Part shown: piece after piece, positions 1 through 64,000 of the stretch | How positions within the stretch are numbered: the first letter of the stretch is position 1 | Layout of the letters: each line of letters opens with the position of its first letter | IMG/VR virus record: IMGVR_UViG_3300034418_006779 | Location: 45,079 to 109,078 of that record | DNA from: a virus | Direction: 5' to 3' (one strand) | Length of the DNA: 64,000 nucleotides | Program-made: the position numbers and the translations under genes | The notes under the pieces: generated by a model | The model's database searches: none | What the model saw: only the letters and a program-made list of their open reading frames with translations | What the model was told of the DNA's origin: nothing

Positions 1-1284
1 TCAGGTAAGAAGAAAAGTGGATTTATAAGTGGGAGAGTATTAGGAACAGTTGGTCCTATTAACGCAGCTGGATTACCCACAGGAGATTTTATTAGTTTAA
101 CTAGGTCTGACGGAACTGAGATCATCGTACTTGCTCAAGATAAAACAAGAGAGCAGAGCCGAGAACTTCAAATTATTAGTGACTTAGCAGAAGCTCAATA
201 TAGTCTACGTGCCGTAGAGAAGGATTGGACGATTATTGAAAAAGATAAGAACGGAGATCCGGTGGAAAGAAGATACACAATGCTCGCAAGACCCATTGTT
301 TCTGTAGACGATAGCGGTTTAAGTACTGAGACAACTCAAAGTATGACATATGTCAATGTAGAGATTTATGATGAAGACGGAAATTTTGTATCATCTAGAT
401 CATTAGATGATATGGCTAGAGAGATTGAAAACACATCTCCTTATGCTAGAACTGAGAAATTGAACGAAGCATTTACATATCAACGTCAAGGTGATGGTAG
501 AATGGGAGAGCAAAAATATGGAATAAACACTACTCCTCAGTATGAATATTATGATCGAGCATTCATAGAAAGTAGAAGGAGGGCTAATCCAAGATTATTT
601 AAGCCAGAAGAAAGACCTAAAGATAATTTAGGCGATATCTGGATGACTCCTGATCAGAGATATATGGCTAATCGGATGAACCAATCAAGACCCTCATCGA
701 CTCCTAGACCTATTAAACCTATCAAGCACGTTGATGCAGGTAAAGACATGACTATAATGCCTATATCCAGTTTAGATGGAGATAGTTTCACAGGAAAAGA
801 TATTTTAGATGTAAGTTCTGGTGATATAGTGTTTACAATTATTAAACCAGATCAATTTGATAATAAATGGACTGCACTATATAATGACTCTGCAGGTAGG
901 TTACAAAGGATAGAAGCGAACGAGCTCTCAGATATACAAATAAAAATAAGAGGTTTATCGAATAATAAATCTAATAGTATTCCAAGAACTTCCAATGCTC
1001 TCGATACATTAGGTACTTCTAGTACTAGTAATACTTCTAGTTCTAGCAGCAGTTCTGGTAGAACTAAAGGCAAAAACGATTATAAAACAATATCTAAAGA
1101 TGATATTGTTGATAATAAAATTAAGACGACAATTAACGGTGACGATTTAATAATTCATGCACCAGTTGGTGGCGCTTCCAGTGAGCATCCTTATTGGACA
1201 TATGTATGGATTAATGATACTCCTCATTATGTACAAGGTGTTACTCTTGCTGAATTAAAACTACAAATAGAAAAAATAAAATAA
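1..1284 (+). CDS. C-terminal part of a large hypothetical (probably virion) protein, truncated by window edge
   Basis: The frame is open from the first base of the window to the stop at 1284, so at least 427 residues of a longer protein are present and its start lies outside. A GTG at 262 is only an internal codon. No known fold is recognised. The middle is polar and charged, a serine-rich low-complexity stretch lies around base 1000-1060, and the last 60 residues look folded (aromatic-rich, with YWTYVWIND). It ends 7 bases before the giant RNA polymerase gene on the same strand, so the two are probably co-transcribed virion genes. Function is not assigned. Confidence 0.8.
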   Translation, partial: SGKKKSGFISGRVLGTVGPINAAGLPTGDFISLTRSDGTEIIVLAQDKTREQSRELQIISDLAEAQYSLRAVEKDWTIIEKDKNGDPVERRYTMLARPIVSVDDSGLSTETTQSMTYVNVEIYDEDGNFVSSRSLDDMAREIENTSPYARTEKLNEAFTYQRQGDGRMGEQKYGINTTPQYEYYDRAFIESRRRANPRLFKPEERPKDNLGDIWMTPDQRYMANRMNQSRPSSTPRPIKPIKHVDAGKDMTIMPISSLDGDSFTGKDILDVSSGDIVFTIIKPDQFDNKWTALYNDSAGRLQRIEANELSDIQIKIRGLSNNKSNSIPRTSNALDTLGTSSTSNTSSSSSSSGRTKGKNDYKTISKDDIVDNKIKTTINGDDLIIHAPVGGASSEHPYWTYVWINDTPHYVQGVTLAELKLQIEKIK

Positions 1285-1291
1285 AATTATA

Positions 1292-4200
1292 ATGGCTGAA
1301 ACAACTCAAAATACAAACCCAGTATTTGATAAAATATTACAGCAAAATAGAGCGCAGGCACTCCACGGAGCGTCTGCGTCTAAAGGTTTAGGAACAACTC
1401 TAGTAGACGGTCCAATCTACACAGGATACGACGATCCTAGAATGAGCCTACTCACCCAATCGGGGTGGGAACAAGCACGGAGAGCAATCGGAGGTGGACT
1501 AACCTTGGGTGCTTTAGGTGCTATGAAGAACACATATCAATTCGCACATGATATTGGTAACTTCTTCGAAACAATGTTTAGTTCTGATAAATCTATGTCA
1601 GATTTATTGGATATGGAACAATACTCTCAATCAACGATCGCAAAGAACTTAGGAGAGATCATTGATGAGAAGAGAGAAGCATTTGCAATCCATAAAGCAG
1701 ATCCCAATGATGTGTTTGATTGGGATGATTCAGGATTTTATTGGCAGTCAGTTCAAGGAATCCTAGACTCAGCGGTACAGTTTGCTCTTCCTGGTGCAGG
1801 GGCAGTAAAGGCTGTAGGGGCTATTCAAAAAATACCTAGACTATTTAGCTACTTCAAGAAAACAGAGAAGTTAGGACAAATGCTTACAGCAAGTAAGAGT
1901 GGACAACAGATCGCCAACTCTGTTGGTTCAGGTCTTTTAAGTAACCATATAGAAGGTACTTCTATGGCTTCAGAGATCTACAACAATACCATGAAGAACT
2001 TTGAGAAAGATATTCAGAAGTATAGAGATAGTGAGGGTAGAGAAGGAATTTCTTTAGAAGAAGCTAAAAGGAGATCAGCATTCTCTGCTAACTCATTTAG
2101 AGAATGGAATAGACTCATGTTCTTTACTGACGCAGTTCAGTTACATGGTCTATTTAAAGGAAAAGGTTTCACACGAAATTTATTAGATGCCAAAGGATTT
2201 AAAGAAAGTGTAGGTAACTTAACTAAGTTCAATACTAAAAACCCAATTTATGGTTTCCTTAAGCAAGGAGTAACAGAGGCCGGGGAAGAGATTGTACAAG
2301 GAATTAGTCAGCGTCTTCATGAAGATATGGCTAAAGGAGTAGACACCCCTATTGGGGAAAGACTCCTAGATTATGTCACTGATTCAGAGTTACTATATGA
2401 AGGATTCTTAGGATTTTTTGGCGGCGGCCCTCAAAAAATAGCCACCCAGTTTGCACAAGAAGGAGATGCAGTTCTTACTGGTAAGTTTTTCACTAAAAAG
2501 TACTGGAATGATAAGAATGCCATGTACAACCAACAGCAGGAAATAATCAAGGAAACTAATGATTATTTTAAAAGCGAGTTAGGAAGACAAATGGTAGGAC
2601 ATAATATTGCTGCCGATGCTGTTATTGCGGGCCGTCCTGAGTTAGGGGAGATTGCCACTAATCGTGAGTTCTCTCGACTAGCTACAATGCATTTTGAAGC
2701 TGGTACAACCGAGGTGTTCGAACAACACCTAGATGACATTGCTAACAACGCAGAGTACCGAAAGGAGAATAAATATAGTGACGATGATGCGGCTAATGCC
2801 AAAGAGTTACTGAAAGAGTTAGATCGTTTAGAGCAGCAATGGATGAAGACATCCCGATATGCTGTTGACGACAAACATCAAGTAAGACTCTTCGAGACAA
2901 ACAATATCATCAATAGCCTAGAGAAGCTGGTTGGATCCCAGCAAGAACATATAGATAAGCTAACGCAGAATCTTAATGAAACTATTATAGACGATGCTGT
3001 TGAAGCAGCCAATCTAAAAATTAGTAATGAGAAGAAGGACGCACTTCGTAAAATCTTATCTATAGATGAGCAAGGCAAGCTTAGAGCTCCAGTAGATGAG
3101 CTGGCTGAAGCTGATTTACATCCTGCTCATGCTAAAGCTGTAGCTGAGGTATTCGATACTCAATCTCAAGTAACAGATTTAAAAGACCAGCAAGCTATTC
3201 TTGATGAAATGAATAGTAAGTTGAGAGACGCCAAAAAAGATAGGGCTAACTATAACTCTTTTGGATATCGTAAATCTTATATTGAACATAAGAAGAGGCA
3301 GGAAAAAAGGCTGAAGGATAAGATTAAAAGAGAGGAAGCTGCTGAAAGAAAACAACGACGTGCAGATAAAAAACTAAAGAGAGCTGAGACAAGTAAAAAG
3401 CTTAAAGGAAAAGCTAAGCAGCTTGCTAAGAAAGGAGAACTTAAGAAAGAAGCTAAGAAGATAATGGATAAGGCTGCTACTAAAGCTAAGCTAGCTCCTG
3501 AAAATAAAAAGTCAGAACCGTTACAGACTGTTGATCCTGCAACTAAACAACCAGTCACACCAACTCAACCTACTCCTAATGAATATATAGGAAAAGAGAG
3601 AGGAACGCTGCTGGCAGAGAGAAGTAAGAAAGAAGCTGTACTGAGTAGTAGCAAACCTGAAGAAATAATGCCTGTACTAGACGTACTAGCAGAGATAGGA
3701 GATGCGCTTGAGGAGCTCAGAGCTCAGCCATTTCAGCATAGTGGTAAATATGAATTTGCCCCACCAGCACATATCAAAGATGCTCTGGATGAGATGATCA
3801 ATAGATCTAAGAGAATTATTCTCAATGAAGATACTAATGAGTATGAGCTGAAAGATGAGAACGGGAAGGTTGTCAGAACTTACAAAAGAGTAAGTAATGT
3901 TAGCAATCCTGACTATGATGATTCTAATAAGTATGCTCATCATGCTACTCAGATTGGTTCAGCACTAGACTTGATTGCTAGAGATTTCTTTTCAGGCAAT
4001 CTCAAGGCTTGGGACACATACTTAGTTGCAGACAAATTCGATAAGACTAAGAGTTATCCAGTGTTTAAAGGCAAGAAAGAGTTTGAACACTATCTTCATC
4101 AACTGGAAGATCTGAAGCTTGTTCTTAAAAGTAAAGGGCAAGTCATTATTGATCCAGGAATTGTAGATGGGAAAACATCTGAGTTTAAATTAGCTGATGA

Positions 4201-7200
4201 TGAGAATGGAGTAGCTGGAACTGTTGACTTAATGACTTATGACAAAGAGGGTAATGTTTATATTTATGACCTCAAGTCGATGAGAAGCAACAAACTAGAA
4301 GGGAATGACTATTACTCCAGAACACACGGGAGAAAGAAATCGGATGCAGAAACTCACCAAGACCAGTTATCACTTTACCGCATTCTGTTAGCAAACAGCA
4401 CTGGACTTTTGGCTGCTGAATTAGCAGTAATTCCAACAGTAGTTGGGGGGTACAATCCTGACGGAGAAGTAAAAGTTCCAAGCACTGTTAACATTCTAAC
4501 CAAAAGATTTGGTCCTGATGTTACTAGTATGGTAGACTTCTTTGTCTTCATGGATCCAAAAGATTCAGTGAGTGGTATTGAACTTAGTCCTTTGAGGACA
4601 TTCATTACAACTCCACCGTCAACTCCTATCCAAGTTCCACCATCTACTCCACAAGCATCTGAAGAGGAAGCAGAGGCAAGAGCTGACTTAGCAGCTGTTG
4701 TAGGTCTTACTAATAAGATTGACGCAGAGCTAAGAAAGATTGATCAAGACCAAGAATTTCATGCGGATGCCGAGGAAGATCTACTTGAAGGGTTGACTAA
4801 GAAAGAGAAGGAGATGCTATCTAAAATTCGTAAGAAGCATTCTTCTTTTTGGGTGGGGTCTAGAGAAGAATTAGCTAAGCTAGTTGGGACTAAACAGAAG
4901 AAGGTTGATGAGTTCATTGAAAAACTCGAACAGAAAGGATTTCTAGAGTTCAACGATGAGACTGTTGTACTAACGCTTTCTGATCTACCGGCACGCTTTG
5001 CTGCTAGGAATGGATTCTCCGCAATCATTGAAGCTGCTGAAGATAACTTCAACGGAGTTATTGCACGAATTAGAAAGAGACTAGAGAAAGGAGAGGATTA
5101 CCAAGTTGAGTTTGCTGATCTTATTAACTTCATTCAGCATCAGTTGGAAGCAGTTAATAGCGCTATCTCCGAAAGACAATATGACATGTATGAGATGCTT
5201 TACTTGCATTATGTATTTGTCAATAAGTCAAGAGACTTCCAGAAACCCCAAATTCCCAGCTACGAAGAGTGGTTAAAGCAATCCATTGTTCCTGGAGCAG
5301 ATGTTAAGATTGATGACCAGTATGATGAAAATACAATAGATGAAGTTAAGAACATGTCTGACTTCATCAAGCGATTCTTTGAACTTCCTGATAAGAAATT
5401 AGGAGAGCAGGGAACGAAGGCTGCTGTAGATAAGGTTGCTTACTTAGCTCGTGAATATTTTAACGAGGCTTTAACGTCAGAGGGATTCAGTGCTCAAGAG
5501 ATTAGTGATAGTCTAAATGAAGGAAAAGTTCACCCGGATGTTTTCAATAGAAAGAAGCTTCTCCCCGGCACAAAGCTCAAGATTAAAGTTAACCATAATT
5601 ATACTGGAGTAACTAAGTATCATCCTGAGCTGATGGGAGACCTCCCTACACAAGAGACGCCTCAAGGAAGAGTAGTGCAGTGGAGCGATTTTATCGCTAA
5701 GTATCCACAAGGTACTTTAGAGTATAACATGTTTGTCCCTCTTGAGATCAGAACTGAAGATGATAGACTGATCGGATGGTACCACACCGTAGGATTTGCT
5801 ACTAAGCATACTATCAAAATCAAAGATGGCCAGACTTCTGATGAAGCGGTCGAGGAAGCAAGAGAAGCAGTGATAGACGCTCGTGACATTATTCTGAACA
5901 ACTTAAACTCTCAAGGAGAATTTGATGCAGGAGGACAATTACAAATTGAAGAGACTAGCATAGGTCAGTTACTTCGACCAGAGAATAAGAATAGAGTACG
6001 TGCTTCAGAAGGAATAGAAGAAGATCTAGACATTGTGGTTGGTCGTATGACTGGTCAAAAAGCTAGTTTGCGTACAGGACCTAGTGATAAGGAAAGGGTT
6101 CAGCAGAACCGTGTCCATAGAATGAAAGGGTTTAAAGTCATTCGCGGCCTAACGTACCTGATGTTCCCAGTAGGAACTAAGGAAATTAAAGTAGGTAAGA
6201 AGAAAACAAAACGAACTGTGACTACATTCGCTCCTGTTCCTTTGTACAAACACAAGATGGGAACAACCAAAGCTAATGAGGAAGATCAATACAGTGATAT
6301 CAGATCGTCCATTGCTAAGGTAATTGAGCTATTCATCGACACTAGTAATGAAAACAACATGCCTCTGATCAGAGAGTTTGAAAAACAAACCGGATATAAT
6401 CTGAGAAAATGGGAGCATGTTAAAAAGTACTTGGAGCAGTTTCTCTATGACAGAACTATTCCAGCTGAGTACACTGAGATTATTGACTTCATCAAAGACT
6501 CTAATCTAGACGATAGTAAAATGGTATTTGCTCTAAAGTTTAGAGAAGACAGTAATGACAAGAGAGCACAGTTAGTTCTTGGAAGTAAATTATCTGCAGA
6601 CGGAAGCCAGTTCATTAATCTTAGAAGAGGAGATCAATTCACAGAGCAGCACAGGGCGCTCATTGAGAAGCACCTTAAAGCTATGTTCTTTAACACATCT
6701 CTTGCAGCAGTTAAAAACAATAAACCAGTCTTTATAATTAAGAAAGGCAAGGTTGAGCAGATCGCCAAAACGTACAAAGAGTTTGTAAAAAGCACATCAG
6801 ATGTTCCTTTTATTGGGATGAAGTATACTGATGAGAATGGTGAAACTCAGCATACATACACAGCACAGAGATTGTTGTTAATGAACTCAGATTCTATCAT
6901 GGACTACACTGCTCCTGAAACATCTGCTACTGAGGCAAAACAGGAGACGGTGGAACAGCAACGTGCTAAGCATGAGCTTACGTATAAGCCTAATCGATTG
7001 AAGCAAAAGATTGATAAGTATCAGTTTGAAAGGATTGCTAAGAGACTTAAAGAACTGCGCTCTAGTGATGCTACGCTTGCTTTATACAATCAGTTAGTAG
7101 ATGTATACAGAGGTATTCATGATCAGATAATCATTGCCAAGAGTCATAATGTTGATGTTGGTAACTTTATCTCAGGAGACTTAGAGACAATGGTTGATCC

Positions 7201-10200
7201 TTACATGGAAGAAGGACTAGATGTTTTCACACAAGAAGAACTTACTGGTTTGATCTCCTATGTTCAAGAGTACTTTGCTGGTACTGAGAAAGCATCTCTA
7301 TTGGATTTGATTGACTACCAGAACAAGATCATTCGCCCTGCTCAAGATGTCGCTAAAGCTGTTGAGACCCGACACGCATATGGTATTGAGTTTATGGATT
7401 CATTATCTTATGAAGCTGCTAAAGAACTTAGCAACTTGGTTAGTGATATGAAGAAAAGGTACAACGAAAACGATGAGGAAATCAAGCCCGATGATGTAGG
7501 TAAACTCGTTATGCTAATGACCAAAGGTCTTAAAACCAGCATAAGTTCTGCCAACATGACTAAGCTTAAGACTTATTTAATAGATGTAATTCATGACAGA
7601 GCAATGTCAGTTGAAGAAATCTATACAGCAACAGAGTCTTATACCATTAGCCCATATGGAGAAGAAGATATTAAAGCAGTGGAGAAAGAGTTTAAGGCAG
7701 AAGAGTCTACCGGGGCAGTCAGCGCCGTAAACCCACCTTCTGACGAACAAGAGGCTGCGGACTTGGCAGAGCTAGATGCTATTAGAGCTATGTTCCCTAA
7801 CTCAGATGATGAATCTGCTAGCCTATATGGATTTACTCCGGCTCAGCAAAAGTTTGTAGACACTCATTATGTTGAAGGAGTTGATGTACTCAATCAAGGA
7901 GCTTTCATTAAGAACATGTTAGCTGAATTGTTTGATAAAGTAATCTATAATCCTAAGGGAGTTAAAGTGAAGTTGGAAGAGTATGTTCCTCAATTAAAGT
8001 ACAATACTGTTAACATGAGGAAAGATCTTCGAAGAAAAGCAGCTGCTATTCATGAGCAGATCAAAAGCAAGTATGATGCGGATACCTACAGTATGCAACA
8101 AGCAGCAAAAGATCCTGATAATGCAGCACAGTTCAGCGAGATTCTTCAGCTTGATGCCAGAGCGAAAAAGCTTGACTTGATGATAGCTGGTTGGGACAAA
8201 ATAGAAGGATTGTTATATGAGAGACTTACTAACACTGCCGGGTTTAAAATGTCAAAGGACAAATCAGCTCGTAAAGAAGTTGACCTAGACACTCCTGCCG
8301 AACATGAGGGAGAGAATGTAAGCTCTGATGAGGAAATGACCGAGTCAGATTTCTCAAAGAAGAAATTTGATTCTCTTGTTGGTGAAGTAGATCCTAAAGC
8401 TAGTGCATCTCCCTTGCTTAAGATGTTCTTGTCCACTATTCCTAGAAGTGAGATTGATCCAGAAACCGGAAAAGCTATTGGAGGATTTAGTTGGTATAAA
8501 GGAACTGAATATGTAGACTTTGATAAGGTGTGGGGATTCTTGAAAGAGACTCTAGCAAACAAGTGGTCTGACCGTAAGGCAATGATTGAGGAGTTAGAAA
8601 ACTATACTACTTCTCATCCGTATGTTCAACACATCATTGACTTGCTACAGCGTGACAAAACTCATGCTGCTACATTACAGCCTAGGATTTTAGCAGAACT
8701 ACAGAACGATCCAGCATATTTTACTAAGTATACAAACGAGCAACTAGAGAAGATGTCTTGGGACCGAGCAAACTATCGGGTCCAGAAACAAATGCAATTA
8801 GCTAGACAGCTTATCGTAGCCGTTCGTTCTACTGCGATCAATATGTACATGGTGATGGCTTACTCCAACTTGACAGGAGGAGACAGCTATAGTAGATATA
8901 AAACTATCCCGGCTAACAGGAATAAGGTGGACAAAAAGGTTAGAGATCAATGGACTATTAACCTAAAACAAACTGCTTTGTACTCTCCTAAGTCAGAGTT
9001 TGATGCTACGTTATATCCTAATACATCTAGAATAGACGCACTGTTTAACAAGTATGATAATCAGTATCGTAAAACTTTAGATCATCTTGTAGGTTTCCTA
9101 TCTGAGATAGGAGTTACTCTATCTGACGAAGTAATAGCTGACATCATTAAATGGGATGGTAACATTCCACTAAGTGGGGGAGAGTGGGTAGAAGCTGGAG
9201 AATTATTGTCAGTATTGCTCAGTGATAAAGGACTTCGTCCTAAAATGGTTAACAATCTACCTCTAGCAGCATCCAACCCTCTTAACGATGGATATATTCA
9301 GAGTCTATCCCGTCTACAAGCTAAGCATGAACAAGGTCTAAGACCTCAGTCAGCAAGGATTAACAATAAATCTATTTATGAGTATACGACTACTCAGTTT
9401 AATGCGGACCATTTAAGAGAGCTACAAGAAGATGGAGATATGATTGCAAACTTCTCAAAGTCTCATTTCTCTGCTAAGTCACTATGGCTTCAAGATTCTT
9501 ATGATCATACAGGAGGAGTAATGATGATCGATGAGGAAACAGGTCAACCTGTATCTACTGGTTTAGGTCTTCATGAAATGGAGTTCTTTACCGTATCGCT
9601 TAATCCATACAAAGAAGATTGGCAAACAAGTTCTGGTAACCCGGTTCCATTACAGGATCGTAATGAGTTACAGCATGAACTTACAAAGATTGCTCACTTC
9701 CAAGAAGGATTTGAAGGCGGTTCCGAGTTTCAAACATATGAAGAAGGAGAACCTGTTAGACGTAGACGCACTAGTCTGTTTTATCCTACTAACTCTAACA
9801 AAGAGAGGGCTACAGGCTTTAGAGGAATCAAGGCTATTGTCAGTTCTTTTTATGGACAAGAGAATCGAATTGTGCTTACAGACGAGACTCTTGATGTCGC
9901 GATGGAACAGTTAGTGGAACCTGAGTTTAACAGAATTGTAAAGATTCAGTCTCTAATTGCTGCAGGGGACACTCCTAGAATTAAAGCATATGCTCACGGA
10001 GGACAGATGTTTCACTTTATTCCATCTCTTAATAATATGGAAGAACTTTGGGATGAATTTGGACAACTGAATACAGAGGCATTAAATGATCCTAAGATTC
10101 AAGAACTAGTTAGAGATCGAGTTAGTAAACATTTAATTAAACTAGGACAGAAGAAATATAAATTCTGGAAAAAGGCTGGTATCGGAGCTACTAAAGAAAT

Positions 10201-13200
10201 CGAAACTAAGAGTGGTAACACTATTAAGAAGCATTTTCAGGGGCTCGACAAGTTCTACATGCACAAGATGTTTGGAGCCAACAAGAACATGACTGATCAA
10301 CAAAGAGAGTTGGCCATTCAGAAAGCAGCTCTTGATATGGAGATCAACTACATGATTGCAAATGCAAACATGTATATGTTATTTATTGGTGACCCAGCTT
10401 TGTATTTTAAACCTAGCATGACTAAGGATCTCATCAAGAAATATCCAGACCCTATTGATTTTATCAGGGCGTATCATTCTGAGGTTAACGATGAGTATAG
10501 AATCAATGTGGTCAAAGATACATTCGATAATGCTGGTAAACGTCTAGCAGGGGATATTGCTCCTGGATATGAGTTAGCAGATACAGCTAACCCAGATTTT
10601 GCAGATGATCTTGAGATTAATTATATGTTCTTAGGCGATGTTAAAATTGCTAGTGTAGAAAAAGAATACTTAAAACGATTAGGATTGGGAGATGCCTATG
10701 ATGGGCTCGAAGGTGCAGATGGTCAGGAGTATACTCACTGGTCAGAGCACTTAAAAATACTATATCATTTGGGTAGACTGACAGATGATGATTATGAGAG
10801 AATTACAGATAAACTAGACAGAGGTGAAGACCTGAATGATTCAGATTTGAAGACTGTTCTTCAGCCAATGAAACCTGTTTATGTTAACAACAGATGGGAT
10901 GAGGGATTAAGTACTTACATCAGAACCTATGTTAAAACGTCTGCATTCCCTCTACTTCCACAGCTGACTCGTGATCTCGAAATAGATAAGCTAACTCAAT
11001 TTTTAGAAGAAAGATACCAAGATCCAGAAGCACTGACAATACATCGCGTTCCTATGATGTCTGGTACTAAGGTTGGTGGATTTAGCGATGCCGTTGAGTT
11101 CATGAATGCAGATGGTACATTTAAGACATCGGAAGAATTGGCAGAGGCCGGAGCCTTTAATCAAGATCTACACGTGATTACTGTACCTCGCCAAGGATTT
11201 AGAATTCAGCAAGATGTTCCTTACAAAGAAGATAAAGATGAGATCAACCGTGTATCGCAGGCTGCTAAACTTTTGGTAGTAAACATGATGGGGCAGAAAG
11301 GATTTGAACCCAAGAGGTTTATTATAGATAATAGAATCTATGACCTCGTTCCTTCTATTAGAGAGTTCTTCATTGATGATGAAGGCAATGAAATAGACCA
11401 TGACTTCTCAGGAGAGGATATGAATAAGATCTATAATGCCATATTCAAATATCTGTATGAGGAAGACATGAGAGGATTCGTAAACGAATTCATGGAAGAG
11501 AATGGAGAAGACCTCGACTGGAATAAAGTAAAGGATGTAATTAGAGACGAGGCAATAGCACGTAACTATCCACCAACAATGGTGGACGCTATTGATATGT
11601 TTGATGATGTAGCATTCTTGAAGTTCTCACCATACGCTCTACAGTTTCAAGCCTTGCTTAACTCTATTGTTAATAACAGAGTGTTGAAGAAAACAATGCC
11701 AGGCCACTCATACGTACTTGGATCAGAGGAAGGATTTAGAATTCAGGAAGGACTTACAGAAGATAATCTTAAGAATACTGAGATTATCTATACTGGTTCA
11801 TTCAATGGTAAATATCTACAACCCGCTAGATACTTGACAGTAGAAAATGCTAATGAAAAAGAAATTGCTGATGCTAGAAAGGAGAACAGAATTCTTAAAG
11901 AGGAGAAAGATGGTGTAGAAGTAGAATACATTGTAACCGAAAAAGGTAAAAAAATTATGAGGGGAGATCAAGTATTTGTAGCTCCTAGATTTAAAATTGA
12001 AGATAAAAACGGGAAAGAGCGTTATATTGATCTTAGAGAAACTTATTCAGATGGTACATATAAGTGGTTGAACAAGGACAAGAACGGAAGGCTTACTCTC
12101 AAGAAGAGTAAATTCTCTAAACAAGCTCTTGAGATGTTTGGAATGCGTATCCCTAACCAGGGTCCTAACTCCACAGCATATATTGAGATTGCAGGGTTCT
12201 TACCTAAGAAGATGGGGGACTTGATTATTGCACCTCGTGACTTCACAGCTCGAATGGGTTCTGACTTTGACGTTGATAAACTGTACTGTTATCAATATTA
12301 CTATTCTGTTAACAAGTCTGGTAAGATTGTGGCTTATAAAGGAAAAAATGATAAGAAGAGATTAAAAAATGCATTGGTGAATGTTCACATGACTATTACT
12401 AGTAACCCGGATGAGAATGTACAGAAAGCTATCAGTACTCCATTGAATGAGTGGAGACTTGGTGAGATTGGTAATACCATATTAGGATTCAGAGAGAAGA
12501 GATTTTCTGAAAGAGATCCTGAGACTGGCGAAGTTATTCCAGCTAATGAATCCTTTAGTGGAATATCCTCTGAGTATCAGAGAACTAAGTATCTCAATGC
12601 TCGTGCTGGTAAGATTGGTGTAGGTGTATTCTCTCAGGATTCAGTATTTAATGCTATGCTGCAGCAGCATAGAGTTACCTTAATGAGACAACAAACTGAC
12701 GATTCTTGGGATGACCATTTCGAAAAGTTTGGGGATCAGGACTCGAAGCTAATGTACACAACGGACACTACTGATGGAACACTAACTAAGATGGAGGTTA
12801 TCTCTGCTTGGCAGTCTGCGGCGGTGGACGATGAAACATTACAGATTCTTTATAAGCTGAATGTTAACTCTACTACTATGCCGGTTGTTAGGTATATGAA
12901 CCAGATTGGTTTTGTTGAGGAGACTCCATGGTTCTTGACTCAAGATGCTATGTTTGACTACTTAGACTTTTTGAACCAAGGTATGAAAAGAGCTGATGCG
13001 GTTAGTGCAGTATTTAAAAAGTACAACATCAAATTTCCTGATGAAGCTGAAAAACTGAAGGAGTTTAAGAACGATTTATATGAAGAAGCTAATGAAATTG
13101 GATTAGATAAACTCAAGCACATGGTTGAGAATGGCCCTGACTCTGATGATTATACTCCAGAAGAGTATGCTAGAATTCAAGGAGCACTGTTCTATAAGTT

Positions 13201-16200
13201 TCTAGACTTCACTAAGAAAGGCGAAGACATTGGAGACTTACAGCGTAGGCTGGGTCGTGATACCAAAACAGTTGGTAAGAACTTGATTGAAACTTTGGAG
13301 ATTCTTAAGCCAGCGGAGAATAAATCTAAGATGTATAAGATGGCTAATGAAGAGAAGTTATTTAATGAGACAATTCCTGGTTGGATTTACATGAATGCTT
13401 TACCATTGGCTCTTAAGTTTGATGATATATTTCAAGTACAGTCACCTCTTATAGAAGAAGTATATTCGTTCTTAGATGACGCTGTACGCTGGACACTACC
13501 CAATGATACTCGTGAGAAAATCTACAAACATATGATTTCTTACTTTTTCTCACTACCTAAATTTGGTATGTTTGATGGAGACGTTGTGTCAGCTAGAGAA
13601 AGACTATTTTTTGACAGCAGGGTAACAAATGGAATGCTGTGGGATAGAATGATCGAGCAACAACTGCAAGGATTGAGAGATAAAATCTCTTCTCGATTTG
13701 TAGTAGGAGAGACTACTGATAATCAAGCTATTGAGTATGTAGCTGCCTCAGATACTTACATTATCTCATCGGCTCTTGATCTAAACGCTGTTACATCTAT
13801 GATGGATAGAGCAGCTATATTTGATGAGAAATCTACTAAGAACAGCTTTATCATTAAGCATTGGAACAAACCTACTAAGAAAGAGCGAAACAAAGCAGTT
13901 AATACAGACGGGAAGAAAGGACGGTTAGAGTCTACTTTTAATAGTGACCCTACTCAACTTCAGAAGTTTGTAGTAGCAGCAAAAATATATTCTTTGGCTA
14001 ATCAATCAGAGAAAATTGAAGCAGCTCATTTTAAGTACGCGTTGAATAACTTCATTAAACTAGCGCAAGCTAGAGATGTGAATCCTGTGAATAATATGTC
14101 ATTGGCATCTATTTTCTCAAATATTATGTCACATGATTATGTTAGGAACAATCCTTTCTTGATTGGTATGACCGCAGACATTAATGAACAAGGAATTAGT
14201 AAGCTAACTTTCAATGCTACCGAAGGAACGTTAATGAACGAGCGAGTTTATAGTGAGGCTTTTCTAAATCTATTTAATGACGTACGCCAACCTGTGTTAG
14301 GAGTATTCAACGGAATACGATATACGCCCAAGTTATTAGGACAGGAATTAATTAAGTATGCTATGCTCTCCGGTGCTAAACAGGAAGCGATTGAATTTAC
14401 TAAATATATTCCGCCAAGTATTCTATACAATCTCCCTCTTGCTTCTCCAGATGGTAGAACAATAGGTGACGAGGTTAGTAACGCTTCACTTAGAGATCTA
14501 GACATGTTCCAGAACTTTAAGTACCAGTTCCTACAGCACATGTCAGAGCATCTGATCAAGGTTAGTTCTTACTCAATGGATCTTGACAACTACGTTAAGA
14601 AAGGTAAGAAGTTTAACCATAAAGAAGACCTACTTCCTGCTGTTATTGATAAGTCCAGAATTAACTTCAAGGATAACAATATCAAAACAGAAGAGGGTGA
14701 GTTCTTCATTCCACATGCTTTTGTTACTGAAGAGGTAGCTACTAAAAAGATGGTAGTATATGTCAGTAACAGAAATAACAAGTACCATAAGGTAGATAGT
14801 CTTGGAGTATTCGGTATGAGAGAGTATGATCCTAGTAAGCAGTTTGCTGCGTCAACAGTGAACCATGCGGCTAATACTACTACTCATGTAAACTTTGCTG
14901 ATAACTATAGTGATGATCTTGTTAAGTGGGAGAAAGCTCAAGTACTCAAACCTATGGAAGTAGAGGAGTTTGAGAGACTCATAGATGCAAACTTAATGAG
15001 TGAGACAGCTACTCCTAGTATGGCCGAAGTTATTACTGCAACTAAGAAGTATACTAAGTTTGACTTTGAAAAGAGTATGCTTGAAACCTACGCTCAGATG
15101 GCAATTCTAACTGGTGTAGAGTTTAGTGTTAATCAACCTGTTGAAGGAACTTCAAGATATGATAATGAAACATATTATGATCCAGCATCTAACAGAGTTA
15201 ACATCAACAAAGACACTCTAGATAAAGTAACTGAGATCTTAGGCTCGAAAGGAGAAGCGTTTAAGTACTTGCTGATGCACGAGCTGGGTCACGCCTTTAC
15301 TAAAATGTTTATTCATAAACATCCTTCACATCGCTTGACCATTCAGATCAAACAACTACAACAAGAGTTTGTTAGAAACTTGGATAAAGAATCTGATGCA
15401 TGGAAAGAATTGGTAGAAGAAAATGCTTACATTGAAAATACTCTTACTGACATTCATGAGTTCATAGCTTACGCTATGAGCGATAACAAGTTCCAGAAAG
15501 TACTTGCCGGGATGAAGAGAAAGAACGAATCAATGTTGAACAAGTTCTTCCGTTTGATCAAAGGGATCATAGGAGATTTGGCTAGAATGTTGGGAGTTAA
15601 AATCAATGACACTCTCTTGGAAATCACATTAACTAATGTAATGCAGATGCAATCTCTGTACGCAGCTTCCGTTTCGGATGTAGATCCGGATACTGGAGTC
15701 TCAGCTTTTGAACAACTTACAGAGGGATCTAATGCAGGAATAGTAATTTATGAGATGGATGGAAAGATGTATGAGTTCACTCTTGATGGAGTAGGCGTTC
15801 CGATTAGTTATCGTAGAGGAACTGATCTAACTAACCTACAAAGTCCTCGTTCGTACACAGGAGATAGATTAGTAGCAAAAACTAAGGAGCTCTATTATGA
15901 TGCTCTCAAAGATGGAGCTATGATTCTAGGTAAGACTACTGAGTCTACTCAAATGAGTTCAGAAATAAGCAAGAGACCTAGCATTGAAGAGACCATTGCT
16001 GCGATGGATAGAGCAGGTAGGATCGAAAGAGATAGCGAAGGAAATTTGACAGATGTTAAAGCACTTAACGGTAAGTCATCTAAACTTTTCCATTCTCTTA
16101 CTGAGATTGTTCCTGACGCTGAGCAAGCTCTTAGAGAGTATGCTAATGTAACAGCGTATAAGGGTGATTGGGATCAACTAGAACTAGACTCCAATGGGGA

Positions 16201-19200
16201 ACCTGATTTGGTTGAACTAAATGACATGGACGATGTTTCGTTCTTTGCTGCTTCTTCTAAAGGGAATAAAGGCGGTGCGGTTACGTATCAGTTCTTTATT
16301 GATAGTTTTAATCGTAGAAAAATTAAGCTTGAGCGTGAGATGAATGTACTCTCTAAGGAGAGAGATCACCATGCCACAGCAATTGATAGAAAAGCATTCA
16401 TTGAACTTCGAGTTCGTCAGATTCAACAGGCAATTAATATTCTTAATGGACGGATAGAGCTCTTAAGACCTTTGACTAAGATTAGGAGTTTGAAAACCGA
16501 ATTGAATAAGGATGTTACTATACTGGAGAATTTAATTGGAGCTAATAAAAATCCAACTCTTCACGATTTAGAATTAGCTAGAGAGATTATTGAGTTTTGG
16601 AAAGTAGTAGGTAACTACTCAGGAGAAGAACATCCGTTCTTTGATGAGTCAGAGTTGATATCTATTAGAGAGCAGAAGCCCCCTAAAGGAAAGCGAATGA
16701 ACGCCATGCAACAAGAGCGCACGAAGCAGACTTTAGATAGAGCTATAAGTAATATGCAGACTTACCAAGGTATTCTACTTAGCAGATACAAAGACATTAT
16801 TGATGATAGGAATAAGAAAACTTATGGAGCAGATCATGATATTAATTGGAATGACTTTATTAAAGATGTATCTGGAGTTGAAGCTCAGTTCTTAGATATT
16901 TCTCAAACAGATAATGAAGTACTTCATCTATTGGGTGAGGCTGTTAAGGATGCTAACTGGAGAGCTAAAGTAGAATCGAATAAGATTGTAGCAGAAGTTG
17001 ATGAAATGTTAGACAAACTGAGAGACTGGGCGAGCACAAGAGATGTAAGTTTGAATGAGGCTTTCGAAAGTTTGGCACAAACATTCTCTAATGACCATGA
17101 TGAAAGAACCGGTAACTTGGTTGAGTTCGCTACATACGAATGGAGAAAAGAATTGCTACGTAAGAGACGATGGGCACAGCGACAAGGTACAATTGACGCA
17201 AGAAGTGCGGCAGAGTTCTCACGCTTTGGTACCACAGGATTTGAAACAGAAAACGTACAGATATTCGACGACTCTCGTTATAGGGTGGAACAAGCCTATA
17301 GAGATAAAATGAATGATTTGTTTGGTGAGGAGGTTGCTCAAGATTTGTCTAACCAGGCTCGGGCATTAAGAGGTGAGTTTAGACGAGCTAAAGATGGATT
17401 TATCAGATTCTTAGATGGATTAACTCTTACTACTGAGCAACGGGATCTTAGAATGAAGATGTGGGAATTTGAAAACGATCCAGAAGTTCATAGGAATATT
17501 TTAAAACACGGATACGTTAATACAATTAAAGCAAACCAAATTGCTAAGATTAAAACAGGGAAGAAGTTTAAGTTGAGAAACGAAAAGAACTTCTTACCTA
17601 TAGTAAGTGGTAAGTTTGTACTGACTGTTCCTAAATCTGCAGATCATGTAGATAAAAACTTCAAACGTTTATATAAACCTGAGAATAAACCTCTCTTGGA
17701 TATGTATAAGTACGCAATAGATAAGATTAATGAAATAAATGATTATCTTCCTGCGTATAAAACTAGGAATCTTCAAGAGAATACTCTCCCTTACATGTTA
17801 CAGACTCATATCAATGAGTTCTGGCACGATCGTAAAAACCATGGTATGATCCATGCGAGTAAGGCTATCTGGGATCGCTTCCTTGTAGAAACAAGGCAAA
17901 GTAATTTTGATGAGGAATCATTTAGAATGAAAGATCCAAACGGCCAGCTGTCTGATGAGATTCAGGTTAGGTATATTAGAGGTAGAAAGAAGATTGATGA
18001 CCATATTGACTTCAAAGTTACCGAATGGTTAGTTAACCAAGGAGATAGGAAGAAAGATGATGCTTATAAGAAAGACTTACAAGAGGTAAGAGCTGCTGCT
18101 GAAAGAGAGATCATAAATAAGTTGTCTGAAAAGCAAAGCTTTGACTTAGGACAAGTACTTAAAGCGTATGCTATTTTTGGTCTTAACTACAAGCACAAGG
18201 CTGCTACTGAGGATCTTGTACGAGCTGTAGGGTATGTTGTTGACAAATCCGATGAGGCTCCTACACTAGATGGAAGTGCCGCACCTGCTGGTGGGCGTAT
18301 GAGAAATATTAAGACTATGGTAGATTCATACAAAGATTCTTTCTTTAACTATCGTCCTATAGACAAAAACTTTGTTAGTAAAAAGAAAGAAGTTCTCACT
18401 CAAGATGAGAAAAAAGAACGTGAAGAGATTAAAGGGTTGATAGACACATTGAAAGATGACATTGTTCAGATGGGTGCAGACATGAAGAACGATAAGCTTA
18501 CTAAGAAAGAGAAGCGTGCATTGAAAAATAAGATTGACGACTATGAAGATAGAATCAGCCGTCTTGAAGATCAGTATGCTAGAATTGGTGGAAAATTTAA
18601 GAGCGCATCTTATATTGATTTGTTACTTAGATACACTCGACTCAAAGGTATGGCGTGGAACGTCCCTGCGGCGTTTAGCAACATTGCTTTTGGACTTGTA
18701 GCAGGCATGAATCAAGCAGCTGATGGACGAGTCTACGGCGACAACGAATACTTCACAGCGCTTTCGATTGCACTCAATGGGGTAGGTAGAAACTGGAGCT
18801 TTGGTAAAAAGACAATATTGCATAAAGCAGATGTTAGCGAGAAGATTAGAAACGCAATGGACCATCTTGATATCTTAAAAGAGACTAAGTATGAGATCTT
18901 TAGTAAGAGTAAAGAAGGTACCAGAAAGTGGGATGATAAGATCAAATTCTTAGACCCATACAATCCTCAAGCTCGTTCGGAGTACTTCGTACAGTCTATT
19001 GATTTAATAGCTACAGCTTTAGCAACTAAAGTTACGCTTGCTGATGGAACCGAAACTAATCTATGGCATGCGATGGACAACAATCTGAATGTACCAGTTG
19101 GAGCAACCATCACTACTGATGCGGCTAGAGATAATATTACTGTTACTGAAGATAATCAATTAGATGCTCAGTTTTATCTTAAACAAAGAGCAGATAAAGT

Positions 19201-20059
19201 GATTAGAGAAAACCATGGTAACTATGATCCTGATTATACTATCAAAGCTAAAAGATCAGTATTGGGTAGGATGGTATCTATCTTTAATACGTGGTTGTTC
19301 GAAGCTGTACAGCAACGCTTCGGTAGAGTTAGAGATGACAAACAATTTGGATTCAAAAGGAAGGGTAGATACCATAGTGGTGTTGCAATGCCTTTCTTAC
19401 CAGTAATGTTTGGATGGTCTAATGAAACTGGAATGGGGGCTATACAACAGAGCTTATTTGCTACTAAATACCTCTGGAACCAACTTGGTAAATCTCTTAG
19501 TCTAGGTAAACTAGACATCAACAAGCAGATTACCGGGCAGGAACTTTCCTTTGAGGAAGCAGGATTTAGTGAAGTAGACGCGGCAAATATGAGACGTAAC
19601 ATTCGTGATGCGCAATTCCAACTTCTGTTGATAGCTATGTTCTATTGCTTCAAAGCAATGGCTACTGGAGACAAAGAAGAACGAGAGGAAGAGGGAATTC
19701 CTTCTCATGAGAAAGGATTTGGCAGTGAGTGGATGAATAATTACATGGCTAACATGTCATTAAGAATCTATAATGAATTGACGCTGTATAACAACCCAGT
19801 TCAAATCTTCTCATCGCCTCAGAATTTTGCAACGCTTGGTCGAACCTTAGCAGACTTCGGTCACTTGATTGACGCTACTTTCGCACAGTTTGGTGAAAAA
19901 CCTAACTATGAACAAGGAGCATTCAAAGGTGTGAATAAACTGTGGGTAAGATCTACAGGCATGATCCCAGGATCTACACCATTCACTTCAGCAATCAAGT
20001 CTGGACATCAGATATACGGAACACCAATATCATCTACATTGGGAACTCGTATGAGATAA
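1292..20059 (+). CDS. Giant 6255-residue virion protein with RNA polymerase, PD-(D/E)XK and zincin-like modules
   Basis: This single uninterrupted frame fills 29 percent of the window. Around residues 3615-3666 it has R-x-P...I-x-x-F-x-P...DFDVD, which matches the double-psi beta-barrel of RNA polymerase beta-prime and YonO/crAss-like virion RNA polymerases; the metal-binding aspartates are D3658, D3660 and D3662. Residues about 890-1090 resemble a RecB-type PD-(D/E)XK nuclease: D979, then D993-L-K995, and a Q-L-S-L-Y motif at 1025-1029. Residues about 1174-1222 look like a winged helix, 655-760 is a lysine-rich coiled coil, and H4663-E-L-G-H4667 is an HExxH zincin motif. In crAss-like phages such RNA polymerases are packaged and injected; by analogy this protein transcribes early genes. 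The start has an A-rich leader and follows the upstream stop by 7 bases. The domain assignments other than the polymerase motif are inference. Confidence 0.92.
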   Translation: MAETTQNTNPVFDKILQQNRAQALHGASASKGLGTTLVDGPIYTGYDDPRMSLLTQSGWEQARRAIGGGLTLGALGAMKNTYQFAHDIGNFFETMFSSDKSMSDLLDMEQYSQSTIAKNLGEIIDEKREAFAIHKADPNDVFDWDDSGFYWQSVQGILDSAVQFALPGAGAVKAVGAIQKIPRLFSYFKKTEKLGQMLTASKSGQQIANSVGSGLLSNHIEGTSMASEIYNNTMKNFEKDIQKYRDSEGREGISLEEAKRRSAFSANSFREWNRLMFFTDAVQLHGLFKGKGFTRNLLDAKGFKESVGNLTKFNTKNPIYGFLKQGVTEAGEEIVQGISQRLHEDMAKGVDTPIGERLLDYVTDSELLYEGFLGFFGGGPQKIATQFAQEGDAVLTGKFFTKKYWNDKNAMYNQQQEIIKETNDYFKSELGRQMVGHNIAADAVIAGRPELGEIATNREFSRLATMHFEAGTTEVFEQHLDDIANNAEYRKENKYSDDDAANAKELLKELDRLEQQWMKTSRYAVDDKHQVRLFETNNIINSLEKLVGSQQEHIDKLTQNLNETIIDDAVEAANLKISNEKKDALRKILSIDEQGKLRAPVDELAEADLHPAHAKAVAEVFDTQSQVTDLKDQQAILDEMNSKLRDAKKDRANYNSFGYRKSYIEHKKRQEKRLKDKIKREEAAERKQRRADKKLKRAETSKKLKGKAKQLAKKGELKKEAKKIMDKAATKAKLAPENKKSEPLQTVDPATKQPVTPTQPTPNEYIGKERGTLLAERSKKEAVLSSSKPEEIMPVLDVLAEIGDALEELRAQPFQHSGKYEFAPPAHIKDALDEMINRSKRIILNEDTNEYELKDENGKVVRTYKRVSNVSNPDYDDSNKYAHHATQIGSALDLIARDFFSGNLKAWDTYLVADKFDKTKSYPVFKGKKEFEHYLHQLEDLKLVLKSKGQVIIDPGIVDGKTSEFKLADDENGVAGTVDLMTYDKEGNVYIYDLKSMRSNKLEGNDYYSRTHGRKKSDAETHQDQLSLYRILLANSTGLLAAELAVIPTVVGGYNPDGEVKVPSTVNILTKRFGPDVTSMVDFFVFMDPKDSVSGIELSPLRTFITTPPSTPIQVPPSTPQASEEEAEARADLAAVVGLTNKIDAELRKIDQDQEFHADAEEDLLEGLTKKEKEMLSKIRKKHSSFWVGSREELAKLVGTKQKKVDEFIEKLEQKGFLEFNDETVVLTLSDLPARFAARNGFSAIIEAAEDNFNGVIARIRKRLEKGEDYQVEFADLINFIQHQLEAVNSAISERQYDMYEMLYLHYVFVNKSRDFQKPQIPSYEEWLKQSIVPGADVKIDDQYDENTIDEVKNMSDFIKRFFELPDKKLGEQGTKAAVDKVAYLAREYFNEALTSEGFSAQEISDSLNEGKVHPDVFNRKKLLPGTKLKIKVNHNYTGVTKYHPELMGDLPTQETPQGRVVQWSDFIAKYPQGTLEYNMFVPLEIRTEDDRLIGWYHTVGFATKHTIKIKDGQTSDEAVEEAREAVIDARDIILNNLNSQGEFDAGGQLQIEETSIGQLLRPENKNRVRASEGIEEDLDIVVGRMTGQKASLRTGPSDKERVQQNRVHRMKGFKVIRGLTYLMFPVGTKEIKVGKKKTKRTVTTFAPVPLYKHKMGTTKANEEDQYSDIRSSIAKVIELFIDTSNENNMPLIREFEKQTGYNLRKWEHVKKYLEQFLYDRTIPAEYTEIIDFIKDSNLDDSKMVFALKFREDSNDKRAQLVLGSKLSADGSQFINLRRGDQFTEQHRALIEKHLKAMFFNTSLAAVKNNKPVFIIKKGKVEQIAKTYKEFVKSTSDVPFIGMKYTDENGETQHTYTAQRLLLMNSDSIMDYTAPETSATEAKQETVEQQRAKHELTYKPNRLKQKIDKYQFERIAKRLKELRSSDATLALYNQLVDVYRGIHDQIIIAKSHNVDVGNFISGDLETMVDPYMEEGLDVFTQEELTGLISYVQEYFAGTEKASLLDLIDYQNKIIRPAQDVAKAVETRHAYGIEFMDSLSYEAAKELSNLVSDMKKRYNENDEEIKPDDVGKLVMLMTKGLKTSISSANMTKLKTYLIDVIHDRAMSVEEIYTATESYTISPYGEEDIKAVEKEFKAEESTGAVSAVNPPSDEQEAADLAELDAIRAMFPNSDDESASLYGFTPAQQKFVDTHYVEGVDVLNQGAFIKNMLAELFDKVIYNPKGVKVKLEEYVPQLKYNTVNMRKDLRRKAAAIHEQIKSKYDADTYSMQQAAKDPDNAAQFSEILQLDARAKKLDLMIAGWDKIEGLLYERLTNTAGFKMSKDKSARKEVDLDTPAEHEGENVSSDEEMTESDFSKKKFDSLVGEVDPKASASPLLKMFLSTIPRSEIDPETGKAIGGFSWYKGTEYVDFDKVWGFLKETLANKWSDRKAMIEELENYTTSHPYVQHIIDLLQRDKTHAATLQPRILAELQNDPAYFTKYTNEQLEKMSWDRANYRVQKQMQLARQLIVAVRSTAINMYMVMAYSNLTGGDSYSRYKTIPANRNKVDKKVRDQWTINLKQTALYSPKSEFDATLYPNTSRIDALFNKYDNQYRKTLDHLVGFLSEIGVTLSDEVIADIIKWDGNIPLSGGEWVEAGELLSVLLSDKGLRPKMVNNLPLAASNPLNDGYIQSLSRLQAKHEQGLRPQSARINNKSIYEYTTTQFNADHLRELQEDGDMIANFSKSHFSAKSLWLQDSYDHTGGVMMIDEETGQPVSTGLGLHEMEFFTVSLNPYKEDWQTSSGNPVPLQDRNELQHELTKIAHFQEGFEGGSEFQTYEEGEPVRRRRTSLFYPTNSNKERATGFRGIKAIVSSFYGQENRIVLTDETLDVAMEQLVEPEFNRIVKIQSLIAAGDTPRIKAYAHGGQMFHFIPSLNNMEELWDEFGQLNTEALNDPKIQELVRDRVSKHLIKLGQKKYKFWKKAGIGATKEIETKSGNTIKKHFQGLDKFYMHKMFGANKNMTDQQRELAIQKAALDMEINYMIANANMYMLFIGDPALYFKPSMTKDLIKKYPDPIDFIRAYHSEVNDEYRINVVKDTFDNAGKRLAGDIAPGYELADTANPDFADDLEINYMFLGDVKIASVEKEYLKRLGLGDAYDGLEGADGQEYTHWSEHLKILYHLGRLTDDDYERITDKLDRGEDLNDSDLKTVLQPMKPVYVNNRWDEGLSTYIRTYVKTSAFPLLPQLTRDLEIDKLTQFLEERYQDPEALTIHRVPMMSGTKVGGFSDAVEFMNADGTFKTSEELAEAGAFNQDLHVITVPRQGFRIQQDVPYKEDKDEINRVSQAAKLLVVNMMGQKGFEPKRFIIDNRIYDLVPSIREFFIDDEGNEIDHDFSGEDMNKIYNAIFKYLYEEDMRGFVNEFMEENGEDLDWNKVKDVIRDEAIARNYPPTMVDAIDMFDDVAFLKFSPYALQFQALLNSIVNNRVLKKTMPGHSYVLGSEEGFRIQEGLTEDNLKNTEIIYTGSFNGKYLQPARYLTVENANEKEIADARKENRILKEEKDGVEVEYIVTEKGKKIMRGDQVFVAPRFKIEDKNGKERYIDLRETYSDGTYKWLNKDKNGRLTLKKSKFSKQALEMFGMRIPNQGPNSTAYIEIAGFLPKKMGDLIIAPRDFTARMGSDFDVDKLYCYQYYYSVNKSGKIVAYKGKNDKKRLKNALVNVHMTITSNPDENVQKAISTPLNEWRLGEIGNTILGFREKRFSERDPETGEVIPANESFSGISSEYQRTKYLNARAGKIGVGVFSQDSVFNAMLQQHRVTLMRQQTDDSWDDHFEKFGDQDSKLMYTTDTTDGTLTKMEVISAWQSAAVDDETLQILYKLNVNSTTMPVVRYMNQIGFVEETPWFLTQDAMFDYLDFLNQGMKRADAVSAVFKKYNIKFPDEAEKLKEFKNDLYEEANEIGLDKLKHMVENGPDSDDYTPEEYARIQGALFYKFLDFTKKGEDIGDLQRRLGRDTKTVGKNLIETLEILKPAENKSKMYKMANEEKLFNETIPGWIYMNALPLALKFDDIFQVQSPLIEEVYSFLDDAVRWTLPNDTREKIYKHMISYFFSLPKFGMFDGDVVSARERLFFDSRVTNGMLWDRMIEQQLQGLRDKISSRFVVGETTDNQAIEYVAASDTYIISSALDLNAVTSMMDRAAIFDEKSTKNSFIIKHWNKPTKKERNKAVNTDGKKGRLESTFNSDPTQLQKFVVAAKIYSLANQSEKIEAAHFKYALNNFIKLAQARDVNPVNNMSLASIFSNIMSHDYVRNNPFLIGMTADINEQGISKLTFNATEGTLMNERVYSEAFLNLFNDVRQPVLGVFNGIRYTPKLLGQELIKYAMLSGAKQEAIEFTKYIPPSILYNLPLASPDGRTIGDEVSNASLRDLDMFQNFKYQFLQHMSEHLIKVSSYSMDLDNYVKKGKKFNHKEDLLPAVIDKSRINFKDNNIKTEEGEFFIPHAFVTEEVATKKMVVYVSNRNNKYHKVDSLGVFGMREYDPSKQFAASTVNHAANTTTHVNFADNYSDDLVKWEKAQVLKPMEVEEFERLIDANLMSETATPSMAEVITATKKYTKFDFEKSMLETYAQMAILTGVEFSVNQPVEGTSRYDNETYYDPASNRVNINKDTLDKVTEILGSKGEAFKYLLMHELGHAFTKMFIHKHPSHRLTIQIKQLQQEFVRNLDKESDAWKELVEENAYIENTLTDIHEFIAYAMSDNKFQKVLAGMKRKNESMLNKFFRLIKGIIGDLARMLGVKINDTLLEITLTNVMQMQSLYAASVSDVDPDTGVSAFEQLTEGSNAGIVIYEMDGKMYEFTLDGVGVPISYRRGTDLTNLQSPRSYTGDRLVAKTKELYYDALKDGAMILGKTTESTQMSSEISKRPSIEETIAAMDRAGRIERDSEGNLTDVKALNGKSSKLFHSLTEIVPDAEQALREYANVTAYKGDWDQLELDSNGEPDLVELNDMDDVSFFAASSKGNKGGAVTYQFFIDSFNRRKIKLEREMNVLSKERDHHATAIDRKAFIELRVRQIQQAINILNGRIELLRPLTKIRSLKTELNKDVTILENLIGANKNPTLHDLELAREIIEFWKVVGNYSGEEHPFFDESELISIREQKPPKGKRMNAMQQERTKQTLDRAISNMQTYQGILLSRYKDIIDDRNKKTYGADHDINWNDFIKDVSGVEAQFLDISQTDNEVLHLLGEAVKDANWRAKVESNKIVAEVDEMLDKLRDWASTRDVSLNEAFESLAQTFSNDHDERTGNLVEFATYEWRKELLRKRRWAQRQGTIDARSAAEFSRFGTTGFETENVQIFDDSRYRVEQAYRDKMNDLFGEEVAQDLSNQARALRGEFRRAKDGFIRFLDGLTLTTEQRDLRMKMWEFENDPEVHRNILKHGYVNTIKANQIAKIKTGKKFKLRNEKNFLPIVSGKFVLTVPKSADHVDKNFKRLYKPENKPLLDMYKYAIDKINEINDYLPAYKTRNLQENTLPYMLQTHINEFWHDRKNHGMIHASKAIWDRFLVETRQSNFDEESFRMKDPNGQLSDEIQVRYIRGRKKIDDHIDFKVTEWLVNQGDRKKDDAYKKDLQEVRAAAEREIINKLSEKQSFDLGQVLKAYAIFGLNYKHKAATEDLVRAVGYVVDKSDEAPTLDGSAAPAGGRMRNIKTMVDSYKDSFFNYRPIDKNFVSKKKEVLTQDEKKEREEIKGLIDTLKDDIVQMGADMKNDKLTKKEKRALKNKIDDYEDRISRLEDQYARIGGKFKSASYIDLLLRYTRLKGMAWNVPAAFSNIAFGLVAGMNQAADGRVYGDNEYFTALSIALNGVGRNWSFGKKTILHKADVSEKIRNAMDHLDILKETKYEIFSKSKEGTRKWDDKIKFLDPYNPQARSEYFVQSIDLIATALATKVTLADGTETNLWHAMDNNLNVPVGATITTDAARDNITVTEDNQLDAQFYLKQRADKVIRENHGNYDPDYTIKAKRSVLGRMVSIFNTWLFEAVQQRFGRVRDDKQFGFKRKGRYHSGVAMPFLPVMFGWSNETGMGAIQQSLFATKYLWNQLGKSLSLGKLDINKQITGQELSFEEAGFSEVDAANMRRNIRDAQFQLLLIAMFYCFKAMATGDKEEREEEGIPSHEKGFGSEWMNNYMANMSLRIYNELTLYNNPVQIFSSPQNFATLGRTLADFGHLIDATFAQFGEKPNYEQGAFKGVNKLWVRSTGMIPGSTPFTSAIKSGHQIYGTPISSTLGTRMR

Positions 20060-20116
20060 TCAAGATAGCTTGTAGGTAAAAAAAAGCCTAAGCAGTCTAA
20101 ACAGATGTATAAAAAA

Positions 20117-20160
20117 AAGCCTAAGCATCCCGTAAGGGGTGCCTAGGCTTTCTTGTTTTT
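20117..20160. terminator. Bidirectional terminator between convergent blocks
   Basis: A GC-rich stem of about 15 pairs (arms 20117-20131 and 20136-20150, loop GTAA) is followed by TCTTGTTTTT in the plus direction and by a run of eight T in the minus direction. It separates the stop of the giant plus-strand gene (20059) from the last minus-strand gene (stop 20173). Confidence 0.9.
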
Positions 20161-20172
20161 AAACCGTTAGGT

Positions 20173-20475
20173 TTAGAGCTCGATCAGTCTAAGAATATCT
20201 GTCTTAGTCTGTCGCTCATGTACTTGAACTAGTTGTGCAAAGTTGATATCAACATCAACACTCATTTCTTCGGTTCCTTTCTGGACAATAACACGGACTT
20301 CCTCTTGGTCAGGTAGTCGGTGAATGCGATAGCTGCTACCTTTATGAGAAAAAGAGTACAGACCACCATGAATAGCTTCATTATATGAAACTTCAATGTT
20401 ATCATCGTCAACGATGTTAAGGAGTTTGTTAAGGGTTGATTCAACAGTTACAGGGGTTGATGTTAGTTCTGACAT
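20173..20475 (-). CDS. Hypothetical protein, 100 residues
   Basis: This small acidic protein is not recognised. The frame stays open upstream to 20607, but that extension would read through the tRNA at 20493-20567, so the start is placed at the ATG at 20475 (MSELTSTPV), which has an A/T-rich leader. The sequence alternates charged and beta-branched residues and looks soluble, with no signal or membrane segment. It is the last gene of the minus-strand block before the bidirectional terminator. Confidence 0.75.
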   Translation of the reverse strand: MSELTSTPVTVESTLNKLLNIVDDDNIEVSYNEAIHGGLYSFSHKGSSYRIHRLPDQEEVRVIVQKGTEEMSVDVDINFAQLVQVHERQTKTDILRLIEL

Positions 20476-20492
20476 ATGTAAAAATATTTTAG

Positions 20493-20567
20493 GTGCGGGG
20501 GCCTGACTCGAACAGACGGTCTCTGGGTCTGAGACCCAGCGAGATACACCAACTTCTCTACCCCGCA
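20493..20567 (-). tRNA. tRNA with non-standard anticodon loop (anticodon position reads UCA)
   Basis: A full cloverleaf folds: acceptor TGCGGGG/CCCCGCA (7 pairs), TA at 8-9, D-stem GAGA/TCTC, anticodon stem CTGGG/CCCAG, five-base variable loop, and T-arm GTCTG-TTCGAGT-CAGGC. The 7-base anticodon loop is TCTCAGA, so positions 34-36 by standard numbering are UCA, which would read UGA; position 33 is C rather than the near-universal U. A shifted reading would give CAG (Leu). It ends 18 bases before the start codon at 20475. Confidence 0.75.
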
Positions 20568-20575
20568 GGAGGAGC

Positions 20576-21781
20576 TCAGATGTCATCAACCTGATATGGT
20601 GATTCAATCCAATGGGATTTGGGAATCACCCATCTGAGCTTTGCTTTACTAGTCTTCCTGTTTTCCTTGTATTGCTCATGAGTATAAGCACCGGCAGGAG
20701 GCATGTGTATGACCGAGTCATATTTCCTCGGTATTTTTTTCTTGTTTGTGTCCTTCACAAACTTACGGTAGCGTCTATTAGATGGAGCAATTGCTTTCTT
20801 GAATGGGATAGTCTTGACATACACTTCCACATCAAGATGATATGTTCCGGGCATATCTCTGTACTCTGGTATGAGCTCCTTGTCTATCCACTCAACAACG
20901 ACTCTCTGATTAAAGTCTGCTAAGATAGCTTCGTGGTTTTTCTTCTTGTGCCAACTAGGAAAGTCAAAATATTTCTCCTCAGAGAATATCAACCTCTCGT
21001 TGTCATACACATTAGCCACTACTTTATTCCAATTTTGCCAACCGATATATATTTCATCGAACTCTCGTTTGGATGAATAAATGTCGATCTCAAATCCATT
21101 ATACTCAATGTGATCTGCCCAACACTTATGTATACCCATATTCTTACTCTCCTCATCAATGTATCTTTTAAACATGATGAAGATACTTCTACCCATTACT
21201 CTTGATCGCTTTCTACAGCGATAGGCAATGGGATGGAGTATACCATCGTCATCCTCTGCGTACAGACGTCCGTGACTAATTTGCTTAGTCCCTTCCTCGA
21301 GTTCAATGGTTTGAGTAAAGTTATTTACATGGTTTAAACGAAAGCTCCAAACGCTACGAGCTTCTACCTTCTTATTAATCTGAATAATGACTTCTCTGCT
21401 GAGAATAAACCCAGCGTCTTCATGATTAACAAAGGGAGTAGGTACTCTACTTTCAAATTGTAATGTTTTAGGTAAAAAGAATGAAATGTCTCCTTCGACA
21501 AGGTTCTCTACTACTTGTGAGCTAGTATAGCCTCCAGCATTAGCGATTTGAATGTCGATAGGAACGAGCTGGTCAATATCATATGCTTTTTCACACGCTG
21601 TGAGGTAATCCTCTAGCTGCTTAAACATCTCGACTGCTTCCGCTCGATCTTCTCCAAGTCGTAGAGTTATTTTATCTGCCAACTTGAGCAGATCTTCTAA
21701 GTCCGCAAACTTGGACAAGTCTAGTTCACTATCGAAGCCGAAGAACACGGCTTCATAGCTAAGTTGTGGAGTAATACTCAT
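20576..21781 (-). CDS. Hypothetical protein, 401 residues
   Basis: A 401-residue soluble protein, not recognised. The N-terminal third is acidic and helical. The middle is rich in beta-branched residues and aromatics. The C-terminal 70 residues are basic, with arginine clusters such as NRRYRKF. There is no signal peptide or membrane segment. The start overlaps the stop of the upstream gene by 23 bases, suggesting translational coupling, and a tRNA follows its stop within 10 bases. Confidence 0.8.
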   Translation of the reverse strand: MSITPQLSYEAVFFGFDSELDLSKFADLEDLLKLADKITLRLGEDRAEAVEMFKQLEDYLTACEKAYDIDQLVPIDIQIANAGGYTSSQVVENLVEGDISFFLPKTLQFESRVPTPFVNHEDAGFILSREVIIQINKKVEARSVWSFRLNHVNNFTQTIELEEGTKQISHGRLYAEDDDGILHPIAYRCRKRSRVMGRSIFIMFKRYIDEESKNMGIHKCWADHIEYNGFEIDIYSSKREFDEIYIGWQNWNKVVANVYDNERLIFSEEKYFDFPSWHKKKNHEAILADFNQRVVVEWIDKELIPEYRDMPGTYHLDVEVYVKTIPFKKAIAPSNRRYRKFVKDTNKKKIPRKYDSVIHMPPAGAYTHEQYKENRKTSKAKLRWVIPKSHWIESPYQVDDI

Positions 21782-22217
21782 CTTCAGGAGTTATTCTAGA
21801 GTCAAGCTCTTTAATCATCTCATTAAATTTATCATACTCACTAGCGTATGTACGCTTGTCCACAATAAATGATTCGATTAGAGTTCTTTTGAATTCTTGA
21901 TTGATAGTCATTACATCTATGATGTGACCATCATGCCAGTATAGTTGAAATACTCTAGTACATATTTTACTGTACTCTGACCTTATAAAGGCTGATACAT
22001 CAACAAACTCTGGTAATTCGCAAGTAACAAAAAGCCTACCCTTACTGTACTTAATTGATTTAACAAAGATGGATTTTTTTAGGTCTGCTATTGGCACATA
22101 TAATGGTGCCACCATAAGAATTCCATTCTCTATTGGTCCGTCTAATCCTTCTTGGACATAGTCAATACCTAAATAGAATTGAATAGAATCTCTGTAAGTG
22201 TCTATAATATTTCTCAT
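21759..22217 (-). CDS. Hypothetical protein, 152 residues
   Basis: Not recognised. The longest frame starts at 22289 inside the upstream nuclease gene; the ATG at 22217 (MRNIIDTYRD) lies 8 bases after that gene's stop and is preferred. The protein has a mixed alpha/beta character and an acidic C-terminus (ITPEDEYYSTT). It overlaps the start of the following 401-residue gene, so both probably belong to one unit with the nuclease upstream. Confidence 0.7.
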   Translation of the reverse strand: MRNIIDTYRDSIQFYLGIDYVQEGLDGPIENGILMVAPLYVPIADLKKSIFVKSIKYSKGRLFVTCELPEFVDVSAFIRSEYSKICTRVFQLYWHDGHIIDVMTINQEFKRTLIESFIVDKRTYASEYDKFNEMIKELDSRITPEDEYYSTT

Positions 22218-22224
22218 AGACTCG

Positions 22225-22623
22225 TCAGTCTTCAGGAACGGAGCTAGATAGCTCGCGGTTCTGTTTTTCTTTAAGGGTTTTAAGTTCACTGATGATATCG
22301 AAGTAGTGATCTTCAGGCATCACTACCAGTTTAGTTGACTTTCTCCTCCCATCTTTGGTATGAAATATCACGATGGGTAAATCCGCATATTCAGTTTTTT
22401 TCGTCAGCTTTTCCATATCTTCAATTAACTTACTATATGATAGTCCTCGGTGTGCTCCGTATTTACATTGCACACGGTAGGGTATATTCATTAGATCAAG
22501 CTTACAATTATCTAGAAAGCGTGATCCGTTTCGCGTCGTTAGACATGAGTCATAACCTAGATCTTTGAAGCGCTTCATTATACGCCTCTCAAAGTTATGA
22601 CCTCGGGTTCTTTGGTTTGCCAT
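22225..22623 (-). CDS. Putative PD-(D/E)XK nuclease (Holliday-junction-resolvase-like)
   Basis: The 132-residue protein begins with an RGHNFERRI segment, in which the glutamate occupies the usual motif I position. It continues with a basic GSRF stretch and then LDLMN...VQCKYG, the D-x(n)-Q/E-x-K core of PD-(D/E)XK nucleases of the archaeal Hjc/phage resolvase type. Such enzymes cut branched DNA during replication or packaging, and crAss-like phages are known to carry them. It is a single-domain protein of typical length. Structure specificity is inference from the family; a restriction-like nuclease is the alternative. Confidence 0.65.
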   Translation of the reverse strand: MANQRTRGHNFERRIMKRFKDLGYDSCLTTRNGSRFLDNCKLDLMNIPYRVQCKYGAHRGLSYSKLIEDMEKLTKKTEYADLPIVIFHTKDGRRKSTKLVVMPEDHYFDIISELKTLKEKQNRELSSSVPED

Positions 22624-22640
22624 ACCGTAAGGTACGACAT

Positions 22641-22973
22641 TTATTCTATAGAGTCAAGGATCTTTTTGAGCCGTCTCTCATAGACTTTATCTTCTAGAGA
22701 TTCAGTAATGAATTTAAGCATCATGTTTGCCTTACCGGCATCGAAGGTGTCTAGCCATTCGTCAACAATCCTTGCTTGTTCCTCCGTAGAGAATTCTGAA
22801 CAAAGTAACTCAACCATTCCTTTGATCGAAGATCCCTTACCATACTTGTGATTCCAAGCACGAAAGATCAATCTAGGAACCATCGAACGGAAGATAGGGT
22901 TTTGAATCCATCTCTTGATTACTCCTTTCTGAAACCTCTCGGGGTCGAATAGAAATGATTTAGGTTTTTTCAT
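22641..22973 (-). CDS. Hypothetical basic helical protein, 110 residues
   Basis: The start is set at the ATG at 22973 (MKKPKSFLFD). The longer frame to 23006 would begin inside the terminator hairpin at 22982-22999. The protein is helical, basic at the N-terminus and mixed-charge at the C-terminus (VYERRLKKIL). No motif is recognised. It lies 17 bases upstream of the resolvase-like nuclease gene and is probably its operon partner. Confidence 0.7.
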   Translation of the reverse strand: MKKPKSFLFDPERFQKGVIKRWIQNPIFRSMVPRLIFRAWNHKYGKGSSIKGMVELLCSEFSTEEQARIVDEWLDTFDAGKANMMLKFITESLEDKVYERRLKKILDSIE

Positions 22974-22981
22974 AGAAAGAT

Positions 22982-22999
22982 GGGGGTCCGAAGACCCCC
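22982..22999 (-). terminator. Hairpin terminator with UUCG loop
   Basis: GGGGGTC and GACCCCC form seven perfect pairs around a TTCG loop on the minus strand, followed by ATCTTTCT. It lies between the stop at 23017 and the next start at 22973. Confidence 0.75.
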
Positions 23000-23016
23000 T
23001 TTTCAATATTCAGAAG

Positions 23017-23556
23017 TTAGGCAGCAGCCACAAATTTGTTCACCAATTTCTTGGCCTCAGCTTTGTCGCTGAAAGCCTTGGTGATTTCCTCATCCGTCGG
23101 CAAAGCCTTGCCATGATTGATATGGTTCATCGCCATAGCAATCTGAGCACGAAGCTGTGCTCGATAAAGCTGCTCATTCTCTTCAGGAATAAGCTGCTCA
23201 GGCAAAGACTTATAGTCTATCTCGTCATCCCAGGATGAGGTGTAGACTCCGGGTGCGCCAAGAGCATCTAACGTATTGTCAGAATTACTCCAGGTATTCA
23301 AGGTCACATAGACATCCAAAGCTTTCACAATGGTGTCATTTTCAGGCTTGTACTGGCCATTACAGTCAGAGTCACGATAGAATCGTGAAGTAATGCCGGA
23401 ACAATCGTCATTTTGTTTTGAGCGGTAAAGGCTCATGTCCAATACGTATGGACGCAGCGGACTCTCATTGGAGTACGCCGATTTATCGCGTGTGTTTCTG
23501 TTGAAAGAAACACTAGTGATATTTATGATTCGGTTTTGATTTTTCTGAGTTTGCAT
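23017..23556 (-). CDS. Hypothetical protein, 179 residues
   Basis: Not recognised. The N-terminal half is polar, rich in Ser, Asn, Arg and Tyr, and probably beta-rich. The C-terminal 70 residues are helical and Ala/Glu-rich. Codon use and a strong A/T leader (TTTTTTAAGTAGAAAATT) before the ATG support a real, well expressed gene. It stands alone between the small gene at 23597 and a terminator. Confidence 0.8.
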   Translation of the reverse strand: MQTQKNQNRIINITSVSFNRNTRDKSAYSNESPLRPYVLDMSLYRSKQNDDCSGITSRFYRDSDCNGQYKPENDTIVKALDVYVTLNTWSNSDNTLDALGAPGVYTSSWDDEIDYKSLPEQLIPEENEQLYRAQLRAQIAMAMNHINHGKALPTDEEITKAFSDKAEAKKLVNKFVAAA

Positions 23557-23596
23557 AATTTTCTACTTAAAAAAGTTTGATAGGTTTAAGAACGGT

Positions 23597-23794
23597 TTAT
23601 CCTGTAACGACGGAAAAGCCGAGCGGATGCTCTTTGTAGAGCTCATCCTCCACTGAGATGTACCTGACTGGTTCACCATCATCTCCTATGCCGATATTCA
23701 CTAGGAATACGTCTTGGGAAAGTGGGGAGCTCGCCTCGCAACGAGGCATTGGGAATGACAGATCGTCATTCAGATAAGTAAATCGTTTATCCAT
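23597..23794 (-). CDS. Hypothetical protein, 65 residues
   Basis: A small acidic protein with a beta-rich pattern (VFLVNIGIGDDGEPVRYISVEDEL) typical of small virion or regulatory folds; no family is recognised. Its start lies 25 bases inside the 3' end of the uracil-DNA glycosylase gene, so it is probably translated by coupling with it. Confidence 0.7.
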   Translation of the reverse strand: MDKRFTYLNDDLSFPMPRCEASSPLSQDVFLVNIGIGDDGEPVRYISVEDELYKEHPLGFSVVTG

Positions 23795-24492
23795 TGTATT
23801 TTTTCTTCTTCTGGTAATTGTTGGTTTATCTTCTTAAAATGTTCGGTTCCATAAAAGCCTCCTTTACCCCCTCTATATATCTCGTTCATCGGATGGGGGG
23901 ACTCTAAGATTGCTTTAGATTGTGATATGTTTTTCTTGTAGCTCTTGGCATAGTTGCCCCAGAGCACCCATATCAAATCAGGTTTCTCTTCGCTGAGTTT
24001 TGTTATCAGATCAAGAGTAAAGTTTTTCCAGTGATCTAGGTGAGATCCTGCTGCTTTCTCCTGTACTGTCAGCGCTGTGTTTAGTAATAATACTCCTTGT
24101 CCAGGTAGATGCTCCCAATTTCCCGCTGAAGGGTGTTTAACGAGCTCCTCAAAGCGTTCTTCTTGCCCTGCGTTAGTCAGCATCTCCTTTAAAATAACGC
24201 GCATAGAGGGCGTCATAAAGGTCTCTGGGAGGCTGAAGCAAAGGCCTTGTGCTACATCAGGTGTAGGGTAAGGGTCTTGACCAAGAATAATTACTTTAGT
24301 ATTATCAAAATCGCATTCTTCAAATGCACGAAATCTCTTTTCTTTTGTTGGGTAAGATTCAATCCCAAGTTCCCGAGCTTCTGCAATCTTATTGCTTAAC
24401 GCAACTAGATCTTCCTTATTGTCCTCAATTATAGGGTATAAAAAATCAGCCCACCTCTCTGAGGTACGCTGTTGCAATTGCTCTTTTGTCAT
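23770..24492 (-). CDS. ung: Uracil-DNA glycosylase (family 1)
   Basis: The 240-residue length matches family 1 uracil-DNA glycosylases. The water-activating motif GQDPYP is at residues 71-76 (catalytic D73). The uracil-recognition stretch LWGNYAK and the C-terminal DNA-intercalation loop SPHPMNEIYRGGKGG are present; the usual HPSPLS is changed to HPMNEI. It removes uracil from DNA, starting base excision repair. It sits among replication genes. Carrying it suggests that this phage keeps thymine DNA and guards against dU. Confidence 0.93.
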   Translation of the reverse strand: MTKEQLQQRTSERWADFLYPIIEDNKEDLVALSNKIAEARELGIESYPTKEKRFRAFEECDFDNTKVIILGQDPYPTPDVAQGLCFSLPETFMTPSMRVILKEMLTNAGQEERFEELVKHPSAGNWEHLPGQGVLLLNTALTVQEKAAGSHLDHWKNFTLDLITKLSEEKPDLIWVLWGNYAKSYKKNISQSKAILESPHPMNEIYRGGKGGFYGTEHFKKINQQLPEEEKIQWINDLLI

Positions 24493-24499
24493 GTAAAAG

Positions 24500-24958
24500 T
24501 TAGTTTGAAGAATTCACTTTTTTGATTAGGTATGCTCGATCTTCATCATTTAAGTTGGGTAAACTTTTGATAGTTCGTTCATACATTGCTTTGGTATTTT
24601 CGATTTGCTTCTTCTTTCGCTCACGTTCGTAATCAGCTTTTAAATCCGCCAGGATATGTTTGTCAATGATTCCAAACTCAATCAAGTCATTTATATAATA
24701 TGTATTAGCTAATGAGCTAACACAGAATTGTTGTCCAGATTCATTGGACTCCAATAGATCATATGGATAGTTAGAATCATACTCTATATAATCATCGCTT
24801 CCATAATGACATCGATTAAGTAAGACAAATTCATCATTGCGTTCGAACAATGCAGCAAAATCGGTACCATCCTCTAGTACTTTGACTAGTTGCATTCCTG
24901 CTACATCATCAAAGTCAGTAGTACTTGTGAGTTTTTTTCTAAACAAATTCATAGCCAT
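24500..24958 (-). CDS. Hypothetical protein, 152 residues
   Basis: Not recognised. The N-terminal half is probably beta-rich, with many Asp, Asn and Tyr residues. The C-terminal 60 residues form a charged helix (ADYERERKKKQIENT). There are two candidate starts, 24958 and 24952 (M-A-M). It overlaps the end of the preceding gene by 10 bases and ends 8 bases before the glycosylase gene, consistent with one operon. Confidence 0.75.
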   Translation of the reverse strand: MAMNLFRKKLTSTTDFDDVAGMQLVKVLEDGTDFAALFERNDEFVLLNRCHYGSDDYIEYDSNYPYDLLESNESGQQFCVSSLANTYYINDLIEFGIIDKHILADLKADYERERKKKQIENTKAMYERTIKSLPNLNDEDRAYLIKKVNSSN

Positions 24959-25437
24959 TCAATATCTAAATTATAGTATGGTCTACAAAGACGGAGTTCC
25001 ATATCCTCCTCATCATTTAACTCATCGAAGTCACAACTGTCATTTGTCAACCACCAGTACGTGTAGAACTTGTCTCCATCAGTCACAACAATGTGGTTAG
25101 ACACATCACCATGCTCCTCGTGTTCATATTTACAAGTCACGTACTCAAATTTTCTATTATATTTACGAGACAACGCAATACAGGCAGTGAAACCTATGTC
25201 ATCCGCATCAAATAATCCATTCGCAAACGCTACTTGATTCCAATGACTATATCCATGCTCCCGTTCATATGTTTGAGCAGCTTGTCCAAAGTCATCAACA
25301 GTGACGCATAAAGTATCTGCTTTCAATCTGTCTAGAAATGTCAGCTTATGCTTTTCGGCTGTCTCTTCCATGATTACATTAGCCTTGTCTACGAGCTCAG
25401 TCAGCTCTTTTTTCAAAGATTTGTGGTCCTCTAACAT
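24949..25437 (-). CDS. Hypothetical protein, 162 residues
   Basis: The frame extends to a TTG at 25482, but the ATG at 25437 (MLEDHKSLKK) is preferred because it shortens the overlap with the upstream membrane-protein gene. The N-terminal third is a charged helix. The rest has His, Cys and Tyr residues in a compact acidic domain (KYEHEEHGDVSNHIVV). No family is recognised. Confidence 0.72.
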   Translation of the reverse strand: MLEDHKSLKKELTELVDKANVIMEETAEKHKLTFLDRLKADTLCVTVDDFGQAAQTYEREHGYSHWNQVAFANGLFDADDIGFTACIALSRKYNRKFEYVTCKYEHEEHGDVSNHIVVTDGDKFYTYWWLTNDSCDFDELNDEEDMELRLCRPYYNLDIEWL

Positions 25438-25639
25438 AGGCTGAATCAATTTCGGTAGAATCTCTACCTTCAGTTTTCGCAAGCTGTATAACGTCTTGCT
25501 TGTTCACATACATAGTATCACCATCCCAATTAGGATAGTATACTTTCTTGGGCGTCCAACCAAGGTTTAGTATGGATAGAAAAATGCCTAGACATAAGCC
25601 TAGGCAAGACGCAAGTAATAATTTAAAATCTTGGTTCAT
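25397..25639 (-). CDS. Small membrane-anchored protein, 80 residues
   Basis: One N-terminal hydrophobic segment (residues about 7-26) is followed by a short polar tail, which suggests a single-pass inner-membrane protein with its C-terminus outside. An inverted repeat GCCTAG...CTAGGC lies inside the first codons and could fold in the mRNA. No family is recognised. It overlaps the following gene by about 40 bases. Confidence 0.7.
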   Translation of the reverse strand: MNQDFKLLLASCLGLCLGIFLSILNLGWTPKKVYYPNWDGDTMYVNKQDVIQLAKTEGRDSTEIDSAYVRGPQIFEKRAD

Positions 25640-25670
25640 CTTTTCATAAAAATTCTGGGAAATAAATTTA

Positions 25671-26726
25671 CTATATACCGCTTTTTACCAGCTCTGAAAT
25701 CACCTTTTTTGTTTTTTCAGTACCGTATTTCTCAATAAATTCGGCAGCATCTTTACACCCAAATCTAGGATCTAACTCTATTTGAGTAAGACCGTACTTT
25801 TCAGCTAGGATTTTACCAGCTACTCGACCCGGCTCATCATTGTCAAATAGTATATAACCATTTACCTCGATATTCGGTTCACACCCTTCATTCTGAAAGG
25901 CAATAACATTAAAACCAAGCTGTTTTAGAGCAACTCTATCCTTCCAGGATTTTGTTACTATAACAGGAGAATCTGGGTCATAGTCATGCTGACCAAAAAT
26001 ATCGTCAACAGAACAGTTCGTGAAGAACTTCTTTTCCTTTTCCTGTGGGAAGGGGGTGTAGATTTTGAACTTGTTAGTATCCTCAAAGTAAAATGCAAAG
26101 CATAAGTTACTAGGAGTTACTTGGATCCAAGCTCCGGAACGATCAGTATAGTAATACGTCACGACCTCATAAATCTTCTCGTTTTCTGTGTTAGCATTGA
26201 ATTCAGCTGGGTCAATACCAAAGGTATGCCAGTAATCCATTGCTTTTTCGGAGAAACCATCCAGACTTCTGATTCTGATATCTGGAGCAGATGCACCGTA
26301 GTGTATCTTGGTTTTTTGGTAGGTTCGGTCTTTGTGATCGATGATTGTCTGCTGACTTCGTCCTAATCCTAAGCCATATCGTTCATTTACGACTTTTAAA
26401 CATTCAGAGAATGTGCGGATTGGGCGTACGTCATTTTCAGACTTTAGCATCAAAAGATCGAAACAAGAGCAGCGATTGTACTTCTTAGCTGCGAAATCGA
26501 CAAGGCGAATGATCTCATCTGCATCGCCAACAACAAATTGGCACGATGGGTTCTGTTCACCACGTAGAGTATTCAAGTATTTTGTTCCATCGGTAGTTAT
26601 TTCATACCCCATGACATCTTGGATAATGTCAATCTGAACATAGTACTTGTCTCCGTAAATCTCCTCAGACTTCTTTAATATGTTCTGCCATGTGCAGGGC
26701 AAGTATGTCGAGGTAGAAATGTTCAT
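25671..26726 (-). CDS. DNA primase with Toprim domain (DnaG-like)
   Basis: The 351-residue protein has a C-terminal Toprim domain: VIVTKSWKDRVAL carries the motif I region (the expected Glu is replaced by Lys-Ser), and YILFDNDEPGR is the motif II D-x-D. The N-terminal part has a Cys pair (RCSCFDLL) and a catalytic-core-like segment. It would make RNA primers beside the DnaB-like helicase two genes upstream. A separate zinc finger is not obvious. The family assignment rests on the Toprim signature; exact primase activity is inferred from position and family. Confidence 0.8.
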   Translation of the reverse strand: MNISTSTYLPCTWQNILKKSEEIYGDKYYVQIDIIQDVMGYEITTDGTKYLNTLRGEQNPSCQFVVGDADEIIRLVDFAAKKYNRCSCFDLLMLKSENDVRPIRTFSECLKVVNERYGLGLGRSQQTIIDHKDRTYQKTKIHYGASAPDIRIRSLDGFSEKAMDYWHTFGIDPAEFNANTENEKIYEVVTYYYTDRSGAWIQVTPSNLCFAFYFEDTNKFKIYTPFPQEKEKKFFTNCSVDDIFGQHDYDPDSPVIVTKSWKDRVALKQLGFNVIAFQNEGCEPNIEVNGYILFDNDEPGRVAGKILAEKYGLTQIELDPRFGCKDAAEFIEKYGTEKTKKVISELVKSGI

Positions 26727-26744
26727 AATAGAAACAAGAAAAGC

Positions 26745-26762
26745 CTGCCCCCGTAGAGGCAG
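26745..26762 (-). terminator. Intrinsic terminator
   Basis: CTGCC/GGCAG with an 8-base loop is followed on the minus strand by GCTTTTCTTGTTTC. It lies between the stop at 26773 and the primase start at 26726. Confidence 0.7.
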
Positions 26763-26772
26763 ACTAATAGAT

Positions 26773-27363
26773 TTATATCTGTACTTCGTCTACTGATGCG
26801 TCACCAGTAGGCTGATTAATAGTAACTGTTTTTGTGGGTACCTGTACTTGTGTCAGTCTCTTCTGAAAATCATCTCCCCATGATAGAGGTTCAGATTCAG
26901 TGGACGGATCACGGAACCAACGTTTCCCAACGAGCTCCTTACGGTAACGGTTTTCGCTAGCCACATTAAGATAGGTTTTTCCTTCTTTATTAGGCTTGCC
27001 ATAACACATTACGACTTCCAGGTTTTTTGTAGTAAAATCTTCAGGTAAAAGTTGATTAAATTTCGAAATCATATCTTCAAAAGAAGAGAATTCTTGTCCT
27101 TCCATTTGCTCAAGTGGGATGAAGAGTTCATAGACTTCCATGATCTCTCTTGCCATCTTAGAGGCTAGTTCGTCAACAGTAGCCCACGAAGTAGGTTGTT
27201 GGGGGATGAACCATGAAGCATCCTTAGGATAGTCTGCTCCTTTAGTATAGAAAGGGATTGATACCATTTTATAGGCTCCACGCATACCGACGTATGGCTT
27301 ACCCATGGTTACATTATTGATTCCTGCTTTTGGAGTTACGATTTTGTTAGTGTTAATTTTCAT
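26773..27363 (-). CDS. Hypothetical replication-associated protein, 196 residues (possible ssDNA-binding protein)
   Basis: This soluble protein has a beta-rich middle with aromatic and basic residues and a low-complexity C-terminus rich in Thr, Gln and Asp that ends acidic (DASVDEVQI). Those features, and its position 18 bases after the Sak4-like ATPase, are what one expects of a single-strand binding partner, but no OB-fold motif can be named with confidence. The ATG has an A-rich leader (AAGCTTAA). Confidence 0.7.
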   Translation of the reverse strand: MKINTNKIVTPKAGINNVTMGKPYVGMRGAYKMVSIPFYTKGADYPKDASWFIPQQPTSWATVDELASKMAREIMEVYELFIPLEQMEGQEFSSFEDMISKFNQLLPEDFTTKNLEVVMCYGKPNKEGKTYLNVASENRYRKELVGKRWFRDPSTESEPLSWGDDFQKRLTQVQVPTKTVTINQPTGDASVDEVQI

Positions 27364-27381
27364 TTAAGCTTTCAATTTGTC

Positions 27382-28116
27382 TCATTGTTGGGTTGTATCC
27401 GTAGTATTTTCTTCAATGTTGACAAATATCCTCGACCAGTCGAAATCGAATACATCTACTAGATGATCAAATCTCGAACCAGCTTCAATGTCATCCGAAG
27501 CCTTAAAGGAAACTCTAAGTTCGCCTTCATCTCCTCGGAACATATAACCAATAGCATCTGCATCTGCGCAAACAACGTTTTTCAACTTACCAGACAAGTC
27601 CAGTGAGCTAACGTTAACTTCGACAGAATCAGTACCAATCAGCGTCTTCTTTCTATGACCAATCAGAACAAGGTGATCGCAACAATCTTTCAGATGGTTG
27701 ATCACGTTCATGACCTTCTCTCTAACTAATCCGTAGCCCTTACCAAAAGCAAGGTCTCCGATTGACTCTACTTCATGTGTTTCGCAAACAAGTTTTTCAA
27801 CCCATTCAACAATAACATCGAGAGTATCTAGTACGAGGAAGTCCACTTTGTTCTTCTTTCCATGTGCAATATATGCTTTCAAATCATTCAGACTTTGAAG
27901 GTTTGTAGCCCTCTTCTTCTGTTTGATAGGAGCAGTACCTTTCTCTGTATCGAGAATCATGGAGGTCATATTCGGTTTGTGTTTCTTCAACCAGTTTTGG
28001 AATTCAACAATTTGAGTTGTTTTCCCGACTTTAGTTGCACCGAATAATATCAAGAGGCGGGGGTTATGTACAGTAGCTTCGGTCCACTCATCGGGACCAG
28101 GAATATGGAGATTCAT
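27382..28116 (-). CDS. RecA-fold ATPase, Sak4-like recombinase
   Basis: The 244-residue protein has Walker A GATKVGKT at residues 26-33, Walker B within VDFLVLDTLDVI (about 90-101) and a sensor stretch HLVLIGHRKK. The small single-domain RecA core and the lack of a DnaB-type linker fit Sak4-like single-strand annealing ATPases common in phages, which act with an SSB. It sits directly between the DnaB-like helicase and the putative SSB. Another RecA-fold role such as helicase loading is possible. Confidence 0.75.
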   Translation of the reverse strand: MNLHIPGPDEWTEATVHNPRLLILFGATKVGKTTQIVEFQNWLKKHKPNMTSMILDTEKGTAPIKQKKRATNLQSLNDLKAYIAHGKKNKVDFLVLDTLDVIVEWVEKLVCETHEVESIGDLAFGKGYGLVREKVMNVINHLKDCCDHLVLIGHRKKTLIGTDSVEVNVSSLDLSGKLKNVVCADADAIGYMFRGDEGELRVSFKASDDIEAGSRFDHLVDVFDFDWSRIFVNIEENTTDTTQQ

Positions 28117-28127
28117 AAATTAGCGAT

Positions 28128-29273
28128 TCATGACGTTGATTGTTTATTAGATTTTACTGTCAACATATGTTTCACTTTCTCCTGTTGTTCTGAATACGTC
28201 AGAGACGAATCTGTCAGAACATCGTAAATTGGCTGCATTTCATCAGCCTTGGGTAATTCATGGAAGAAGTCTATAGCTCCATCGAAATAGAGAGGCATTT
28301 TCACATTTGGTATTCCGTCTCGATCCTTAATAATCTTTAGCATCCTAAAATGGTTGCCAAGAATATTAATATCGTATTTACCATAGCTTCCCAAGTCGTG
28401 TCGGGAGGCATCGAATAACCCTAGAATGACATTCGCATTCCTTCCAGTCAGCTTTGAATCGCCGAGACCGTCCATACTAGGCTCTAATTTCTTAGCCTTG
28501 GCACGTTCTACTGATTCTTGGGCTGCTGATTGTTGCTGTACGTCTATTATTGTACAGCCATAAAAGTCTCGTAGTTTAAGAGCAAGTGTGTCAGACCAAT
28601 AATTCATAGCTTCTCTATCCGATTTCTTTTTGGCCCGGATTAAGCTAGCATGGTCAACCACTACTAGAGTGTATTGCTCTGGATCATTAGGAATGTACTC
28701 ACTTTCAAATGAAATTTCCTCATACTCGTTAGTATCAGAATTATACTCTTCTCGAGTCTCCATTTTAACAGTTCCATTCCTGAGCAAATATGCTCTAACG
28801 ATGTTAAACATCCTATCAGGATCTCTAATATCGTCAATAATCGTTACATTATCAAAAAATTTATTTAGTCGAGGCGTTGTTTGTTCAAGCTTACTAATGG
28901 TATCATGACTGATAGTATTAAATCTACCAACCGATAGGAGCTCTCTCGTATTCTTACGAATTTTAAAACGAGTGTAGAGCTCCCTGCTCATTTCTGTAAG
29001 CTCAAACTTTTGTCGACTTTCTTCAAAAGAAAAAAGGAAGACTTTGATTTTCTTCCCATTCTTAATTGCCCAATCTACAGGGTGATGTACAAACATACTA
29101 CGCATAAGCTTGGATTTACCAACGCCTGAGTTTGCAGTTACGATGTAATAGGTTGATTGCATAATTCCTGGAATGAATTTCTCAATCTTACCTAACCCCT
29201 CAAAGGGTATACAGTTATAGTTCCCCGACTCCCAATTTTGTTTGTTCTTTTTTATCCTTTCGAGAGTCGTCAT
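28128..29273 (-). CDS. DnaB-like replicative helicase
   Basis: In this 381-residue RecA-fold ATPase, Walker A ANSGVGKS is at residues 47-54, Walker B VVVDHASL lies near 206-213, and LGDSKLTGRNANVILGL matches the motif 4 region of DnaB/gp4-type hexameric helicases. The N-terminal DnaB domain is essentially missing, as in many phage versions. It would unwind DNA ahead of the family B polymerase. It is separated by 12 bases from the Sak4-like gene, so both are probably in one transcript. Confidence 0.88.
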   Translation of the reverse strand: MTTLERIKKNKQNWESGNYNCIPFEGLGKIEKFIPGIMQSTYYIVTANSGVGKSKLMRSMFVHHPVDWAIKNGKKIKVFLFSFEESRQKFELTEMSRELYTRFKIRKNTRELLSVGRFNTISHDTISKLEQTTPRLNKFFDNVTIIDDIRDPDRMFNIVRAYLLRNGTVKMETREEYNSDTNEYEEISFESEYIPNDPEQYTLVVVDHASLIRAKKKSDREAMNYWSDTLALKLRDFYGCTIIDVQQQSAAQESVERAKAKKLEPSMDGLGDSKLTGRNANVILGLFDASRHDLGSYGKYDINILGNHFRMLKIIKDRDGIPNVKMPLYFDGAIDFFHELPKADEMQPIYDVLTDSSLTYSEQQEKVKHMLTVKSNKQSTS

Positions 29274-29287
29274 AGAGTATAAAGATA

Positions 29288-29791
29288 CTAATTTTTTCGG
29301 ATATTCTCCTTAATTTGTTGACTTATTTCATACACTTTTTCACATACACAAACAGTGCTAGTGTTGCGATATAAGCATTCAGGAATCCTCTTACTGCCTT
29401 TACAAATCTTCTTACGTCTGTTAAGAGTAATCTTAAAGCATTCAGAAGAAATTCGCAGTCTTCGGATGTTCCATCTTGAAAAGTCAACAACAGACCAATC
29501 AGGATTCATCGTAAATAAGAAGCCGAAGCTACCTATATATTGATGACTTGACATGAATTGTCTGTATTTGCTAGAGGACGTAATAATGTCCAAATGCTCG
29601 TTAGATCTTTTCGGGATGAGCACTATATCAACCTTTTTCAAGCTTTCGATTCCTTGTTTAGCATCAAACCAACCATCTTTGGTGATGTAACATAGGTAAT
29701 TTCCTCTTTCTTTCTGAGGCATATGACCATAGAATTTGTTGATAGCATTGAAAATGACTCTAAATGTTGTGAAGTAAGTCAATTGAATCAT
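29288..29791 (-). CDS. Hypothetical basic protein, 167 residues
   Basis: Not recognised. It is strongly basic toward the C-terminus (LNRRKKICKGSKRI and KENIRKN) with several aromatics, which suggests nucleic-acid contact, but no fold signature is seen. It overlaps the upstream gene by 4 bases (ATGA), a classic coupling arrangement, and ends 14 bases before the helicase gene. Confidence 0.78.
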   Translation of the reverse strand: MIQLTYFTTFRVIFNAINKFYGHMPQKERGNYLCYITKDGWFDAKQGIESLKKVDIVLIPKRSNEHLDIITSSSKYRQFMSSHQYIGSFGFLFTMNPDWSVVDFSRWNIRRLRISSECFKITLNRRKKICKGSKRIPECLYRNTSTVCVCEKVYEISQQIKENIRKN

Positions 29792-30243
29792 ATCCAGTTG
29801 TCCGTTGTGTTATTTGTGGATTCAGTTTCTTCAGTCTCTAAATATTCAAGCAATCTGCTTGAGTGAGTGCCGTCTTCATACAATTTCTTGATGAAGTTAT
29901 CAGCTCTCATGATCATATCAGGGGCATCGGAATCGAGCCTATCCTGAACGTAGCGTTTGGCCGCATCAACGATCTCAGTCCACTCATAATCTGGATTTAC
30001 CAGAAGGAACCACTCTAGGAGAGCAGTAACATGGGCGGTATCGCTCATTAAGCCTTTCTTGAAGGTTGTTTTCTTGGAGAAAACCTGTCTAAACTCCTTT
30101 ACGTGTTCAGGAGTCAGATCAAAATCAAGAATTATAGGAGTATCTTCAATTATTCCTAATCTCTTCAGCTCTTGATATATTTTGCGGGTTGTCCCGCCTT
30201 GCAGACCGAAATCACGGTCTACCTTGAGCATTTGAAGATACAT
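29788..30243 (-). CDS. Hypothetical protein, 151 residues
   Basis: A helical acidic protein with no recognised family. The N-terminus is basic and might be a small DNA-binding segment (GGTTRKIYQELKRLGI). The C-terminal tail is low-complexity (ETEETESTNNTTDNW). Coupled by ATGA overlap to the next gene and in the same block as the helicase. Confidence 0.78.
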   Translation of the reverse strand: MYLQMLKVDRDFGLQGGTTRKIYQELKRLGIIEDTPIILDFDLTPEHVKEFRQVFSKKTTFKKGLMSDTAHVTALLEWFLLVNPDYEWTEIVDAAKRYVQDRLDSDAPDMIMRADNFIKKLYEDGTHSSRLLEYLETEETESTNNTTDNWI

Positions 30244-30246
30244 TGA

Positions 30247-30729
30247 TCAAATTAATTCGTACTTAAATGACCCATTCTCTTCGGCGAGATAAGTCATAAT
30301 AAGCTTTTCTTGGACGAGTCCTTGCCCGTCATTATAATATATAAAGGAATAGTTTCCTAAAGGAAGTCGGCGACATACATCTCTAATGAACGCAGTCTTC
30401 ATCTTCTGACGCAAATCTTTCTTGTTGTAAGAAGCAAGAGTTACGTATCTGATGGGGGAATCCTGTGCAACTCCTTGTACGACTTGAATACTTTCAAACA
30501 TGCATGGAGATAGTTGATTCTCATTAACGATATGATATGCATAAGTAATAGAGCTATAATAGTCCATAACAATCTTTCGACTAACATTTATAGCACTCTT
30601 ATACATTATATCAAGCTTTCGGTAGATGTCTAAACCCTTCTTAAAAGAAGGAGCAGAATTATTCGTTATCTTATACAAGATAGCGTAGAAATGTTTTCCA
30701 GATTCGTAAAATACAACTGTGTAATTCAT
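30247..30729 (-). CDS. Hypothetical protein, 160 residues
   Basis: Not recognised. It is a compact mixed alpha/beta sequence with many Tyr, Ser and Ile residues and no signal or membrane segment. The start follows a hairpin (30739-30762) by about 10 bases, so the hairpin lies in its 5' leader. Three bases separate its stop from the next start. Confidence 0.77.
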   Translation of the reverse strand: MNYTVVFYESGKHFYAILYKITNNSAPSFKKGLDIYRKLDIMYKSAINVSRKIVMDYYSSITYAYHIVNENQLSPCMFESIQVVQGVAQDSPIRYVTLASYNKKDLRQKMKTAFIRDVCRRLPLGNYSFIYYNDGQGLVQEKLIMTYLAEENGSFKYELI

Positions 30730-30738
30730 ATGAATGAA

Positions 30739-30762
30739 GGAGAGTAGGTTTCCCTACTCTCC
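30739..30762 (-). terminator. Strong intercistronic hairpin
   Basis: Ten perfect pairs (GGAGAGTAGG with CCTACTCTCC) surround a GAAA-type loop on the minus strand. It is followed by TTCATTC rather than a pure T run, so it may be a weak terminator or a processing/stability hairpin between the genes with stop 30774 and start 30729. Confidence 0.6.
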
Positions 30763-30773
30763 AATTATAGCGT

Positions 30774-31856
30774 TTACCTTGATGTCAAAGTCTGGCGGTC
30801 ATAGCCAGCTCGAGTCGGAACAACAATGAGGCTATCGTTAGATATCTGTAAGCTAACCTCAACGAACATTCCGTTTGCTTCGATGATCTGTTTCTGATCT
30901 TCTTGAGCAAGAATTCTCTCGAGACGGTATGTGTTCACCTTATGGGTTATAAGGCTCTCCTGAAGGGTCTCGTTCATTTCAGAAATAACTTGATAATCTC
31001 TCTGGAAATTTTGAAGGGTTTGAGTAGCTTCCCGGGTTTGCCGGTTAGCATCACGAACCTGAGACTGTGAAGCATTCAGGTCAACCTGAAGCTGATAGTT
31101 CTCTTCTTCCAGGTTATCAATGATACCAATTTGGTCACTAATAACGGCAGAGTCCTGAGCAATGATGTCTTTTTGGGACAGGATGACGCTGTCTTTGACA
31201 ATCATCCGCTCATTAAAGTCATTCTGAAGCCGGTCGATCTCTTCGTCCATTTGCTCTTGCATTGTGGCGCTAAGAGCTCTCAGACTACTTTTGAGTTGAA
31301 CCTGAAGAACCAGGAACAGGGCGATGGCAATAACGCCAGCAGGGATTAACCGGGCACCAATACTGTTCACATTGATCTTGGGAGACCAATTAGCCAGGTT
31401 TGGCTTCCAGGTAGTGGGCCAGGTCCACAGAGAGAAATTCATAGAGTTCTTCACTCCGGCAACGATAGGATCATCGTCTGCTTCCTCTGGAGGTCCGTTA
31501 CGACCATTCAAGCTACCGTCCTCTTTGCGAGCCATAGGGATCCCCCCTACTTTGCTGTCAGGATGAGGCTTCTGGTTCTCAGCTTCCTCTTTCTCCTTAG
31601 CTTCTTTCGCAGCAGCGATCTCGTCCTTCATGGACTCAGCTACATCGGTGGCGGTTGCCATGTTTTTCTGGATCTTATCCAGGTTGGTCTGAACCTTTTT
31701 GCGGCTTTCAGCCATTGCTTTCTCAGTGGCCTCCTTATCTCGCTTCTCACGAGCTGCAGTTTCAGCAGCTACCTTCTCTGCAGCTTCCTTAGCGATACGA
31801 GCGGCTTTTTGTTCCTGAGTTTCTTTGGGGTTGTTTTTTAATTTGTTGTCTGCCAT
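30774..31856 (-). CDS. Coiled-coil single-pass membrane protein, 360 residues
   Basis: Residues 1-95 are a long Ala/Lys/Glu coiled coil. About 96-150 is a Pro/Gly-rich linker. One hydrophobic segment (about 168-187, with VIAIALFLVLQ) crosses the membrane, and 188-310 is a second coiled coil rich in Gln, Asn and Asp. The layout (cytoplasmic coil, membrane helix, external coil) resembles spanin-like or membrane-organising proteins, but no family is recognised. It stands between the SF2 helicase gene and a hairpin terminator. Confidence 0.8.
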   Translation of the reverse strand: MADNKLKNNPKETQEQKAARIAKEAAEKVAAETAAREKRDKEATEKAMAESRKKVQTNLDKIQKNMATATDVAESMKDEIAAAKEAKEKEEAENQKPHPDSKVGGIPMARKEDGSLNGRNGPPEEADDDPIVAGVKNSMNFSLWTWPTTWKPNLANWSPKINVNSIGARLIPAGVIAIALFLVLQVQLKSSLRALSATMQEQMDEEIDRLQNDFNERMIVKDSVILSQKDIIAQDSAVISDQIGIIDNLEEENYQLQVDLNASQSQVRDANRQTREATQTLQNFQRDYQVISEMNETLQESLITHKVNTYRLERILAQEDQKQIIEANGMFVEVSLQISNDSLIVVPTRAGYDRQTLTSR

Positions 31857-31864
31857 TTGGCTTC

Positions 31865-33028
31865 CTATTGAATATTGAAATAATTAATAGTTGTGCGTTG
31901 AAAGGCTTGGATGGCCTTCCTAAACCAAACTTCATCTTGAGTACCCTTGCTCACAAAAATGTAAACATTGGCCTCTTGGTCTCCGTCCTTACGGACAGCG
32001 CGACCTACGCGTTGAGTCAGATTTAATTTCTTAGAATCTAAACTCATTACAACAATAGTTTTGAGATGTGGTAGATTAGCGCCCTCATTGAGGCCGTCTA
32101 CCACTGCTAGTCTTTTTGACTCCCCAGAACAGAACGCGTCGAGATCACTTGAATCTTTCTTCTTGGAATGGAACGTACCCATATCAAGTTGATTGATTGC
32201 GTCTATGCGTTTCCCATAAACTAATACGGGTTCATCGTCGGGGAGAGTGAGTAAAAATTTCTTCGCGGCTCGAATCTTAGATGGTAGATTATATATGAAG
32301 TTTGATCGTCTTCCTATCTTACCAAACCAGAGTTGTTTCTTTTTCTCTGTTGGATCCGAGAAATATACATGTTTATATTTTTCTACTTCCTTAGTGTAAT
32401 ACTCATACTGACGCTTTTCAGTAGTCCAGAAATGATGGTCTTTAGTCTTTACCTCTATGTCTTTTGTTTCATCTTCTAGAGATGTGTAACAGACATGGAT
32501 ATTAACCTTCTTCACTATTTCATCGTCAATAGCGTCTTCAATAGAATAAGTGAATCTAATAGGAGCAAGTCGTTGAATTAATTCAGCTTTAACTTCATCT
32601 TCAGGGAACGTAGCAGTCACGCATACTAACCTCTTGATATCGTTATTAAAAATGAATTGAATATTGTTCTCTGTAATATGATGACACTCATCAAATATAC
32701 ACAGATCAAACTCTTCTCCTCTAAGCTTAGTTAGAGAACTATAACATATGAATGTTGTATTCTCTTTCTCATCTTTTGCTTTCCATTTATCAAATTCAGC
32801 TGGAGCATCTACATCTCTAAGGCGTTCTGTCGGAGTAACCCATAATACTCTAGGAGTACCTTCTAAGTACTTACCCAATGCCTTGATCGTGTCGATCGCA
32901 ACTTTGGTTTTCCCCGTTCCAGTACCCATGAGTAGGGTTCCCGACAGAACATCCTTATCTTTGTCAAGCAAGGAGCCAACCGCGTCCTTTTGGACTAAGT
33001 CGATTACTTGCTTCTGTTGTTCTTCCAA
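31865..33028 (-). CDS. SF2 (DEAD/DEAH-box) helicase
   Basis: The 387-residue protein has motif I MGTGTGKTK (34-42), motif II DECH, motif III TAT, and motif VI QRVGRAVRK near the C-terminus, with a NEGANLPHL segment as motif V. The two RecA folds are at the family's minimum length, without extra domains, as in T4 UvsW-like or phage SNF2-like helicases that remodel branched DNA. It overlaps the upstream gene's end by 25 bases. Substrate is inferred, not seen. Confidence 0.9.
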   Translation of the reverse strand: MEEQQKQVIDLVQKDAVGSLLDKDKDVLSGTLLMGTGTGKTKVAIDTIKALGKYLEGTPRVLWVTPTERLRDVDAPAEFDKWKAKDEKENTTFICYSSLTKLRGEEFDLCIFDECHHITENNIQFIFNNDIKRLVCVTATFPEDEVKAELIQRLAPIRFTYSIEDAIDDEIVKKVNIHVCYTSLEDETKDIEVKTKDHHFWTTEKRQYEYYTKEVEKYKHVYFSDPTEKKKQLWFGKIGRRSNFIYNLPSKIRAAKKFLLTLPDDEPVLVYGKRIDAINQLDMGTFHSKKKDSSDLDAFCSGESKRLAVVDGLNEGANLPHLKTIVVMSLDSKKLNLTQRVGRAVRKDGDQEANVYIFVSKGTQDEVWFRKAIQAFQRTTINYFNIQ

Positions 33029-33603
33029 AAGATTTCTAAATCTTCATCACGGTCCTTCCTTGTCTTAATCTGATAATCAATATCGCGAATAAGATCCTCT
33101 TTGCTGTAATCATCAGGTGTTTGCCTAATACGACCGCTAAGAGCTCTCTTAAACTCACTAAGAGCTTGAGGGAAAGGTGACCTCGGTTTGCTTTTGTATG
33201 TACCTTCGAGATGGTAGGATACATAGTCTGCCACATACTGGTTGAATCTAGGAAATTGCTTTTCCAGATAACCGAAGTTAGTGTCAAATTCGGTATGGTG
33301 ACTAAGAGTGTATAAAACATCTCCAAGATTCACAGCTCTGTTTCCTACTGTTTTATCAAAGGTAAATTCCGTTACGTGGGGCAAGGCCCAAGATATCACT
33401 GCTGCCATCCACTTTGAACCAACTCTCCATTTAGCTCTCGCCACATTATCCATTTCGGCCCCTTTATACCTAGATGGATTTTTCTGAAAGTGTTTCCTGT
33501 CATCTTTGGCTTGTTTGATTAAGTCCTCGGTTGAGTACTTAGCCATCCAATCCTCAATGTCAGGGTATGACTTCTGCTTTTTAGTGATGTAGAGCAAAGG
33601 CAA
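33004..33603 (-). CDS. Hypothetical protein, about 199 residues, start uncertain
   Basis: Not recognised. The furthest plausible start is a TTG at 33603; the frame stays open further upstream without an ATG, and an ATG at 33546 (MAKYSTEDL) would give 180 residues. The protein is helical with many Lys, His and Tyr residues and an acidic-basic C-terminus (RKDRDEDLEIFWKNN). Coupled to the SF2 helicase by a 25-base overlap, so a helicase-related role is likely but unproven. Confidence 0.7.
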   Translation of the reverse strand: MPLLYITKKQKSYPDIEDWMAKYSTEDLIKQAKDDRKHFQKNPSRYKGAEMDNVARAKWRVGSKWMAAVISWALPHVTEFTFDKTVGNRAVNLGDVLYTLSHHTEFDTNFGYLEKQFPRFNQYVADYVSYHLEGTYKSKPRSPFPQALSEFKRALSGRIRQTPDDYSKEDLIRDIDYQIKTRKDRDEDLEIFWKNNRSK

Positions 33604-33647
33604 CAGAATCTCAAGATCATCTTGAACTTCCGACGTTATAGGCGGAG

Positions 33648-34424
33648 TTAGATTACTCCCCCCTTCGGTCGATTCTTCACCTTGCCCGTCTTCTTTCCCG
33701 AGCCACTTCCTCCACCGCCTGAATTACCACCTCCAGATCCACCAGAGTTAGGTCGTTTTTTAGGTTTCTTAGTTCCGCCACCTCCTTTACTAGAGGAAGC
33801 AGACGCATTTTTTACAAGCAGTAATACATCACTATTCTGTAACAATAGGATGATTAGAAGTGCGTAATGGAATACCACACTACCGAACGGAGCCGGTAAA
33901 AACGGGTTTGCGGATAGAACATCAACCCAACAATTCGTGTTGAGCCACCATCCACATTTTTCAGCAGCTTCGACAACAAGAGTTGCTCCATTGGGGAATA
34001 GCATTCCCGTATACTGGTCTACTCCTGTTGCCATCGATGAAATCAAATTGAACAAGGTCCATGGACCTTTATAGGTGAATAGTCCAGCTACAATCACCGC
34101 TATAAATAACGAGGACAGCCGGATGAACCCAACAATCTGATTTTGTTTATTCTTTTTGTCAATTTTCTGACCCAACTCAATCATCTGCCTAATAATTGAG
34201 AAGAAAGCGATGGAGAAAAAGATACAAGCAAATGCCTGTGTCGAGTGAACTCCAACTCTAATCAAACTAGGTACGCCAAAGTGACTTCCTAGATAGGCAG
34301 CATACAGGGCTTCGAAGAAGAACATCGCAAAGACGACTACCTCGACCCAGTATTTTAGGTAGGTGGCGAAATTGACATGAATCCGAACTACTGTTGGATC
34401 CTTTTTCTTTTTCTCGTCACTCAT
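33648..34424 (-). CDS. Polytopic membrane protein with Gly-rich cationic tail, 258 residues
   Basis: The start is placed at the ATG at 34424 (MSDEKKKKDP), 19 bases after the lipoprotein stop; the longer frame would overlap that gene. Four to five hydrophobic segments lie at about residues 25-45, 60-85, 105-125 and 185-205. The last 55 residues are a low-complexity Gly/Ser/Lys tail. The topology recalls small VirB6-like or holin-like proteins, but no family is recognised. The neighbouring lipoprotein gene suggests an envelope role. Confidence 0.75.
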   Translation of the reverse strand: MSDEKKKKDPTVVRIHVNFATYLKYWVEVVVFAMFFFEALYAAYLGSHFGVPSLIRVGVHSTQAFACIFFSIAFFSIIRQMIELGQKIDKKNKQNQIVGFIRLSSLFIAVIVAGLFTYKGPWTLFNLISSMATGVDQYTGMLFPNGATLVVEAAEKCGWWLNTNCWVDVLSANPFLPAPFGSVVFHYALLIILLLQNSDVLLLVKNASASSSKGGGGTKKPKKRPNSGGSGGGNSGGGGSGSGKKTGKVKNRPKGGVI

Positions 34425-34443
34425 TGTTTGTTTTCTTACTTCT

Positions 34444-34887
34444 TCACTTTTTAGCCGAGCTATTTGTTCGGCCTGTACCAGATCCATCGACACTGTCGTT
34501 AGGTCGATTAGACGATCCGTCAGGTCTTTTGGGGTTATCTGGGTCATGAATTAAAAATTGTAAATGTCTTCCTTGTAATGAGGGCCCATAGCACTCACAT
34601 TTGATTCGCAAACTTACAACCTCACCGTTCGTTCCCTCCATCTCCACAAGCGCAACACACATGGGGTTGGGAGTATCCGGCTTAGCATTCGGATCCAGGG
34701 GCGTTACATTCTTGACAACCCATTTGTTATCAATAGAAATGTCCAAAGTCTTGGCCCCTAAGATAGGACCTTGTTGCCTGCCTTGAACCGTCTGGTTTTG
34801 GGCAGAACTCATCGGGCTTCCCCAGTCATCGCAAGAACCGAAGAAAAAGAAGCTCAAGATGAGTGCTATCGTTAATGCTCTCTTCAT
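34444..34887 (-). CDS. Predicted lipoprotein, 147 residues
   Basis: The N-terminus MKRALTIALILSFFFFGSC is a lipoprotein signal peptide, with a G-S-C lipobox at the end of the hydrophobic stretch. The mature part is polar, with a Pro/Asn/Ser-rich C-terminus. Phage lipoproteins often block superinfection or help lysis; which applies cannot be seen. The start overlaps the DNA polymerase stop by one base (TAATG), so its translation is coupled to polymerase expression. Confidence 0.8.
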   Translation of the reverse strand: MKRALTIALILSFFFFGSCDDWGSPMSSAQNQTVQGRQQGPILGAKTLDISIDNKWVVKNVTPLDPNAKPDTPNPMCVALVEMEGTNGEVVSLRIKCECYGPSLQGRHLQFLIHDPDNPKRPDGSSNRPNDSVDGSGTGRTNSSAKK

Positions 34888-35625
34888 TAGAATAAATCGT
34901 TAAAAGATTCAACGGACTGAATAAGTTTGTTAGCCTCTTTAATGTAGTAATCATAATTGATCTCTACGTCTTCTAACTTCTCATCAGTAATAAGATTGAA
35001 ATCCGATAAAAGATTTCCTACATAGACTCCTATCTTACGTCCATCGGTGAACCGCTTATACATCGGCACTCCTGATTTCGATACGATTAGCCTATTGATC
35101 CGCTGCAGAGGGGAATCCTCACCATCTAATTCGTGGCAAAGCATGGACGTTTTTTTACACCTAACGAATACGAAGAAGTCTTCGACTTTATCGTGGTTCC
35201 GTATAGTGACTTCGACCGGCGTGCCATTCTGCACATACTCTTGTACGGCAATGGGCACAACGCGTTTGCTGTGGTCTTTATTTATCCATTTATTAACCTC
35301 GAACGCACCCTTTTGTTTAAGCTTTCCAGACGTCGTGATCGCACAGTAATTATTTACGTTTGCTACAAACATCTTTCTATATGTTTCATACTCAAGGGTA
35401 AGGTTGGTGAGAGACTCCCACTCCTCGCAGATCTTGATGATGGCGTCGTAATCGACTTTCGAGATTATACACTCGAGACCATCAGTGTTGGCCATGATGA
35501 CCTGGGCTCCTGCTTTTGTAAGCTTTTCAGCTAACATGGCTAAGAGCAACTGCCCATTAATGGTAATGGACATTGTAAATTGGCGGTCATATAGGAATGA
35601 CCATTTGTCGTTGGATTTACCGTAA
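34887..35625 (-). CDS. Family B DNA polymerase, exon 3 (palm, motif C, thumb)
   Basis: This exon encodes polymerase residues 377-621 after splicing. It starts with the end of motif B (Y377-G378-K379) and includes motif C as ANTDGL (T423-D424), in place of the usual Y-x-DTD. The last 180 residues form the thumb. The exon boundary at 35625 is set by three things: the frame joins exon 2 as GT|T TAC GGT (V-Y-G), the intron ends in G, and the exon 2 end pairs with a guide sequence. A shorter reading frame starting at M394 would lack motifs A and B. Confidence 0.9.
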
Positions 35626-36716
35626 CAGCATAATCACATATTTCTATGTGGGCTGGACTATATCATCATCCCATAGGGATGGAGGACGCTCTAGCTGGTT
35701 ATTAAGAACACTATAGTTCTCCAGTAGTCTCTGCACGTTCCTGAAGTGTACCTCAGGCTTCGCTCAGGATTGCCATACCTTTCGGCTTAGGTTTCCCTGA
35801 ATTCATCCTCTGCTAACTCAACTATTACTAGCTGAGAGGGCTTACTGAAAATAGTAATCCTTTGTAAGGTTTTCCAGTTTTAGTTGCTTTATTCACATTA
35901 GGCGCACGTAAAATATGAGCAGGTAATCCGTTTCTCCCGTTAGGGTTTCGAAGAATCATGTGATCAATTAATTCAAACGATTTTTTCAAGGATTGTCGCT
36001 CAAGCTCTGCCGCAGAAGTATACTTACCAAGTAGAGTTTTAGATTGGTTATACACATAAACATCAGGCACTCTAGCTGAGAATGCTTTTTGTCTTTGTTT
36101 ACGTCCTTTCTGACTAATCTTTCTTGTTTTCGCTGCCGCAGAAAGCTTTTTATTATGCGCTTTCGACATTTTCTTTCCTGTATTCCATACGGGTTTCAAC
36201 CACTTAGAAACCTGCTTTTGGTATTTTTCGGGAACGTCTTTTAATCTAAGTTTAGACGCCTTCACTTGTTTAAAGTATTTTCGAGCTTTCTTGTTGAATT
36301 CTCGAAGACTTTTACCTCTATCTTGTAATTGCTTAGAGGTTAAATGAATAGAATCTGTCGCTAATGGATTAATATTAAATAACATATTCCAATCTCTAGA
36401 ATCAATATACTTTTGCTCGATAGCAAGACATTGATTCTTTGGAACACGTTGTAAAATACTAAATTCAAAGGCTTCATAACCATATTTATCAAAAGCATTC
36501 TGAAGATGCTTATTCTTATGAGTTTTATTCTCTAACGATAAAAAATGATGATAGATCCTTTTTGCAAAACTAACTCTGGTAGACCCTATGTAGGATTTAC
36601 CATTCTCTTTGCACTTTATCTCATATATTCCTGTATTCATAATAATCATAATTTAATATAATATACTATAAACCACAGTTAAATACAATAAAGATTGCTG
36701 ATTTGTGCAAAATCAA
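35626..36716 (-). ncRNA. Group I intron 2 in DNA polymerase motif B
   Basis: The 1091-base intervening sequence lies between codons restoring K-x3-N-S-x-Y-G. The conserved core is at its 3' end: TCAGGGAAACCTAAG, then GGAACGTGCAGAGACTA (P7 5' strand) and GATATAGTCC (P7 3' strand). The guide GTTGAGTT (35815-35822) pairs with the exon end AACTCGGT, ending in the required U-G pair, and the exon 3 start can pair with GTAA just upstream (P10). The homing endonuclease gene sits in the P1 loop, between the splice site and the guide. Confidence 0.82.
35828..36640 (-). CDS. GIY-YIG homing endonuclease in intron 2
   Basis: The 270-residue protein has G4-I5-Y6 and Y17-I18-G19, an Arg in AKRIYHH and a Glu in AIEQKY, the core of GIY-YIG nucleases. 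The C-terminal half is basic, with repeated modules typical of NUMOD DNA-binding segments (KGRKQRQKAFSARVPDVYVY). It would cut intron-less alleles and spread intron 2. The ATG at 36640 (MNTGIYE) is preferred over the upstream in-frame ATG at 36649. The gene ends 6 bases before the intron guide sequence. Confidence 0.9.
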   Translation of the reverse strand: MNTGIYEIKCKENGKSYIGSTRVSFAKRIYHHFLSLENKTHKNKHLQNAFDKYGYEAFEFSILQRVPKNQCLAIEQKYIDSRDWNMLFNINPLATDSIHLTSKQLQDRGKSLREFNKKARKYFKQVKASKLRLKDVPEKYQKQVSKWLKPVWNTGKKMSKAHNKKLSAAAKTRKISQKGRKQRQKAFSARVPDVYVYNQSKTLLGKYTSAAELERQSLKKSFELIDHMILRNPNGRNGLPAHILRAPNVNKATKTGKPYKGLLFSVSPLS

Positions 36717-36875
36717 ACCGAGTTTAACGCAAGCTTGTACGCCCCGTTTCTCGGATCACTTTTGGGAATAGACTTCCGTAGCTTATACAAGTCCTCGTAT
36801 ACATCACAGAACTTCTCTGAGAGATGCTCGGGAAATAAACGATTTTTGATTGCTAGGTTCGGGTAGTATGAACTT
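36717..36875 (-). CDS. Family B DNA polymerase, exon 2 (motif A end to motif B)
   Basis: This exon of 159 bases codes polymerase residues 324-375 plus two split codons. It starts with A-AGT-TCA-TAC-TAC (motif A, D-V-S-S-Y-Y-P) and ends with K370-L-A-L-N374-S375-GT (motif B). It is too short to be seen as a gene by itself and carries no usable start codon. Both boundaries keep frame: exons of 968, 159 and 739 bases give 622 codons including the stop. Confidence 0.88.
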
Positions 36876-37805
36876 CATACCTGTTAATCTTCAGTTTCCT
36901 GAAGTGTCGGACTATATCTTTAGTTCTTTCTTCCAAATAAATTGCCTATAATGAGGTTTATACCCATTGCAAGCATTATATATGCTGGAAGCAGTAAAAG
37001 TTGGATTTTTTTCTAGAATATCCTTCATAGAAGGATAAGTATTTAACAAAGTACCTGATGAATCATATTGATGAAAAATGTATTTCTCTTTACTTTTTGA
37101 AAGTTTTCTCTTCATTACTTCTTTTTTTTCTGGGTTGTCTTCCCAGAATTTCTTGAAGAATTTAGATACTTTTTCTCTTTCTTTTGGGTCAGAAAAACGA
37201 CGTTTGCCACTTTCAGATAGAAGGTCTCTAGTTTCTTGAGCAGGCATTAATCCTCCTTCAGAATCTAGTCTAAGATTATAACCATGCTTTCTGTCTAAAG
37301 AATTAAAACACTTCATCCAATATAGTTCTCTTTTAGAGAGATCATCATATTCTGCGTATTCAATAACGAAATATTCAAAATTAGACTCTCCATGCTTATG
37401 CCAAGAATTGATTAGATAACGATTCTCATCCTTAGATTTCCTATTTAAAGATGATTTATGAGCTTGTATTCTTCTATAGACATCTACAGATTTACCAATA
37501 TATACTTTATTAGTTATTTTATTTCTGATACAGTAAATACCAGATTTTTCCTTGTGTTGTAATTGAGCTTTCATACCTTAATATAAGGTATTATTCTCAT
37601 AGTTACAACTTATTACCCAACTAATTGAACTACCGGACGCTTTTTCACACAAGCATTACCATGTGCTACTTCCTGTTATTAAGCCATATCGCTATAGCTC
37701 AGGTAGTCTCTGAACGTTCCCGCTCTGCGGGCTTCGCTGCTGATTGCCTTATTTTATAACTTAGGTTTCCAGCAATTCATCCGGTTAGGACGCAAGTTCG
37801 TTTTT
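36876..37805 (-). ncRNA. Group I intron 1 in DNA polymerase motif A
   Basis: This 930-base intron splits the codon for V323 directly after the catalytic D322. The guide GAACUUGCGUCC, a few bases into the intron, pairs with both exons: GGACGU at the 5' end (with the U-G pair at the splice site) and AAGUUC at the start of exon 2 (P10). The core follows at once: AATTGCTGGAAACCTAAG, AACGTTCAGAGACTA (P7), then the endonuclease gene, then GATATAGTCC (P7 3' strand) and a CTTCAG-GAAA-CTGAAG hairpin (P9). The last intron base is G. Confidence 0.9.
36912..37574 (-). CDS. GIY-YIG homing endonuclease in intron 1
   Basis: The 220-residue protein has G12-I13-Y14 and Y25-I26-G27, then YRRIQAH with the conserved Arg, and an E in KRELYWMKCF. 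The C-terminal part is basic with a repeated helix pattern, likely the DNA-recognition domain. It lies within the P8 region of intron 1, and its TAG stop falls inside the 3' strand of intron core helix P7. It probably cleaves intron-less polymerase genes at motif A and differs clearly in sequence from the intron 2 enzyme. Confidence 0.9.
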   Translation of the reverse strand: MKAQLQHKEKSGIYCIRNKITNKVYIGKSVDVYRRIQAHKSSLNRKSKDENRYLINSWHKHGESNFEYFVIEYAEYDDLSKRELYWMKCFNSLDRKHGYNLRLDSEGGLMPAQETRDLLSESGKRRFSDPKEREKVSKFFKKFWEDNPEKKEVMKRKLSKSKEKYIFHQYDSSGTLLNTYPSMKDILEKNPTFTASSIYNACNGYKPHYRQFIWKKELKI

Positions 37806-38773
37806 ACGTCCACACTTAGGATCATCTGGTGATCTTCTGGTTCATGAGTTCCAGCCACAACAGCGTGTAATCCGCCGAGGGCAAAAGTATAAACCATACC
37901 GCCAAATGCTTGGTCGATAGAGACTTTATCTTTCGGCCCTAACAACATCTCTCGATATTGATCAAGGACTCCCTGAAACTCTGGCGCATCGAATTCTACG
38001 TAATCCAGAATTATATCATTCACGATGATTTGATCTCGCTCCGTTTTCCACTGACGTAGAACAGAAGGAGGGAGATTTAATGCTTTCGACATGTAGTCGA
38101 GGAAAATCCGTTCCCCGATTGAGGAATTTGACGCATTGAGGAAGTTATAATGGTATTCCTCCATTAGTACCTCACGCAACTCAATCATAGCTTGTGTATC
38201 TTCCTGTACCTCAGGCTTTTTAAACCAGAGGAATTTTTTTGTAGCGTTGACATCATTCCAACAGTACTCAATTAAGTCGTTGGCCTCCTGCTCAGAAACA
38301 AATTGACCGGGGTCAATCGGAAGCTCCTGAATATTGTGGAAGCCAATCGCAGCCTCAACGGCTTTGAGTGACATCGATCTAGCTCTGTTGTTAAAATGCC
38401 ATAATCTCCATAGGTCCAAGGAATAGAATACGCGATCAGCATCGGAAACCTTCCTAACTTCATTATTAATAATTCGGTCAGATAGTTCCTTCAACGTCGA
38501 GCAAAATTCTTTTGGAGAACTACCCATAAGATCTAACGCCTTGTGGAGAATAATATCATCGTAACCGACGCTATTAAAGCCCACAAAGAAATTGTCTTCA
38601 GCTAAAAATTTCAGCAGTTCAAGAATTTCGTCAATAGGTTCATTTTCATCAAAAGGATCGTACCAAACAGTAAACTGCCGGGTGTCCTCTAACGACTCCT
38701 CTGCCCTAACAAAGTTAGCACAGAAGAAATTATGATATACTTCTATATCATAAACCCACTGAGTTAGGTCCAT
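37806..38773 (-). CDS. Family B DNA polymerase, exon 1 (3'-5' exonuclease to motif A)
   Basis: Encodes residues 1-322 plus two bases of codon 323. The proofreading exonuclease motifs are intact: Exo I D9-I-E11, Exo II F-N67-x4-D72, and Exo III Y170-x3-D174. The exon ends with ILSVDV, the beginning of motif A with catalytic D322. An unspliced message would add 17 residues encoded by the intron and stop. The gene replicates the phage genome with the nearby helicase and primase. The upstream winged-helix gene overlaps its start by 10 bases. Confidence 0.92.
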
Positions 38774-39099
38774 AGTTGATGAAGTTCGTTAACTGATAGA
38801 GCCCATACGGGCCTTGATTTATTACGCTTAAAGGCTTCCCATGTCTGAAGCAATTTCTTGCCTGCATCAGTGATGCGAAATGGGCCTTGGTTCGTGGAAT
38901 AATAATTCTCTTCCATGAACCCCTTCTGAAGAAGGTCTTTCACACATTTGGTGATAGTCCTATCATAGGACGAACCACCAAATAAGACGCGATACCCTTG
39001 CTTCTCTGGCTCAGCTTGGAACAAAAGAAGAGTTCTTAAGTGCCTAGCGGCGAGCTTTCGATGCTTGAGTCGCGACAGGAACAATTTATATGATGACAT
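38764..39099 (-). CDS. Small winged-helix protein, 111 residues
   Basis: Basic N-terminal helices (LSRLKHRKLAARHL) are followed by a winged-helix pattern ending in a beta hairpin (GPFRITDAGKKLL), typical of small DNA-binding regulators. The start is placed at 39099 (MSSYKLF), after the terminator at 39118-39140. It is coupled to the polymerase gene by a 10-base overlap. The gene at 41265 has a similar RLTEKG hairpin. Confidence 0.7.
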   Translation of the reverse strand: MSSYKLFLSRLKHRKLAARHLRTLLLFQAEPEKQGYRVLFGGSSYDRTITKCVKDLLQKGFMEENYYSTNQGPFRITDAGKKLLQTWEAFKRNKSRPVWALSVNELHQLWT

Positions 39100-39117
39100 G
39101 ATTAGATACAAATAAGA

Positions 39118-39140
39118 AAGGACTGCCAGAGACAGTCCTT
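39118..39140 (-). terminator. Intrinsic terminator
   Basis: Eight perfect pairs (AAGGACTG/CAGTCCTT), a 7-base loop and a following TTCTTATTTG on the minus strand, just after the gene with stop at 39152. Confidence 0.8.
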
Positions 39141-39151
39141 AGGTTATTTTT

Positions 39152-39727
39152 CTATGCAGCTCTGGCACGGTTTTGAACCCATTTGCCTAGCTGTATAATG
39201 CGGTCTCCAGTTTTAACCACCAGTGACCTGATTTTGTTATCAGGTTCGGGGGGAAGAGGTTCTTCGATTTGGACTCGTCGAACCGGCCTTGGTCTGGGAA
39301 CTACCGCAACAGGCCCAACATCTGATGAGGGCCGCTCTTTCTTTCGTTTTCGAACTACTGTATCGAAAGACTCAATGCCCATATCCGCTGTGGGATCAAG
39401 AAGGGTATCGAAGTTCTTTCCAGTAAGTTCAAGGATGGCATCCTTAATGCCGTTGAAGGCAATCGTATCGTGCTTGGTCTTCGGTGGATGCTCAGGGAGC
39501 AGTTCTACCACTGCTGTAATACAATTCTCTATTTCAACGACATCTCTGTCGTCCTCCATTAAGTCAAGTTGATCATTGAAGAAATGAAGGACAACTTCAT
39601 AAGCACGAAACACTTTGGGTTGATTCAAGACCTTAGTCTTGTAATCTCTCTCAATGCGTTGAAATTCCTTGAACTCCTCAGGAGACATAGTCTCTCGATA
39701 AGGATCGAAATATGGTTGCTTATTCAT
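39152..39727 (-). CDS. Hypothetical protein, 191 residues
   Basis: A soluble protein, not recognised. The N-terminal 120 residues are helical and acidic. A Pro/Arg-rich linker (VVPRPRPVRRV) is followed by a basic helix (IIQLGKWVQNRARAA) that could bind membrane or nucleic acid. There are two in-frame ATGs, 39733 and 39727 (MNKQPYFD); the second is chosen for its better leader. It ends at a clear terminator. Confidence 0.77.
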   Translation of the reverse strand: MNKQPYFDPYRETMSPEEFKEFQRIERDYKTKVLNQPKVFRAYEVVLHFFNDQLDLMEDDRDVVEIENCITAVVELLPEHPPKTKHDTIAFNGIKDAILELTGKNFDTLLDPTADMGIESFDTVVRKRKKERPSSDVGPVAVVPRPRPVRRVQIEEPLPPEPDNKIRSLVVKTGDRIIQLGKWVQNRARAA

Positions 39728-39750
39728 GATCAATAATTAAAGTATAAGGT

Positions 39751-40011
39751 TTAGTCCTCTTCTACAGGAACCCCCTTGTCTTTACACACCTTTTTGTACT
39801 CTGCATAAAACTTTTCTTGCACCTTTTCAGGAGCATAATCGTCCAGTTCATGTTTTTCCATTAAGTCCATGTAGATACCACAACGAAGCAGATTTTCATA
39901 TTTTTTCTTCTCTACTACGTGGTAATTAGGGGCTTCAAAATTCTCATTATAGAAGTCAATGAGTTCTTGTATTCCCTCTGCGAAATCATGTTCTTGCTTT
40001 TTCTTAGCCAT
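39751..40011 (-). CDS. Hypothetical acidic protein, 86 residues
   Basis: Small, helical and rich in Glu, Lys and Tyr; no motif recognised. Six bases separate it from the preceding 115-residue gene, so they are probably co-transcribed. The C-terminus is acidic (KGVPVEED). Confidence 0.75.
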   Translation of the reverse strand: MAKKKQEHDFAEGIQELIDFYNENFEAPNYHVVEKKKYENLLRCGIYMDLMEKHELDDYAPEKVQEKFYAEYKKVCKDKGVPVEED

Positions 40012-40017
40012 AATTTG

Positions 40018-40365
40018 TTAGATTTGTATTTGGAACAGCTCGTCGTCAATGACTTCCAATACGTCAGAATAATTCTTTTGTAGGTTGCTTAATTCTTTTT
40101 CGTATTTCTTTTTTCTGAGCTGTAGTTGTTCAATTCTTTTATTATATTCGGAATCAGTTTCTAATCTCTTGGTTGTTATAATAAGGTTGGCATCATCGAT
40201 ATCATAGTCATCCATGAAATAATCATATTCAACGTCTATTTCACACGACGTATCTTCACCATGTTTTTCAATCAACTCATTAATGTAATCTCTGAAGCTT
40301 CGTAAAGTCCAGTCACCAATAATAGAAACCGAGATTTCCTCGTCAATGTAAATTTTTTCAGTCAT
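40018..40365 (-). CDS. Hypothetical protein, 115 residues
   Basis: An acidic N-terminal beta/alpha segment is followed by a basic coiled coil (ETDSEYNKRIEQLQLRKKKY). The ATG at 40365 (MTEKIYIDEE) is chosen because the longer frame would start within the upstream terminator. No family is recognised. Confidence 0.72.
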   Translation of the reverse strand: MTEKIYIDEEISVSIIGDWTLRSFRDYINELIEKHGEDTSCEIDVEYDYFMDDYDIDDANLIITTKRLETDSEYNKRIEQLQLRKKKYEKELSNLQKNYSDVLEVIDDELFQIQI

Positions 40366-40380
40366 AGTTATATAAATAAA

Positions 40381-40409
40381 CCCCCAAGACACATTACATG
40401 CCTTGAGGG
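40381..40409. terminator. Terminator downstream of the M23 peptidase gene
   Basis: CCCCCAAG pairs with CTTGAGGG (one G-T pair) across a 13-base loop. The minus direction continues TTTATTTAT and the plus direction TGTTTTTTATTTC. It separates the stop at 40423 from the start at 40365. Confidence 0.75.
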
Positions 40410-40422
40410 TGTTTTTTATTTC

Positions 40423-41121
40423 TTATTTTTCTGCTATGGGGTTTTGAGGGTTAATATCATCAATGAATACATACTTTCCGCTGTTGGGATCAACAGGTTC
40501 ATACTTCAACGTTTCTTCGTTGAACTCGTGGATCTCATAATGAAGATGTGTAGCTGTCGAGGAAGTCCCCGTACTGCCTATAATACCAAATACTTCAGCT
40601 GCGTTGATGAAATCACCGCGCTTAATCGCTTTCGTCTTACCTGTCGTAGTGGATGGGTTATAACGTAAGTGCATGTACTTGATAATTATGTTGTGTTCTT
40701 CATTGTGTATTGCAACTGTCCAACCACTTTTCTTGTAGTATTTTACAGAAATGATCTTACCGTCTGTTGACGATCGGATTGGGTTCAGTTTATTGGTACT
40801 ACCAAAATCTAAACCTTCGTGATTTCTTCTGACTTTATATACAGGGTGGACCTGTAAGCCAAAGGGACGAGTTGTATATGCTTTATCCACCTCTTTCAAT
40901 GGGTGAATAATAATTCGACTTTTCAGTTCAGCTAACTCAAGACGTTCCATCTTTACACTGTCTTTCAACGCTTCGATTTCTTGGTTAGCTTGGGCAGTTT
41001 GCTGTTGATATTCAGCTTTCACCTGCTCAAGTGCTTCCTCGTATTGACTACTATTCCAGTAGAATACGCCTCCAACACTTGAACTCAGGAGTAAGCTAAT
41101 ACTCAGAACAAGTGCTTTCAT
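40423..41121 (-). CDS. M23-family metallopeptidase, secreted or membrane-anchored lysin
   Basis: The 232-residue protein has an N-terminal hydrophobic signal/anchor (residues about 4-21) and a short coiled coil (27-70). A LytM/M23 domain follows, with H101-x3-D105 (NHEGLDFG), H151 and H192-L-H194, all the zinc ligands and catalytic histidines. M23 enzymes cut peptide cross-links in peptidoglycan. In phages they serve as endolysin or entry enzyme. The 5' leader (41139-41259) holds several hairpins and a 19-codon frame. Confidence 0.88.
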   Translation of the reverse strand: MKALVLSISLLLSSSVGGVFYWNSSQYEEALEQVKAEYQQQTAQANQEIEALKDSVKMERLELAELKSRIIIHPLKEVDKAYTTRPFGLQVHPVYKVRRNHEGLDFGSTNKLNPIRSSTDGKIISVKYYKKSGWTVAIHNEEHNIIIKYMHLRYNPSTTTGKTKAIKRGDFINAAEVFGIIGSTGTSSTATHLHYEIHEFNEETLKYEPVDPNSGKYVFIDDINPQNPIAEK

Positions 41122-41138
41122 ATGTATGATTTGTGCTA

Positions 41139-41259
41139 CTCTGAACGTCCAGAGCGCGGGGTTGGAGGAACTACCTACTGAGGTAGGTAACTAGCTGTTC
41201 GGTAATTCCCGAACACGATTCTGTGTTCATTTGTTTAACGACTGAGAACGTTTCAGTCG
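41139..41259 (-). promoter_or_regulatory. Hairpin-rich leader upstream of the M23 peptidase gene
   Basis: Perfect short hairpins lie in a row: 41139-41154, 41172-41189, 41197-41214, 41211-41228 and 41239-41259. The third and fourth share bases 41211-41214, so they exclude each other. A 19-codon frame (ATG 41230, stop 41171) runs through them and ends within the second hairpin. The arrangement resembles an attenuator with a leader peptide, but this is inference. Confidence 0.45.
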
Positions 41260-41264
41260 ACCGC

Positions 41265-41753
41265 TTATTGAAGCTTAGACATCTCTAGCTTAGACCGAAG
41301 CTCGGTCATTGTAGCAGGAGATTGACTAATACCAGAAGAATTTATCTCCTGGATTCGTTTCTTCAACACTTTCAAGAGGTGCTCAACGGTTCCGGTTGTG
41401 AGGTGTCGTGACGCCTCCTCTAGGAACCCCTCTCGCTTCGATGCGAGGTTAAGCAGTCTGGATATGAATGATCCAGCTCTTTCTACGGAGTTACGAAGAA
41501 GTGTGTTGATAAAACGAACAAAGTTCATTCTGCCAACATTATATGAATTATCCATCATAGATAATCCTTTCTCTGTAAGTCTAAACGGGTTTTCAGAGTC
41601 GATATAACCCTGTTCTTGGAGGAACGCTAGTTCATCCTTGAAAACTAAAAGAGTTTCTTCAATTTGGTCTCGGTTTTCTATCTTGTAGAAAATCATCTTC
41701 AGGAGACCTTCGTAAAATTTGGTTTGGTAAAAGGTTAAGTTAACTTCGTTCAT
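41265..41753 (-). CDS. Hypothetical protein with winged-helix-like N-terminus, 162 residues
   Basis: Residues 30-75 show a helix-turn-helix plus wing pattern ending in GYIDSENPFRLTEKGLSMM, like the small regulator at 38764. The C-terminal half is a basic helical segment (RLLNLASKREGFLEE, KVLKKRIQEI). It overlaps the upstream gene by 14 bases. A DNA-binding regulatory role is plausible but not shown. Confidence 0.72.
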   Translation of the reverse strand: MNEVNLTFYQTKFYEGLLKMIFYKIENRDQIEETLLVFKDELAFLQEQGYIDSENPFRLTEKGLSMMDNSYNVGRMNFVRFINTLLRNSVERAGSFISRLLNLASKREGFLEEASRHLTTGTVEHLLKVLKKRIQEINSSGISQSPATMTELRSKLEMSKLQ

Positions 41754-42357
41754 CTAATTCATCTTCATTTGAGATTTTAGTTTCTATAAAATCCGGATGA
41801 AGGGGGTATCTCTCTTCAACTGGTTTGCTATACCAGCTCATGAAAGATTCACCATTATACCATCTAACTTTAGTAAGCTCTTTATCGAGGTTTATTTGTA
41901 CCACGTCAAGAGGCTTCTTCTGTTTAACAGGCTCGTAAGTTCTATCGAAAGAACGAGTAGCTGAGACCTCAAGAATTTTAACATTCTCATCTTGGTCTGG
42001 GACAGTAATGTTCAAAGAGTCATCTACAAACTCCACACTGTACGAATCTTTGAAACGTAGTGGCTGTCTGTATCTGGTCTTTTTTCCATCTTCTTCAGTT
42101 TTTTCAAACAAAGCAATGACTTTGCTAGTATCATTGGTAGGTCTGAATGTCCGATTATGCAGAGCCCAGTCAGAGGCGATTCTTTGATCTTCAATGACTT
42201 TTCTCTTTTGTGCGGAACTTAATTTTCTCCACTCATCCGGTGAGTGAGATTTTCCATCATTCAAGTTATTTAGCCAAGCTAATACTTGACGGATAGAAAA
42301 ATTCAAGTTGTTGTGGACTATCTCGTAGTCCTTAATAGTAGGTTCAGTAAATTTCAT
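41740..42357 (-). CDS. Hypothetical protein, 205 residues
   Basis: The start is placed at the ATG at 42357 (MKFTEPTIKD); the longer frame adds a hydrophobic stretch with no start-site support. It is a soluble protein with a Trp-rich N-terminal helical half and a charged C-terminal half. No family is recognised. It lies between a terminator (42420-42440) and the winged-helix gene, with which it overlaps. Confidence 0.75.
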   Translation of the reverse strand: MKFTEPTIKDYEIVHNNLNFSIRQVLAWLNNLNDGKSHSPDEWRKLSSAQKRKVIEDQRIASDWALHNRTFRPTNDTSKVIALFEKTEEDGKKTRYRQPLRFKDSYSVEFVDDSLNITVPDQDENVKILEVSATRSFDRTYEPVKQKKPLDVVQINLDKELTKVRWYNGESFMSWYSKPVEERYPLHPDFIETKISNEDELDERS

Positions 42358-42419
42358 TTTGTCTTCAGTTAAGGGTAAAAAATAGTAAAAGACGATATAA
42401 GATAGCAAAAAGTTGGAAC

Positions 42420-42440
42420 AAAACCAAGAAATTCTTGGCT
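42420..42440 (-). terminator. Intrinsic terminator
   Basis: Nine pairs (AAGCCAAGA with TCTTGGTTT, one G-T) around a 3-base loop, followed by TGTTCC on the minus strand. It lies between the stop at 42484 and the start at 42357. Confidence 0.6.
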
Positions 42441-42483
42441 TTGCTCCTCACGTCTTTATTCAGGTATCATGATTCTACAGGGA

Positions 42484-42756
42484 TCAGGCAGGCATCCCCC
42501 CTGAGGGGAGAGTTCCAACAACTACAAGTCGTCGGAGGCGCTGGCTAATATCAACTAAGGCATCCTCTGGGAGCGTAGCTACCAAAGGAGGTGTATGCAA
42601 GACCTTAGGAGGATTCTCCCAAGGTGGAATTGCAGGGGAAACGATTTCCGTAGCTGTGATAAGAGGGGGATGGGATGTGTCTTGGGTTGGGGGTCTTGCG
42701 ATCCCCAGACTGAATGCCATCAGCAATGCTAATAGCAAAATTTGTAATCTTTTCAT
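42484..42756 (-). CDS. Secreted Pro-rich small protein, 90 residues
   Basis: The ATG at 42756 gives MKRLQILLLALLMAFSLGIA, a signal peptide with a likely cleavage after GIA. The mature part is Pro-rich (RPPTQDTSHPPLI, PAIPPWENPPKVL) and short. No family is recognised; a periplasmic or surface role is likely. Confidence 0.72.
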   Translation of the reverse strand: MKRLQILLLALLMAFSLGIARPPTQDTSHPPLITATEIVSPAIPPWENPPKVLHTPPLVATLPEDALVDISQRLRRLVVVGTLPSGGMPA

Positions 42757-42831
42757 GTCAATCACTTGTTCAGTGTTCAAATTTCTTCACAGTGTTGTAT
42801 CGGGGTCGGTAACGACATTAACCGATCTCTT

Positions 42832-42942
42832 CTACTTAACTCTCAATTCGGCATCGTAAGGGGTAATGCAGCTTGATCCGCAGATCTTCTGCATCCAGCC
42901 TTCGTAATCACTTAGAGAGTGGTGGGACAAAGTCCAGTACAT
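42832..42942 (-). CDS. Possible small protein, 36 residues
   Basis: An ATG at 42942 opens a 36-codon frame (MYWTLSHHSLSDYEGWMQ..., stop TAG at 42832), 17 bases after the stop of the basic gene at 42960. It fills most of a 200-base gap that otherwise has no gene and ends before a hairpin (about 42806-42825). Chance frames of this length are not rare, so confidence is limited. Confidence 0.4.
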   Translation of the reverse strand: MYWTLSHHSLSDYEGWMQKICGSSCITPYDAELRVK

Positions 42943-42959
42943 TTCCGCAAATTAATGAA

Positions 42960-43439
42960 TCACGCAGCCTTTTTCGTCTCGTCAAGACTAGCTTCCGCAA
43001 GCTGTTGCTCGCGCTCCCTAGCCTGCTTTTGCTGCTCCAGCCTTACAATCTGCTTCCGGTAAAAGGGTTTGTTCCCCCCTGCACGAATATTACGTCTCCT
43101 GCTAGCACGGTTTTCATCGAGGAGAGAGACGAACTTCGTACGATTCTGCCGTAAAAGAGCATTACGCTCGGCATCATACACAGGAGTTTCGATTGGGACA
43201 ATCTTTACATTCCGGTTCGCCTTGATTCGAGCTCGCTGAGCAGCCCTTCGCTTCAGCTCTTTCTGATGAGCCTCCTCTGCTGCTAATTTATTTTTTCTGT
43301 TCTCGAGCTTAGACTTACTCCTGTTACTCATACGAGCAAATAGGAGAAGTTGGTCAATAAACTTTTGAGATCTCGTCAGGAGATAATTACCTCGAAATCG
43401 AGGTCCGCTTTTCTTGCGTTCAAGTCGTGATTTACGCAT
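42960..43439 (-). CDS. Highly basic hypothetical protein, 159 residues
   Basis: Very rich in Arg and Lys along the whole length, with helical repeats (KELKRRAAQRARIKANR, KQIVRLEQQKQAREREQQ). It looks like a nucleic-acid-binding or scaffold protein; no family is recognised. The start has a strong A/T leader (TTAAACAATTTATTTA). A structured noncoding region lies upstream. Confidence 0.78.
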   Translation of the reverse strand: MRKSRLERKKSGPRFRGNYLLTRSQKFIDQLLLFARMSNRSKSKLENRKNKLAAEEAHQKELKRRAAQRARIKANRNVKIVPIETPVYDAERNALLRQNRTKFVSLLDENRASRRRNIRAGGNKPFYRKQIVRLEQQKQAREREQQLAEASLDETKKAA

Positions 43440-43486
43440 TAAATAAATTGTTTAACGGATTAAAAGAAAACTTAAAAGTAAAAACG

Positions 43487-43659
43487 GGCGCGAGTGAGTG
43501 ATTCACTCTAACCGGAGGTTCTACCCTCTGGGGCCCTTACCAGTTACGGGTTTTTAAACTGGCGCAGCCCAGGACTCACACATCTTATCAGAGTCACCAA
43601 CACTCCAAGAAAAAGAATATTGTCCCTCCAAACGCAATGGCATCGGTTATACTCGCGCC
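43487..43659 (-). ncRNA. Candidate structured RNA closed by a long-range stem
   Basis: GGCGCGAGT (43487-43495) is perfectly complementary to ACTCGCGCC (43651-43659), and the nested TAACCG (43509-43514) pairs with CGGTTA (43644-43649). The minus transcript then runs into CGTTTTTAC, as expected for a 3' end. The 29-codon frame at 43554-43643 lies inside the closed domain. No known RNA family is recognised. Confidence 0.4.
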
Positions 43660-43685
43660 GGTATCATTGTTCAATAAAAAGAAGG

Positions 43686-43698
43686 GGGGCTATGCCCC
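43686..43698 (-). terminator. Short terminator hairpin
   Basis: GGGGC-ATA-GCCCC followed on the minus strand by CCTTCTTTTTATTG. Confidence 0.6.
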
Positions 43699-43887
43699 AA
43701 TAAGTCAGATGTTCTATGACGACTTCGTCCAGCTCCCTTTCAGGTTTTCCCACTCCACAAGGAAGTGTTGAGATAGGCGAAACTCTCTCGAGCAAGTCGT
43801 ATCAGGATGCTCGTCTTCTGTCCATTCCGGACCTGTTCAGTACGTCAACATATAACTCCTGCATGATTAGTACAGTTTGCCCCCTAT

Positions 43888-43941
43888 CGCCGCTCTACCA
43901 GATTGGCGTACTCCTAAATAGGAGAGAGGATTCGAACCTCC
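43888..43941 (-). other. tRNA fragment in permuted order (T-arm then D-arm)
   Basis: Reading the minus strand, a T-arm (GGAGG-TTCGAAT-CCTCT, 43925-43941) is followed by CTCCTA, two bases, TAGGAG, and then TA plus a D-arm (CGCC...GGCG, 43888-43908, with the conserved GGTAGA loop). CTCCTA and TAGGAG are perfectly complementary, as the two halves of an acceptor stem would be, but the 3' half comes before the 5' half. It is either a circularly permuted tRNA gene or debris of two tRNAs; an anticodon arm is not identified. Confidence 0.4.
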
Positions 43942-44115
43942 ACATCGACATTGTAATTAGCCGACTCCACGATATTTTAAGCGCACGGCGAGTTCATAAC
44001 GCTCGCGCCCCTTGCGGGGAAAATACAGTCGTCAGTCCGGGACGTGACCTGCCTACGTACGCCGATCCCGAGGATCCCGCCCTGGCTTGCGCTCAGAGCT
44101 TTCGAGAATTTCTCT

Positions 44116-44346
44116 TTATACTCTACGTCCAACATCAAGTCGAGCGTAGCGTCTTGAAGCCAATGAATGGCCTCGACCTTGCGAAATCATAGAATTATAA
44201 TCCCCTCTACGAGGATCTGACTTTCTCCAATAAGTATTGGATCGTTCTTTACTTTTAGCTCTGCCAATCAGCGCCAACGTAGTGAGAATAAGTGCCATGG
44301 AAAGTACATAGTTTCCAGGCATTCCGAATATTGTGAATAATAACAT
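44116..44346 (-). CDS. Small membrane protein, 76 residues
   Basis: One hydrophobic segment (residues about 2-27) is followed by a strongly basic tail (SKERSNTYWRKSDPRRG, ending in LDVGRRV). The positive tail suggests the C-terminus stays in the cytoplasm. No family is recognised. It follows a terminator at 44377-44402. Confidence 0.65.
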   Translation of the reverse strand: MLLFTIFGMPGNYVLSMALILTTLALIGRAKSKERSNTYWRKSDPRRGDYNSMISQGRGHSLASRRYARLDVGRRV

Positions 44347-44376
44347 GGTTTCGATCTTTTGTGGTTAAAAGATAAA

Positions 44377-44402
44377 GGGGCCGTCTCATCGAGACGTACC
44401 CC
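44377..44402 (-). terminator. Intrinsic terminator
   Basis: GGGG/CCCC outer pairs and CGTCTC-GAT-GAGACG inner stem, followed on the minus strand by TTTATCTTTT. It lies downstream of the gene with stop 44465. Confidence 0.8.
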
Positions 44403-44464
44403 AGTACCTTGCGCGTTAAACATCAGAAGTAAGATTCCGGGGGTTGGATAGCCACGCTGTCGGG

Positions 44465-44764
44465 CTATTCGGGAGCGTCATCGAACTCCGCGCTTCCGTA
44501 AAGTATTCGAGACATGAATGGTTTTACGGATCTTTCCTCTTCTTCGTTCTGTTCTTGCACGTATATGTCGTTTTCGGAAGGAGTGATGCTATCACCACCT
44601 AACAGCCAGATACCGACTAACATTGATATACTACCGAGGGCGGAAAACAATGATGGTCCGCCAGTCATGATATCGTTCATTATGAATTTTAAGCGATCTG
44701 GGAAAATTAGGCTAGCGGCAATAGTTGCCATTACCAATCCTATTCCGATTAATTTCCTTTTCAT
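44465..44764 (-). CDS. Small membrane protein, 99 residues
   Basis: Two hydrophobic segments (about 5-22 and 38-57) are separated by a short polar loop, followed by an acidic tail (QEQNEEEERS, ending in EFDDAPE). The size and topology would suit a holin, but this is only suggestive. A hairpin (44448-44468, ATAGCC/GGCTAT) overlaps its stop. Confidence 0.7.
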   Translation of the reverse strand: MKRKLIGIGLVMATIAASLIFPDRLKFIMNDIMTGGPSLFSALGSISMLVGIWLLGGDSITPSENDIYVQEQNEEEERSVKPFMSRILYGSAEFDDAPE

Positions 44765-45260
44765 GGATTATTAGCTAAGGTGCTCTTGTCATGATCAGAT
44801 ATTATCTGCATGAAATCTCAAAGAAATAATTTCTGGAATCTATCCTTGATAGATCCTCCAAGTAGTCTCAGTGGACTACACTCTTATAGTAATTCGAATA
44901 AGCGGCCTCCTACCAACTTTCGTTTTCAAAGGGAGGGAACTTAGCGCCCTAACGGGCATAGACGCCTGTACACAAGCCATCTCTCTGTCTACGTCCTTAC
45001 TAGATTTCACCTAGTAGGACTTATATCAAATTACCAAGAATACGTTCGCGCATCTTACCATAACAGTGTACTTAATCTCAGCCTTTGGACAGCTATATTG
45101 ATAAGTTCTTATCATGGGGATACTGGGGGTGTTTTTGAATCGTCTTTTGTTCGTGAAAGATAAATTAAAGGGTAAGAACGGCCTCTTATCTGAATGGACC
45201 AGCTCTCAAAAACAAACATTACAATGTGATACCGGGCTAAGGTAAGAAAAGACGTGTATC
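44765..45260 (-). other. 496-base region without a confident gene: dense hairpins, two tiny coupled frames
   Basis: On the minus strand I see a 10-pair stem with one bulge (about 44994-45020, GTCCTACTAG...), ATCTATC-AAG-GATAGAT near 44837-44853, TAGTC-CACTGA-GACTA near 44863-44878, and GCCC-GTTA-GGGC near 44946-44957. Upstream of these lie a 35-codon frame (45112-45219) and a 29-codon frame (45026-45115) overlapping it as ATGA. Either structured noncoding RNA or a short operon is possible; no family is recognised. Confidence 0.55.
45112..45219 (-). CDS. Possible small protein, 35 residues
   Basis: The ATG at 45219 opens MFVFESWSIQIRGRSYPLIY..., ending at TGA 45112, which overlaps the ATG of a further 29-codon frame (stop 45026). 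The ATGA overlap is the coupling pattern seen between confident genes here, which is the main support. Length alone is not convincing. Confidence 0.3.
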   Translation of the reverse strand: MFVFESWSIQIRGRSYPLIYLSRTKDDSKTPPVSP

Positions 45261-45743
45261 TTAAGCGGCTGACCGCTTAGTATTCTTTTTTTTGACCCAA
45301 CAATTGTTGTTAGGGTCGAAGGTGTGCAAAGCATTACCAATGGATGCTCTGACTGGATGGGAATCCAGCTTAGAGATTGATAATGCAATAGTTTTTGGTA
45401 TGGAAAAATTCGCCATTGTCATTTTTGTGCGGTTAATTGAAAACAGGTTAGGACTAACCCCCTCAGTGATTACCGCCATACCTTTTGCGTCGAAGAACTG
45501 GGTTCGTCGTGCATTGGGTAAGAAACCAAATTTGTGAAACTCAGAAATGAGAATCGACATTTTGGTGCTCCCGTTTGGAGTACAAAACATTTGAATCCGA
45601 TCTCTATGAAATCGAAAGTTTGCTGAGCAATTTGGGAAAATTATCTCATTCTCTCCTACAAAATGGTATTGCGGAGGCTCCTCCATTGCTTTGTCATTAT
45701 ACATAACGTGCACTGGAAAATTGTTGACTATCAAGTCAAACAT
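45261..45743 (-). CDS. Hypothetical protein, 160 residues
   Basis: Not recognised. The frame extends to 45869, but the region above 45763 is the end of the upstream gene. The ATG at 45743 (MFDLIVNNF) lies 20 bases after that stop and is preferred, with an ATG at 45803 as alternative. It is beta-rich, with many Phe, Asn and Ser residues, and ends with a basic Lys/Arg tail (CWVKKKNTKRSAA). The stop codon lies inside a hairpin, AAGCGG/CCGCTT, that may terminate transcription. Confidence 0.68.
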   Translation of the reverse strand: MFDLIVNNFPVHVMYNDKAMEEPPQYHFVGENEIIFPNCSANFRFHRDRIQMFCTPNGSTKMSILISEFHKFGFLPNARRTQFFDAKGMAVITEGVSPNLFSINRTKMTMANFSIPKTIALSISKLDSHPVRASIGNALHTFDPNNNCWVKKKNTKRSAA

Positions 45744-45762
45744 TCCGTTCGGGGCACTCACC

Positions 45763-46413
45763 TCAGAATTGAGGGTCCCCGAGATGTAATTTAGCGATAT
45801 CATCGTTTGTCCATTCGGGTTCGTCGTTGAATAATGATACGAGAGATGGTTTGTTATTCCCATTCTCAAGTATCGAGATGAATTTTCTTTGCTTCAACCT
45901 GTTCAGCTCCTCTTTAACAACTCTCTTAGGTTGAGGCAAAAGCGTATACCGAAAGAGTTCGACAAAAATATCAGATGATATTTTTTGCTGGTACTCACTT
46001 CGATCATGAATCATAGCGACATTATTAAGTACATTAATAATCGCTGCCCGCGCACTATCTGTATCTATCACAACTGTTTTATTTCTGACATTAGGAAGTT
46101 GTACACGAACGTACTCAATTTCCTTTTTTGTCAAACACATGATATCTACAGTCTTCTCATCAATTAATCGTCCTGACCCATAAACATTTCCTTCAAACAA
46201 AGCAAGGGCCGCAAAGTTGACACTTAATAAATAAGTCGCCAGCTCTTGCTTCGTTTGAACTTCCAATAAGGTCTTAATAAAAGGACTCTTTCTGATGATT
46301 CGGTATTTTTCTGGTTCCATGAAAAGATCGTAAGATCTTATGGATCCAAATGATCTCTTTACTCCTCTACGGAGAACAGGAATTTTGTGATCTACGATAA
46401 ATTTATTCGCCAT
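45763..46413 (-). CDS. Hypothetical protein, 216 residues
   Basis: Not recognised. A basic N-terminus (VLRRGVKRSFGSIRSYD) leads into a mainly helical protein of mixed charge. It overlaps the 226-residue gene upstream by 22 bases, and the two have comparable size and helical character, so they are likely coupled partners. Confidence 0.78.
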   Translation of the reverse strand: MANKFIVDHKIPVLRRGVKRSFGSIRSYDLFMEPEKYRIIRKSPFIKTLLEVQTKQELATYLLSVNFAALALFEGNVYGSGRLIDEKTVDIMCLTKKEIEYVRVQLPNVRNKTVVIDTDSARAAIINVLNNVAMIHDRSEYQQKISSDIFVELFRYTLLPQPKRVVKEELNRLKQRKFISILENGNNKPSLVSLFNDEPEWTNDDIAKLHLGDPQF

Positions 46414-47072
46414 GTCTTCTTTTTTGCTCCGCGTTGTACGGAATAGATTTGAGAAAAATAATGTTGAAATAAGCCATGTTCAATGAGATACGCAATCGCT
46501 GTAGGAGTACGCAAAATCTCATGGGGAAACAAGGTGAACTTGTCATTCACATCTCGTACCCAGGTTTCAATTGGGTTGAGTCTGAACCAGCCGTGGTTGG
46601 GGTAACGCTTCTTAAGCGCTTCCATCTCTAACCCGGCCGATTTTTCAATGTACTCGATAGCCTCTAATCTTTTGATTCCTGTCTTCAAGAGACCTTCCTC
46701 ATAAGCTAACAAACGGATGTTAGAGGCTATGTAAGAATTGTAAACTCCTAAGTAGAAGTCTATAGGCATTTTCCGAGGACTAAGCTTTACACTAATGTCT
46801 TTCGGTTCCAACGGGTATTGTTCCTCAAGAATCGTAGGATAACACTCTAAAATAGGAGTGTAAATTCCTGCTCCTTGTAGATTAAGAAAAGATCGAACAG
46901 TGCCGATAATTTTCTGGTTAAGTTCCTCGATGCTTTCAGCTTTCATGAACAAGTCATAGTGGTGAAGATCTTGGTTCTTTTCCAAAAAGTTGAACAGCAT
47001 TGCGTAAGCATTATATAAATGCTCTTGTTTGAGATCAGCCAAATGACTGAGTACGCCTTCCTTTGTGATCAT
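46392..47072 (-). CDS. Hypothetical protein, 226 residues
   Basis: A mainly helical soluble protein with no recognised family; His, Tyr and Leu are frequent in the N-terminal half. It ends in a basic tail (VQRGAKKKTWRINLS). The start at 47072 follows an A/T-rich leader and, 20-85 bases upstream, the tRNA-minihelix-like element at 47101-47144. Confidence 0.8.
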   Translation of the reverse strand: MITKEGVLSHLADLKQEHLYNAYAMLFNFLEKNQDLHHYDLFMKAESIEELNQKIIGTVRSFLNLQGAGIYTPILECYPTILEEQYPLEPKDISVKLSPRKMPIDFYLGVYNSYIASNIRLLAYEEGLLKTGIKRLEAIEYIEKSAGLEMEALKKRYPNHGWFRLNPIETWVRDVNDKFTLFPHEILRTPTAIAYLIEHGLFQHYFSQIYSVQRGAKKKTWRINLS

Positions 47073-47100
47073 TGAAAATAAATTTGTTTGTTTAAAAATG

Positions 47101-47144
47101 CTGGATGGAGAGGAATCGAACCTCTCTTAAGACCGTCCATCCAG
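47101..47144 (-). other. tRNA acceptor/T-arm minihelix-like element
   Basis: CTGGATGG (minus 47144-47137) pairs perfectly with CCATCCAG (47108-47101). Inside it, AGAGG-TTCGATT-CCTCT forms a T-arm. An 11-base bulge takes the place of the D and anticodon arms. So only the top half of a tRNA folds. It ends 28 bases before the start at 47072. It could be a tRNA remnant or a processing signal. A 21-codon frame also crosses it. Confidence 0.45.
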
Positions 47145-47282
47145 TGTCGGGCACCATGCTTCCCTATTCAGGTTAGAATCATGGCCGGGGCGGTAACTGC
47201 GTCACCACTGTCTTGCACAATAGCTCTCCTTTCGGAGGGGAATCCAAAACTTTCTGTTCCCTAGACCCGTTGCCCTTGGTTG

Positions 47283-47585
47283 TTACATTGATTGTACAAT
47301 TTTCTTTACGAATTCCTGTTGATGTGGTTGAAGGGTTTCTAAATAAGTTTCCCATTGCGATTCAGAGACTTTTGATGGATTGACTAGTCTAGCCCAATCC
47401 AAAGTATCTGCTCCCGCAAAAACTAAATCCCTTTCTTGTAACATAACAGGGTCGACCAGATAAAGATTTCCTAACAAGTGACTAAACGCAGTCATATTAT
47501 GAGGATTCTCTGCACGATCTAATGTTAGCAATCCGTTTATCAAATTAAACTTGATAAACTCTTGCTTTGAAAGAACTGCTTTCAT
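47283..47585 (-). CDS. Hypothetical protein, 100 residues
   Basis: The start at 47585 (MKAVLSKQEF) is chosen over the longer frame to 47630 because its leader (TTAAATTCAACAACC) matches the other genes. It is a helical soluble protein with no motif recognised. Confidence 0.7.
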   Translation of the reverse strand: MKAVLSKQEFIKFNLINGLLTLDRAENPHNMTAFSHLLGNLYLVDPVMLQERDLVFAGADTLDWARLVNPSKVSESQWETYLETLQPHQQEFVKKIVQSM

Positions 47586-47700
47586 GGTTGTTGAATTTAA
47601 CGTACTGTAAAAACGAATAGGGGCGATCATCGATCACGTCAGGAGATGAACCCGATAAGACACCCGTGTAGGTACCCTTCAGGTGTCTCAACCCTATTCA

Positions 47701-47774
47701 TTAAATTACCCCTAAAGGTTCCGAGGAACACACCCCTCTACCAAGATGAAAACTATGGCGAGGGCAGTAGGGGT
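47701..47774 (-). other. Candidate structured RNA, three-way junction
   Basis: ACCCCTA and TAGGGGT (near 47775-47769 and 47708-47702) close a domain with inner stems CCCTC/GAGGG and GTTCC/GGAAC, a small cloverleaf-like shape. No anticodon arm is seen. It lies between the genes with stop 47775 and start 47585. Confidence 0.35.
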
Positions 47775-48488
47775 TTAAGGCATGACATAAATTTTATGCC
47801 ACGTATCTTGTCGGAGCATCGCATATAAGGTATTTGCTTGCAAGTAATCTGCATGCATTAACCCTTGTTGCGTGATCCGATACAGGTCAATTTGTGGAGT
47901 TTCCGGTTCAACTTCAGCGAAAGCTTGAGAGATGATTCTCCCGTCGAAATCGATTTCCCGAATCTCTACTAATCGACAATGAGGATTTGAAGTACTATAC
48001 CCCATCTCTTGAGTTATAGCCTCGAATTCCCCATCAAGGTATATTTCGTAACATTCTCCTTCGAGTTCTCCGCCCCAGTTGAGATATATAAAGTTACCTC
48101 TCCTTTTGGCTTCAAGACTTGATTTATTAATAGAGAACGCTGAACAATTTTGAGCATAGATTTGACTCAAATGGAATATAGCAATGCCTGTAGGTCCTCG
48201 CATCAAAGTAACCGAGAAGGTCACAAATTGATTGGGAGCTGTAGCAAATTGAAATCTGTAAAGCTCTCGCTTTTGATTATCAATCGGTACATAGACATTG
48301 CCGAAGAACGCAGATTGGGCGACGAGCGTATCGCCTACCTGAACCTGCGCTGTATCAACCTCAACCTGTATATATTGTACAGGGAGGCCATTTACGCAAT
48401 CAGACCCCAACAGGGTGACTGACTGAATCTGTGCTGACAACGGCACCAAGGCCAAAAGCAGCATGAATAGTAGCATTAGCTTCTTCAT
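47775..48488 (-). CDS. Secreted protein with Bacteroidota-type signal peptide, 237 residues
   Basis: From the ATG at 48488, MKKLMLLFMLLLALVPLSAQ is a signal peptide with cleavage expected after A or SAQ, the form common in Bacteroidota exported proteins. The mature 215 residues are beta-rich with a few Cys residues (GSDCVNG, NPHCRLVEI), like Ig-like or fibronectin-like surface domains. A role in host-surface modification or adsorption block is possible. The longer frame to 48587 would overlap the upstream gene more deeply. Confidence 0.78.
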   Translation of the reverse strand: MKKLMLLFMLLLALVPLSAQIQSVTLLGSDCVNGLPVQYIQVEVDTAQVQVGDTLVAQSAFFGNVYVPIDNQKRELYRFQFATAPNQFVTFSVTLMRGPTGIAIFHLSQIYAQNCSAFSINKSSLEAKRRGNFIYLNWGGELEGECYEIYLDGEFEAITQEMGYSTSNPHCRLVEIREIDFDGRIISQAFAEVEPETPQIDLYRITQQGLMHADYLQANTLYAMLRQDTWHKIYVMP

Positions 48489-48705
48489 GACAGTACGTAA
48501 TGGTTTTGTTGTTATTAATATGACAGAAGATTGCATTAATGGTGGTCGCTGCTTCTTCTGCGGTAAGAAGTTTGATAGAATACCCAACGGTATCCATAAA
48601 CAATCTGCGTATCTCAGCCTTTGTCAGAGCGAGTTCATACAGAAAATGGAGCGCTACGTCTTCGACGAAACACGCAATATTATCTTTCGTTTGCTTAGTA
48701 TGCAT
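48400..48705 (-). CDS. Hypothetical protein, 101 residues
   Basis: Not recognised. The last 29 codons overlap the signal-peptide region of the next gene by 89 bases, which is unusually deep, so its 3' end should be treated with care. It starts at 48705, overlapping the upstream stop by one base. It is helical, with scattered Cys and His residues. Confidence 0.6.
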   Translation of the reverse strand: MHTKQTKDNIACFVEDVALHFLYELALTKAEIRRLFMDTVGYSIKLLTAEEAATTINAIFCHINNNKTITYCHEEANATIHAAFGLGAVVSTDSVSHPVGV

Positions 48706-49031
48706 CAGTTATCACTATAAGAAAATGGAAAAGATGAGAATAAAGTCTGCTCAAGTGGGCCGGTTGCTAACATTCCTGGAAACGTAATCCTAGGAAATAA
48801 GAAAGGTTTTGGTTTATACTCTTTAAATAACAACCGTCTTTCGTACTCCATCTCCACACAATCTTTGGTGAATTTTTGAAGTGCTGGATGCATTGCGTCT
48901 ACGCGTATACCGTATCTACGATATATAGTGTTATAATCACTGACCTCATACAACGGATTCGTAATTATCTCGTCCGCTGCCATCGGTGCGTAGACATTTA
49001 TCACTTGTATAATAAATGCTGTATTGAACAT
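48705..49031 (-). CDS. Hypothetical protein, 108 residues
   Basis: A small soluble protein, not recognised. It has hydrophobic and aromatic ends around a charged centre (CVEMEYERRLLFKEYKPKP). It overlaps the preceding membrane-protein gene's stop by one base (coupled). Confidence 0.72.
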   Translation of the reverse strand: MFNTAFIIQVINVYAPMAADEIITNPLYEVSDYNTIYRRYGIRVDAMHPALQKFTKDCVEMEYERRLLFKEYKPKPFLFPRITFPGMLATGPLEQTLFSSFPFSYSDN

Positions 49032-49222
49032 TACTCTATATAATAATCATCTTTCTCATACTTGCCCATCACTCTGATGAACCATATGAACGAAAGAATG
49101 GTAGCTCCAAGAGGCCAGCGAAGTTGAATATCAAAGATATCAAATATGCTAGCAGCCAGGAGGGCGGCACTGAAAAGGAGTGCGGCCATACTAATAAAAA
49201 ATTGAATGTCAGTTCTTTTCAT
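49031..49222 (-). CDS. Small two-helix membrane protein, 63 residues
   Basis: Hydrophobic segments at about residues 8-28 and 33-50 with a short polar turn and a charged tail (GKYEKDDYYIE) fit a small inner-membrane protein, possibly a holin-like one. The start follows the terminator at 49243-49258 and the leader TTTAACACTTAAGTC. Confidence 0.73.
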   Translation of the reverse strand: MKRTDIQFFISMAALLFSAALLAASIFDIFDIQLRWPLGATILSFIWFIRVMGKYEKDDYYIE

Positions 49223-49242
49223 GACTTAAGTGTTAAAGAGAA

Positions 49243-49258
49243 GGACCCCGAAGGGTCC
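49243..49258 (-). terminator. UUCG-loop terminator
   Basis: GGACCC-TTCG-GGGTCC, followed by TTCTCTTTAAC on the minus strand. It lies between the stop at 49285 and the start at 49222. Confidence 0.75.
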
Positions 49259-49284
49259 AACTCAACATGGCGAAAAAAGGATTC

Positions 49285-49779
49285 TTAGAAGTTGCTTGGG
49301 TCAAAAGCAACATCGCGTGCGTGAGCACGAGTGTATTTCCGGATCATCATATAGATCTCACCGAGGTTACTATAAAATTTCTCTTGCTGAGATTCTTCAG
49401 CGAGAGGACCGGGGCGATCCATACCTATGATGGTGATACGGAAGGAGAATTCCTGCTTTGTAGGCTCGGGTACTCCAGGTACAAATACAATGATCTCAAG
49501 ACCTTTGTTTGCGGCCTGGATTTCAGGGATAACAACGTCTTGCAAGAAATTGCGATATTGACTGTCATTCTCAAAAGGGTTTTCAATGAACGTCCCCTCG
49601 GGGTTCGAATCATTTCCTTTTGTCAGTCTGAGATGGTCCTTGAGGAGGACGGGTTTCTTAACTCCGAAACATGGTTTGCCTTCGAATCCAAAGCTGCCAA
49701 AGCGGCCTTTAAGGGACTCTCTGCGAATTTCGGTGTTAATAGCATTGTCTTGGTCGACGGGAATCACTTTTGATGTCAT
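49285..49779 (-). CDS. Hypothetical protein, 164 residues
   Basis: The true start is the ATG at 49779 (MTSKVIPVDQ); the frame to 49839 would begin inside a terminator hairpin. The protein is mixed alpha/beta, with a Gly/Arg/Pro stretch in the middle and a C-terminus of helical character. No family is recognised. It lies alone between two terminators. Confidence 0.75.
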   Translation of the reverse strand: MTSKVIPVDQDNAINTEIRRESLKGRFGSFGFEGKPCFGVKKPVLLKDHLRLTKGNDSNPEGTFIENPFENDSQYRNFLQDVVIPEIQAANKGLEIIVFVPGVPEPTKQEFSFRITIIGMDRPGPLAEESQQEKFYSNLGEIYMMIRKYTRAHARDVAFDPSNF

Positions 49780-49817
49780 GATTGAGAAAATTAAATTAAT
49801 TAATAATGATAAAAGAT

Positions 49818-49844
49818 ATAGGGTGGTCCGAATGACCACCCTAT
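49818..49844 (-). terminator. Intrinsic terminator
   Basis: Eleven perfect pairs (ATAGGGTGGTC/GACCACCCTAT) around a 5-base loop, followed by ATCTTTTATC on the minus strand. It ends the transglycosylase transcript. Confidence 0.85.
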
Positions 49845-49863
49845 GTAAAAAAGAACTAAAATT

Positions 49864-50757
49864 TCATTTTGAAGCAATCCCATCTACTTTCTTTTGCCGA
49901 TGTCTTTCGACGTTCAAAAGTATTTGGTGAGCATATGTTTTGAGGAACTCTATTCCGAGCTCCTCACCTCTTGTTTCAAGTTCATCCATCACATCATCAG
50001 CAGCCCAGGCTTTTGCTGAGTCCATGACTGCTAATAGTTGTTCAGGAGTCGGGCGCTTTGTTGCCGCGAATGCAGAAGGGTACTTGCGCTGAACATGGGC
50101 TTCGATGTCGAATATGGTAACTTTACCATCTCTATCTTCATCAAGGCCAATGTTCTGCTTGTATGCTTTTGACGGAGACGCATATAACACATATGTGTTA
50201 AAATCCCTCCCCCACCTCTTTACCCCAGGATGTTTTAATCGCTGAGCAGCGAAATAACTCTGAGCATTTAATGCCTTTGGGTATAGTACGGCGAGGTACG
50301 TATCTGTCAAATTTTCTAACGGTCTGTAACGTCGTTTAACAAGATCAAAATACTTATAAACATAATCCAATTGTTCTTCATGGGTCATCTCTTTAAGTCG
50401 TTTGGTCGTTGTTCCAAGTTCCTTCGCGGTCTTTGGCATCCACTGAATTAATCCAGTGGCACCACTACCTTTCAGGTTTTCTACATTCTTATCAAATTTA
50501 GACTCATTGTACATAACGGCCATAAGCCATTCTGGTTGTACATCTAAATCTGTAGCAACATCTCGTACTTTATCAGAGAAACCGTCTGTGTCTAAGACAA
50601 AGTATGAAGCCTGCTCTATCAAATAGAGTGGCTCCTCAAAGTGGGTTTTGAAACTTATGTTACCCAACCCTACAAGAAAAAGAACTGCGAGCAAGATACC
50701 AGAAACACGTCCTGTGAATCTGGTGGACACTGTTGTGTCAGTTGTTACAAGTTTCAT
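49864..50757 (-). CDS. Lytic transglycosylase (SLT, GH23-like) with membrane anchor
   Basis: One N-terminal membrane segment (residues about 19-33) is followed by an SLT domain: catalytic E85 in MAVMYNESKFD, then GSGATGLIQWMPKTA (98-112) and a Tyr-rich helix. A calcium-binding EF-hand-like loop (DEDRDGKVTIFD) lies near residues 206-217. Such enzymes cut glycan strands, for DNA entry or lysis. The last 70 residues are a charged helix. The 119-base tRNA-like element lies just upstream and ends 26 bases before the start. Confidence 0.87.
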   Translation of the reverse strand: MKLVTTDTTVSTRFTGRVSGILLAVLFLVGLGNISFKTHFEEPLYLIEQASYFVLDTDGFSDKVRDVATDLDVQPEWLMAVMYNESKFDKNVENLKGSGATGLIQWMPKTAKELGTTTKRLKEMTHEEQLDYVYKYFDLVKRRYRPLENLTDTYLAVLYPKALNAQSYFAAQRLKHPGVKRWGRDFNTYVLYASPSKAYKQNIGLDEDRDGKVTIFDIEAHVQRKYPSAFAATKRPTPEQLLAVMDSAKAWAADDVMDELETRGEELGIEFLKTYAHQILLNVERHRQKKVDGIASK

Positions 50758-50783
50758 AATAAATGAATTTTTAGTAAAAATAG

Positions 50784-50902
50784 AGCACGTGGTAGGATTC
50801 GAACCTACATCGTTCCCAACTAGGAAACTGAGAGACTATCAGCACCTAGCAACCTTACAGTCAGTTGAAGGGCGCTCTGGTTTCCGATTGAGCTACACGT
50901 GC
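50784..50902 (-). other. Oversized tRNA-like element, about 119 bases
   Basis: Acceptor GCACGTG/CACGTGC (7 perfect pairs), TA, D-arm GCTC...GAGC and T-arm GTAGG-TTCGAAT-CCTAC are all present on the minus strand. About 42 extra bases lie between the D-arm and T-arm, including a CTAGG...CCTAG hairpin. A tyrosine-like CTGTAAG loop is visible, but its stem is imperfect. A tRNA with a very long variable arm, an inserted segment, or a decayed gene are all possible. Confidence 0.5.
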
Positions 50903-50908
50903 AGAAAA

Positions 50909-50948
50909 ACCTTTATGCTAGCGAGATTCTCTGCCTAGTCATAAAGGT
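50909..50948 (-). terminator. Intrinsic terminator
   Basis: Nine perfect pairs (ACCTTTATG/CATAAAGGT) with further pairing inside (CTAG/CTAG), followed by TTTTCTG on the minus strand. It lies just 5' of the tRNA-like element. Confidence 0.75.
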
Positions 50949-50953
50949 ACAAA

Positions 50954-51019
50954 TTACGGCCAGACTATGACACTAATGCCTAGTTGGTCGACTGGTTTGG
51001 AAAAATTGGAGTGGAGCAT
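50954..51019 (-). CDS. Possible tiny protein, 21 residues
   Basis: Its ATG at 51019 overlaps the upstream stop as TAATG, and its stop at 50954 is followed within 6 bases by a strong terminator, as for a last gene in an operon. The length is too short to exclude chance. Confidence 0.3.
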   Translation of the reverse strand: MLHSNFSKPVDQLGISVIVWP

Positions 51020-51384
51020 TACGTTATGTAATGGATCTCTTCATATTCTTTATGTCTAGTAAAGAATTGACTCGCGACCGCCCATAAATAGGCATTCTCT
51101 CTGAAGTAGAGAGTTTCCTTATCCTCAGGGTATACCTGCTGATCTTTAGGAATGTCTTGCTGCAAGTAATGAGAGATCTTCAATATCATGGTGGGTGTGA
51201 ACTCAAGATGAGTTTCACTCATGAGATTCATGATTGTCCCAATTTGTTTGGGTTCTAACCACACACCATGATTCTCGTCTATCCAAATGGCATCTGCGAT
51301 TTCAATTGGATCTGTGAGAAGATGTTGCTTCTCAATCGCAAGATTTGCGATCGTTTTTACAATAAATAATGCTTGATGGTCCAT
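51019..51384 (-). CDS. Hypothetical protein, 121 residues
   Basis: The ATG at 51384 (MDHQALFIVKTI) comes one base after the upstream stop TAG and is preferred over the longer frame to 51516. It is a helical soluble protein with aromatic clusters near the C-terminus (ENAYLWAVASQFF). No family is recognised. Confidence 0.7.
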   Translation of the reverse strand: MDHQALFIVKTIANLAIEKQHLLTDPIEIADAIWIDENHGVWLEPKQIGTIMNLMSETHLEFTPTMILKISHYLQQDIPKDQQVYPEDKETLYFRENAYLWAVASQFFTRHKEYEEIHYIT

Positions 51385-51385
51385 G

Positions 51386-51661
51386 CTATACAAAGTTGAG
51401 GTTGGAGTAACGAGAGTGAATTGAGCGGGTCTGTCCATTGTCCAGAACAACGAAAGGTTTGAGATCTGGCCCAACAACCAGATTACCCCATTTGTCACCT
51501 CTTTGAGTGGCAACATTCGTCATTTTTGTACGGAAGGTCCCTTTCCCCTTCTTTCGTTTCCAAACTTTGTCTTTTGCAATTTTGTCATATTTCAACTCCA
51601 TGAGTTGGATATGAGGTACACCGTCAAGGTGTACTAATCTTACGTTTTTCGTGTCAGCCAT
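51386..51661 (-). CDS. Hypothetical basic protein, 91 residues
   Basis: Starts at the ATG at 51661 (MADTKNVRLV), overlapping the upstream stop by 8 bases (ATGGCTGA). It has a Lys/Arg-rich centre (KDKVWKRKKGKGTFRTK), suggesting nucleic-acid contact. Not recognised. Confidence 0.72.
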   Translation of the reverse strand: MADTKNVRLVHLDGVPHIQLMELKYDKIAKDKVWKRKKGKGTFRTKMTNVATQRGDKWGNLVVGPDLKPFVVLDNGQTRSIHSRYSNLNFV

Positions 51662-52154
51662 GTGATAAAAATTGTTTGATTTTATTTTTATTTCGAAATC
51701 CAAATTTTGGTACAAGAGTAATTCCCCACGCACTTGGTCCAACTTTCCAAAAGTTATCAGGACTAAAATACGTATGGTGGTATGATATACTGTCAATATC
51801 TACTGTTCCGCCAATAAAGGCAGGGTTAGCTTCAATCAATATCTTACCTTGAACACTATAAAGGTTGAAAGCACGGTATGTACCGTCTTTCTTTTTACCA
51901 AGAAAACACCAGTCATCATTCGCAAAGAAGAATACAGAAGTAAAATCTTTAAGAACTACCTGGATGTCTTTCATATATACATCTAATATGACCGTTTCCT
52001 CATACTCATCATAGATGACCATGTTGTTAGAGTCATATGCAAAGATACATAGGTTGCCATTGATTTGGATGTAGAACCAATATTGGAGTTGGTCTAATCC
52101 TTCTCGAATGAGTGTTCCCTCATCTGAGATGATAGTATTAGTTATTTTTACCAT
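51654..52154 (-). CDS. Hypothetical beta-rich protein, 166 residues
   Basis: Alternating hydrophobic and polar residues with many Phe, Tyr and Trp residues suggest an all-beta fold, possibly a small virion or immunity-like domain, but no family is recognised. It starts 7 bases after a terminator stem and is coupled to the next gene. Confidence 0.76.
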   Translation of the reverse strand: MVKITNTIISDEGTLIREGLDQLQYWFYIQINGNLCIFAYDSNNMVIYDEYEETVILDVYMKDIQVVLKDFTSVFFFANDDWCFLGKKKDGTYRAFNLYSVQGKILIEANPAFIGGTVDIDSISYHHTYFSPDNFWKVGPSAWGITLVPKFGFRNKNKIKQFLSHG

Positions 52155-52160
52155 AAGTAT

Positions 52161-52196
52161 AGTAGTGGAGACCTCCTAAGAGGCCTCCTTACTACT
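52161..52196 (-). terminator. Long terminator hairpin
   Basis: Outer AGTAGT/ACTACT and inner GGAGGCCTC/GAGGTCTCC (one G-T pair) with a TTAG loop. It separates the stop at 52202 from the start at 52154. The T run is weak. Confidence 0.6.
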
Positions 52197-52201
52197 CCAG
52201 G

Positions 52202-52807
52202 TTAAGCTGCCTTGGCCTGCTGAGATTTCTCAGCAAGAGAAGACATTTGTACTACCTTAGTCACCTTACCTTCTTCGATAGGCTTAAATCCACGTGCCTT
52301 TTGAGCAGCATAGATCTTACCCAACTCCTTGGACTTAGCCTTACGCTTTGCAGCAGTTTTGGCTTTGATCCAGGCTTTATACAAACCTTTTCTCTTCAGA
52401 CGAGCGATCTTCTCCTTCTGCACCTGCTTCATGTAAAGCTCGGAGGCAGTCGGGTAGACCTTTTCAGGCTTATAGATGTCTCGTTTCTTCACAGTACCCT
52501 CATGCTGAGTAATACCGGGCTGAAGATGTTCGCCTTCCACACGAGGATTCTTGCGTTCGCTCTGGATAAACATCCAAAGTTTCTTGCCGAATTTCTTCAG
52601 TTTCTTGGGAACATTGAGGGGGAAGCTGATCTGCTTACCAAGTTTCTTCTTCGTGAGAAGGCGAATCTCAGGCAGAGCCAGTTCGATTACCTGTGGGTAT
52701 TCTGCATCGACGTTAAGTCCTGTGATGCGTTTCCAGGATTTCTCTTTGATCTCGTTCTCCTTGGGAGCTCTAGAGATCTCAAATTTATATTTCTTAATCT
52801 TTTTCAT
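52202..52807 (-). CDS. Basic hypothetical protein, 201 residues
   Basis: The start is the ATG at 52807 (MKKIKKYKFE); the longer frame would read through the upstream tRNA. It is very rich in Lys and Arg, with three clusters (LKKFGKKLW, RLKRKGLYKAWIKAKTAAKR), like ribosomal, nucleoid or packaged DNA-binding proteins. No family is recognised. The leader TTTTTTAACACTTAAAATC matches other phage genes. Confidence 0.75.
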   Translation of the reverse strand: MKKIKKYKFEISRAPKENEIKEKSWKRITGLNVDAEYPQVIELALPEIRLLTKKKLGKQISFPLNVPKKLKKFGKKLWMFIQSERKNPRVEGEHLQPGITQHEGTVKKRDIYKPEKVYPTASELYMKQVQKEKIARLKRKGLYKAWIKAKTAAKRKAKSKELGKIYAAQKARGFKPIEEGKVTKVVQMSSLAEKSQQAKAA

Positions 52808-52843
52808 CTTGAGTATGATTTTGATTTTAAGTGTTAAAAAAGT

Positions 52844-52920
52844 AGGAATGGGGGACGGAATTGAACCGCCGACATTACGGTGTTGAGCCGTACGCACTGC
52901 CACGACTGTGCTACCCATTC
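52844..52920 (-). tRNA. tRNA-Leu (CAA)
   Basis: Acceptor GAATGGG/CCCATTC, TA, D-arm GCAC...GTGC, anticodon stem TACGG/CCGTA with loop CTCAACA (C-U-CAA-C-A, U33 present, reads UUG), and T-arm GGCGG-TTCAATT-CCGTC. One extra C lies between the T-stem and the acceptor stem. It ends 37 bases before the start at 52807. The variable loop is short, unlike most leucine tRNAs. Confidence 0.75.
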
Positions 52921-52930
52921 CAATATCTTT

Positions 52931-53085
52931 GCGGAGCCGAGGGGATTCGAACCCCTGTCATCCTAGAATTACGAAGCGCTTTGTATAAGCTACACGTATT
53001 AGCCCTGTCTAGAATCAGACTAACAAGAGGTCGAAAGACTTCATCTTCAACTAGGCTAACCGTGTAAGCCAATACGCAGGCCCCG
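52931..53085 (-). other. Oversized tRNA-like element, about 155 bases
   Basis: Acceptor CGGGGCC/GGCTCCG (one G-U pair), a D-arm-like hairpin, anticodon-position stem TTAGC/GCTAA and T-arm AGGGG-TTCGAAT-CCCCT are present, but a 50-base loop and a 40-base variable region replace the normal 7 and 5 bases. It lies between two ordinary tRNAs. It may hold insertions or be a non-tRNA structured RNA with a tRNA-like 3' end. Confidence 0.45.
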
Positions 53086-53090
53086 TATAG

Positions 53091-53164
53091 AGGCGCCTCC
53101 GGGGTTCGAACCCGGATCCTACTGGTCACCAGACCAGTGCTCTTGCCCATTGAGCTAAGGCGCC
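53091..53164 (-). tRNA. tRNA, probably Thr (GGU), unusual anticodon loop
   Basis: Acceptor GGCGCCT/AGGCGCC, TA, D-arm GCTC...GAGC and T-arm CCGGG-TTCGAAC-CCCGG are perfect. The anticodon arm is ACTGG-TCTGGTGA-CCAGT, an 8-base loop without base 26, or CTGGT-CTGGTG-ACCAG with a 6-base loop; in both GGU sits after a U. A single-base shift in the arm makes the identity uncertain. Confidence 0.72.
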
Positions 53165-53169
53165 AAAAC

Positions 53170-53216
53170 CCACCCCCTAATTAGGTATGCACTTTACATG
53201 TGAAAGGCGGAGGTGG
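53170..53216 (-). terminator. Hairpin after the AAA+ ATPase gene
   Basis: CCACCTCC and GGGGGTGG (one G-T pair) enclose an inner CTTTCACATGTAAAG hairpin; GTTTTGG follows on the minus strand. It lies between the stop at 53238 and the tRNA cluster. Confidence 0.55.
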
Positions 53217-53237
53217 ATTCAGTTACGAAGGGTTATA

Positions 53238-54296
53238 TCAATAATCTTCGTCATCCCACTCGATAGTAACCGTATCCGATTTAACCGGAGCCGGACTATC
53301 AAGGACGGGACTATCTTTTTCCTCAAGCATTGCATAGAGATCGGCCAAACTTACAGGAAGTTCAGGTAACTCATACTTGAAGAGAAGGTCATGAGCTTTA
53401 TCCTCCGTGTAGAACGGAAGATTGACGAAAGAACGCATACGTCCTTTGCGGCTCATAGCCTCGTGGATATTATCAATGATGTCATCTCCTTCACGGTTTG
53501 AAGTGATCAGGATAGACACATTATATTTTCCAAGGAGGGACAGGATACCATCACCAACATTCAACATAGCTTGAGTAGCTTTGTCAAAGATTTCCTCACC
53601 GTTTTCAACAATGAGACATACGTGGCTACGATACGCATCCTTAAGGTAAGATACGATTGCCTCAAGATCAACAGCTGGGTCAATCTTAGGGTAAACGAAA
53701 CGAACACCGTTGTCTAGTTCTTGGGCAAGTGCCGTAATGAAACTAGTCTTACCTGTACCAGGAGGCCCGTGAAGGACGTGGATTCCGCCTTTAGGGATCT
53801 CTCTACAGAGACCCTTGAATGCTTCTTCTGTTCCTTCATTATAGAAGTCAAAGTTTAGAGATCTTACTCTCAGATCTTTTCGTTCTGTACATAGACCTAT
53901 CATTGGCTTGAGATCCAATACATCAAGTCTCGTAGAGCCTTGACGCTGAGGTCTAACGTATTTGTTTGCGCCTGTGAGGGCGACGAATTTATTAGTAATT
54001 TCTTCGAACGTTTGCTGCACTAAAGAGAGTATCTTTACTCCGTAAACACAACCACTCTCTGATTCAGTATCATAACTAAGACGATATATCTCAGTCTCAT
54101 GTCTGAAACAGGCAGAAGTGATGTCTCCATCACTATTATAGGAAATAGGATCTGCAACCACATCCATTTTTTCAGGAAAGGTTACATTCTCATATTGTCC
54201 AATCCAATAAGAGTATGGTGTTTTTTCAGTATGCGCAATCGCATCAGTGAACGGGAGGAAATCCCGTATCTCGGTCATTAGATTAATATCAAACAT
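53238..54296 (-). CDS. AAA+ ATPase, 352 residues
   Basis: The C-terminal half is an AAA+ module: Walker A GPPGTGKT (177-184), a Walker B-like CLIVENGEEIF (227-237, Glu-Asn in place of the usual Asp-Glu), sensor 1 ITSN (264-267) and an arginine-finger candidate in SRKGRM (282-287). The N-terminal 150 residues are unrecognised and may select the target. It resembles the small AAA+ chaperone-type ATPases of large phages. The start has a short A/T leader after the terminator at 54318-54339. Confidence 0.85.
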   Translation of the reverse strand: MFDINLMTEIRDFLPFTDAIAHTEKTPYSYWIGQYENVTFPEKMDVVADPISYNSDGDITSACFRHETEIYRLSYDTESESGCVYGVKILSLVQQTFEEITNKFVALTGANKYVRPQRQGSTRLDVLDLKPMIGLCTERKDLRVRSLNFDFYNEGTEEAFKGLCREIPKGGIHVLHGPPGTGKTSFITALAQELDNGVRFVYPKIDPAVDLEAIVSYLKDAYRSHVCLIVENGEEIFDKATQAMLNVGDGILSLLGKYNVSILITSNREGDDIIDNIHEAMSRKGRMRSFVNLPFYTEDKAHDLLFKYELPELPVSLADLYAMLEEKDSPVLDSPAPVKSDTVTIEWDDEDY

Positions 54297-54558
54297 TAAA
54301 ATTCAGTAATTAAAGACGGACAGCCCCGAAAGGCCGTCCATGATCGACTCTTCCCTACAAGGAAGAATTAGTATGTGTGTAAACAAAGAACGATAAAAAC
54401 CATAGAGACACTTAGATCTCTATGATTGCGTACTAAGATGCAATAGTACGGTAAGGTTTAAGAACCCCGCAGGCCACATAGGCGTTAACCGCAATGGTAC
54501 CCAAGTTACGCTTAGGCTTCTATACAACATAGAATTGCTGCGGGGGGCCATCGACGAC
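54297..54558 (-). other. 262-base structured noncoding region
   Basis: On the minus strand: a domain closed by CCCCGCAG/CTGCGGGG (54465-54545) with inner hairpins, an H-type pseudoknot candidate (54425-54450), an 8-pair hairpin CATAGAGA/TCTCTATG (54401-54424), and a terminator (54318-54339). This looks like an independent small RNA transcript. A 36-codon frame within it is not convincing. Confidence 0.5.
54318..54339 (-). terminator. Intrinsic terminator
   Basis: GGACGGCC pairs with GGCTGTCC (one G-T) around TTTCGG; GTCTTTAATTA follows on the minus strand. It ends the structured region and leads directly into the AAA+ gene. Confidence 0.75.
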
Positions 54559-54873
54559 CTAATTTTTAGGTATCTCTTGTCCACAATGAGGACATCTCGG
54601 AGCCTGTTCGGCTGAACTACCTGTCAACTGAACATTGTCTTCGTTGAACAGCTCAAATTCTGCTCCTGATTCAGTCAACGAATCAAAGGTGAACTTAAAC
54701 CCATGTCTAGATGGGAACTCTGATGGGACTTCGTCAACAATCTTTTTAGCCTCCTTAAGGCCTAACCCAGTAAGAACTTTTACACTCTTTACTACATTAA
54801 GCTTTCTGTTGCTAAAGCTTTTAAGTTGAACGATTATTGTCTCAGTGACAATCGGGGTGTTTGAAGAATCCAT
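54559..54873 (-). CDS. bL12 C-terminal-domain-like protein with zinc ribbon, 104 residues
   Basis: Residues about 24-70 match the ribosomal bL12 C-terminal domain: NVVKSVKVLTGLGLKEAKKI, then VDEVPSEF, the helix that contacts translation factors. A C-terminal CPHCG motif is half of a zinc ribbon. Viruses are known to encode bL12 homologues, which could replace or compete with the host stalk protein. The N-terminal ribosome-anchoring domain is absent, so it may work as a factor-recruiting domain outside the ribosome. Confidence 0.8.
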   Translation of the reverse strand: MDSSNTPIVTETIIVQLKSFSNRKLNVVKSVKVLTGLGLKEAKKIVDEVPSEFPSRHGFKFTFDSLTESGAEFELFNEDNVQLTGSSAEQAPRCPHCGQEIPKN

Positions 54874-54885
54874 GTATAATAATGA

Positions 54886-55176
54886 TTAATGATTTCTTCT
54901 TGGACCTCTCCTTCTACTTCTTGGCTTAGAAGCTGGTCGAATAACGACAGGAGAGTCATTTTGTTGACTAAATCTGAAATCAATTCTGATCTCATCATAA
55001 ATAACAAAAGTAGATAATTTTGAAAAGTGACGAACCTTGGTTCGGACTCCTTTTTCAGTTAGAAGTCTAACAGCCTTCTCGGCCTGCTGTTTATGGCATG
55101 TGACCTGAGCAAATCCTTTATGATGCTCAGCTATGTACACAACGTTGATTTTTAAACCGTAAAATGAAATGGTCAT
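54886..55176 (-). CDS. Hypothetical protein, 96 residues
   Basis: The start is set at the ATG at 55176 (MTISFYGLKI). A beta-alpha-beta-like pattern (FAQVTCHKQQAEKAVRLLTE, then VRTKVRHFS) is followed by a basic tail (ASKPRSRRRGPRRNH). It might bind nucleic acid. It ends 12 bases before the bL12-like gene. Confidence 0.7.
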   Translation of the reverse strand: MTISFYGLKINVVYIAEHHKGFAQVTCHKQQAEKAVRLLTEKGVRTKVRHFSKLSTFVIYDEIRIDFRFSQQNDSPVVIRPASKPRSRRRGPRRNH

Positions 55177-55245
55177 TGAATTGAGATTGAAGAAAAGGGA
55201 GCGTGCCTCTTGGTTTGCCCTGTTGGACACCTCGAGTATGTCTCC

Positions 55246-55485
55246 CTAATGCAGGTTGGCTAGCTTCTCTAATTTCTTGAATAGTTTACCAATTAAAACT
55301 ATTAGTAACGCTAGTCCTCCTATCCATCCTACATAAAGTAAGATCTTTAGAATGAGAACTTTGGTTTCAAGGGTTGACGCTACTACCACAAACGCCCCAA
55401 TAGAACGAAAGCAAGTAGGTACTTCGATAAGTAATACTAAGTATAATATTACTAACAGATAGATATAGAGTCTCTTACGTTTCAT
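55246..55485 (-). CDS. Small membrane protein, 79 residues
   Basis: Two hydrophobic segments (about 6-24 and 47-68) follow a basic N-terminus (MKRKRLY). The start lies 12 bases after the T-arm of a tRNA-like element. No family is recognised. Confidence 0.7.
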   Translation of the reverse strand: MKRKRLYIYLLVILYLVLLIEVPTCFRSIGAFVVVASTLETKVLILKILLYVGWIGGLALLIVLIGKLFKKLEKLANLH

Positions 55486-55486
55486 A

Positions 55487-55640
55487 GAAACCGCGGAAGG
55501 AGTCGAACCTTCAGAGCAGTGCTGCTAGGAATCCCACACACATTGTGGGCCCATAACGACTTACTCACTCCTAATGTACGATAAGGAGACCCAGCACACG
55601 GTCCAAATATTAAGGCGGTGTCCCGCGGACACGATGGAGC
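55487..55640 (-). other. tRNA-like 3' end in a structured intergenic region
   Basis: On the minus strand a hairpin GTGTCC-GCG-GGACAC, a stem CCCAC-AATGTGT-GTGGG, a variable-arm-like AGCAG/CTGCT and a T-arm GAAGG-TTCGACT-CCTTC followed by CGCGG occur in tRNA-like order. A matching 5' acceptor is weak (GACCGTG with two wobbles). It resembles a class II tRNA 3' half in a longer RNA; it ends about 12 bases before the start at 55485. Confidence 0.4.
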
Positions 55641-55667
55641 ATCGACTATCGGCTGTCGAGTCCCGCC

Positions 55668-55997
55668 CTAAATTTTATAGAATAGAGAAGGAGGCAAGTC
55701 ATAAATGTAACTTTCCGTCCCTGCAAATTGCAGTTTCCATCCCATGTCATATACGAATGCAACAGTACAGAGAGTGATGTCCATATCTTCATTGAAGATA
55801 ATGAGCTGTCCTCTATGTTTTGGAAATGCCTTGCTAAGTTTTTTGGGAGTCATTGGCTTACCATTAAGCTTAACAATTAATCTGAGGAGCTTTGTCTGTC
55901 TAAAAGCCATATTTCTTAGGCCCTTGAGCTCTCTATTTCTTGATATAATAACTAATACCAGAAATACAATTGTTACAAGTAATGAAAATGTCAACAT
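55668..55997 (-). CDS. Small membrane-anchored protein, 109 residues
   Basis: One N-terminal membrane segment (residues 3-19) is followed by a basic helix and a soluble domain of about 70 residues with beta character (QLIIFNEDMDITLCTVAFVY). No family is recognised. The leader TTTTTTAATCTTTAAATTC matches other genes. Confidence 0.74.
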   Translation of the reverse strand: MLTFSLLVTIVFLVLVIISRNRELKGLRNMAFRQTKLLRLIVKLNGKPMTPKKLSKAFPKHRGQLIIFNEDMDITLCTVAFVYDMGWKLQFAGTESYIYDLPPSLFYKI

Positions 55998-56039
55998 GAT
56001 ATAATGAATTTAAAGATTAAAAAATAAAATCAACTCGGT

Positions 56040-56198
56040 TCAGGGTTTATTGGGTTGTGGTAAACAGAAGGTCCAGATAATTTTTCCTTCTGTTCCAGTC
56101 CTTAACCAAGAGGTCTGTCGCCAAAAATTGACACCAACACTTAACAGACCTTTCACCTCACTCACTAACCTAGCTTGTACTCGGGTGAGTACTGCCAT
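56040..56198 (-). CDS. Small protein, 52 residues
   Basis: The ATG at 56198 opens MAVLTRVQARLVSEVKGLL..., ending at TGA 56040. It has an amphipathic N-terminus and a Trp-rich middle. It is preceded by the strong UUCG hairpin at 56222-56249 and an A-rich leader. No family is recognised. Confidence 0.5.
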   Translation of the reverse strand: MAVLTRVQARLVSEVKGLLSVGVNFWRQTSWLRTGTEGKIIWTFCLPQPNKP

Positions 56199-56221
56199 AA
56201 TATCTTGTGTATTTCCATAAA

Positions 56222-56249
56222 ATCCTTCTCCCCGAAGGAAGAAGGATTA
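56222..56249 (-). terminator. UUCG hairpin (terminator or leader structure)
   Basis: Twelve pairs (AATCCTTCT/AGAAGGATT plus three inner pairs) close a TTCG loop. TTATGG follows rather than a T run, so it may instead be a leader hairpin of the 52-codon frame. Confidence 0.5.
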
Positions 56250-56290
56250 GGATTAATAGAAATGAGTTGTAGGTTACATTTCTAACTAAG

Positions 56291-56419
56291 TCAGAATACA
56301 GCGTAATGCCGTATTCGTGTTCTCTTTTTACTCCGCGGTTTAGGCGCAGTAATTAGTGAACGAGTGCGTTCATGGTTGTTGACCGCAGGGTCTATCCACA
56401 TACTATGCCACTCTAGCAT
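56291..56419 (-). CDS. Possible small basic protein, 42 residues
   Basis: A frame from ATG 56419 to TGA 56291 (MLEWHSMWIDPAV..., basic C-terminus PRSKKRTRIRHY). It overlaps several hairpins, so coding is uncertain. Confidence 0.33.
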   Translation of the reverse strand: MLEWHSMWIDPAVNNHERTRSLITAPKPRSKKRTRIRHYAVF

Positions 56420-56552
56420 AAATATGAATACCCCTACAATTATGGAAATACACATATTCCTAAAAACCCGTCATTAACCAATGAAAGCTGCCTGCCCTCT
56501 CCATGGTTATACGTTAATTAATAAAAGAACGTATTGACGGGTCCTTTCTTGA

Positions 56553-56625
56553 TCCCCCGGCAGGATTCGAACCTGCAATCTCTGAGTACCAACCCAGTGC
56601 ATTGAGCCATTAATGCTATCGGGGG
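56553..56625 (-). tRNA. tRNA, probably Thr (GGU), with shortened stems
   Basis: Acceptor CCCCCG/CGGGGG (6 pairs), D-arm GCAT...ATGC, anticodon stem CTGGG/CTCAG with a 6-base loop TTGGTA, and T-arm GCAGG-TTCGAAT-CCTGC. Both the acceptor and the loop are one unit shorter than normal. By position after a U the anticodon would be GGU. It may be a degenerate or highly divergent tRNA. Confidence 0.6.
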
Positions 56626-56643
56626 TTGCGCATGGTTAGCGCT

Positions 56644-57120
56644 CTACCCTGGTACCTTTGCCAGTACCTTCTTTCGGGTAGTGTCAGCCTCTTCCTGCTG
56701 TTTCTTCTGAGCTGCTTCATCCTCAAGGAGGATTTGCATCTCATACTTCCGCTTCCATCTTCTTAATACTTTGAGCTCCTTCTGGTCGACTGCGCTCGTA
56801 CTATCCTTTAACCTAGTCATACGATCTTCTACTCTTCCAAGTGCTACGGAAGCATCTACAAGAACAGCAGTTCGTAAATGAGATTGAGATAGAGTGGATA
56901 CAGGTATGTATTCGAATACTTCCTCTCCTGAGTCTTCGTTTACTCCAAGAGAGACACGGAAACCAAGAGTTCCTGCATAATCTACCAACCGTCCCTTGGT
57001 TGATTTTCCCTCAACATAGTGAGGTTGCGTAAGGTTGATCGGGAATTTGGATGGTACTCCATTATCATCAATGATAACGAGGCGATCTGGGTTCCGGAAC
57101 AATACATTTACTTTCTTCAT
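56644..57120 (-). CDS. Hypothetical protein, 158 residues
   Basis: The start is set at the ATG at 57120 (MKKVNVLFRN). The N-terminal 80 residues are beta-rich. The rest is a charged coiled coil (LRRWKRKYEMQILLEDE) with a Lys/Gln/Glu tail. No family is recognised. The leader TTTAATTCTTGATACC matches others here. Confidence 0.74.
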   Translation of the reverse strand: MKKVNVLFRNPDRLVIIDDNGVPSKFPINLTQPHYVEGKSTKGRLVDYAGTLGFRVSLGVNEDSGEEVFEYIPVSTLSQSHLRTAVLVDASVALGRVEDRMTRLKDSTSAVDQKELKVLRRWKRKYEMQILLEDEAAQKKQQEEADTTRKKVLAKVPG

Positions 57121-57224
57121 GGTATCAAGAATTAAATATTGAAAAGATTTGATAAAAGCCAAAGAAACGAGATCATCGATCAAGTTTCAATGACTGTGCA
57201 TGCAGATAGCATTGCACTTTCCAA

Positions 57225-57449
57225 TCACTGTAATCTTTGTAGGTCCTCAAAGAATGTTGAGATTCCTGAATGCAGCGTATGGTTTTGAGTCTGCACTTCG
57301 AATATCATGTTATGCTGTTTAAGGCGTTCACATGTTGCTAGTACAAACTGTGGGGCACAATGAGTGAGCTTTTGCTCGAACTCAACAAGGGTCATATTGA
57401 ATGCTTCCGCACATAACCTCTTGTTCCCATAGATAATACGAATTGTCAT
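57225..57449 (-). CDS. Hypothetical protein, 74 residues
   Basis: Small, helical, with Cys and His residues in the middle (KLTHCAPQFVLATCERL); not recognised. It overlaps the preceding bL12-like gene by 4 bases (ATGA). Confidence 0.7.
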   Translation of the reverse strand: MTIRIIYGNKRLCAEAFNMTLVEFEQKLTHCAPQFVLATCERLKQHNMIFEVQTQNHTLHSGISTFFEDLQRLQ

Positions 57450-57712
57450 CGGTAACCGTCTTTAAACTTATAACGCTTGTTGCGCTTATATGTTTTGCCT
57501 TTTAGGTTACATGATGTAAGGCATTCGTTGATTCGAGAACACACCTTCTTAGGTATGTTCTTTTTGATGTATCCTCCTTTACGAATAAGCTTATGTGCTT
57601 TCTTTTTAGAGAGACCTGTAATCTCTATAATAAGATGCACTTGCTTCTTTGTTGGCTTAGTGGATACTATCTTGAGGTGGAAATGATGTCCGGGGTAATT
57701 TTCCATGATCAT
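57446..57712 (-). CDS. bL12 C-terminal-domain-like basic protein, 88 residues
   Basis: From the ATG at 57712, the segment IIEITGLSKKKAHKLIRKGG followed by YIKKN and KVCSRINECL parallels the TGLGLKEAK...EEAEEIKKKL order of ribosomal bL12 and of the paralogous gene at 54559. Here the acidic face is replaced by Lys and Arg. The C-terminus is very basic (KTYKRNKRYKFKDGYR). It overlaps the membrane-protein gene upstream by about 55 bases. The homology is by eye and weaker than for 54559. Confidence 0.6.
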   Translation of the reverse strand: MIMENYPGHHFHLKIVSTKPTKKQVHLIIEITGLSKKKAHKLIRKGGYIKKNIPKKVCSRINECLTSCNLKGKTYKRNKRYKFKDGYR

Positions 57713-57947
57713 CAAGTAATCTTTGGATTCTAATTTCTTGAGCCTGGATCTGGTTTTCCAGACGAGCGATAGTCTTACCTGCTTCTTGAATGATATCATC
57801 CTTGATCCATTGCTCCAGTCCGTATGATAACGAGAGGAAACCAAGGGCTATGAAGCAACAAAAGCCGGTGAACTCGGGTTTATAGAGAGTAAAGACAATC
57901 AAAAACACCGCAGTCCAAATAGATATGGTGGATATTCTATTTTTCAT
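57657..57947 (-). CDS. Membrane protein with coiled-coil tail, 96 residues
   Basis: Two hydrophobic segments (residues about 8-22 and 28-45) are followed by a coiled coil (about 50-78, KTIARLENQIQAQEIRIQ). No family is recognised. It overlaps the upstream 66-residue gene by 4 bases. Confidence 0.73.
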   Translation of the reverse strand: MKNRISTISIWTAVFLIVFTLYKPEFTGFCCFIALGFLSLSYGLEQWIKDDIIQEAGKTIARLENQIQAQEIRIQRLLDDHGKLPRTSFPPQDSIH

Positions 57948-58144
57948 AAAGCCTTAATACTTTTGATCTTTTTCAGGATTTGTTTCACTTCTTCTAGGGC
58001 AAACGCGATGTCCTCGCCTGTATGGTCATTGGACACGGTAAGAGTTACTAGTACTTCACCATCAGTATCGGAGTAACAGAGCTCCTCTATTCGAGGATCA
58101 TGCTCTTTCATCATTGATGAATCGTAAAGGAATTTTACTTTCAT
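57944..58144 (-). CDS. Hypothetical protein, 66 residues
   Basis: An acidic beta-rich N-terminal half and a basic C-terminal helix (VKQILKKIKSIKAL). Not recognised. Leader TTAATCAATTAATTATC. Coupled to the next gene by an ATGA overlap. Confidence 0.72.
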   Translation of the reverse strand: MKVKFLYDSSMMKEHDPRIEELCYSDTDGEVLVTLTVSNDHTGEDIAFALEEVKQILKKIKSIKAL

Positions 58145-58217
58145 GATAATTAATTGATTAAGAAAGAGCGCGATGTCGGGGAGACACCACGCTCAATACA
58201 AGCTGATAATCCAAAAC

Positions 58218-58601
58218 TTACTTCTTGGGGTCACTAGGCTTTGCAAGCCATGACATGAGTCTTCCTGCTCTTGTAGCGTTGTCTGCGAGAAACTCAACAT
58301 CTTTCTTTGAAAGAAAGAAGAGAGAATAATTACCTTTAACGTCTCTTGCTCTCAGAACACACGCTGATGGTGATTCATTTGTGATCATCGCAGCTACATT
58401 AGGATGTTCTGCTTGATGAGTGAGATAAAGACAATAGAGGTGATCATGAATCTCATCAAGATCAGGAGCATTAGTGGGATTGTTAGCAACAGTAGTTACA
58501 ACAATAGCATCGATCTCATCTCGATACTGGTCATACCAGTCTGTGAAGTTGAGAGTTTCTGCGTTTTTTGGGTACTTGATTGGCCGGTAATTCTGTGCCA
58601 T
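58218..58601 (-). CDS. Hypothetical protein, 127 residues
   Basis: A soluble mixed alpha/beta protein with a Tyr-rich N-terminus and a short motif VARDVKGNYSLFFLS-like strand region near residues 82-100. No family is recognised. It lies downstream of a terminator. Confidence 0.75.
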   Translation of the reverse strand: MAQNYRPIKYPKNAETLNFTDWYDQYRDEIDAIVVTTVANNPTNAPDLDEIHDHLYCLYLTHQAEHPNVAAMITNESPSACVLRARDVKGNYSLFFLSKKDVEFLADNATRAGRLMSWLAKPSDPKK

Positions 58602-58644
58602 GATAAAAATGTTTGTTGGTTGAACATGTGGGTTAAAAACAGCA

Positions 58645-58670
58645 GGAGGGGAAAAACATAAAACCCCTCC
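58645..58670 (-). terminator. Intrinsic terminator
   Basis: GGAGGGG/CCCCTCC with a 12-base loop; TGCTGTTTTTAAC follows on the minus strand. Confidence 0.65.
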
Positions 58671-58712
58671 CTTAATTTGCTGTCTTCTAATAGCCCTAAT
58701 AGTAAAAACGAA

Positions 58713-58729
58713 GGGAGTTCTGGGCTCCC
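58713..58729 (-). terminator. Intrinsic terminator
   Basis: GGGAG-CCCAGAA-CTCCC followed by TTCGTTTTTACT on the minus strand, 14 bases after the stop of the 51-residue gene. Confidence 0.7.
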
Positions 58730-58742
58730 ACCATTAAGAGGA

Positions 58743-58898
58743 TTAGTACTCATTGAGTACTTTCATACCGTGGGGATCATCCTCATTAGAATCCTCCACA
58801 ACTTCTTCGACAGCCACTATTCTCATCTTTGCGGAATTAAAGTGGGTCTCCGAGAAGATGACCCACCCCTCTTGCTTGGGGTAGGCATCTCTGATCAT
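58743..58898 (-). CDS. Small acidic protein, 51 residues
   Basis: The ATG at 58898 opens MIRDAYPKQEGWVIFSETHF... and ends at TAA 58743. The C-terminal half is acidic (VEEVVEDSNEDDPHG). It is flanked by terminators on both sides (58917-58939 and 58713-58729) and fills an otherwise empty 360-base gap, which makes it a credible small gene. No family is recognised. Confidence 0.6.
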   Translation of the reverse strand: MIRDAYPKQEGWVIFSETHFNSAKMRIVAVEEVVEDSNEDDPHGMKVLNEY

Positions 58899-58916
58899 CT
58901 AAACAAAAATACTAAA

Positions 58917-58939
58917 GGACTGATCAATTTGACCAGCCC
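58917..58939 (-). terminator. Intrinsic terminator
   Basis: GGGCTGGTC/GATCAGTCC around a 5-base loop, followed by TTTAGTATTTTTG on the minus strand, 28 bases after the stop of the 374-residue gene. Confidence 0.75.
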
Positions 58940-58966
58940 TAAAGTCACTATGTGATTTTTGAGCGA

Positions 58967-60091
58967 TTATTGCTCAAGCTGATGGGTTACATCAGTTACG
59001 TTGTCCATTGACTGGGTGAGAGCTGCTTTTCTTGCTACCAAGTACTTCCGAGCACTACTGTTTTCAGGAAGCTTTGTGAGCTGAGCATCAATCAGGTTCA
59101 GTTGATCAATGGTTGAGCTGATCTGGACTTTACCGAGCTTACTGGCTAATGCCAGCTGAGCATTTACTTTGGACATGTTGTCCGCGTGGTTGATCTTGAT
59201 TTGAGAAGCTGTGCTACGCTGAGCTTTACGCTCCTCTTTGTAGCTCTCCTCTGCATCAATCCAATCGGTAGCCTCACACCACTCCAGTGAAGGGATGTTC
59301 ACGTCGAAATCGATTCTGGATGAATCAATGATCTCAATGGTGCCTCCTCCGTGAAGTGGACGCTCTGACGTGGTGATTCCTGGCACTTGGCATGTAGCCA
59401 TAGCTTTCAGGTATCCACCTGAGTCGGGGAGCTTCTTCATCAGGAGCGTCATCAGGGTATCCTGACGTTGGTAGGTTGCATCAGCGGCCTTCTGCTCATC
59501 CTCCATTTCTTCCTGCTTTTTCGGTAGGTTTTCGTGGATCCACAGGTCTTTGGTTGTACGAATGATTCTGGCTGTGCCGTCATCATCAGTTTCACCAATT
59601 ACCATGGCTTGGATGAGGAAGTTTTCCGATCCTGCTTTAGGGCGAACCCAAGCGAACTGACCAGTTTTGCGCTTGATGACCTTCATGGTTACTTCAGTCT
59701 CACGACCACGATTTTGGACTTCGGCTTCCTGCACCTCGTAAGCTGGGCTTTGAGGATTGGTAGGCTGGTAGTACAGGCGACCATTCAGGCGCTTAACTGT
59801 TCCGGGTTTGTGGTCTCCCATGTCAGGATTCTCTTCAGAGGGCGTCTCTGGGTTGAGAGCTGTCTGAATGTCATCAATCAAATCCATGAGAGAATCGTGA
59901 TCGGTTTCATCGTACTGGTCCATTTGCAGGCCAGTGGTAGTACCTTCTGAAAGGAGAGCCATAAGAGCTTCAGCTTTTGCGGCTTGCTCCTCTGCTGTGG
60001 AGGTATCGTCTGCCATGAGGGCTACTTTGAGTGCCACAAGCTTGTCTTTCTGCTCCTGAGTGGGTTGTGCAACTAATAATTCGGTAAACAT
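58967..60091 (-). CDS. Hypothetical protein, 374 residues
   Basis: A large soluble protein in a region of small genes, not recognised. The N-terminal 95 residues are helical and Ala/Glu-rich. A beta-rich middle (residues about 105-290) contains PGTVKRLNGRLYYQPTN and a Gly-rich loop (RPLHGGGTIEI). The last 70 residues are helical. It is fairly acidic overall, well coded, flanked by a terminator. Structural or DNA-related roles cannot be told apart. Confidence 0.82.
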   Translation of the reverse strand: MFTELLVAQPTQEQKDKLVALKVALMADDTSTAEEQAAKAEALMALLSEGTTTGLQMDQYDETDHDSLMDLIDDIQTALNPETPSEENPDMGDHKPGTVKRLNGRLYYQPTNPQSPAYEVQEAEVQNRGRETEVTMKVIKRKTGQFAWVRPKAGSENFLIQAMVIGETDDDGTARIIRTTKDLWIHENLPKKQEEMEDEQKAADATYQRQDTLMTLLMKKLPDSGGYLKAMATCQVPGITTSERPLHGGGTIEIIDSSRIDFDVNIPSLEWCEATDWIDAEESYKEERKAQRSTASQIKINHADNMSKVNAQLALASKLGKVQISSTIDQLNLIDAQLTKLPENSSARKYLVARKAALTQSMDNVTDVTHQLEQ

Positions 60092-60138
60092 GTTTAATAA
60101 GGATTAAATGAATGATAAAAGTTTGCAAAAGAACGTGT

Positions 60139-60333
60139 CTATCTATTTCTGATTTTCAAAAGGAATAGAAAGAATGATATCATGACTGCAATTGCAGGTA
60201 TGACTCCAATTATTTCAGGCATATGTAGGATAAAGTGTCCTATACGTGCCCAAATATTCCCGCTAATAGATGGCAGGGCGTACCCTAACGCTATTAAAGG
60301 GATGATCAAAAAGGGTATACTTTTTTTATCCAT
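60139..60333 (-). CDS. Small membrane protein, 64 residues
   Basis: Two hydrophobic segments (about 5-22 and 39-59) with a basic tail (LLKIRNR). The start at 60333 (MDKKSIPF) overlaps the stop of a small upstream frame as ATGGATAA. No family is recognised. Confidence 0.65.
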   Translation of the reverse strand: MDKKSIPFLIIPLIALGYALPSISGNIWARIGHFILHMPEIIGVIPAIAVMISFFLFLLKIRNR

Positions 60334-60466
60334 GGTTTTTACGGGGTTTGCGGTTAAGGGCATAAATGTAAGCTATGATACATGCCACAACAATAATAGT
60401 CATAAGTTCTATTTTAACGGATTGGATGATCAGCGCATCTAAATGAACGGAGTGACTTAACAGCAT
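60326..60466 (-). CDS. Small membrane protein, about 46 residues
   Basis: From the ATG at 60466 the frame runs MLLSHSVHLDALIIQS..., then a hydrophobic segment (IIVVACIIAYIYAL) and a basic tail (NRKPRKNHG), stop TAA at 60326. The same frame is open upstream to about 60601 and reads KYGLLPFAFIAGLGYSRFW, which looks like another membrane segment, so the true start may lie further upstream at a non-ATG codon. It overlaps the next gene by 8 bases. Confidence 0.5.
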   Translation of the reverse strand: MLLSHSVHLDALIIQSVKIELMTIIVVACIIAYIYALNRKPRKNHG

Positions 60467-60584
60467 TCCCGTGCGCCAAAAGCGGGAATAACCCAACCCT
60501 GCTATGAAAGCGAAGGGAAGAAGTCCGTATTTAACGAGGGTCCTGTCGGGAGTAGGCGTAATTAACGTCTGCGGCCCTAAAAAA

Positions 60585-60600
60585 AGGGGCCGAAGCCCCT
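60585..60600 (-). terminator. UUCG-loop terminator with T run
   Basis: AGGGGC-TTCG-GCCCCT followed by seven T on the minus strand, right after the stop at 60607. Confidence 0.9.
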
Positions 60601-60606
60601 CCTTAA

Positions 60607-60900
60607 TTAAACTTTTGATATTGCCTCTGCAGGCAAGAGTATTTCAGGATACCCATCCTCGTGTTTCATTATGACGTCTTTACCATCATAAGTCATTCTT
60701 GCAAGCTTCTCCATGATTACATGGAAGCGATCAGTGCTAATCATAACCACTGTACCACCACCCCAATCACGGCAATGCGCGTCAATCCACTCTCTCGACA
60801 CGGTGTTTACTACTTCACCATTAGAAAGACATAGATACTCTCCAGTCTTTTTTATGGGATAGAATACAAAACCTTTACGGTAATCAATAATTAGTTTCAT
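60607..60900 (-). CDS. Hypothetical protein, 97 residues
   Basis: Alpha/beta, with a Gly-rich turn (CRDWGGGTVVMIS) and His residues. Not recognised. Leader TTTAAACTATAAAACT. Confidence 0.74.
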   Translation of the reverse strand: MKLIIDYRKGFVFYPIKKTGEYLCLSNGEVVNTVSREWIDAHCRDWGGGTVVMISTDRFHVIMEKLARMTYDGKDVIMKHEDGYPEILLPAEAISKV

Positions 60901-60932
60901 AGTTTTATAGTTTAAATGTTATTTCCTCTTGA

Positions 60933-61145
60933 TTAGCTAAGACTATGCAGACACTGATGGTGTGTCCAAAATCTTACACTCCGGATACCGTTATGCTCAA
61001 GCCTCATATTATGCTTTTCGCAAAACTTACATAGCTTCTCTAGGTCATCTACAGATGATAGTCTAAACTCATCAGGTGACCCCGGCTCAAAGTACTCACA
61101 TTGTACCTCAAACACGTCTGTTTTCATTATGAATTTTAGTGTCAT
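60933..61145 (-). CDS. Hypothetical protein, 70 residues
   Basis: An acidic N-terminus and a Cys/His-containing C-terminal half (LCKFCEKHNMRLEHNG, WTHHQCLH) that could hold a metal. Not recognised. Coupled by ATGA overlap to the gene upstream. Confidence 0.7.
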   Translation of the reverse strand: MTLKFIMKTDVFEVQCEYFEPGSPDEFRLSSVDDLEKLCKFCEKHNMRLEHNGIRSVRFWTHHQCLHSLS

Positions 61146-61357
61146 AAGTCTAAATGCTGGTCTAATATTTCAGCACATTTCTTATCTTCATCGTACTCAA
61201 GTATCTCAGGCGATACATCGTGGTCAATCTCAGTGTGTTTATCAGTACACAGTCTGTGCTCCTGATAAAATGGCATGAGTGTTAATCCTTCCTTACCTCG
61301 TAAGTGTTGGATCTGTAGCTTACACTCATTACAAAAGCTTACCATGATTGGTCCCAT
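61142..61357 (-). CDS. Hypothetical Cys/His protein, 71 residues
   Basis: Contains FCNECKLQIQH and HRLCTDKHTEIDH, a pattern able to bind zinc. The start is 61357, with 61345 as alternative; the first has the better leader. Coupled to the next gene. No family is recognised. Confidence 0.68.
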   Translation of the reverse strand: MGPIMVSFCNECKLQIQHLRGKEGLTLMPFYQEHRLCTDKHTEIDHDVSPEILEYDEDKKCAEILDQHLDL

Positions 61358-61363
61358 ATTAAA

Positions 61364-61924
61364 TTACTTAAAAAGTATCTCGTCAAATTTACTTTCAAGT
61401 ATAGATATACACATCCATACATTACCATCATCCTCTTCCTTAGGTCCGCACCACTCTAAATGATGCAGTCCGGTCTCATTAGCCACAAACTTACGCCCTA
61501 GCTTAGATAACTGCTGAAGCATGTTCCCATACTTCTTATCAGTTAATGGGGCAGCAATAGATATTTCCACATCACCACTGCGCAGTTCCTTTCGTTCAAT
61601 TACCCAGCTCTTGTTCTTCTTGATATCAATAGAAGGTTTAAGATCTAGCCTACTAATACCGTAGAGTGTCCGATCCTCTACCGCACATATTCTCACCTGC
61701 TTTCGTTCGTATAAACACTCAGCAGCTCTCTCATTAAGTTGAGCAAACTGTTGATATGAATACTTAACAAACCGTTCAGGGTTAACAACGAAATCAGGAA
61801 AGCACTCATCCCCAATATCACCCTTTCTGCTGATACCAATATACGTGCCCTTATTTCTACCCTCTTTCTGAAGATAATAAATGTTGGCATTGTACCTGTC
61901 TACTAATACTTCTGGTTTTATCAT
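61364..61924 (-). CDS. Hypothetical protein, 186 residues
   Basis: The start is the ATG at 61924 (MIKPEVLVDR), because the longer frame runs into the upstream gene and a terminator. It is alpha/beta with a basic centre (RSGDVEISIAAPLTDKK region) and a Trp-Cys near the end (HLEWCGPKEEDDG). Not recognised. Confidence 0.74.
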   Translation of the reverse strand: MIKPEVLVDRYNANIYYLQKEGRNKGTYIGISRKGDIGDECFPDFVVNPERFVKYSYQQFAQLNERAAECLYERKQVRICAVEDRTLYGISRLDLKPSIDIKKNKSWVIERKELRSGDVEISIAAPLTDKKYGNMLQQLSKLGRKFVANETGLHHLEWCGPKEEDDGNVWMCISILESKFDEILFK

Positions 61925-61940
61925 GATTATAAATGGTTGT

Positions 61941-61964
61941 AGAGCCCCTCCGAAGAGAGGCTCT
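61941..61964 (-). terminator. UUCG-loop terminator
   Basis: AGAGCCTCTC pairs with GAGGGGCTCT (one G-T) around TTCG, directly after the stop at 61974 and before the start at 61924. Confidence 0.75.
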
Positions 61965-61973
61965 GGGTTAAAC

Positions 61974-62474
61974 TTATTTAGGTAATACTCCGTTGTCCAT
62001 CCAATAGACATAGTCTTCTCTTTGTTTGGTAGGAGTACATGGTCCAAGCTCACGCTCATGCCAAGCTACATACTCGTGGTAAGTATGTTCTATGGTACAG
62101 AATGCACCATTTGGGATAGCAGTATGAATACCTACTTGCTCTACTGATTCATGACATATACTTTTCCACGCATCTCTCCATTTGTCCTCATCGAATTCCC
62201 CATTGTATACAAATTCATCATGATTCAAGTATAGCGCTTTCATGCTTCGCTTACTCTGTCCAAGGACATCACACCAATGATCAGCATAGTCAAGGCGCTT
62301 CAGTCTCTCAATCTCAATCTCTTGCCACCTTTCCATCTCTTGATCTTCTTCAGACATAGCCCAGAAGTCTTGACCAGCTTCATCACACTCGTTTTTTTCT
62401 CCCTGACAAGTATAACACAGGGTTGTTTCGAAACCTTCTAAAGGCTCGCCACAATTTCTACATTTGTCACTCAT
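61974..62474 (-). CDS. Zinc-ribbon protein sharing a Cys/Trp module with its neighbour, 166 residues
   Basis: An N-terminal zinc ribbon (CRNCGEPL, CYTCQG) is followed by a charged helix and a C-terminal module: IPNGAFCTIEHTYHEYVAW, then a Gly-Pro and a C-terminal Tyr-Trp element (YVYWMDNGVLPK). The module recurs in the gene at 62480. Not recognised as a family. It has an A/T-rich leader and is 5 bases from its neighbour, so both form one unit. Confidence 0.78.
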   Translation of the reverse strand: MSDKCRNCGEPLEGFETTLCYTCQGEKNECDEAGQDFWAMSEEDQEMERWQEIEIERLKRLDYADHWCDVLGQSKRSMKALYLNHDEFVYNGEFDEDKWRDAWKSICHESVEQVGIHTAIPNGAFCTIEHTYHEYVAWHERELGPCTPTKQREDYVYWMDNGVLPK

Positions 62475-62479
62475 AATTA

Positions 62480-63826
62480 TTAAAATGGTAATTCTTTATA
62501 CGTCCAATAGTCACATACATTCTCTTCAGTAACAATATCTGCATGATCACACATCCAGTCATCAATTGCAGTCTCAGTTAACTTTGAGAATATTGGGGTG
62601 TTGGGCCACTCTGCTTGAGGAAGCCTGACTCTCCAATCCTCATACCTCCACACTACACTAGGTAGATTTGGTCCAAACATCGGTTGGGTCTTCACTAACC
62701 AATTGCGATAAGCAATCTTAGAGGCCTCAATATCACAGTATGACCCCATAGGCAAGGAGTGCTGCCAAGGACACTCGTGTAAGTCCCATCTACTATTATC
62801 ATACAGCGCACTGTCCCAGAACGCCTCGTTATCTTGAGGGTTCCATCTCACATAGCCGTTATAGCATATACACAAATCCTCATGAAAATCAGGAGGACAT
62901 GGAGCTATCTCATTGACTGGAGGTCCAACATAGAGCGTTTGACTCATTGCGGCCTCTTCACATCTATGGCAACAACAGTCTGGTTCATCAGTACATGGAC
63001 CTCCTACTGCCTTTTGCTCATTAATATATTCCCACATGTGTTCATCCATAGGTGGAGCTAGGATAGCATCAGGCTGCGTGTCCTTCCAGTCTTGTTCAGC
63101 TGAAAGCTGCTCTAAGTACATGTTGTTACACTCACTAGAGCATAACTCATAAGGGTCACATGGTTCTTCATCAGCCACATCAGGATCTTCTCCATGATAG
63201 TAAGCCTCTAATCCTCCAGCATCAATGATGGCTTGTTCTATTCTTGCTTCCCTCATCATCTTAGGTACATCATACATCTGCTTGAATAGATCTAGTACAT
63301 CACTACGAGTTGGTTCATGAACATTGTGTCTTTCAGGCGTAGTCACCAAGCTAGCTGAGTAGCTGCCTGGGTCTATCTCAACACAATACAGTGCTCCAAG
63401 ATACTCTACTGTTGGTAAAGGTCCCCAGTATTTCTCCTTCTCAGTCATGTCTGCTTCCATGGCTTCCTGAACTTGAGTATAAAAACTATCAGTGTTCTCC
63501 TTCCAGACACAATACAGTGCTTCCCATGTTATCTCCTTTATGGGGATGTTACAGTAGCTCATAGCTAGTTCAATAAAGCGAGTGTCTCCAAACTCTTGGT
63601 CAAGGAGTACCTTAAATTGCACCATCTCCCAAGGACTGGTCTTCTCAGGTACAACAAAGTCTAGACCTACGCCCATCTCTAGCTTACGTCTGCCGTCCTC
63701 ATTCTCCCACAGTTCATAGTGGCGATCCTGGAACTTACCCCATGTCTCATCAATACTGTTCCAGACTTGCTGAGGCAGTCCAAGATGAGCAATTACAAAT
63801 ACGAATGGTTTGAATGAATTTTTCAT
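62480..63826 (-). CDS. Large Cys/Trp-rich hypothetical protein, 448 residues
   Basis: Not recognised. It is acidic, with many Trp, Cys and Glu residues. There are repeated Cys pairs (CDPYELCSSECN, CCCHRCEE, CPPDFHEDLCIC) that may bind zinc. The C-terminal 150 residues share a module with the preceding gene: LPMGSYCDIEA...YRNWL...GP, and the ending YWTYKELPF. It starts after the terminator at 63875-63890 with an A/T-rich leader. The neighbour may be a partial copy. Confidence 0.78.
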   Translation of the reverse strand: MKNSFKPFVFVIAHLGLPQQVWNSIDETWGKFQDRHYELWENEDGRRKLEMGVGLDFVVPEKTSPWEMVQFKVLLDQEFGDTRFIELAMSYCNIPIKEITWEALYCVWKENTDSFYTQVQEAMEADMTEKEKYWGPLPTVEYLGALYCVEIDPGSYSASLVTTPERHNVHEPTRSDVLDLFKQMYDVPKMMREARIEQAIIDAGGLEAYYHGEDPDVADEEPCDPYELCSSECNNMYLEQLSAEQDWKDTQPDAILAPPMDEHMWEYINEQKAVGGPCTDEPDCCCHRCEEAAMSQTLYVGPPVNEIAPCPPDFHEDLCICYNGYVRWNPQDNEAFWDSALYDNSRWDLHECPWQHSLPMGSYCDIEASKIAYRNWLVKTQPMFGPNLPSVVWRYEDWRVRLPQAEWPNTPIFSKLTETAIDDWMCDHADIVTEENVCDYWTYKELPF

Positions 63827-63874
63827 GTCTTCTGTTTAAATGGTTTATATTGATTTGATTAGTTACTAAAGAAA

Positions 63875-63890
63875 GAGCCCCGAAGGGCTC
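63875..63890 (-). terminator. UUCG-loop terminator
   Basis: GAGCCC-TTCG-GGGCTC followed by TTTCTTTAG on the minus strand, after the stop at 63899. Confidence 0.8.
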
Positions 63891-63898
63891 CTTAGACA

Positions 63899-64000
63899 TT
63901 ACTTGTCAGCTTCTACGTTAGCCAATGCTTCAGCCAACTTCTCCTCTGATTCTACAAGCTCAACCTCGGGCTTTGTGTAGGTCACCTTTTGGGTCACCTC
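63899..64000 (-). CDS. C-terminus of a hypothetical acidic protein, truncated by window edge
   Basis: The frame is open from the window end to TAA at 63899 and gives 33 residues, ending in an acidic helix (VESEEKLAEALANVEADK). The start lies outside. Not recognised. Confidence 0.65.
   Translation of the reverse strand, partial: EVTQKVTYTKPEVELVESEEKLAEALANVEADK

Follow-up and report, generated by a model that had tools for sequence, protein, structure and literature searches.

A group I intron with a putative GIY-YIG homing endonuclease gene in motif A of a phage family-B DNA polymerase, a probable recurrent intron target

Group I introns are known from DNA polymerase genes of several phage groups. 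In family-B DNA polymerases (PolB) of tailed phages they have been reported for the delta group of crAss-like phages (Yutin et al., 2021; PMC7886860), the passages of that paper compared here giving no insertion positions. Family-A polymerase introns have been described in SPO1, SP82, Bastille, Pf-WMP3, phiL7 and phiI/W31 (PMC3428280); like the locus described here, they carry endonucleases, interrupt a conserved polymerase region and reuse the same site in very divergent phages. However, these IA2-type introns occupy other sites in a polymerase of a different family and their endonucleases are of the HNH type. The combination of a phage group I intron and a GIY-YIG homing endonuclease is familiar from the T4 td intron with I-TevI, which resides in a thymidylate synthase gene instead, and the preference of such elements for conserved sequences is usually explained by the targeting of critical codons (PMC2988022). 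The closest described relatives of the present intron are found in Cellulophaga and Flavobacterium phages. The PolB intron of Cellulophaga phage phi14:2 (Crassvirales, NC_021806, annotated as a join) shares its phase-2 insertion position, core family and guide logic, but it is 427 nt long, lacks an endonuclease gene, has other exon and guide sequences and is the sole intron in its gene. In Flavobacterium phages FpV21, Fpv1, Fpv20 and relatives, the same position holds an insertion with the same 3' end structure and a GIY-YIG gene in the P8 loop that is about 47% identical at the protein level; their exons and guide differ, and these loci are annotated merely as two polymerase ORFs around a hypothetical protein or homing endonuclease. 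Because PolB introns of crAss-like phages, the phi14:2 join and the family-A cases have already been described, the intron reported here belongs to a known sort, and the general picture of group I introns is left unchanged. In a narrow literature search, we found no earlier report of a PolB intron in motif A, nor a description of the motif-A position shared across these phages or of two introns that interrupt motifs A and B within a single gene.

The locus lies in a stretch of 64,000 nucleotides from a viral record of 109,078 bases (IMG/VR IMGVR_UViG_3300034418_006779), the stretch being referred to here as the window; the phage is linked to crAss-like phages through its polymerase and intron alone. 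Three PolB pieces on the minus strand are set apart by two insertions, introns A and B (Table 1). Joining the exons, whose sizes had been predicted correctly in a sequence-only reading of this DNA, yields 1,866 nt with no internal stop. The 621-aa product carries the exonuclease motif YDIE, motif A DVSSYYP, motif B KLALNSVYG (followed by KSN) and motif C NTDG. With DIE, DxxSxYP, KxxxNSxYG and a DTD-like motif all present, the host gene is a family-B DNA polymerase. Since a Pfam search of the separate, unspliced polymerase ORFs gave no match, PHROGs was applied to the spliced product, residues 4-616 of which match phrog_1252 'DNA polymerase' (E = 7.2e-150); this full-length match is obtained from the spliced product only. 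The spliced polymerase matched 957 phage records in tblastn, aligns with phage polymerases that are unbroken at motifs A and B, and is weakly similar to archaeal PolB structures. The annotation of an essential gene is corrected by this result, from three fragments to a single polymerase.

Table 1. Features of the interrupted polymerase gene (window coordinates).
Feature	Position	Strand	Remarks
PolB exon 1	37806..38773	-	968 nt; 3'-5' exonuclease domain to motif-A Asp; last bases GGACGT
Group I intron A, in motif A	36876..37805	-	930 nt; last base G
Guide of intron A: P10 strand GAACTT, then internal guide GCGTCC (P1)	37788..37799	-	pairs with exon 2 and exon 1
Catalytic core of intron A: P3-P6, P7 5' strand, P3 3' strand	37632..37786	-	Rfam RF00028, 59.9 bits
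Predicted GIY-YIG homing endonuclease gene of intron A	36912..37574	-	220 aa, P8 loop; Pfam, PHROG
P7 3' strand GATATAGTCC of intron A	36909..36918	-	sequence motif and covariation alignment
P9 hairpin CTTCAG-GAAA-CTGAAG of intron A	36889..36904	-	covaries among homologs
PolB exon 2	36717..36875	-	159 nt, 53 codons, motif A to motif B; first bases AAGTTC
Group I intron B, in motif B (NS-GT|T-YGKSN)	35626..36716	-	1091 nt; Rfam
Predicted GIY-YIG homing endonuclease gene of intron B	35828..36649	-	273 aa, P1 loop
Internal guide of intron B, GTTGAGTT	35815..35822	-	pairs with exon 2 end AACTCGGT
Catalytic core of intron B	35634..35865	-	Rfam RF00028, 92 bits
PolB exon 3	34887..35625	-	739 nt; from motif B YGKSN, with motif C NTDG

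Intron A lies inside the valine codon next after the motif-A catalytic aspartate. The split reads GTG GAC GT | A AGT TCA TAC TAC CCG, the joined motif reads ...SVDVSSYYP..., and the intron begins with AAAAACGAACTTGCGTCC and ends in ...GGTATG. The sequence-only reading had given 36717-37805 as the intron, an interval that includes exon 2; the remainder is the intron itself. That reading was right that exon 1 ends in GT after the aspartate codon, an exact split of motif A, that the intron ends in G and that the restored D-V-S-S-Y-Y-P is polymerase motif A, which intronless relatives carry unbroken. It had also recognized the pairing of one guide with both exons: the 12-nt GAACTT-GCGTCC (GAACUUGCGUCC in the transcript) is complementary to GGACGT|AAGTTC, forming a P1 of GGACGU with GCGUCC, with the U-G pair at the splice site, and a P10 of 6 bp that abuts P1. 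The 12-nt guide matches the joined exons at one site across both strands of the window, and a 6+6 match arose by chance in none of 20,000 composition-matched random 40-mers and in one of 2,000 shuffled introns. Intron position 166 holds another GCGTCC, which was considered as a second guide and ruled out, being the 3' strand of P3.

The core motifs GCTGGAAACC, AACGTTCAGAGACTA and GATATAGTCC, which had been noticed after the guide, are all present in intron A. A covariance-model search, proposed at the same time as a check, detects the core with Rfam Intron_gpI (59.9 bits against a gathering score of 50; E = 1.1e-12; model positions 48-158). This match is partial, without the 3' P7/P9 part, because the endonuclease ORF interrupts the intron there. 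The 5' part of the intron together with its exon flank folds more stably than shuffled sequences (z = -2.9), and a stretch rich in hairpins between P7 and P3, where P7.1 and P7.2 of an IA2 intron would sit, is seen in the fold alone. With a P1 that has U-G at the splice site, a core with the P3/P7 pseudoknot, and a terminal G with P10, intron A is a group I intron.

The gene inside intron A had been left out of the earlier description, which, apart from the interval, was otherwise correct in the intron, its guide and its site. Its 220-aa product matches the Pfam GIY-YIG family (PF01541, E = 2e-9) and phrog_314, a PHROG of homing endonucleases (E = 2e-27), and from its catalytic domain it is predicted to be a GIY-YIG homing endonuclease. 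The ORF is unbroken and retains GIY...YIG as well as the Arg, Glu and Asn positions; R35, E83 and N100 are conserved in the alignment with FpV21 (positions judged by eye). Identity to proteins from the same site is 47-49% (FpV21 and contig L063) and 42% (L046). The ORF stops at a TAG that falls within the P7 3' strand, and the ...KI* ending is common to this endonuclease and its homologs. The gene has a GC content of 30%, versus 42% in exon 1.

The same phase-2 position in motif A is occupied in FpV21, phi14:2 and four metagenomic phage contigs (L046, L050, L063, L073), and three more (L048, L052, L076) match at motif A on the exon 2 side, L048 and L076 being near-identical there. In all cases in which both exons are present, the intron follows the second base of the codon after the catalytic Asp and its last base is G. 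In FpV21, the endonuclease gene between two 'DNA polymerase' ORFs is similar to the 3' half of intron A. A pattern made from the 3' end of the intron (core) was matched by 33 viral contigs and by none of the bacterial and archaeal genome contigs searched. PolB is interrupted at motif A in seven of the 33 (L046, L048, L050, L052, L063, L073, L076), and the other members include phi14:2 itself, near-copies of the window, L033 and introns in other genes. Pattern matches in other genes (L047, L057, L059, L064) were left out of the motif-A set. The L047 match is in a family-A-like polymerase; L057, L059, L064 and others have introns with the same 3' end in another phage gene (exon 2 ...PLGFKAPLAYSS or similar), and the introns of L057 and L064 have LAGLIDADG-like ORFs (by eye). 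Rfam at its gathering threshold misses the introns of phi14:2, FpV21, L033, L046, L063, L073 and L112, in which the core, the guides and the splice sites are nevertheless plain to see; a missing Rfam match was therefore not read as the absence of an intron.

Across seven motif-A introns, the guides vary together with the exons. GAACTT-GCGTCC in the window faces GGACGT|AAGTTC, whereas the FpV21 guide TAGCA-GCATCT faces AGATGT|TGCTG (exon 2 continues with G, TGCTGG). In phi14:2, AGTG-GAGTAGAC faces GTCGACTT|CGCT, with one mismatch in P1 and an exon junction of the type GACTT|CGC. Contigs L063 and L073 share the P1 guide of the window and differ in P10, with TGGTA-GCGTCC for GGACGT|TACCA and TGGCA-GCGTCC for GGACGT|TGCCA, respectively. 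P10 adjoins P1 in all seven introns and comprises 3-6 bp. When guides and exons were cross-tabulated, those of the window and FpV21 paired on both helices with their own exons only, and guides common to near relatives were interchangeable. The core also covaries. In an alignment of eight intron cores with the ORFs excised, in which P3, P4, P5, P6, P7 and P9 were counted, 90% of the cells are paired and 13 of the 30 pairs show two-sided changes (in P3, P4, P5 and P9). None of 500 shuffles reached this level, and the signal was lost when the structure was slid along the alignment. Rfam, the homologs at the same position and the covariation of guides and exons all bear out the group I intron at the boundaries first suggested.

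Phage polymerases that are split by endonuclease insertions are known, such as Aeromonas phage 25 gp43A/B (PMC2988022), and in contig L032 a GIY-YIG gene divides PolB where no intron is recognized. The polymerase of the window might likewise be truly split, its fragments translated separately and the insert consisting only of a stand-alone endonuclease gene and the decayed relics of a ribozyme. This reading is rejected as extremely improbable: the ribozyme core, P1, P10 and terminal G are intact and covary, the exons join exactly in frame, and exon 2, which spans motifs A to B, has no obvious start.

Taken together, these comparisons suggest, with a probability of roughly 0.94, that intron A is a group I intron capable of self-splicing and homing, located at a target in motif A that has been invaded repeatedly. 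From the comparison with its relatives we infer how it would splice, cut and move. In the transcript, the guide would hold exon 1 in P1 through its U-G at the splice site, and a guanosine bound at P7 would cut the 5' site; the P10 part of the same guide would then align exon 2, the terminal G marking the 3' cut, and ligation would restore D-V-S-S-Y-Y-P. The related intron B would be removed likewise. During co-infection, the 220-aa endonuclease would cut intronless polymerase alleles near the motif-A site, and recombination repair would copy intron A in.

Several signs point to horizontal spread. The core of intron A is 84% identical to that of the phi14:2 intron over 123 nt, whereas the two polymerases share about 26-32% identity per aligned segment, and the endonuclease gene is poorer in GC than exon 1. 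A patchy distribution at one site, which is empty in most of the polymerase relatives surveyed, together with cores more alike than their host genes, is what homing would be expected to leave. Homing elements pass through a cycle of gain, decay and loss. The states found at the motif-A site, namely an intact endonuclease, a 41-aa remnant (L050), no endonuclease (phi14:2) and an unrelated ORF (L073), fit such a cycle. These same decay states would also be expected if intron A spliced but had ceased to move, its endonuclease or target having decayed, and were now inherited vertically. All contigs near-identical to the window have intron A, and no intronless sister was found among them: the intronless relatives are distant, at roughly 26-42% identity per aligned segment. 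Set against this are the intact ORF with its key residues, its similarity to same-site homologs, and the resemblance of the core to that of phi14:2 despite very different polymerases, so that loss of mobility seems unlikely, though by no means far-fetched. Codon usage around the site is suggestive of exon co-conversion at motif A: three intron-bearing relatives with phi14:2-type polymerases have GTC-GAC-TTC and an AGY serine, while in the intronless comparison of that type the serine is TCN in 9 of 11, mostly after GAT-TTT. These sequences are too few for a claim.

The reading frame of exon 1 runs about 17 codons into intron A and stops in the P5 region (ORF end 37754), so ribosomes could disturb folding, and the frame of exon 2 reaches TGA immediately in intron B. 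From this it might be supposed that the intron is a regulatory switch on replication, with splicing set by translation or the state of infection, rather than a neutral mobile element. Early in-frame stops are common in phage introns and need no regulatory role (PMC3984707), and most relatives have no intron at all; we consider a switch highly unlikely and retain the homing intron as the preferred reading.

Intron B splits motif B as AAC TCG GT|T TAC GGT. Its Rfam match covers the entire RF00028 model (E = 2.7e-22), and its guide lies downstream of the endonuclease ORF, which places this ORF in the P1 loop. In the relative L112, this motif-B position is likewise occupied by an intron, which has an 8-bp P1 (GCCGAATT with AATTCGGT) and an endonuclease that is 35% identical and again encoded upstream of the guide.

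Insertions also occur elsewhere in PolB of the relatives. L112 has an extra one directly before motif A (7860-8985) with an ORF that, judged by eye, resembles a LAGLIDADG endonuclease, and insertions after motif C (DV-N|NY) are found in L033 (5723-6695), L100, L103 and L104. The one in L033 is an intron at GTGACGT|TAAC, and its GIY-YIG gene is related to that of intron A. The free-standing GIY-YIG gene of L032 (6507-9333), which divides PolB into ORFs of 582 and 147 aa, is a few codons from this intron site, an arrangement reminiscent of collaborative homing (reviewed in PMC2988022 and PMC3984707). Introns in motif A and those after motif C have endonucleases of one family, a common 3' end of the core and an exon end GACGT, and for this reason ectopic invasion from one site to another may be considered. 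A tentative extension, which we regard as possible rather than probable, is that the catalytic codons of this PolB family form a shared multi-site target settled by four or more lineages of introns or insertions (in motifs A and B themselves, just ahead of motif A, and after motif C), the introns at different sites arising from one another by such invasion. If true, the stacked introns would serve as a natural experiment on the coexistence of several mobile introns in a single essential gene, or on their regulation of it. For motif A itself, the case that one catalytic codon of a phage PolB is a recurrent intron target, in divergent phages and with guides that track the exons, is well supported. 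The intact, endonuclease-less, remnant and empty loci, with the free-standing endonuclease, provide useful comparative material on the life cycle of homing introns.

Some minor observations were made in passing. In L041 (uncultured crAss-like phage cr55_1), a hatchet ribozyme and a RAGATH-22 RNA (Rfam; 256-355 and 3044-3244) are situated near a group I intron. In the window, a 119-nt Rfam tRNA match at 50784-50902 (minus strand) has no ARAGORN call and is possibly interrupted or degenerate. A tRNA at 20492-20567 (minus strand) has a TCA anticodon (SeC by ARAGORN) and might be an opal suppressor, yet TGA ends 12 of the 46 listed ORFs. A single ORF of 6255 aa (1292-20059, plus strand), with no Pfam match, runs on the strand opposite to nearly all other genes.
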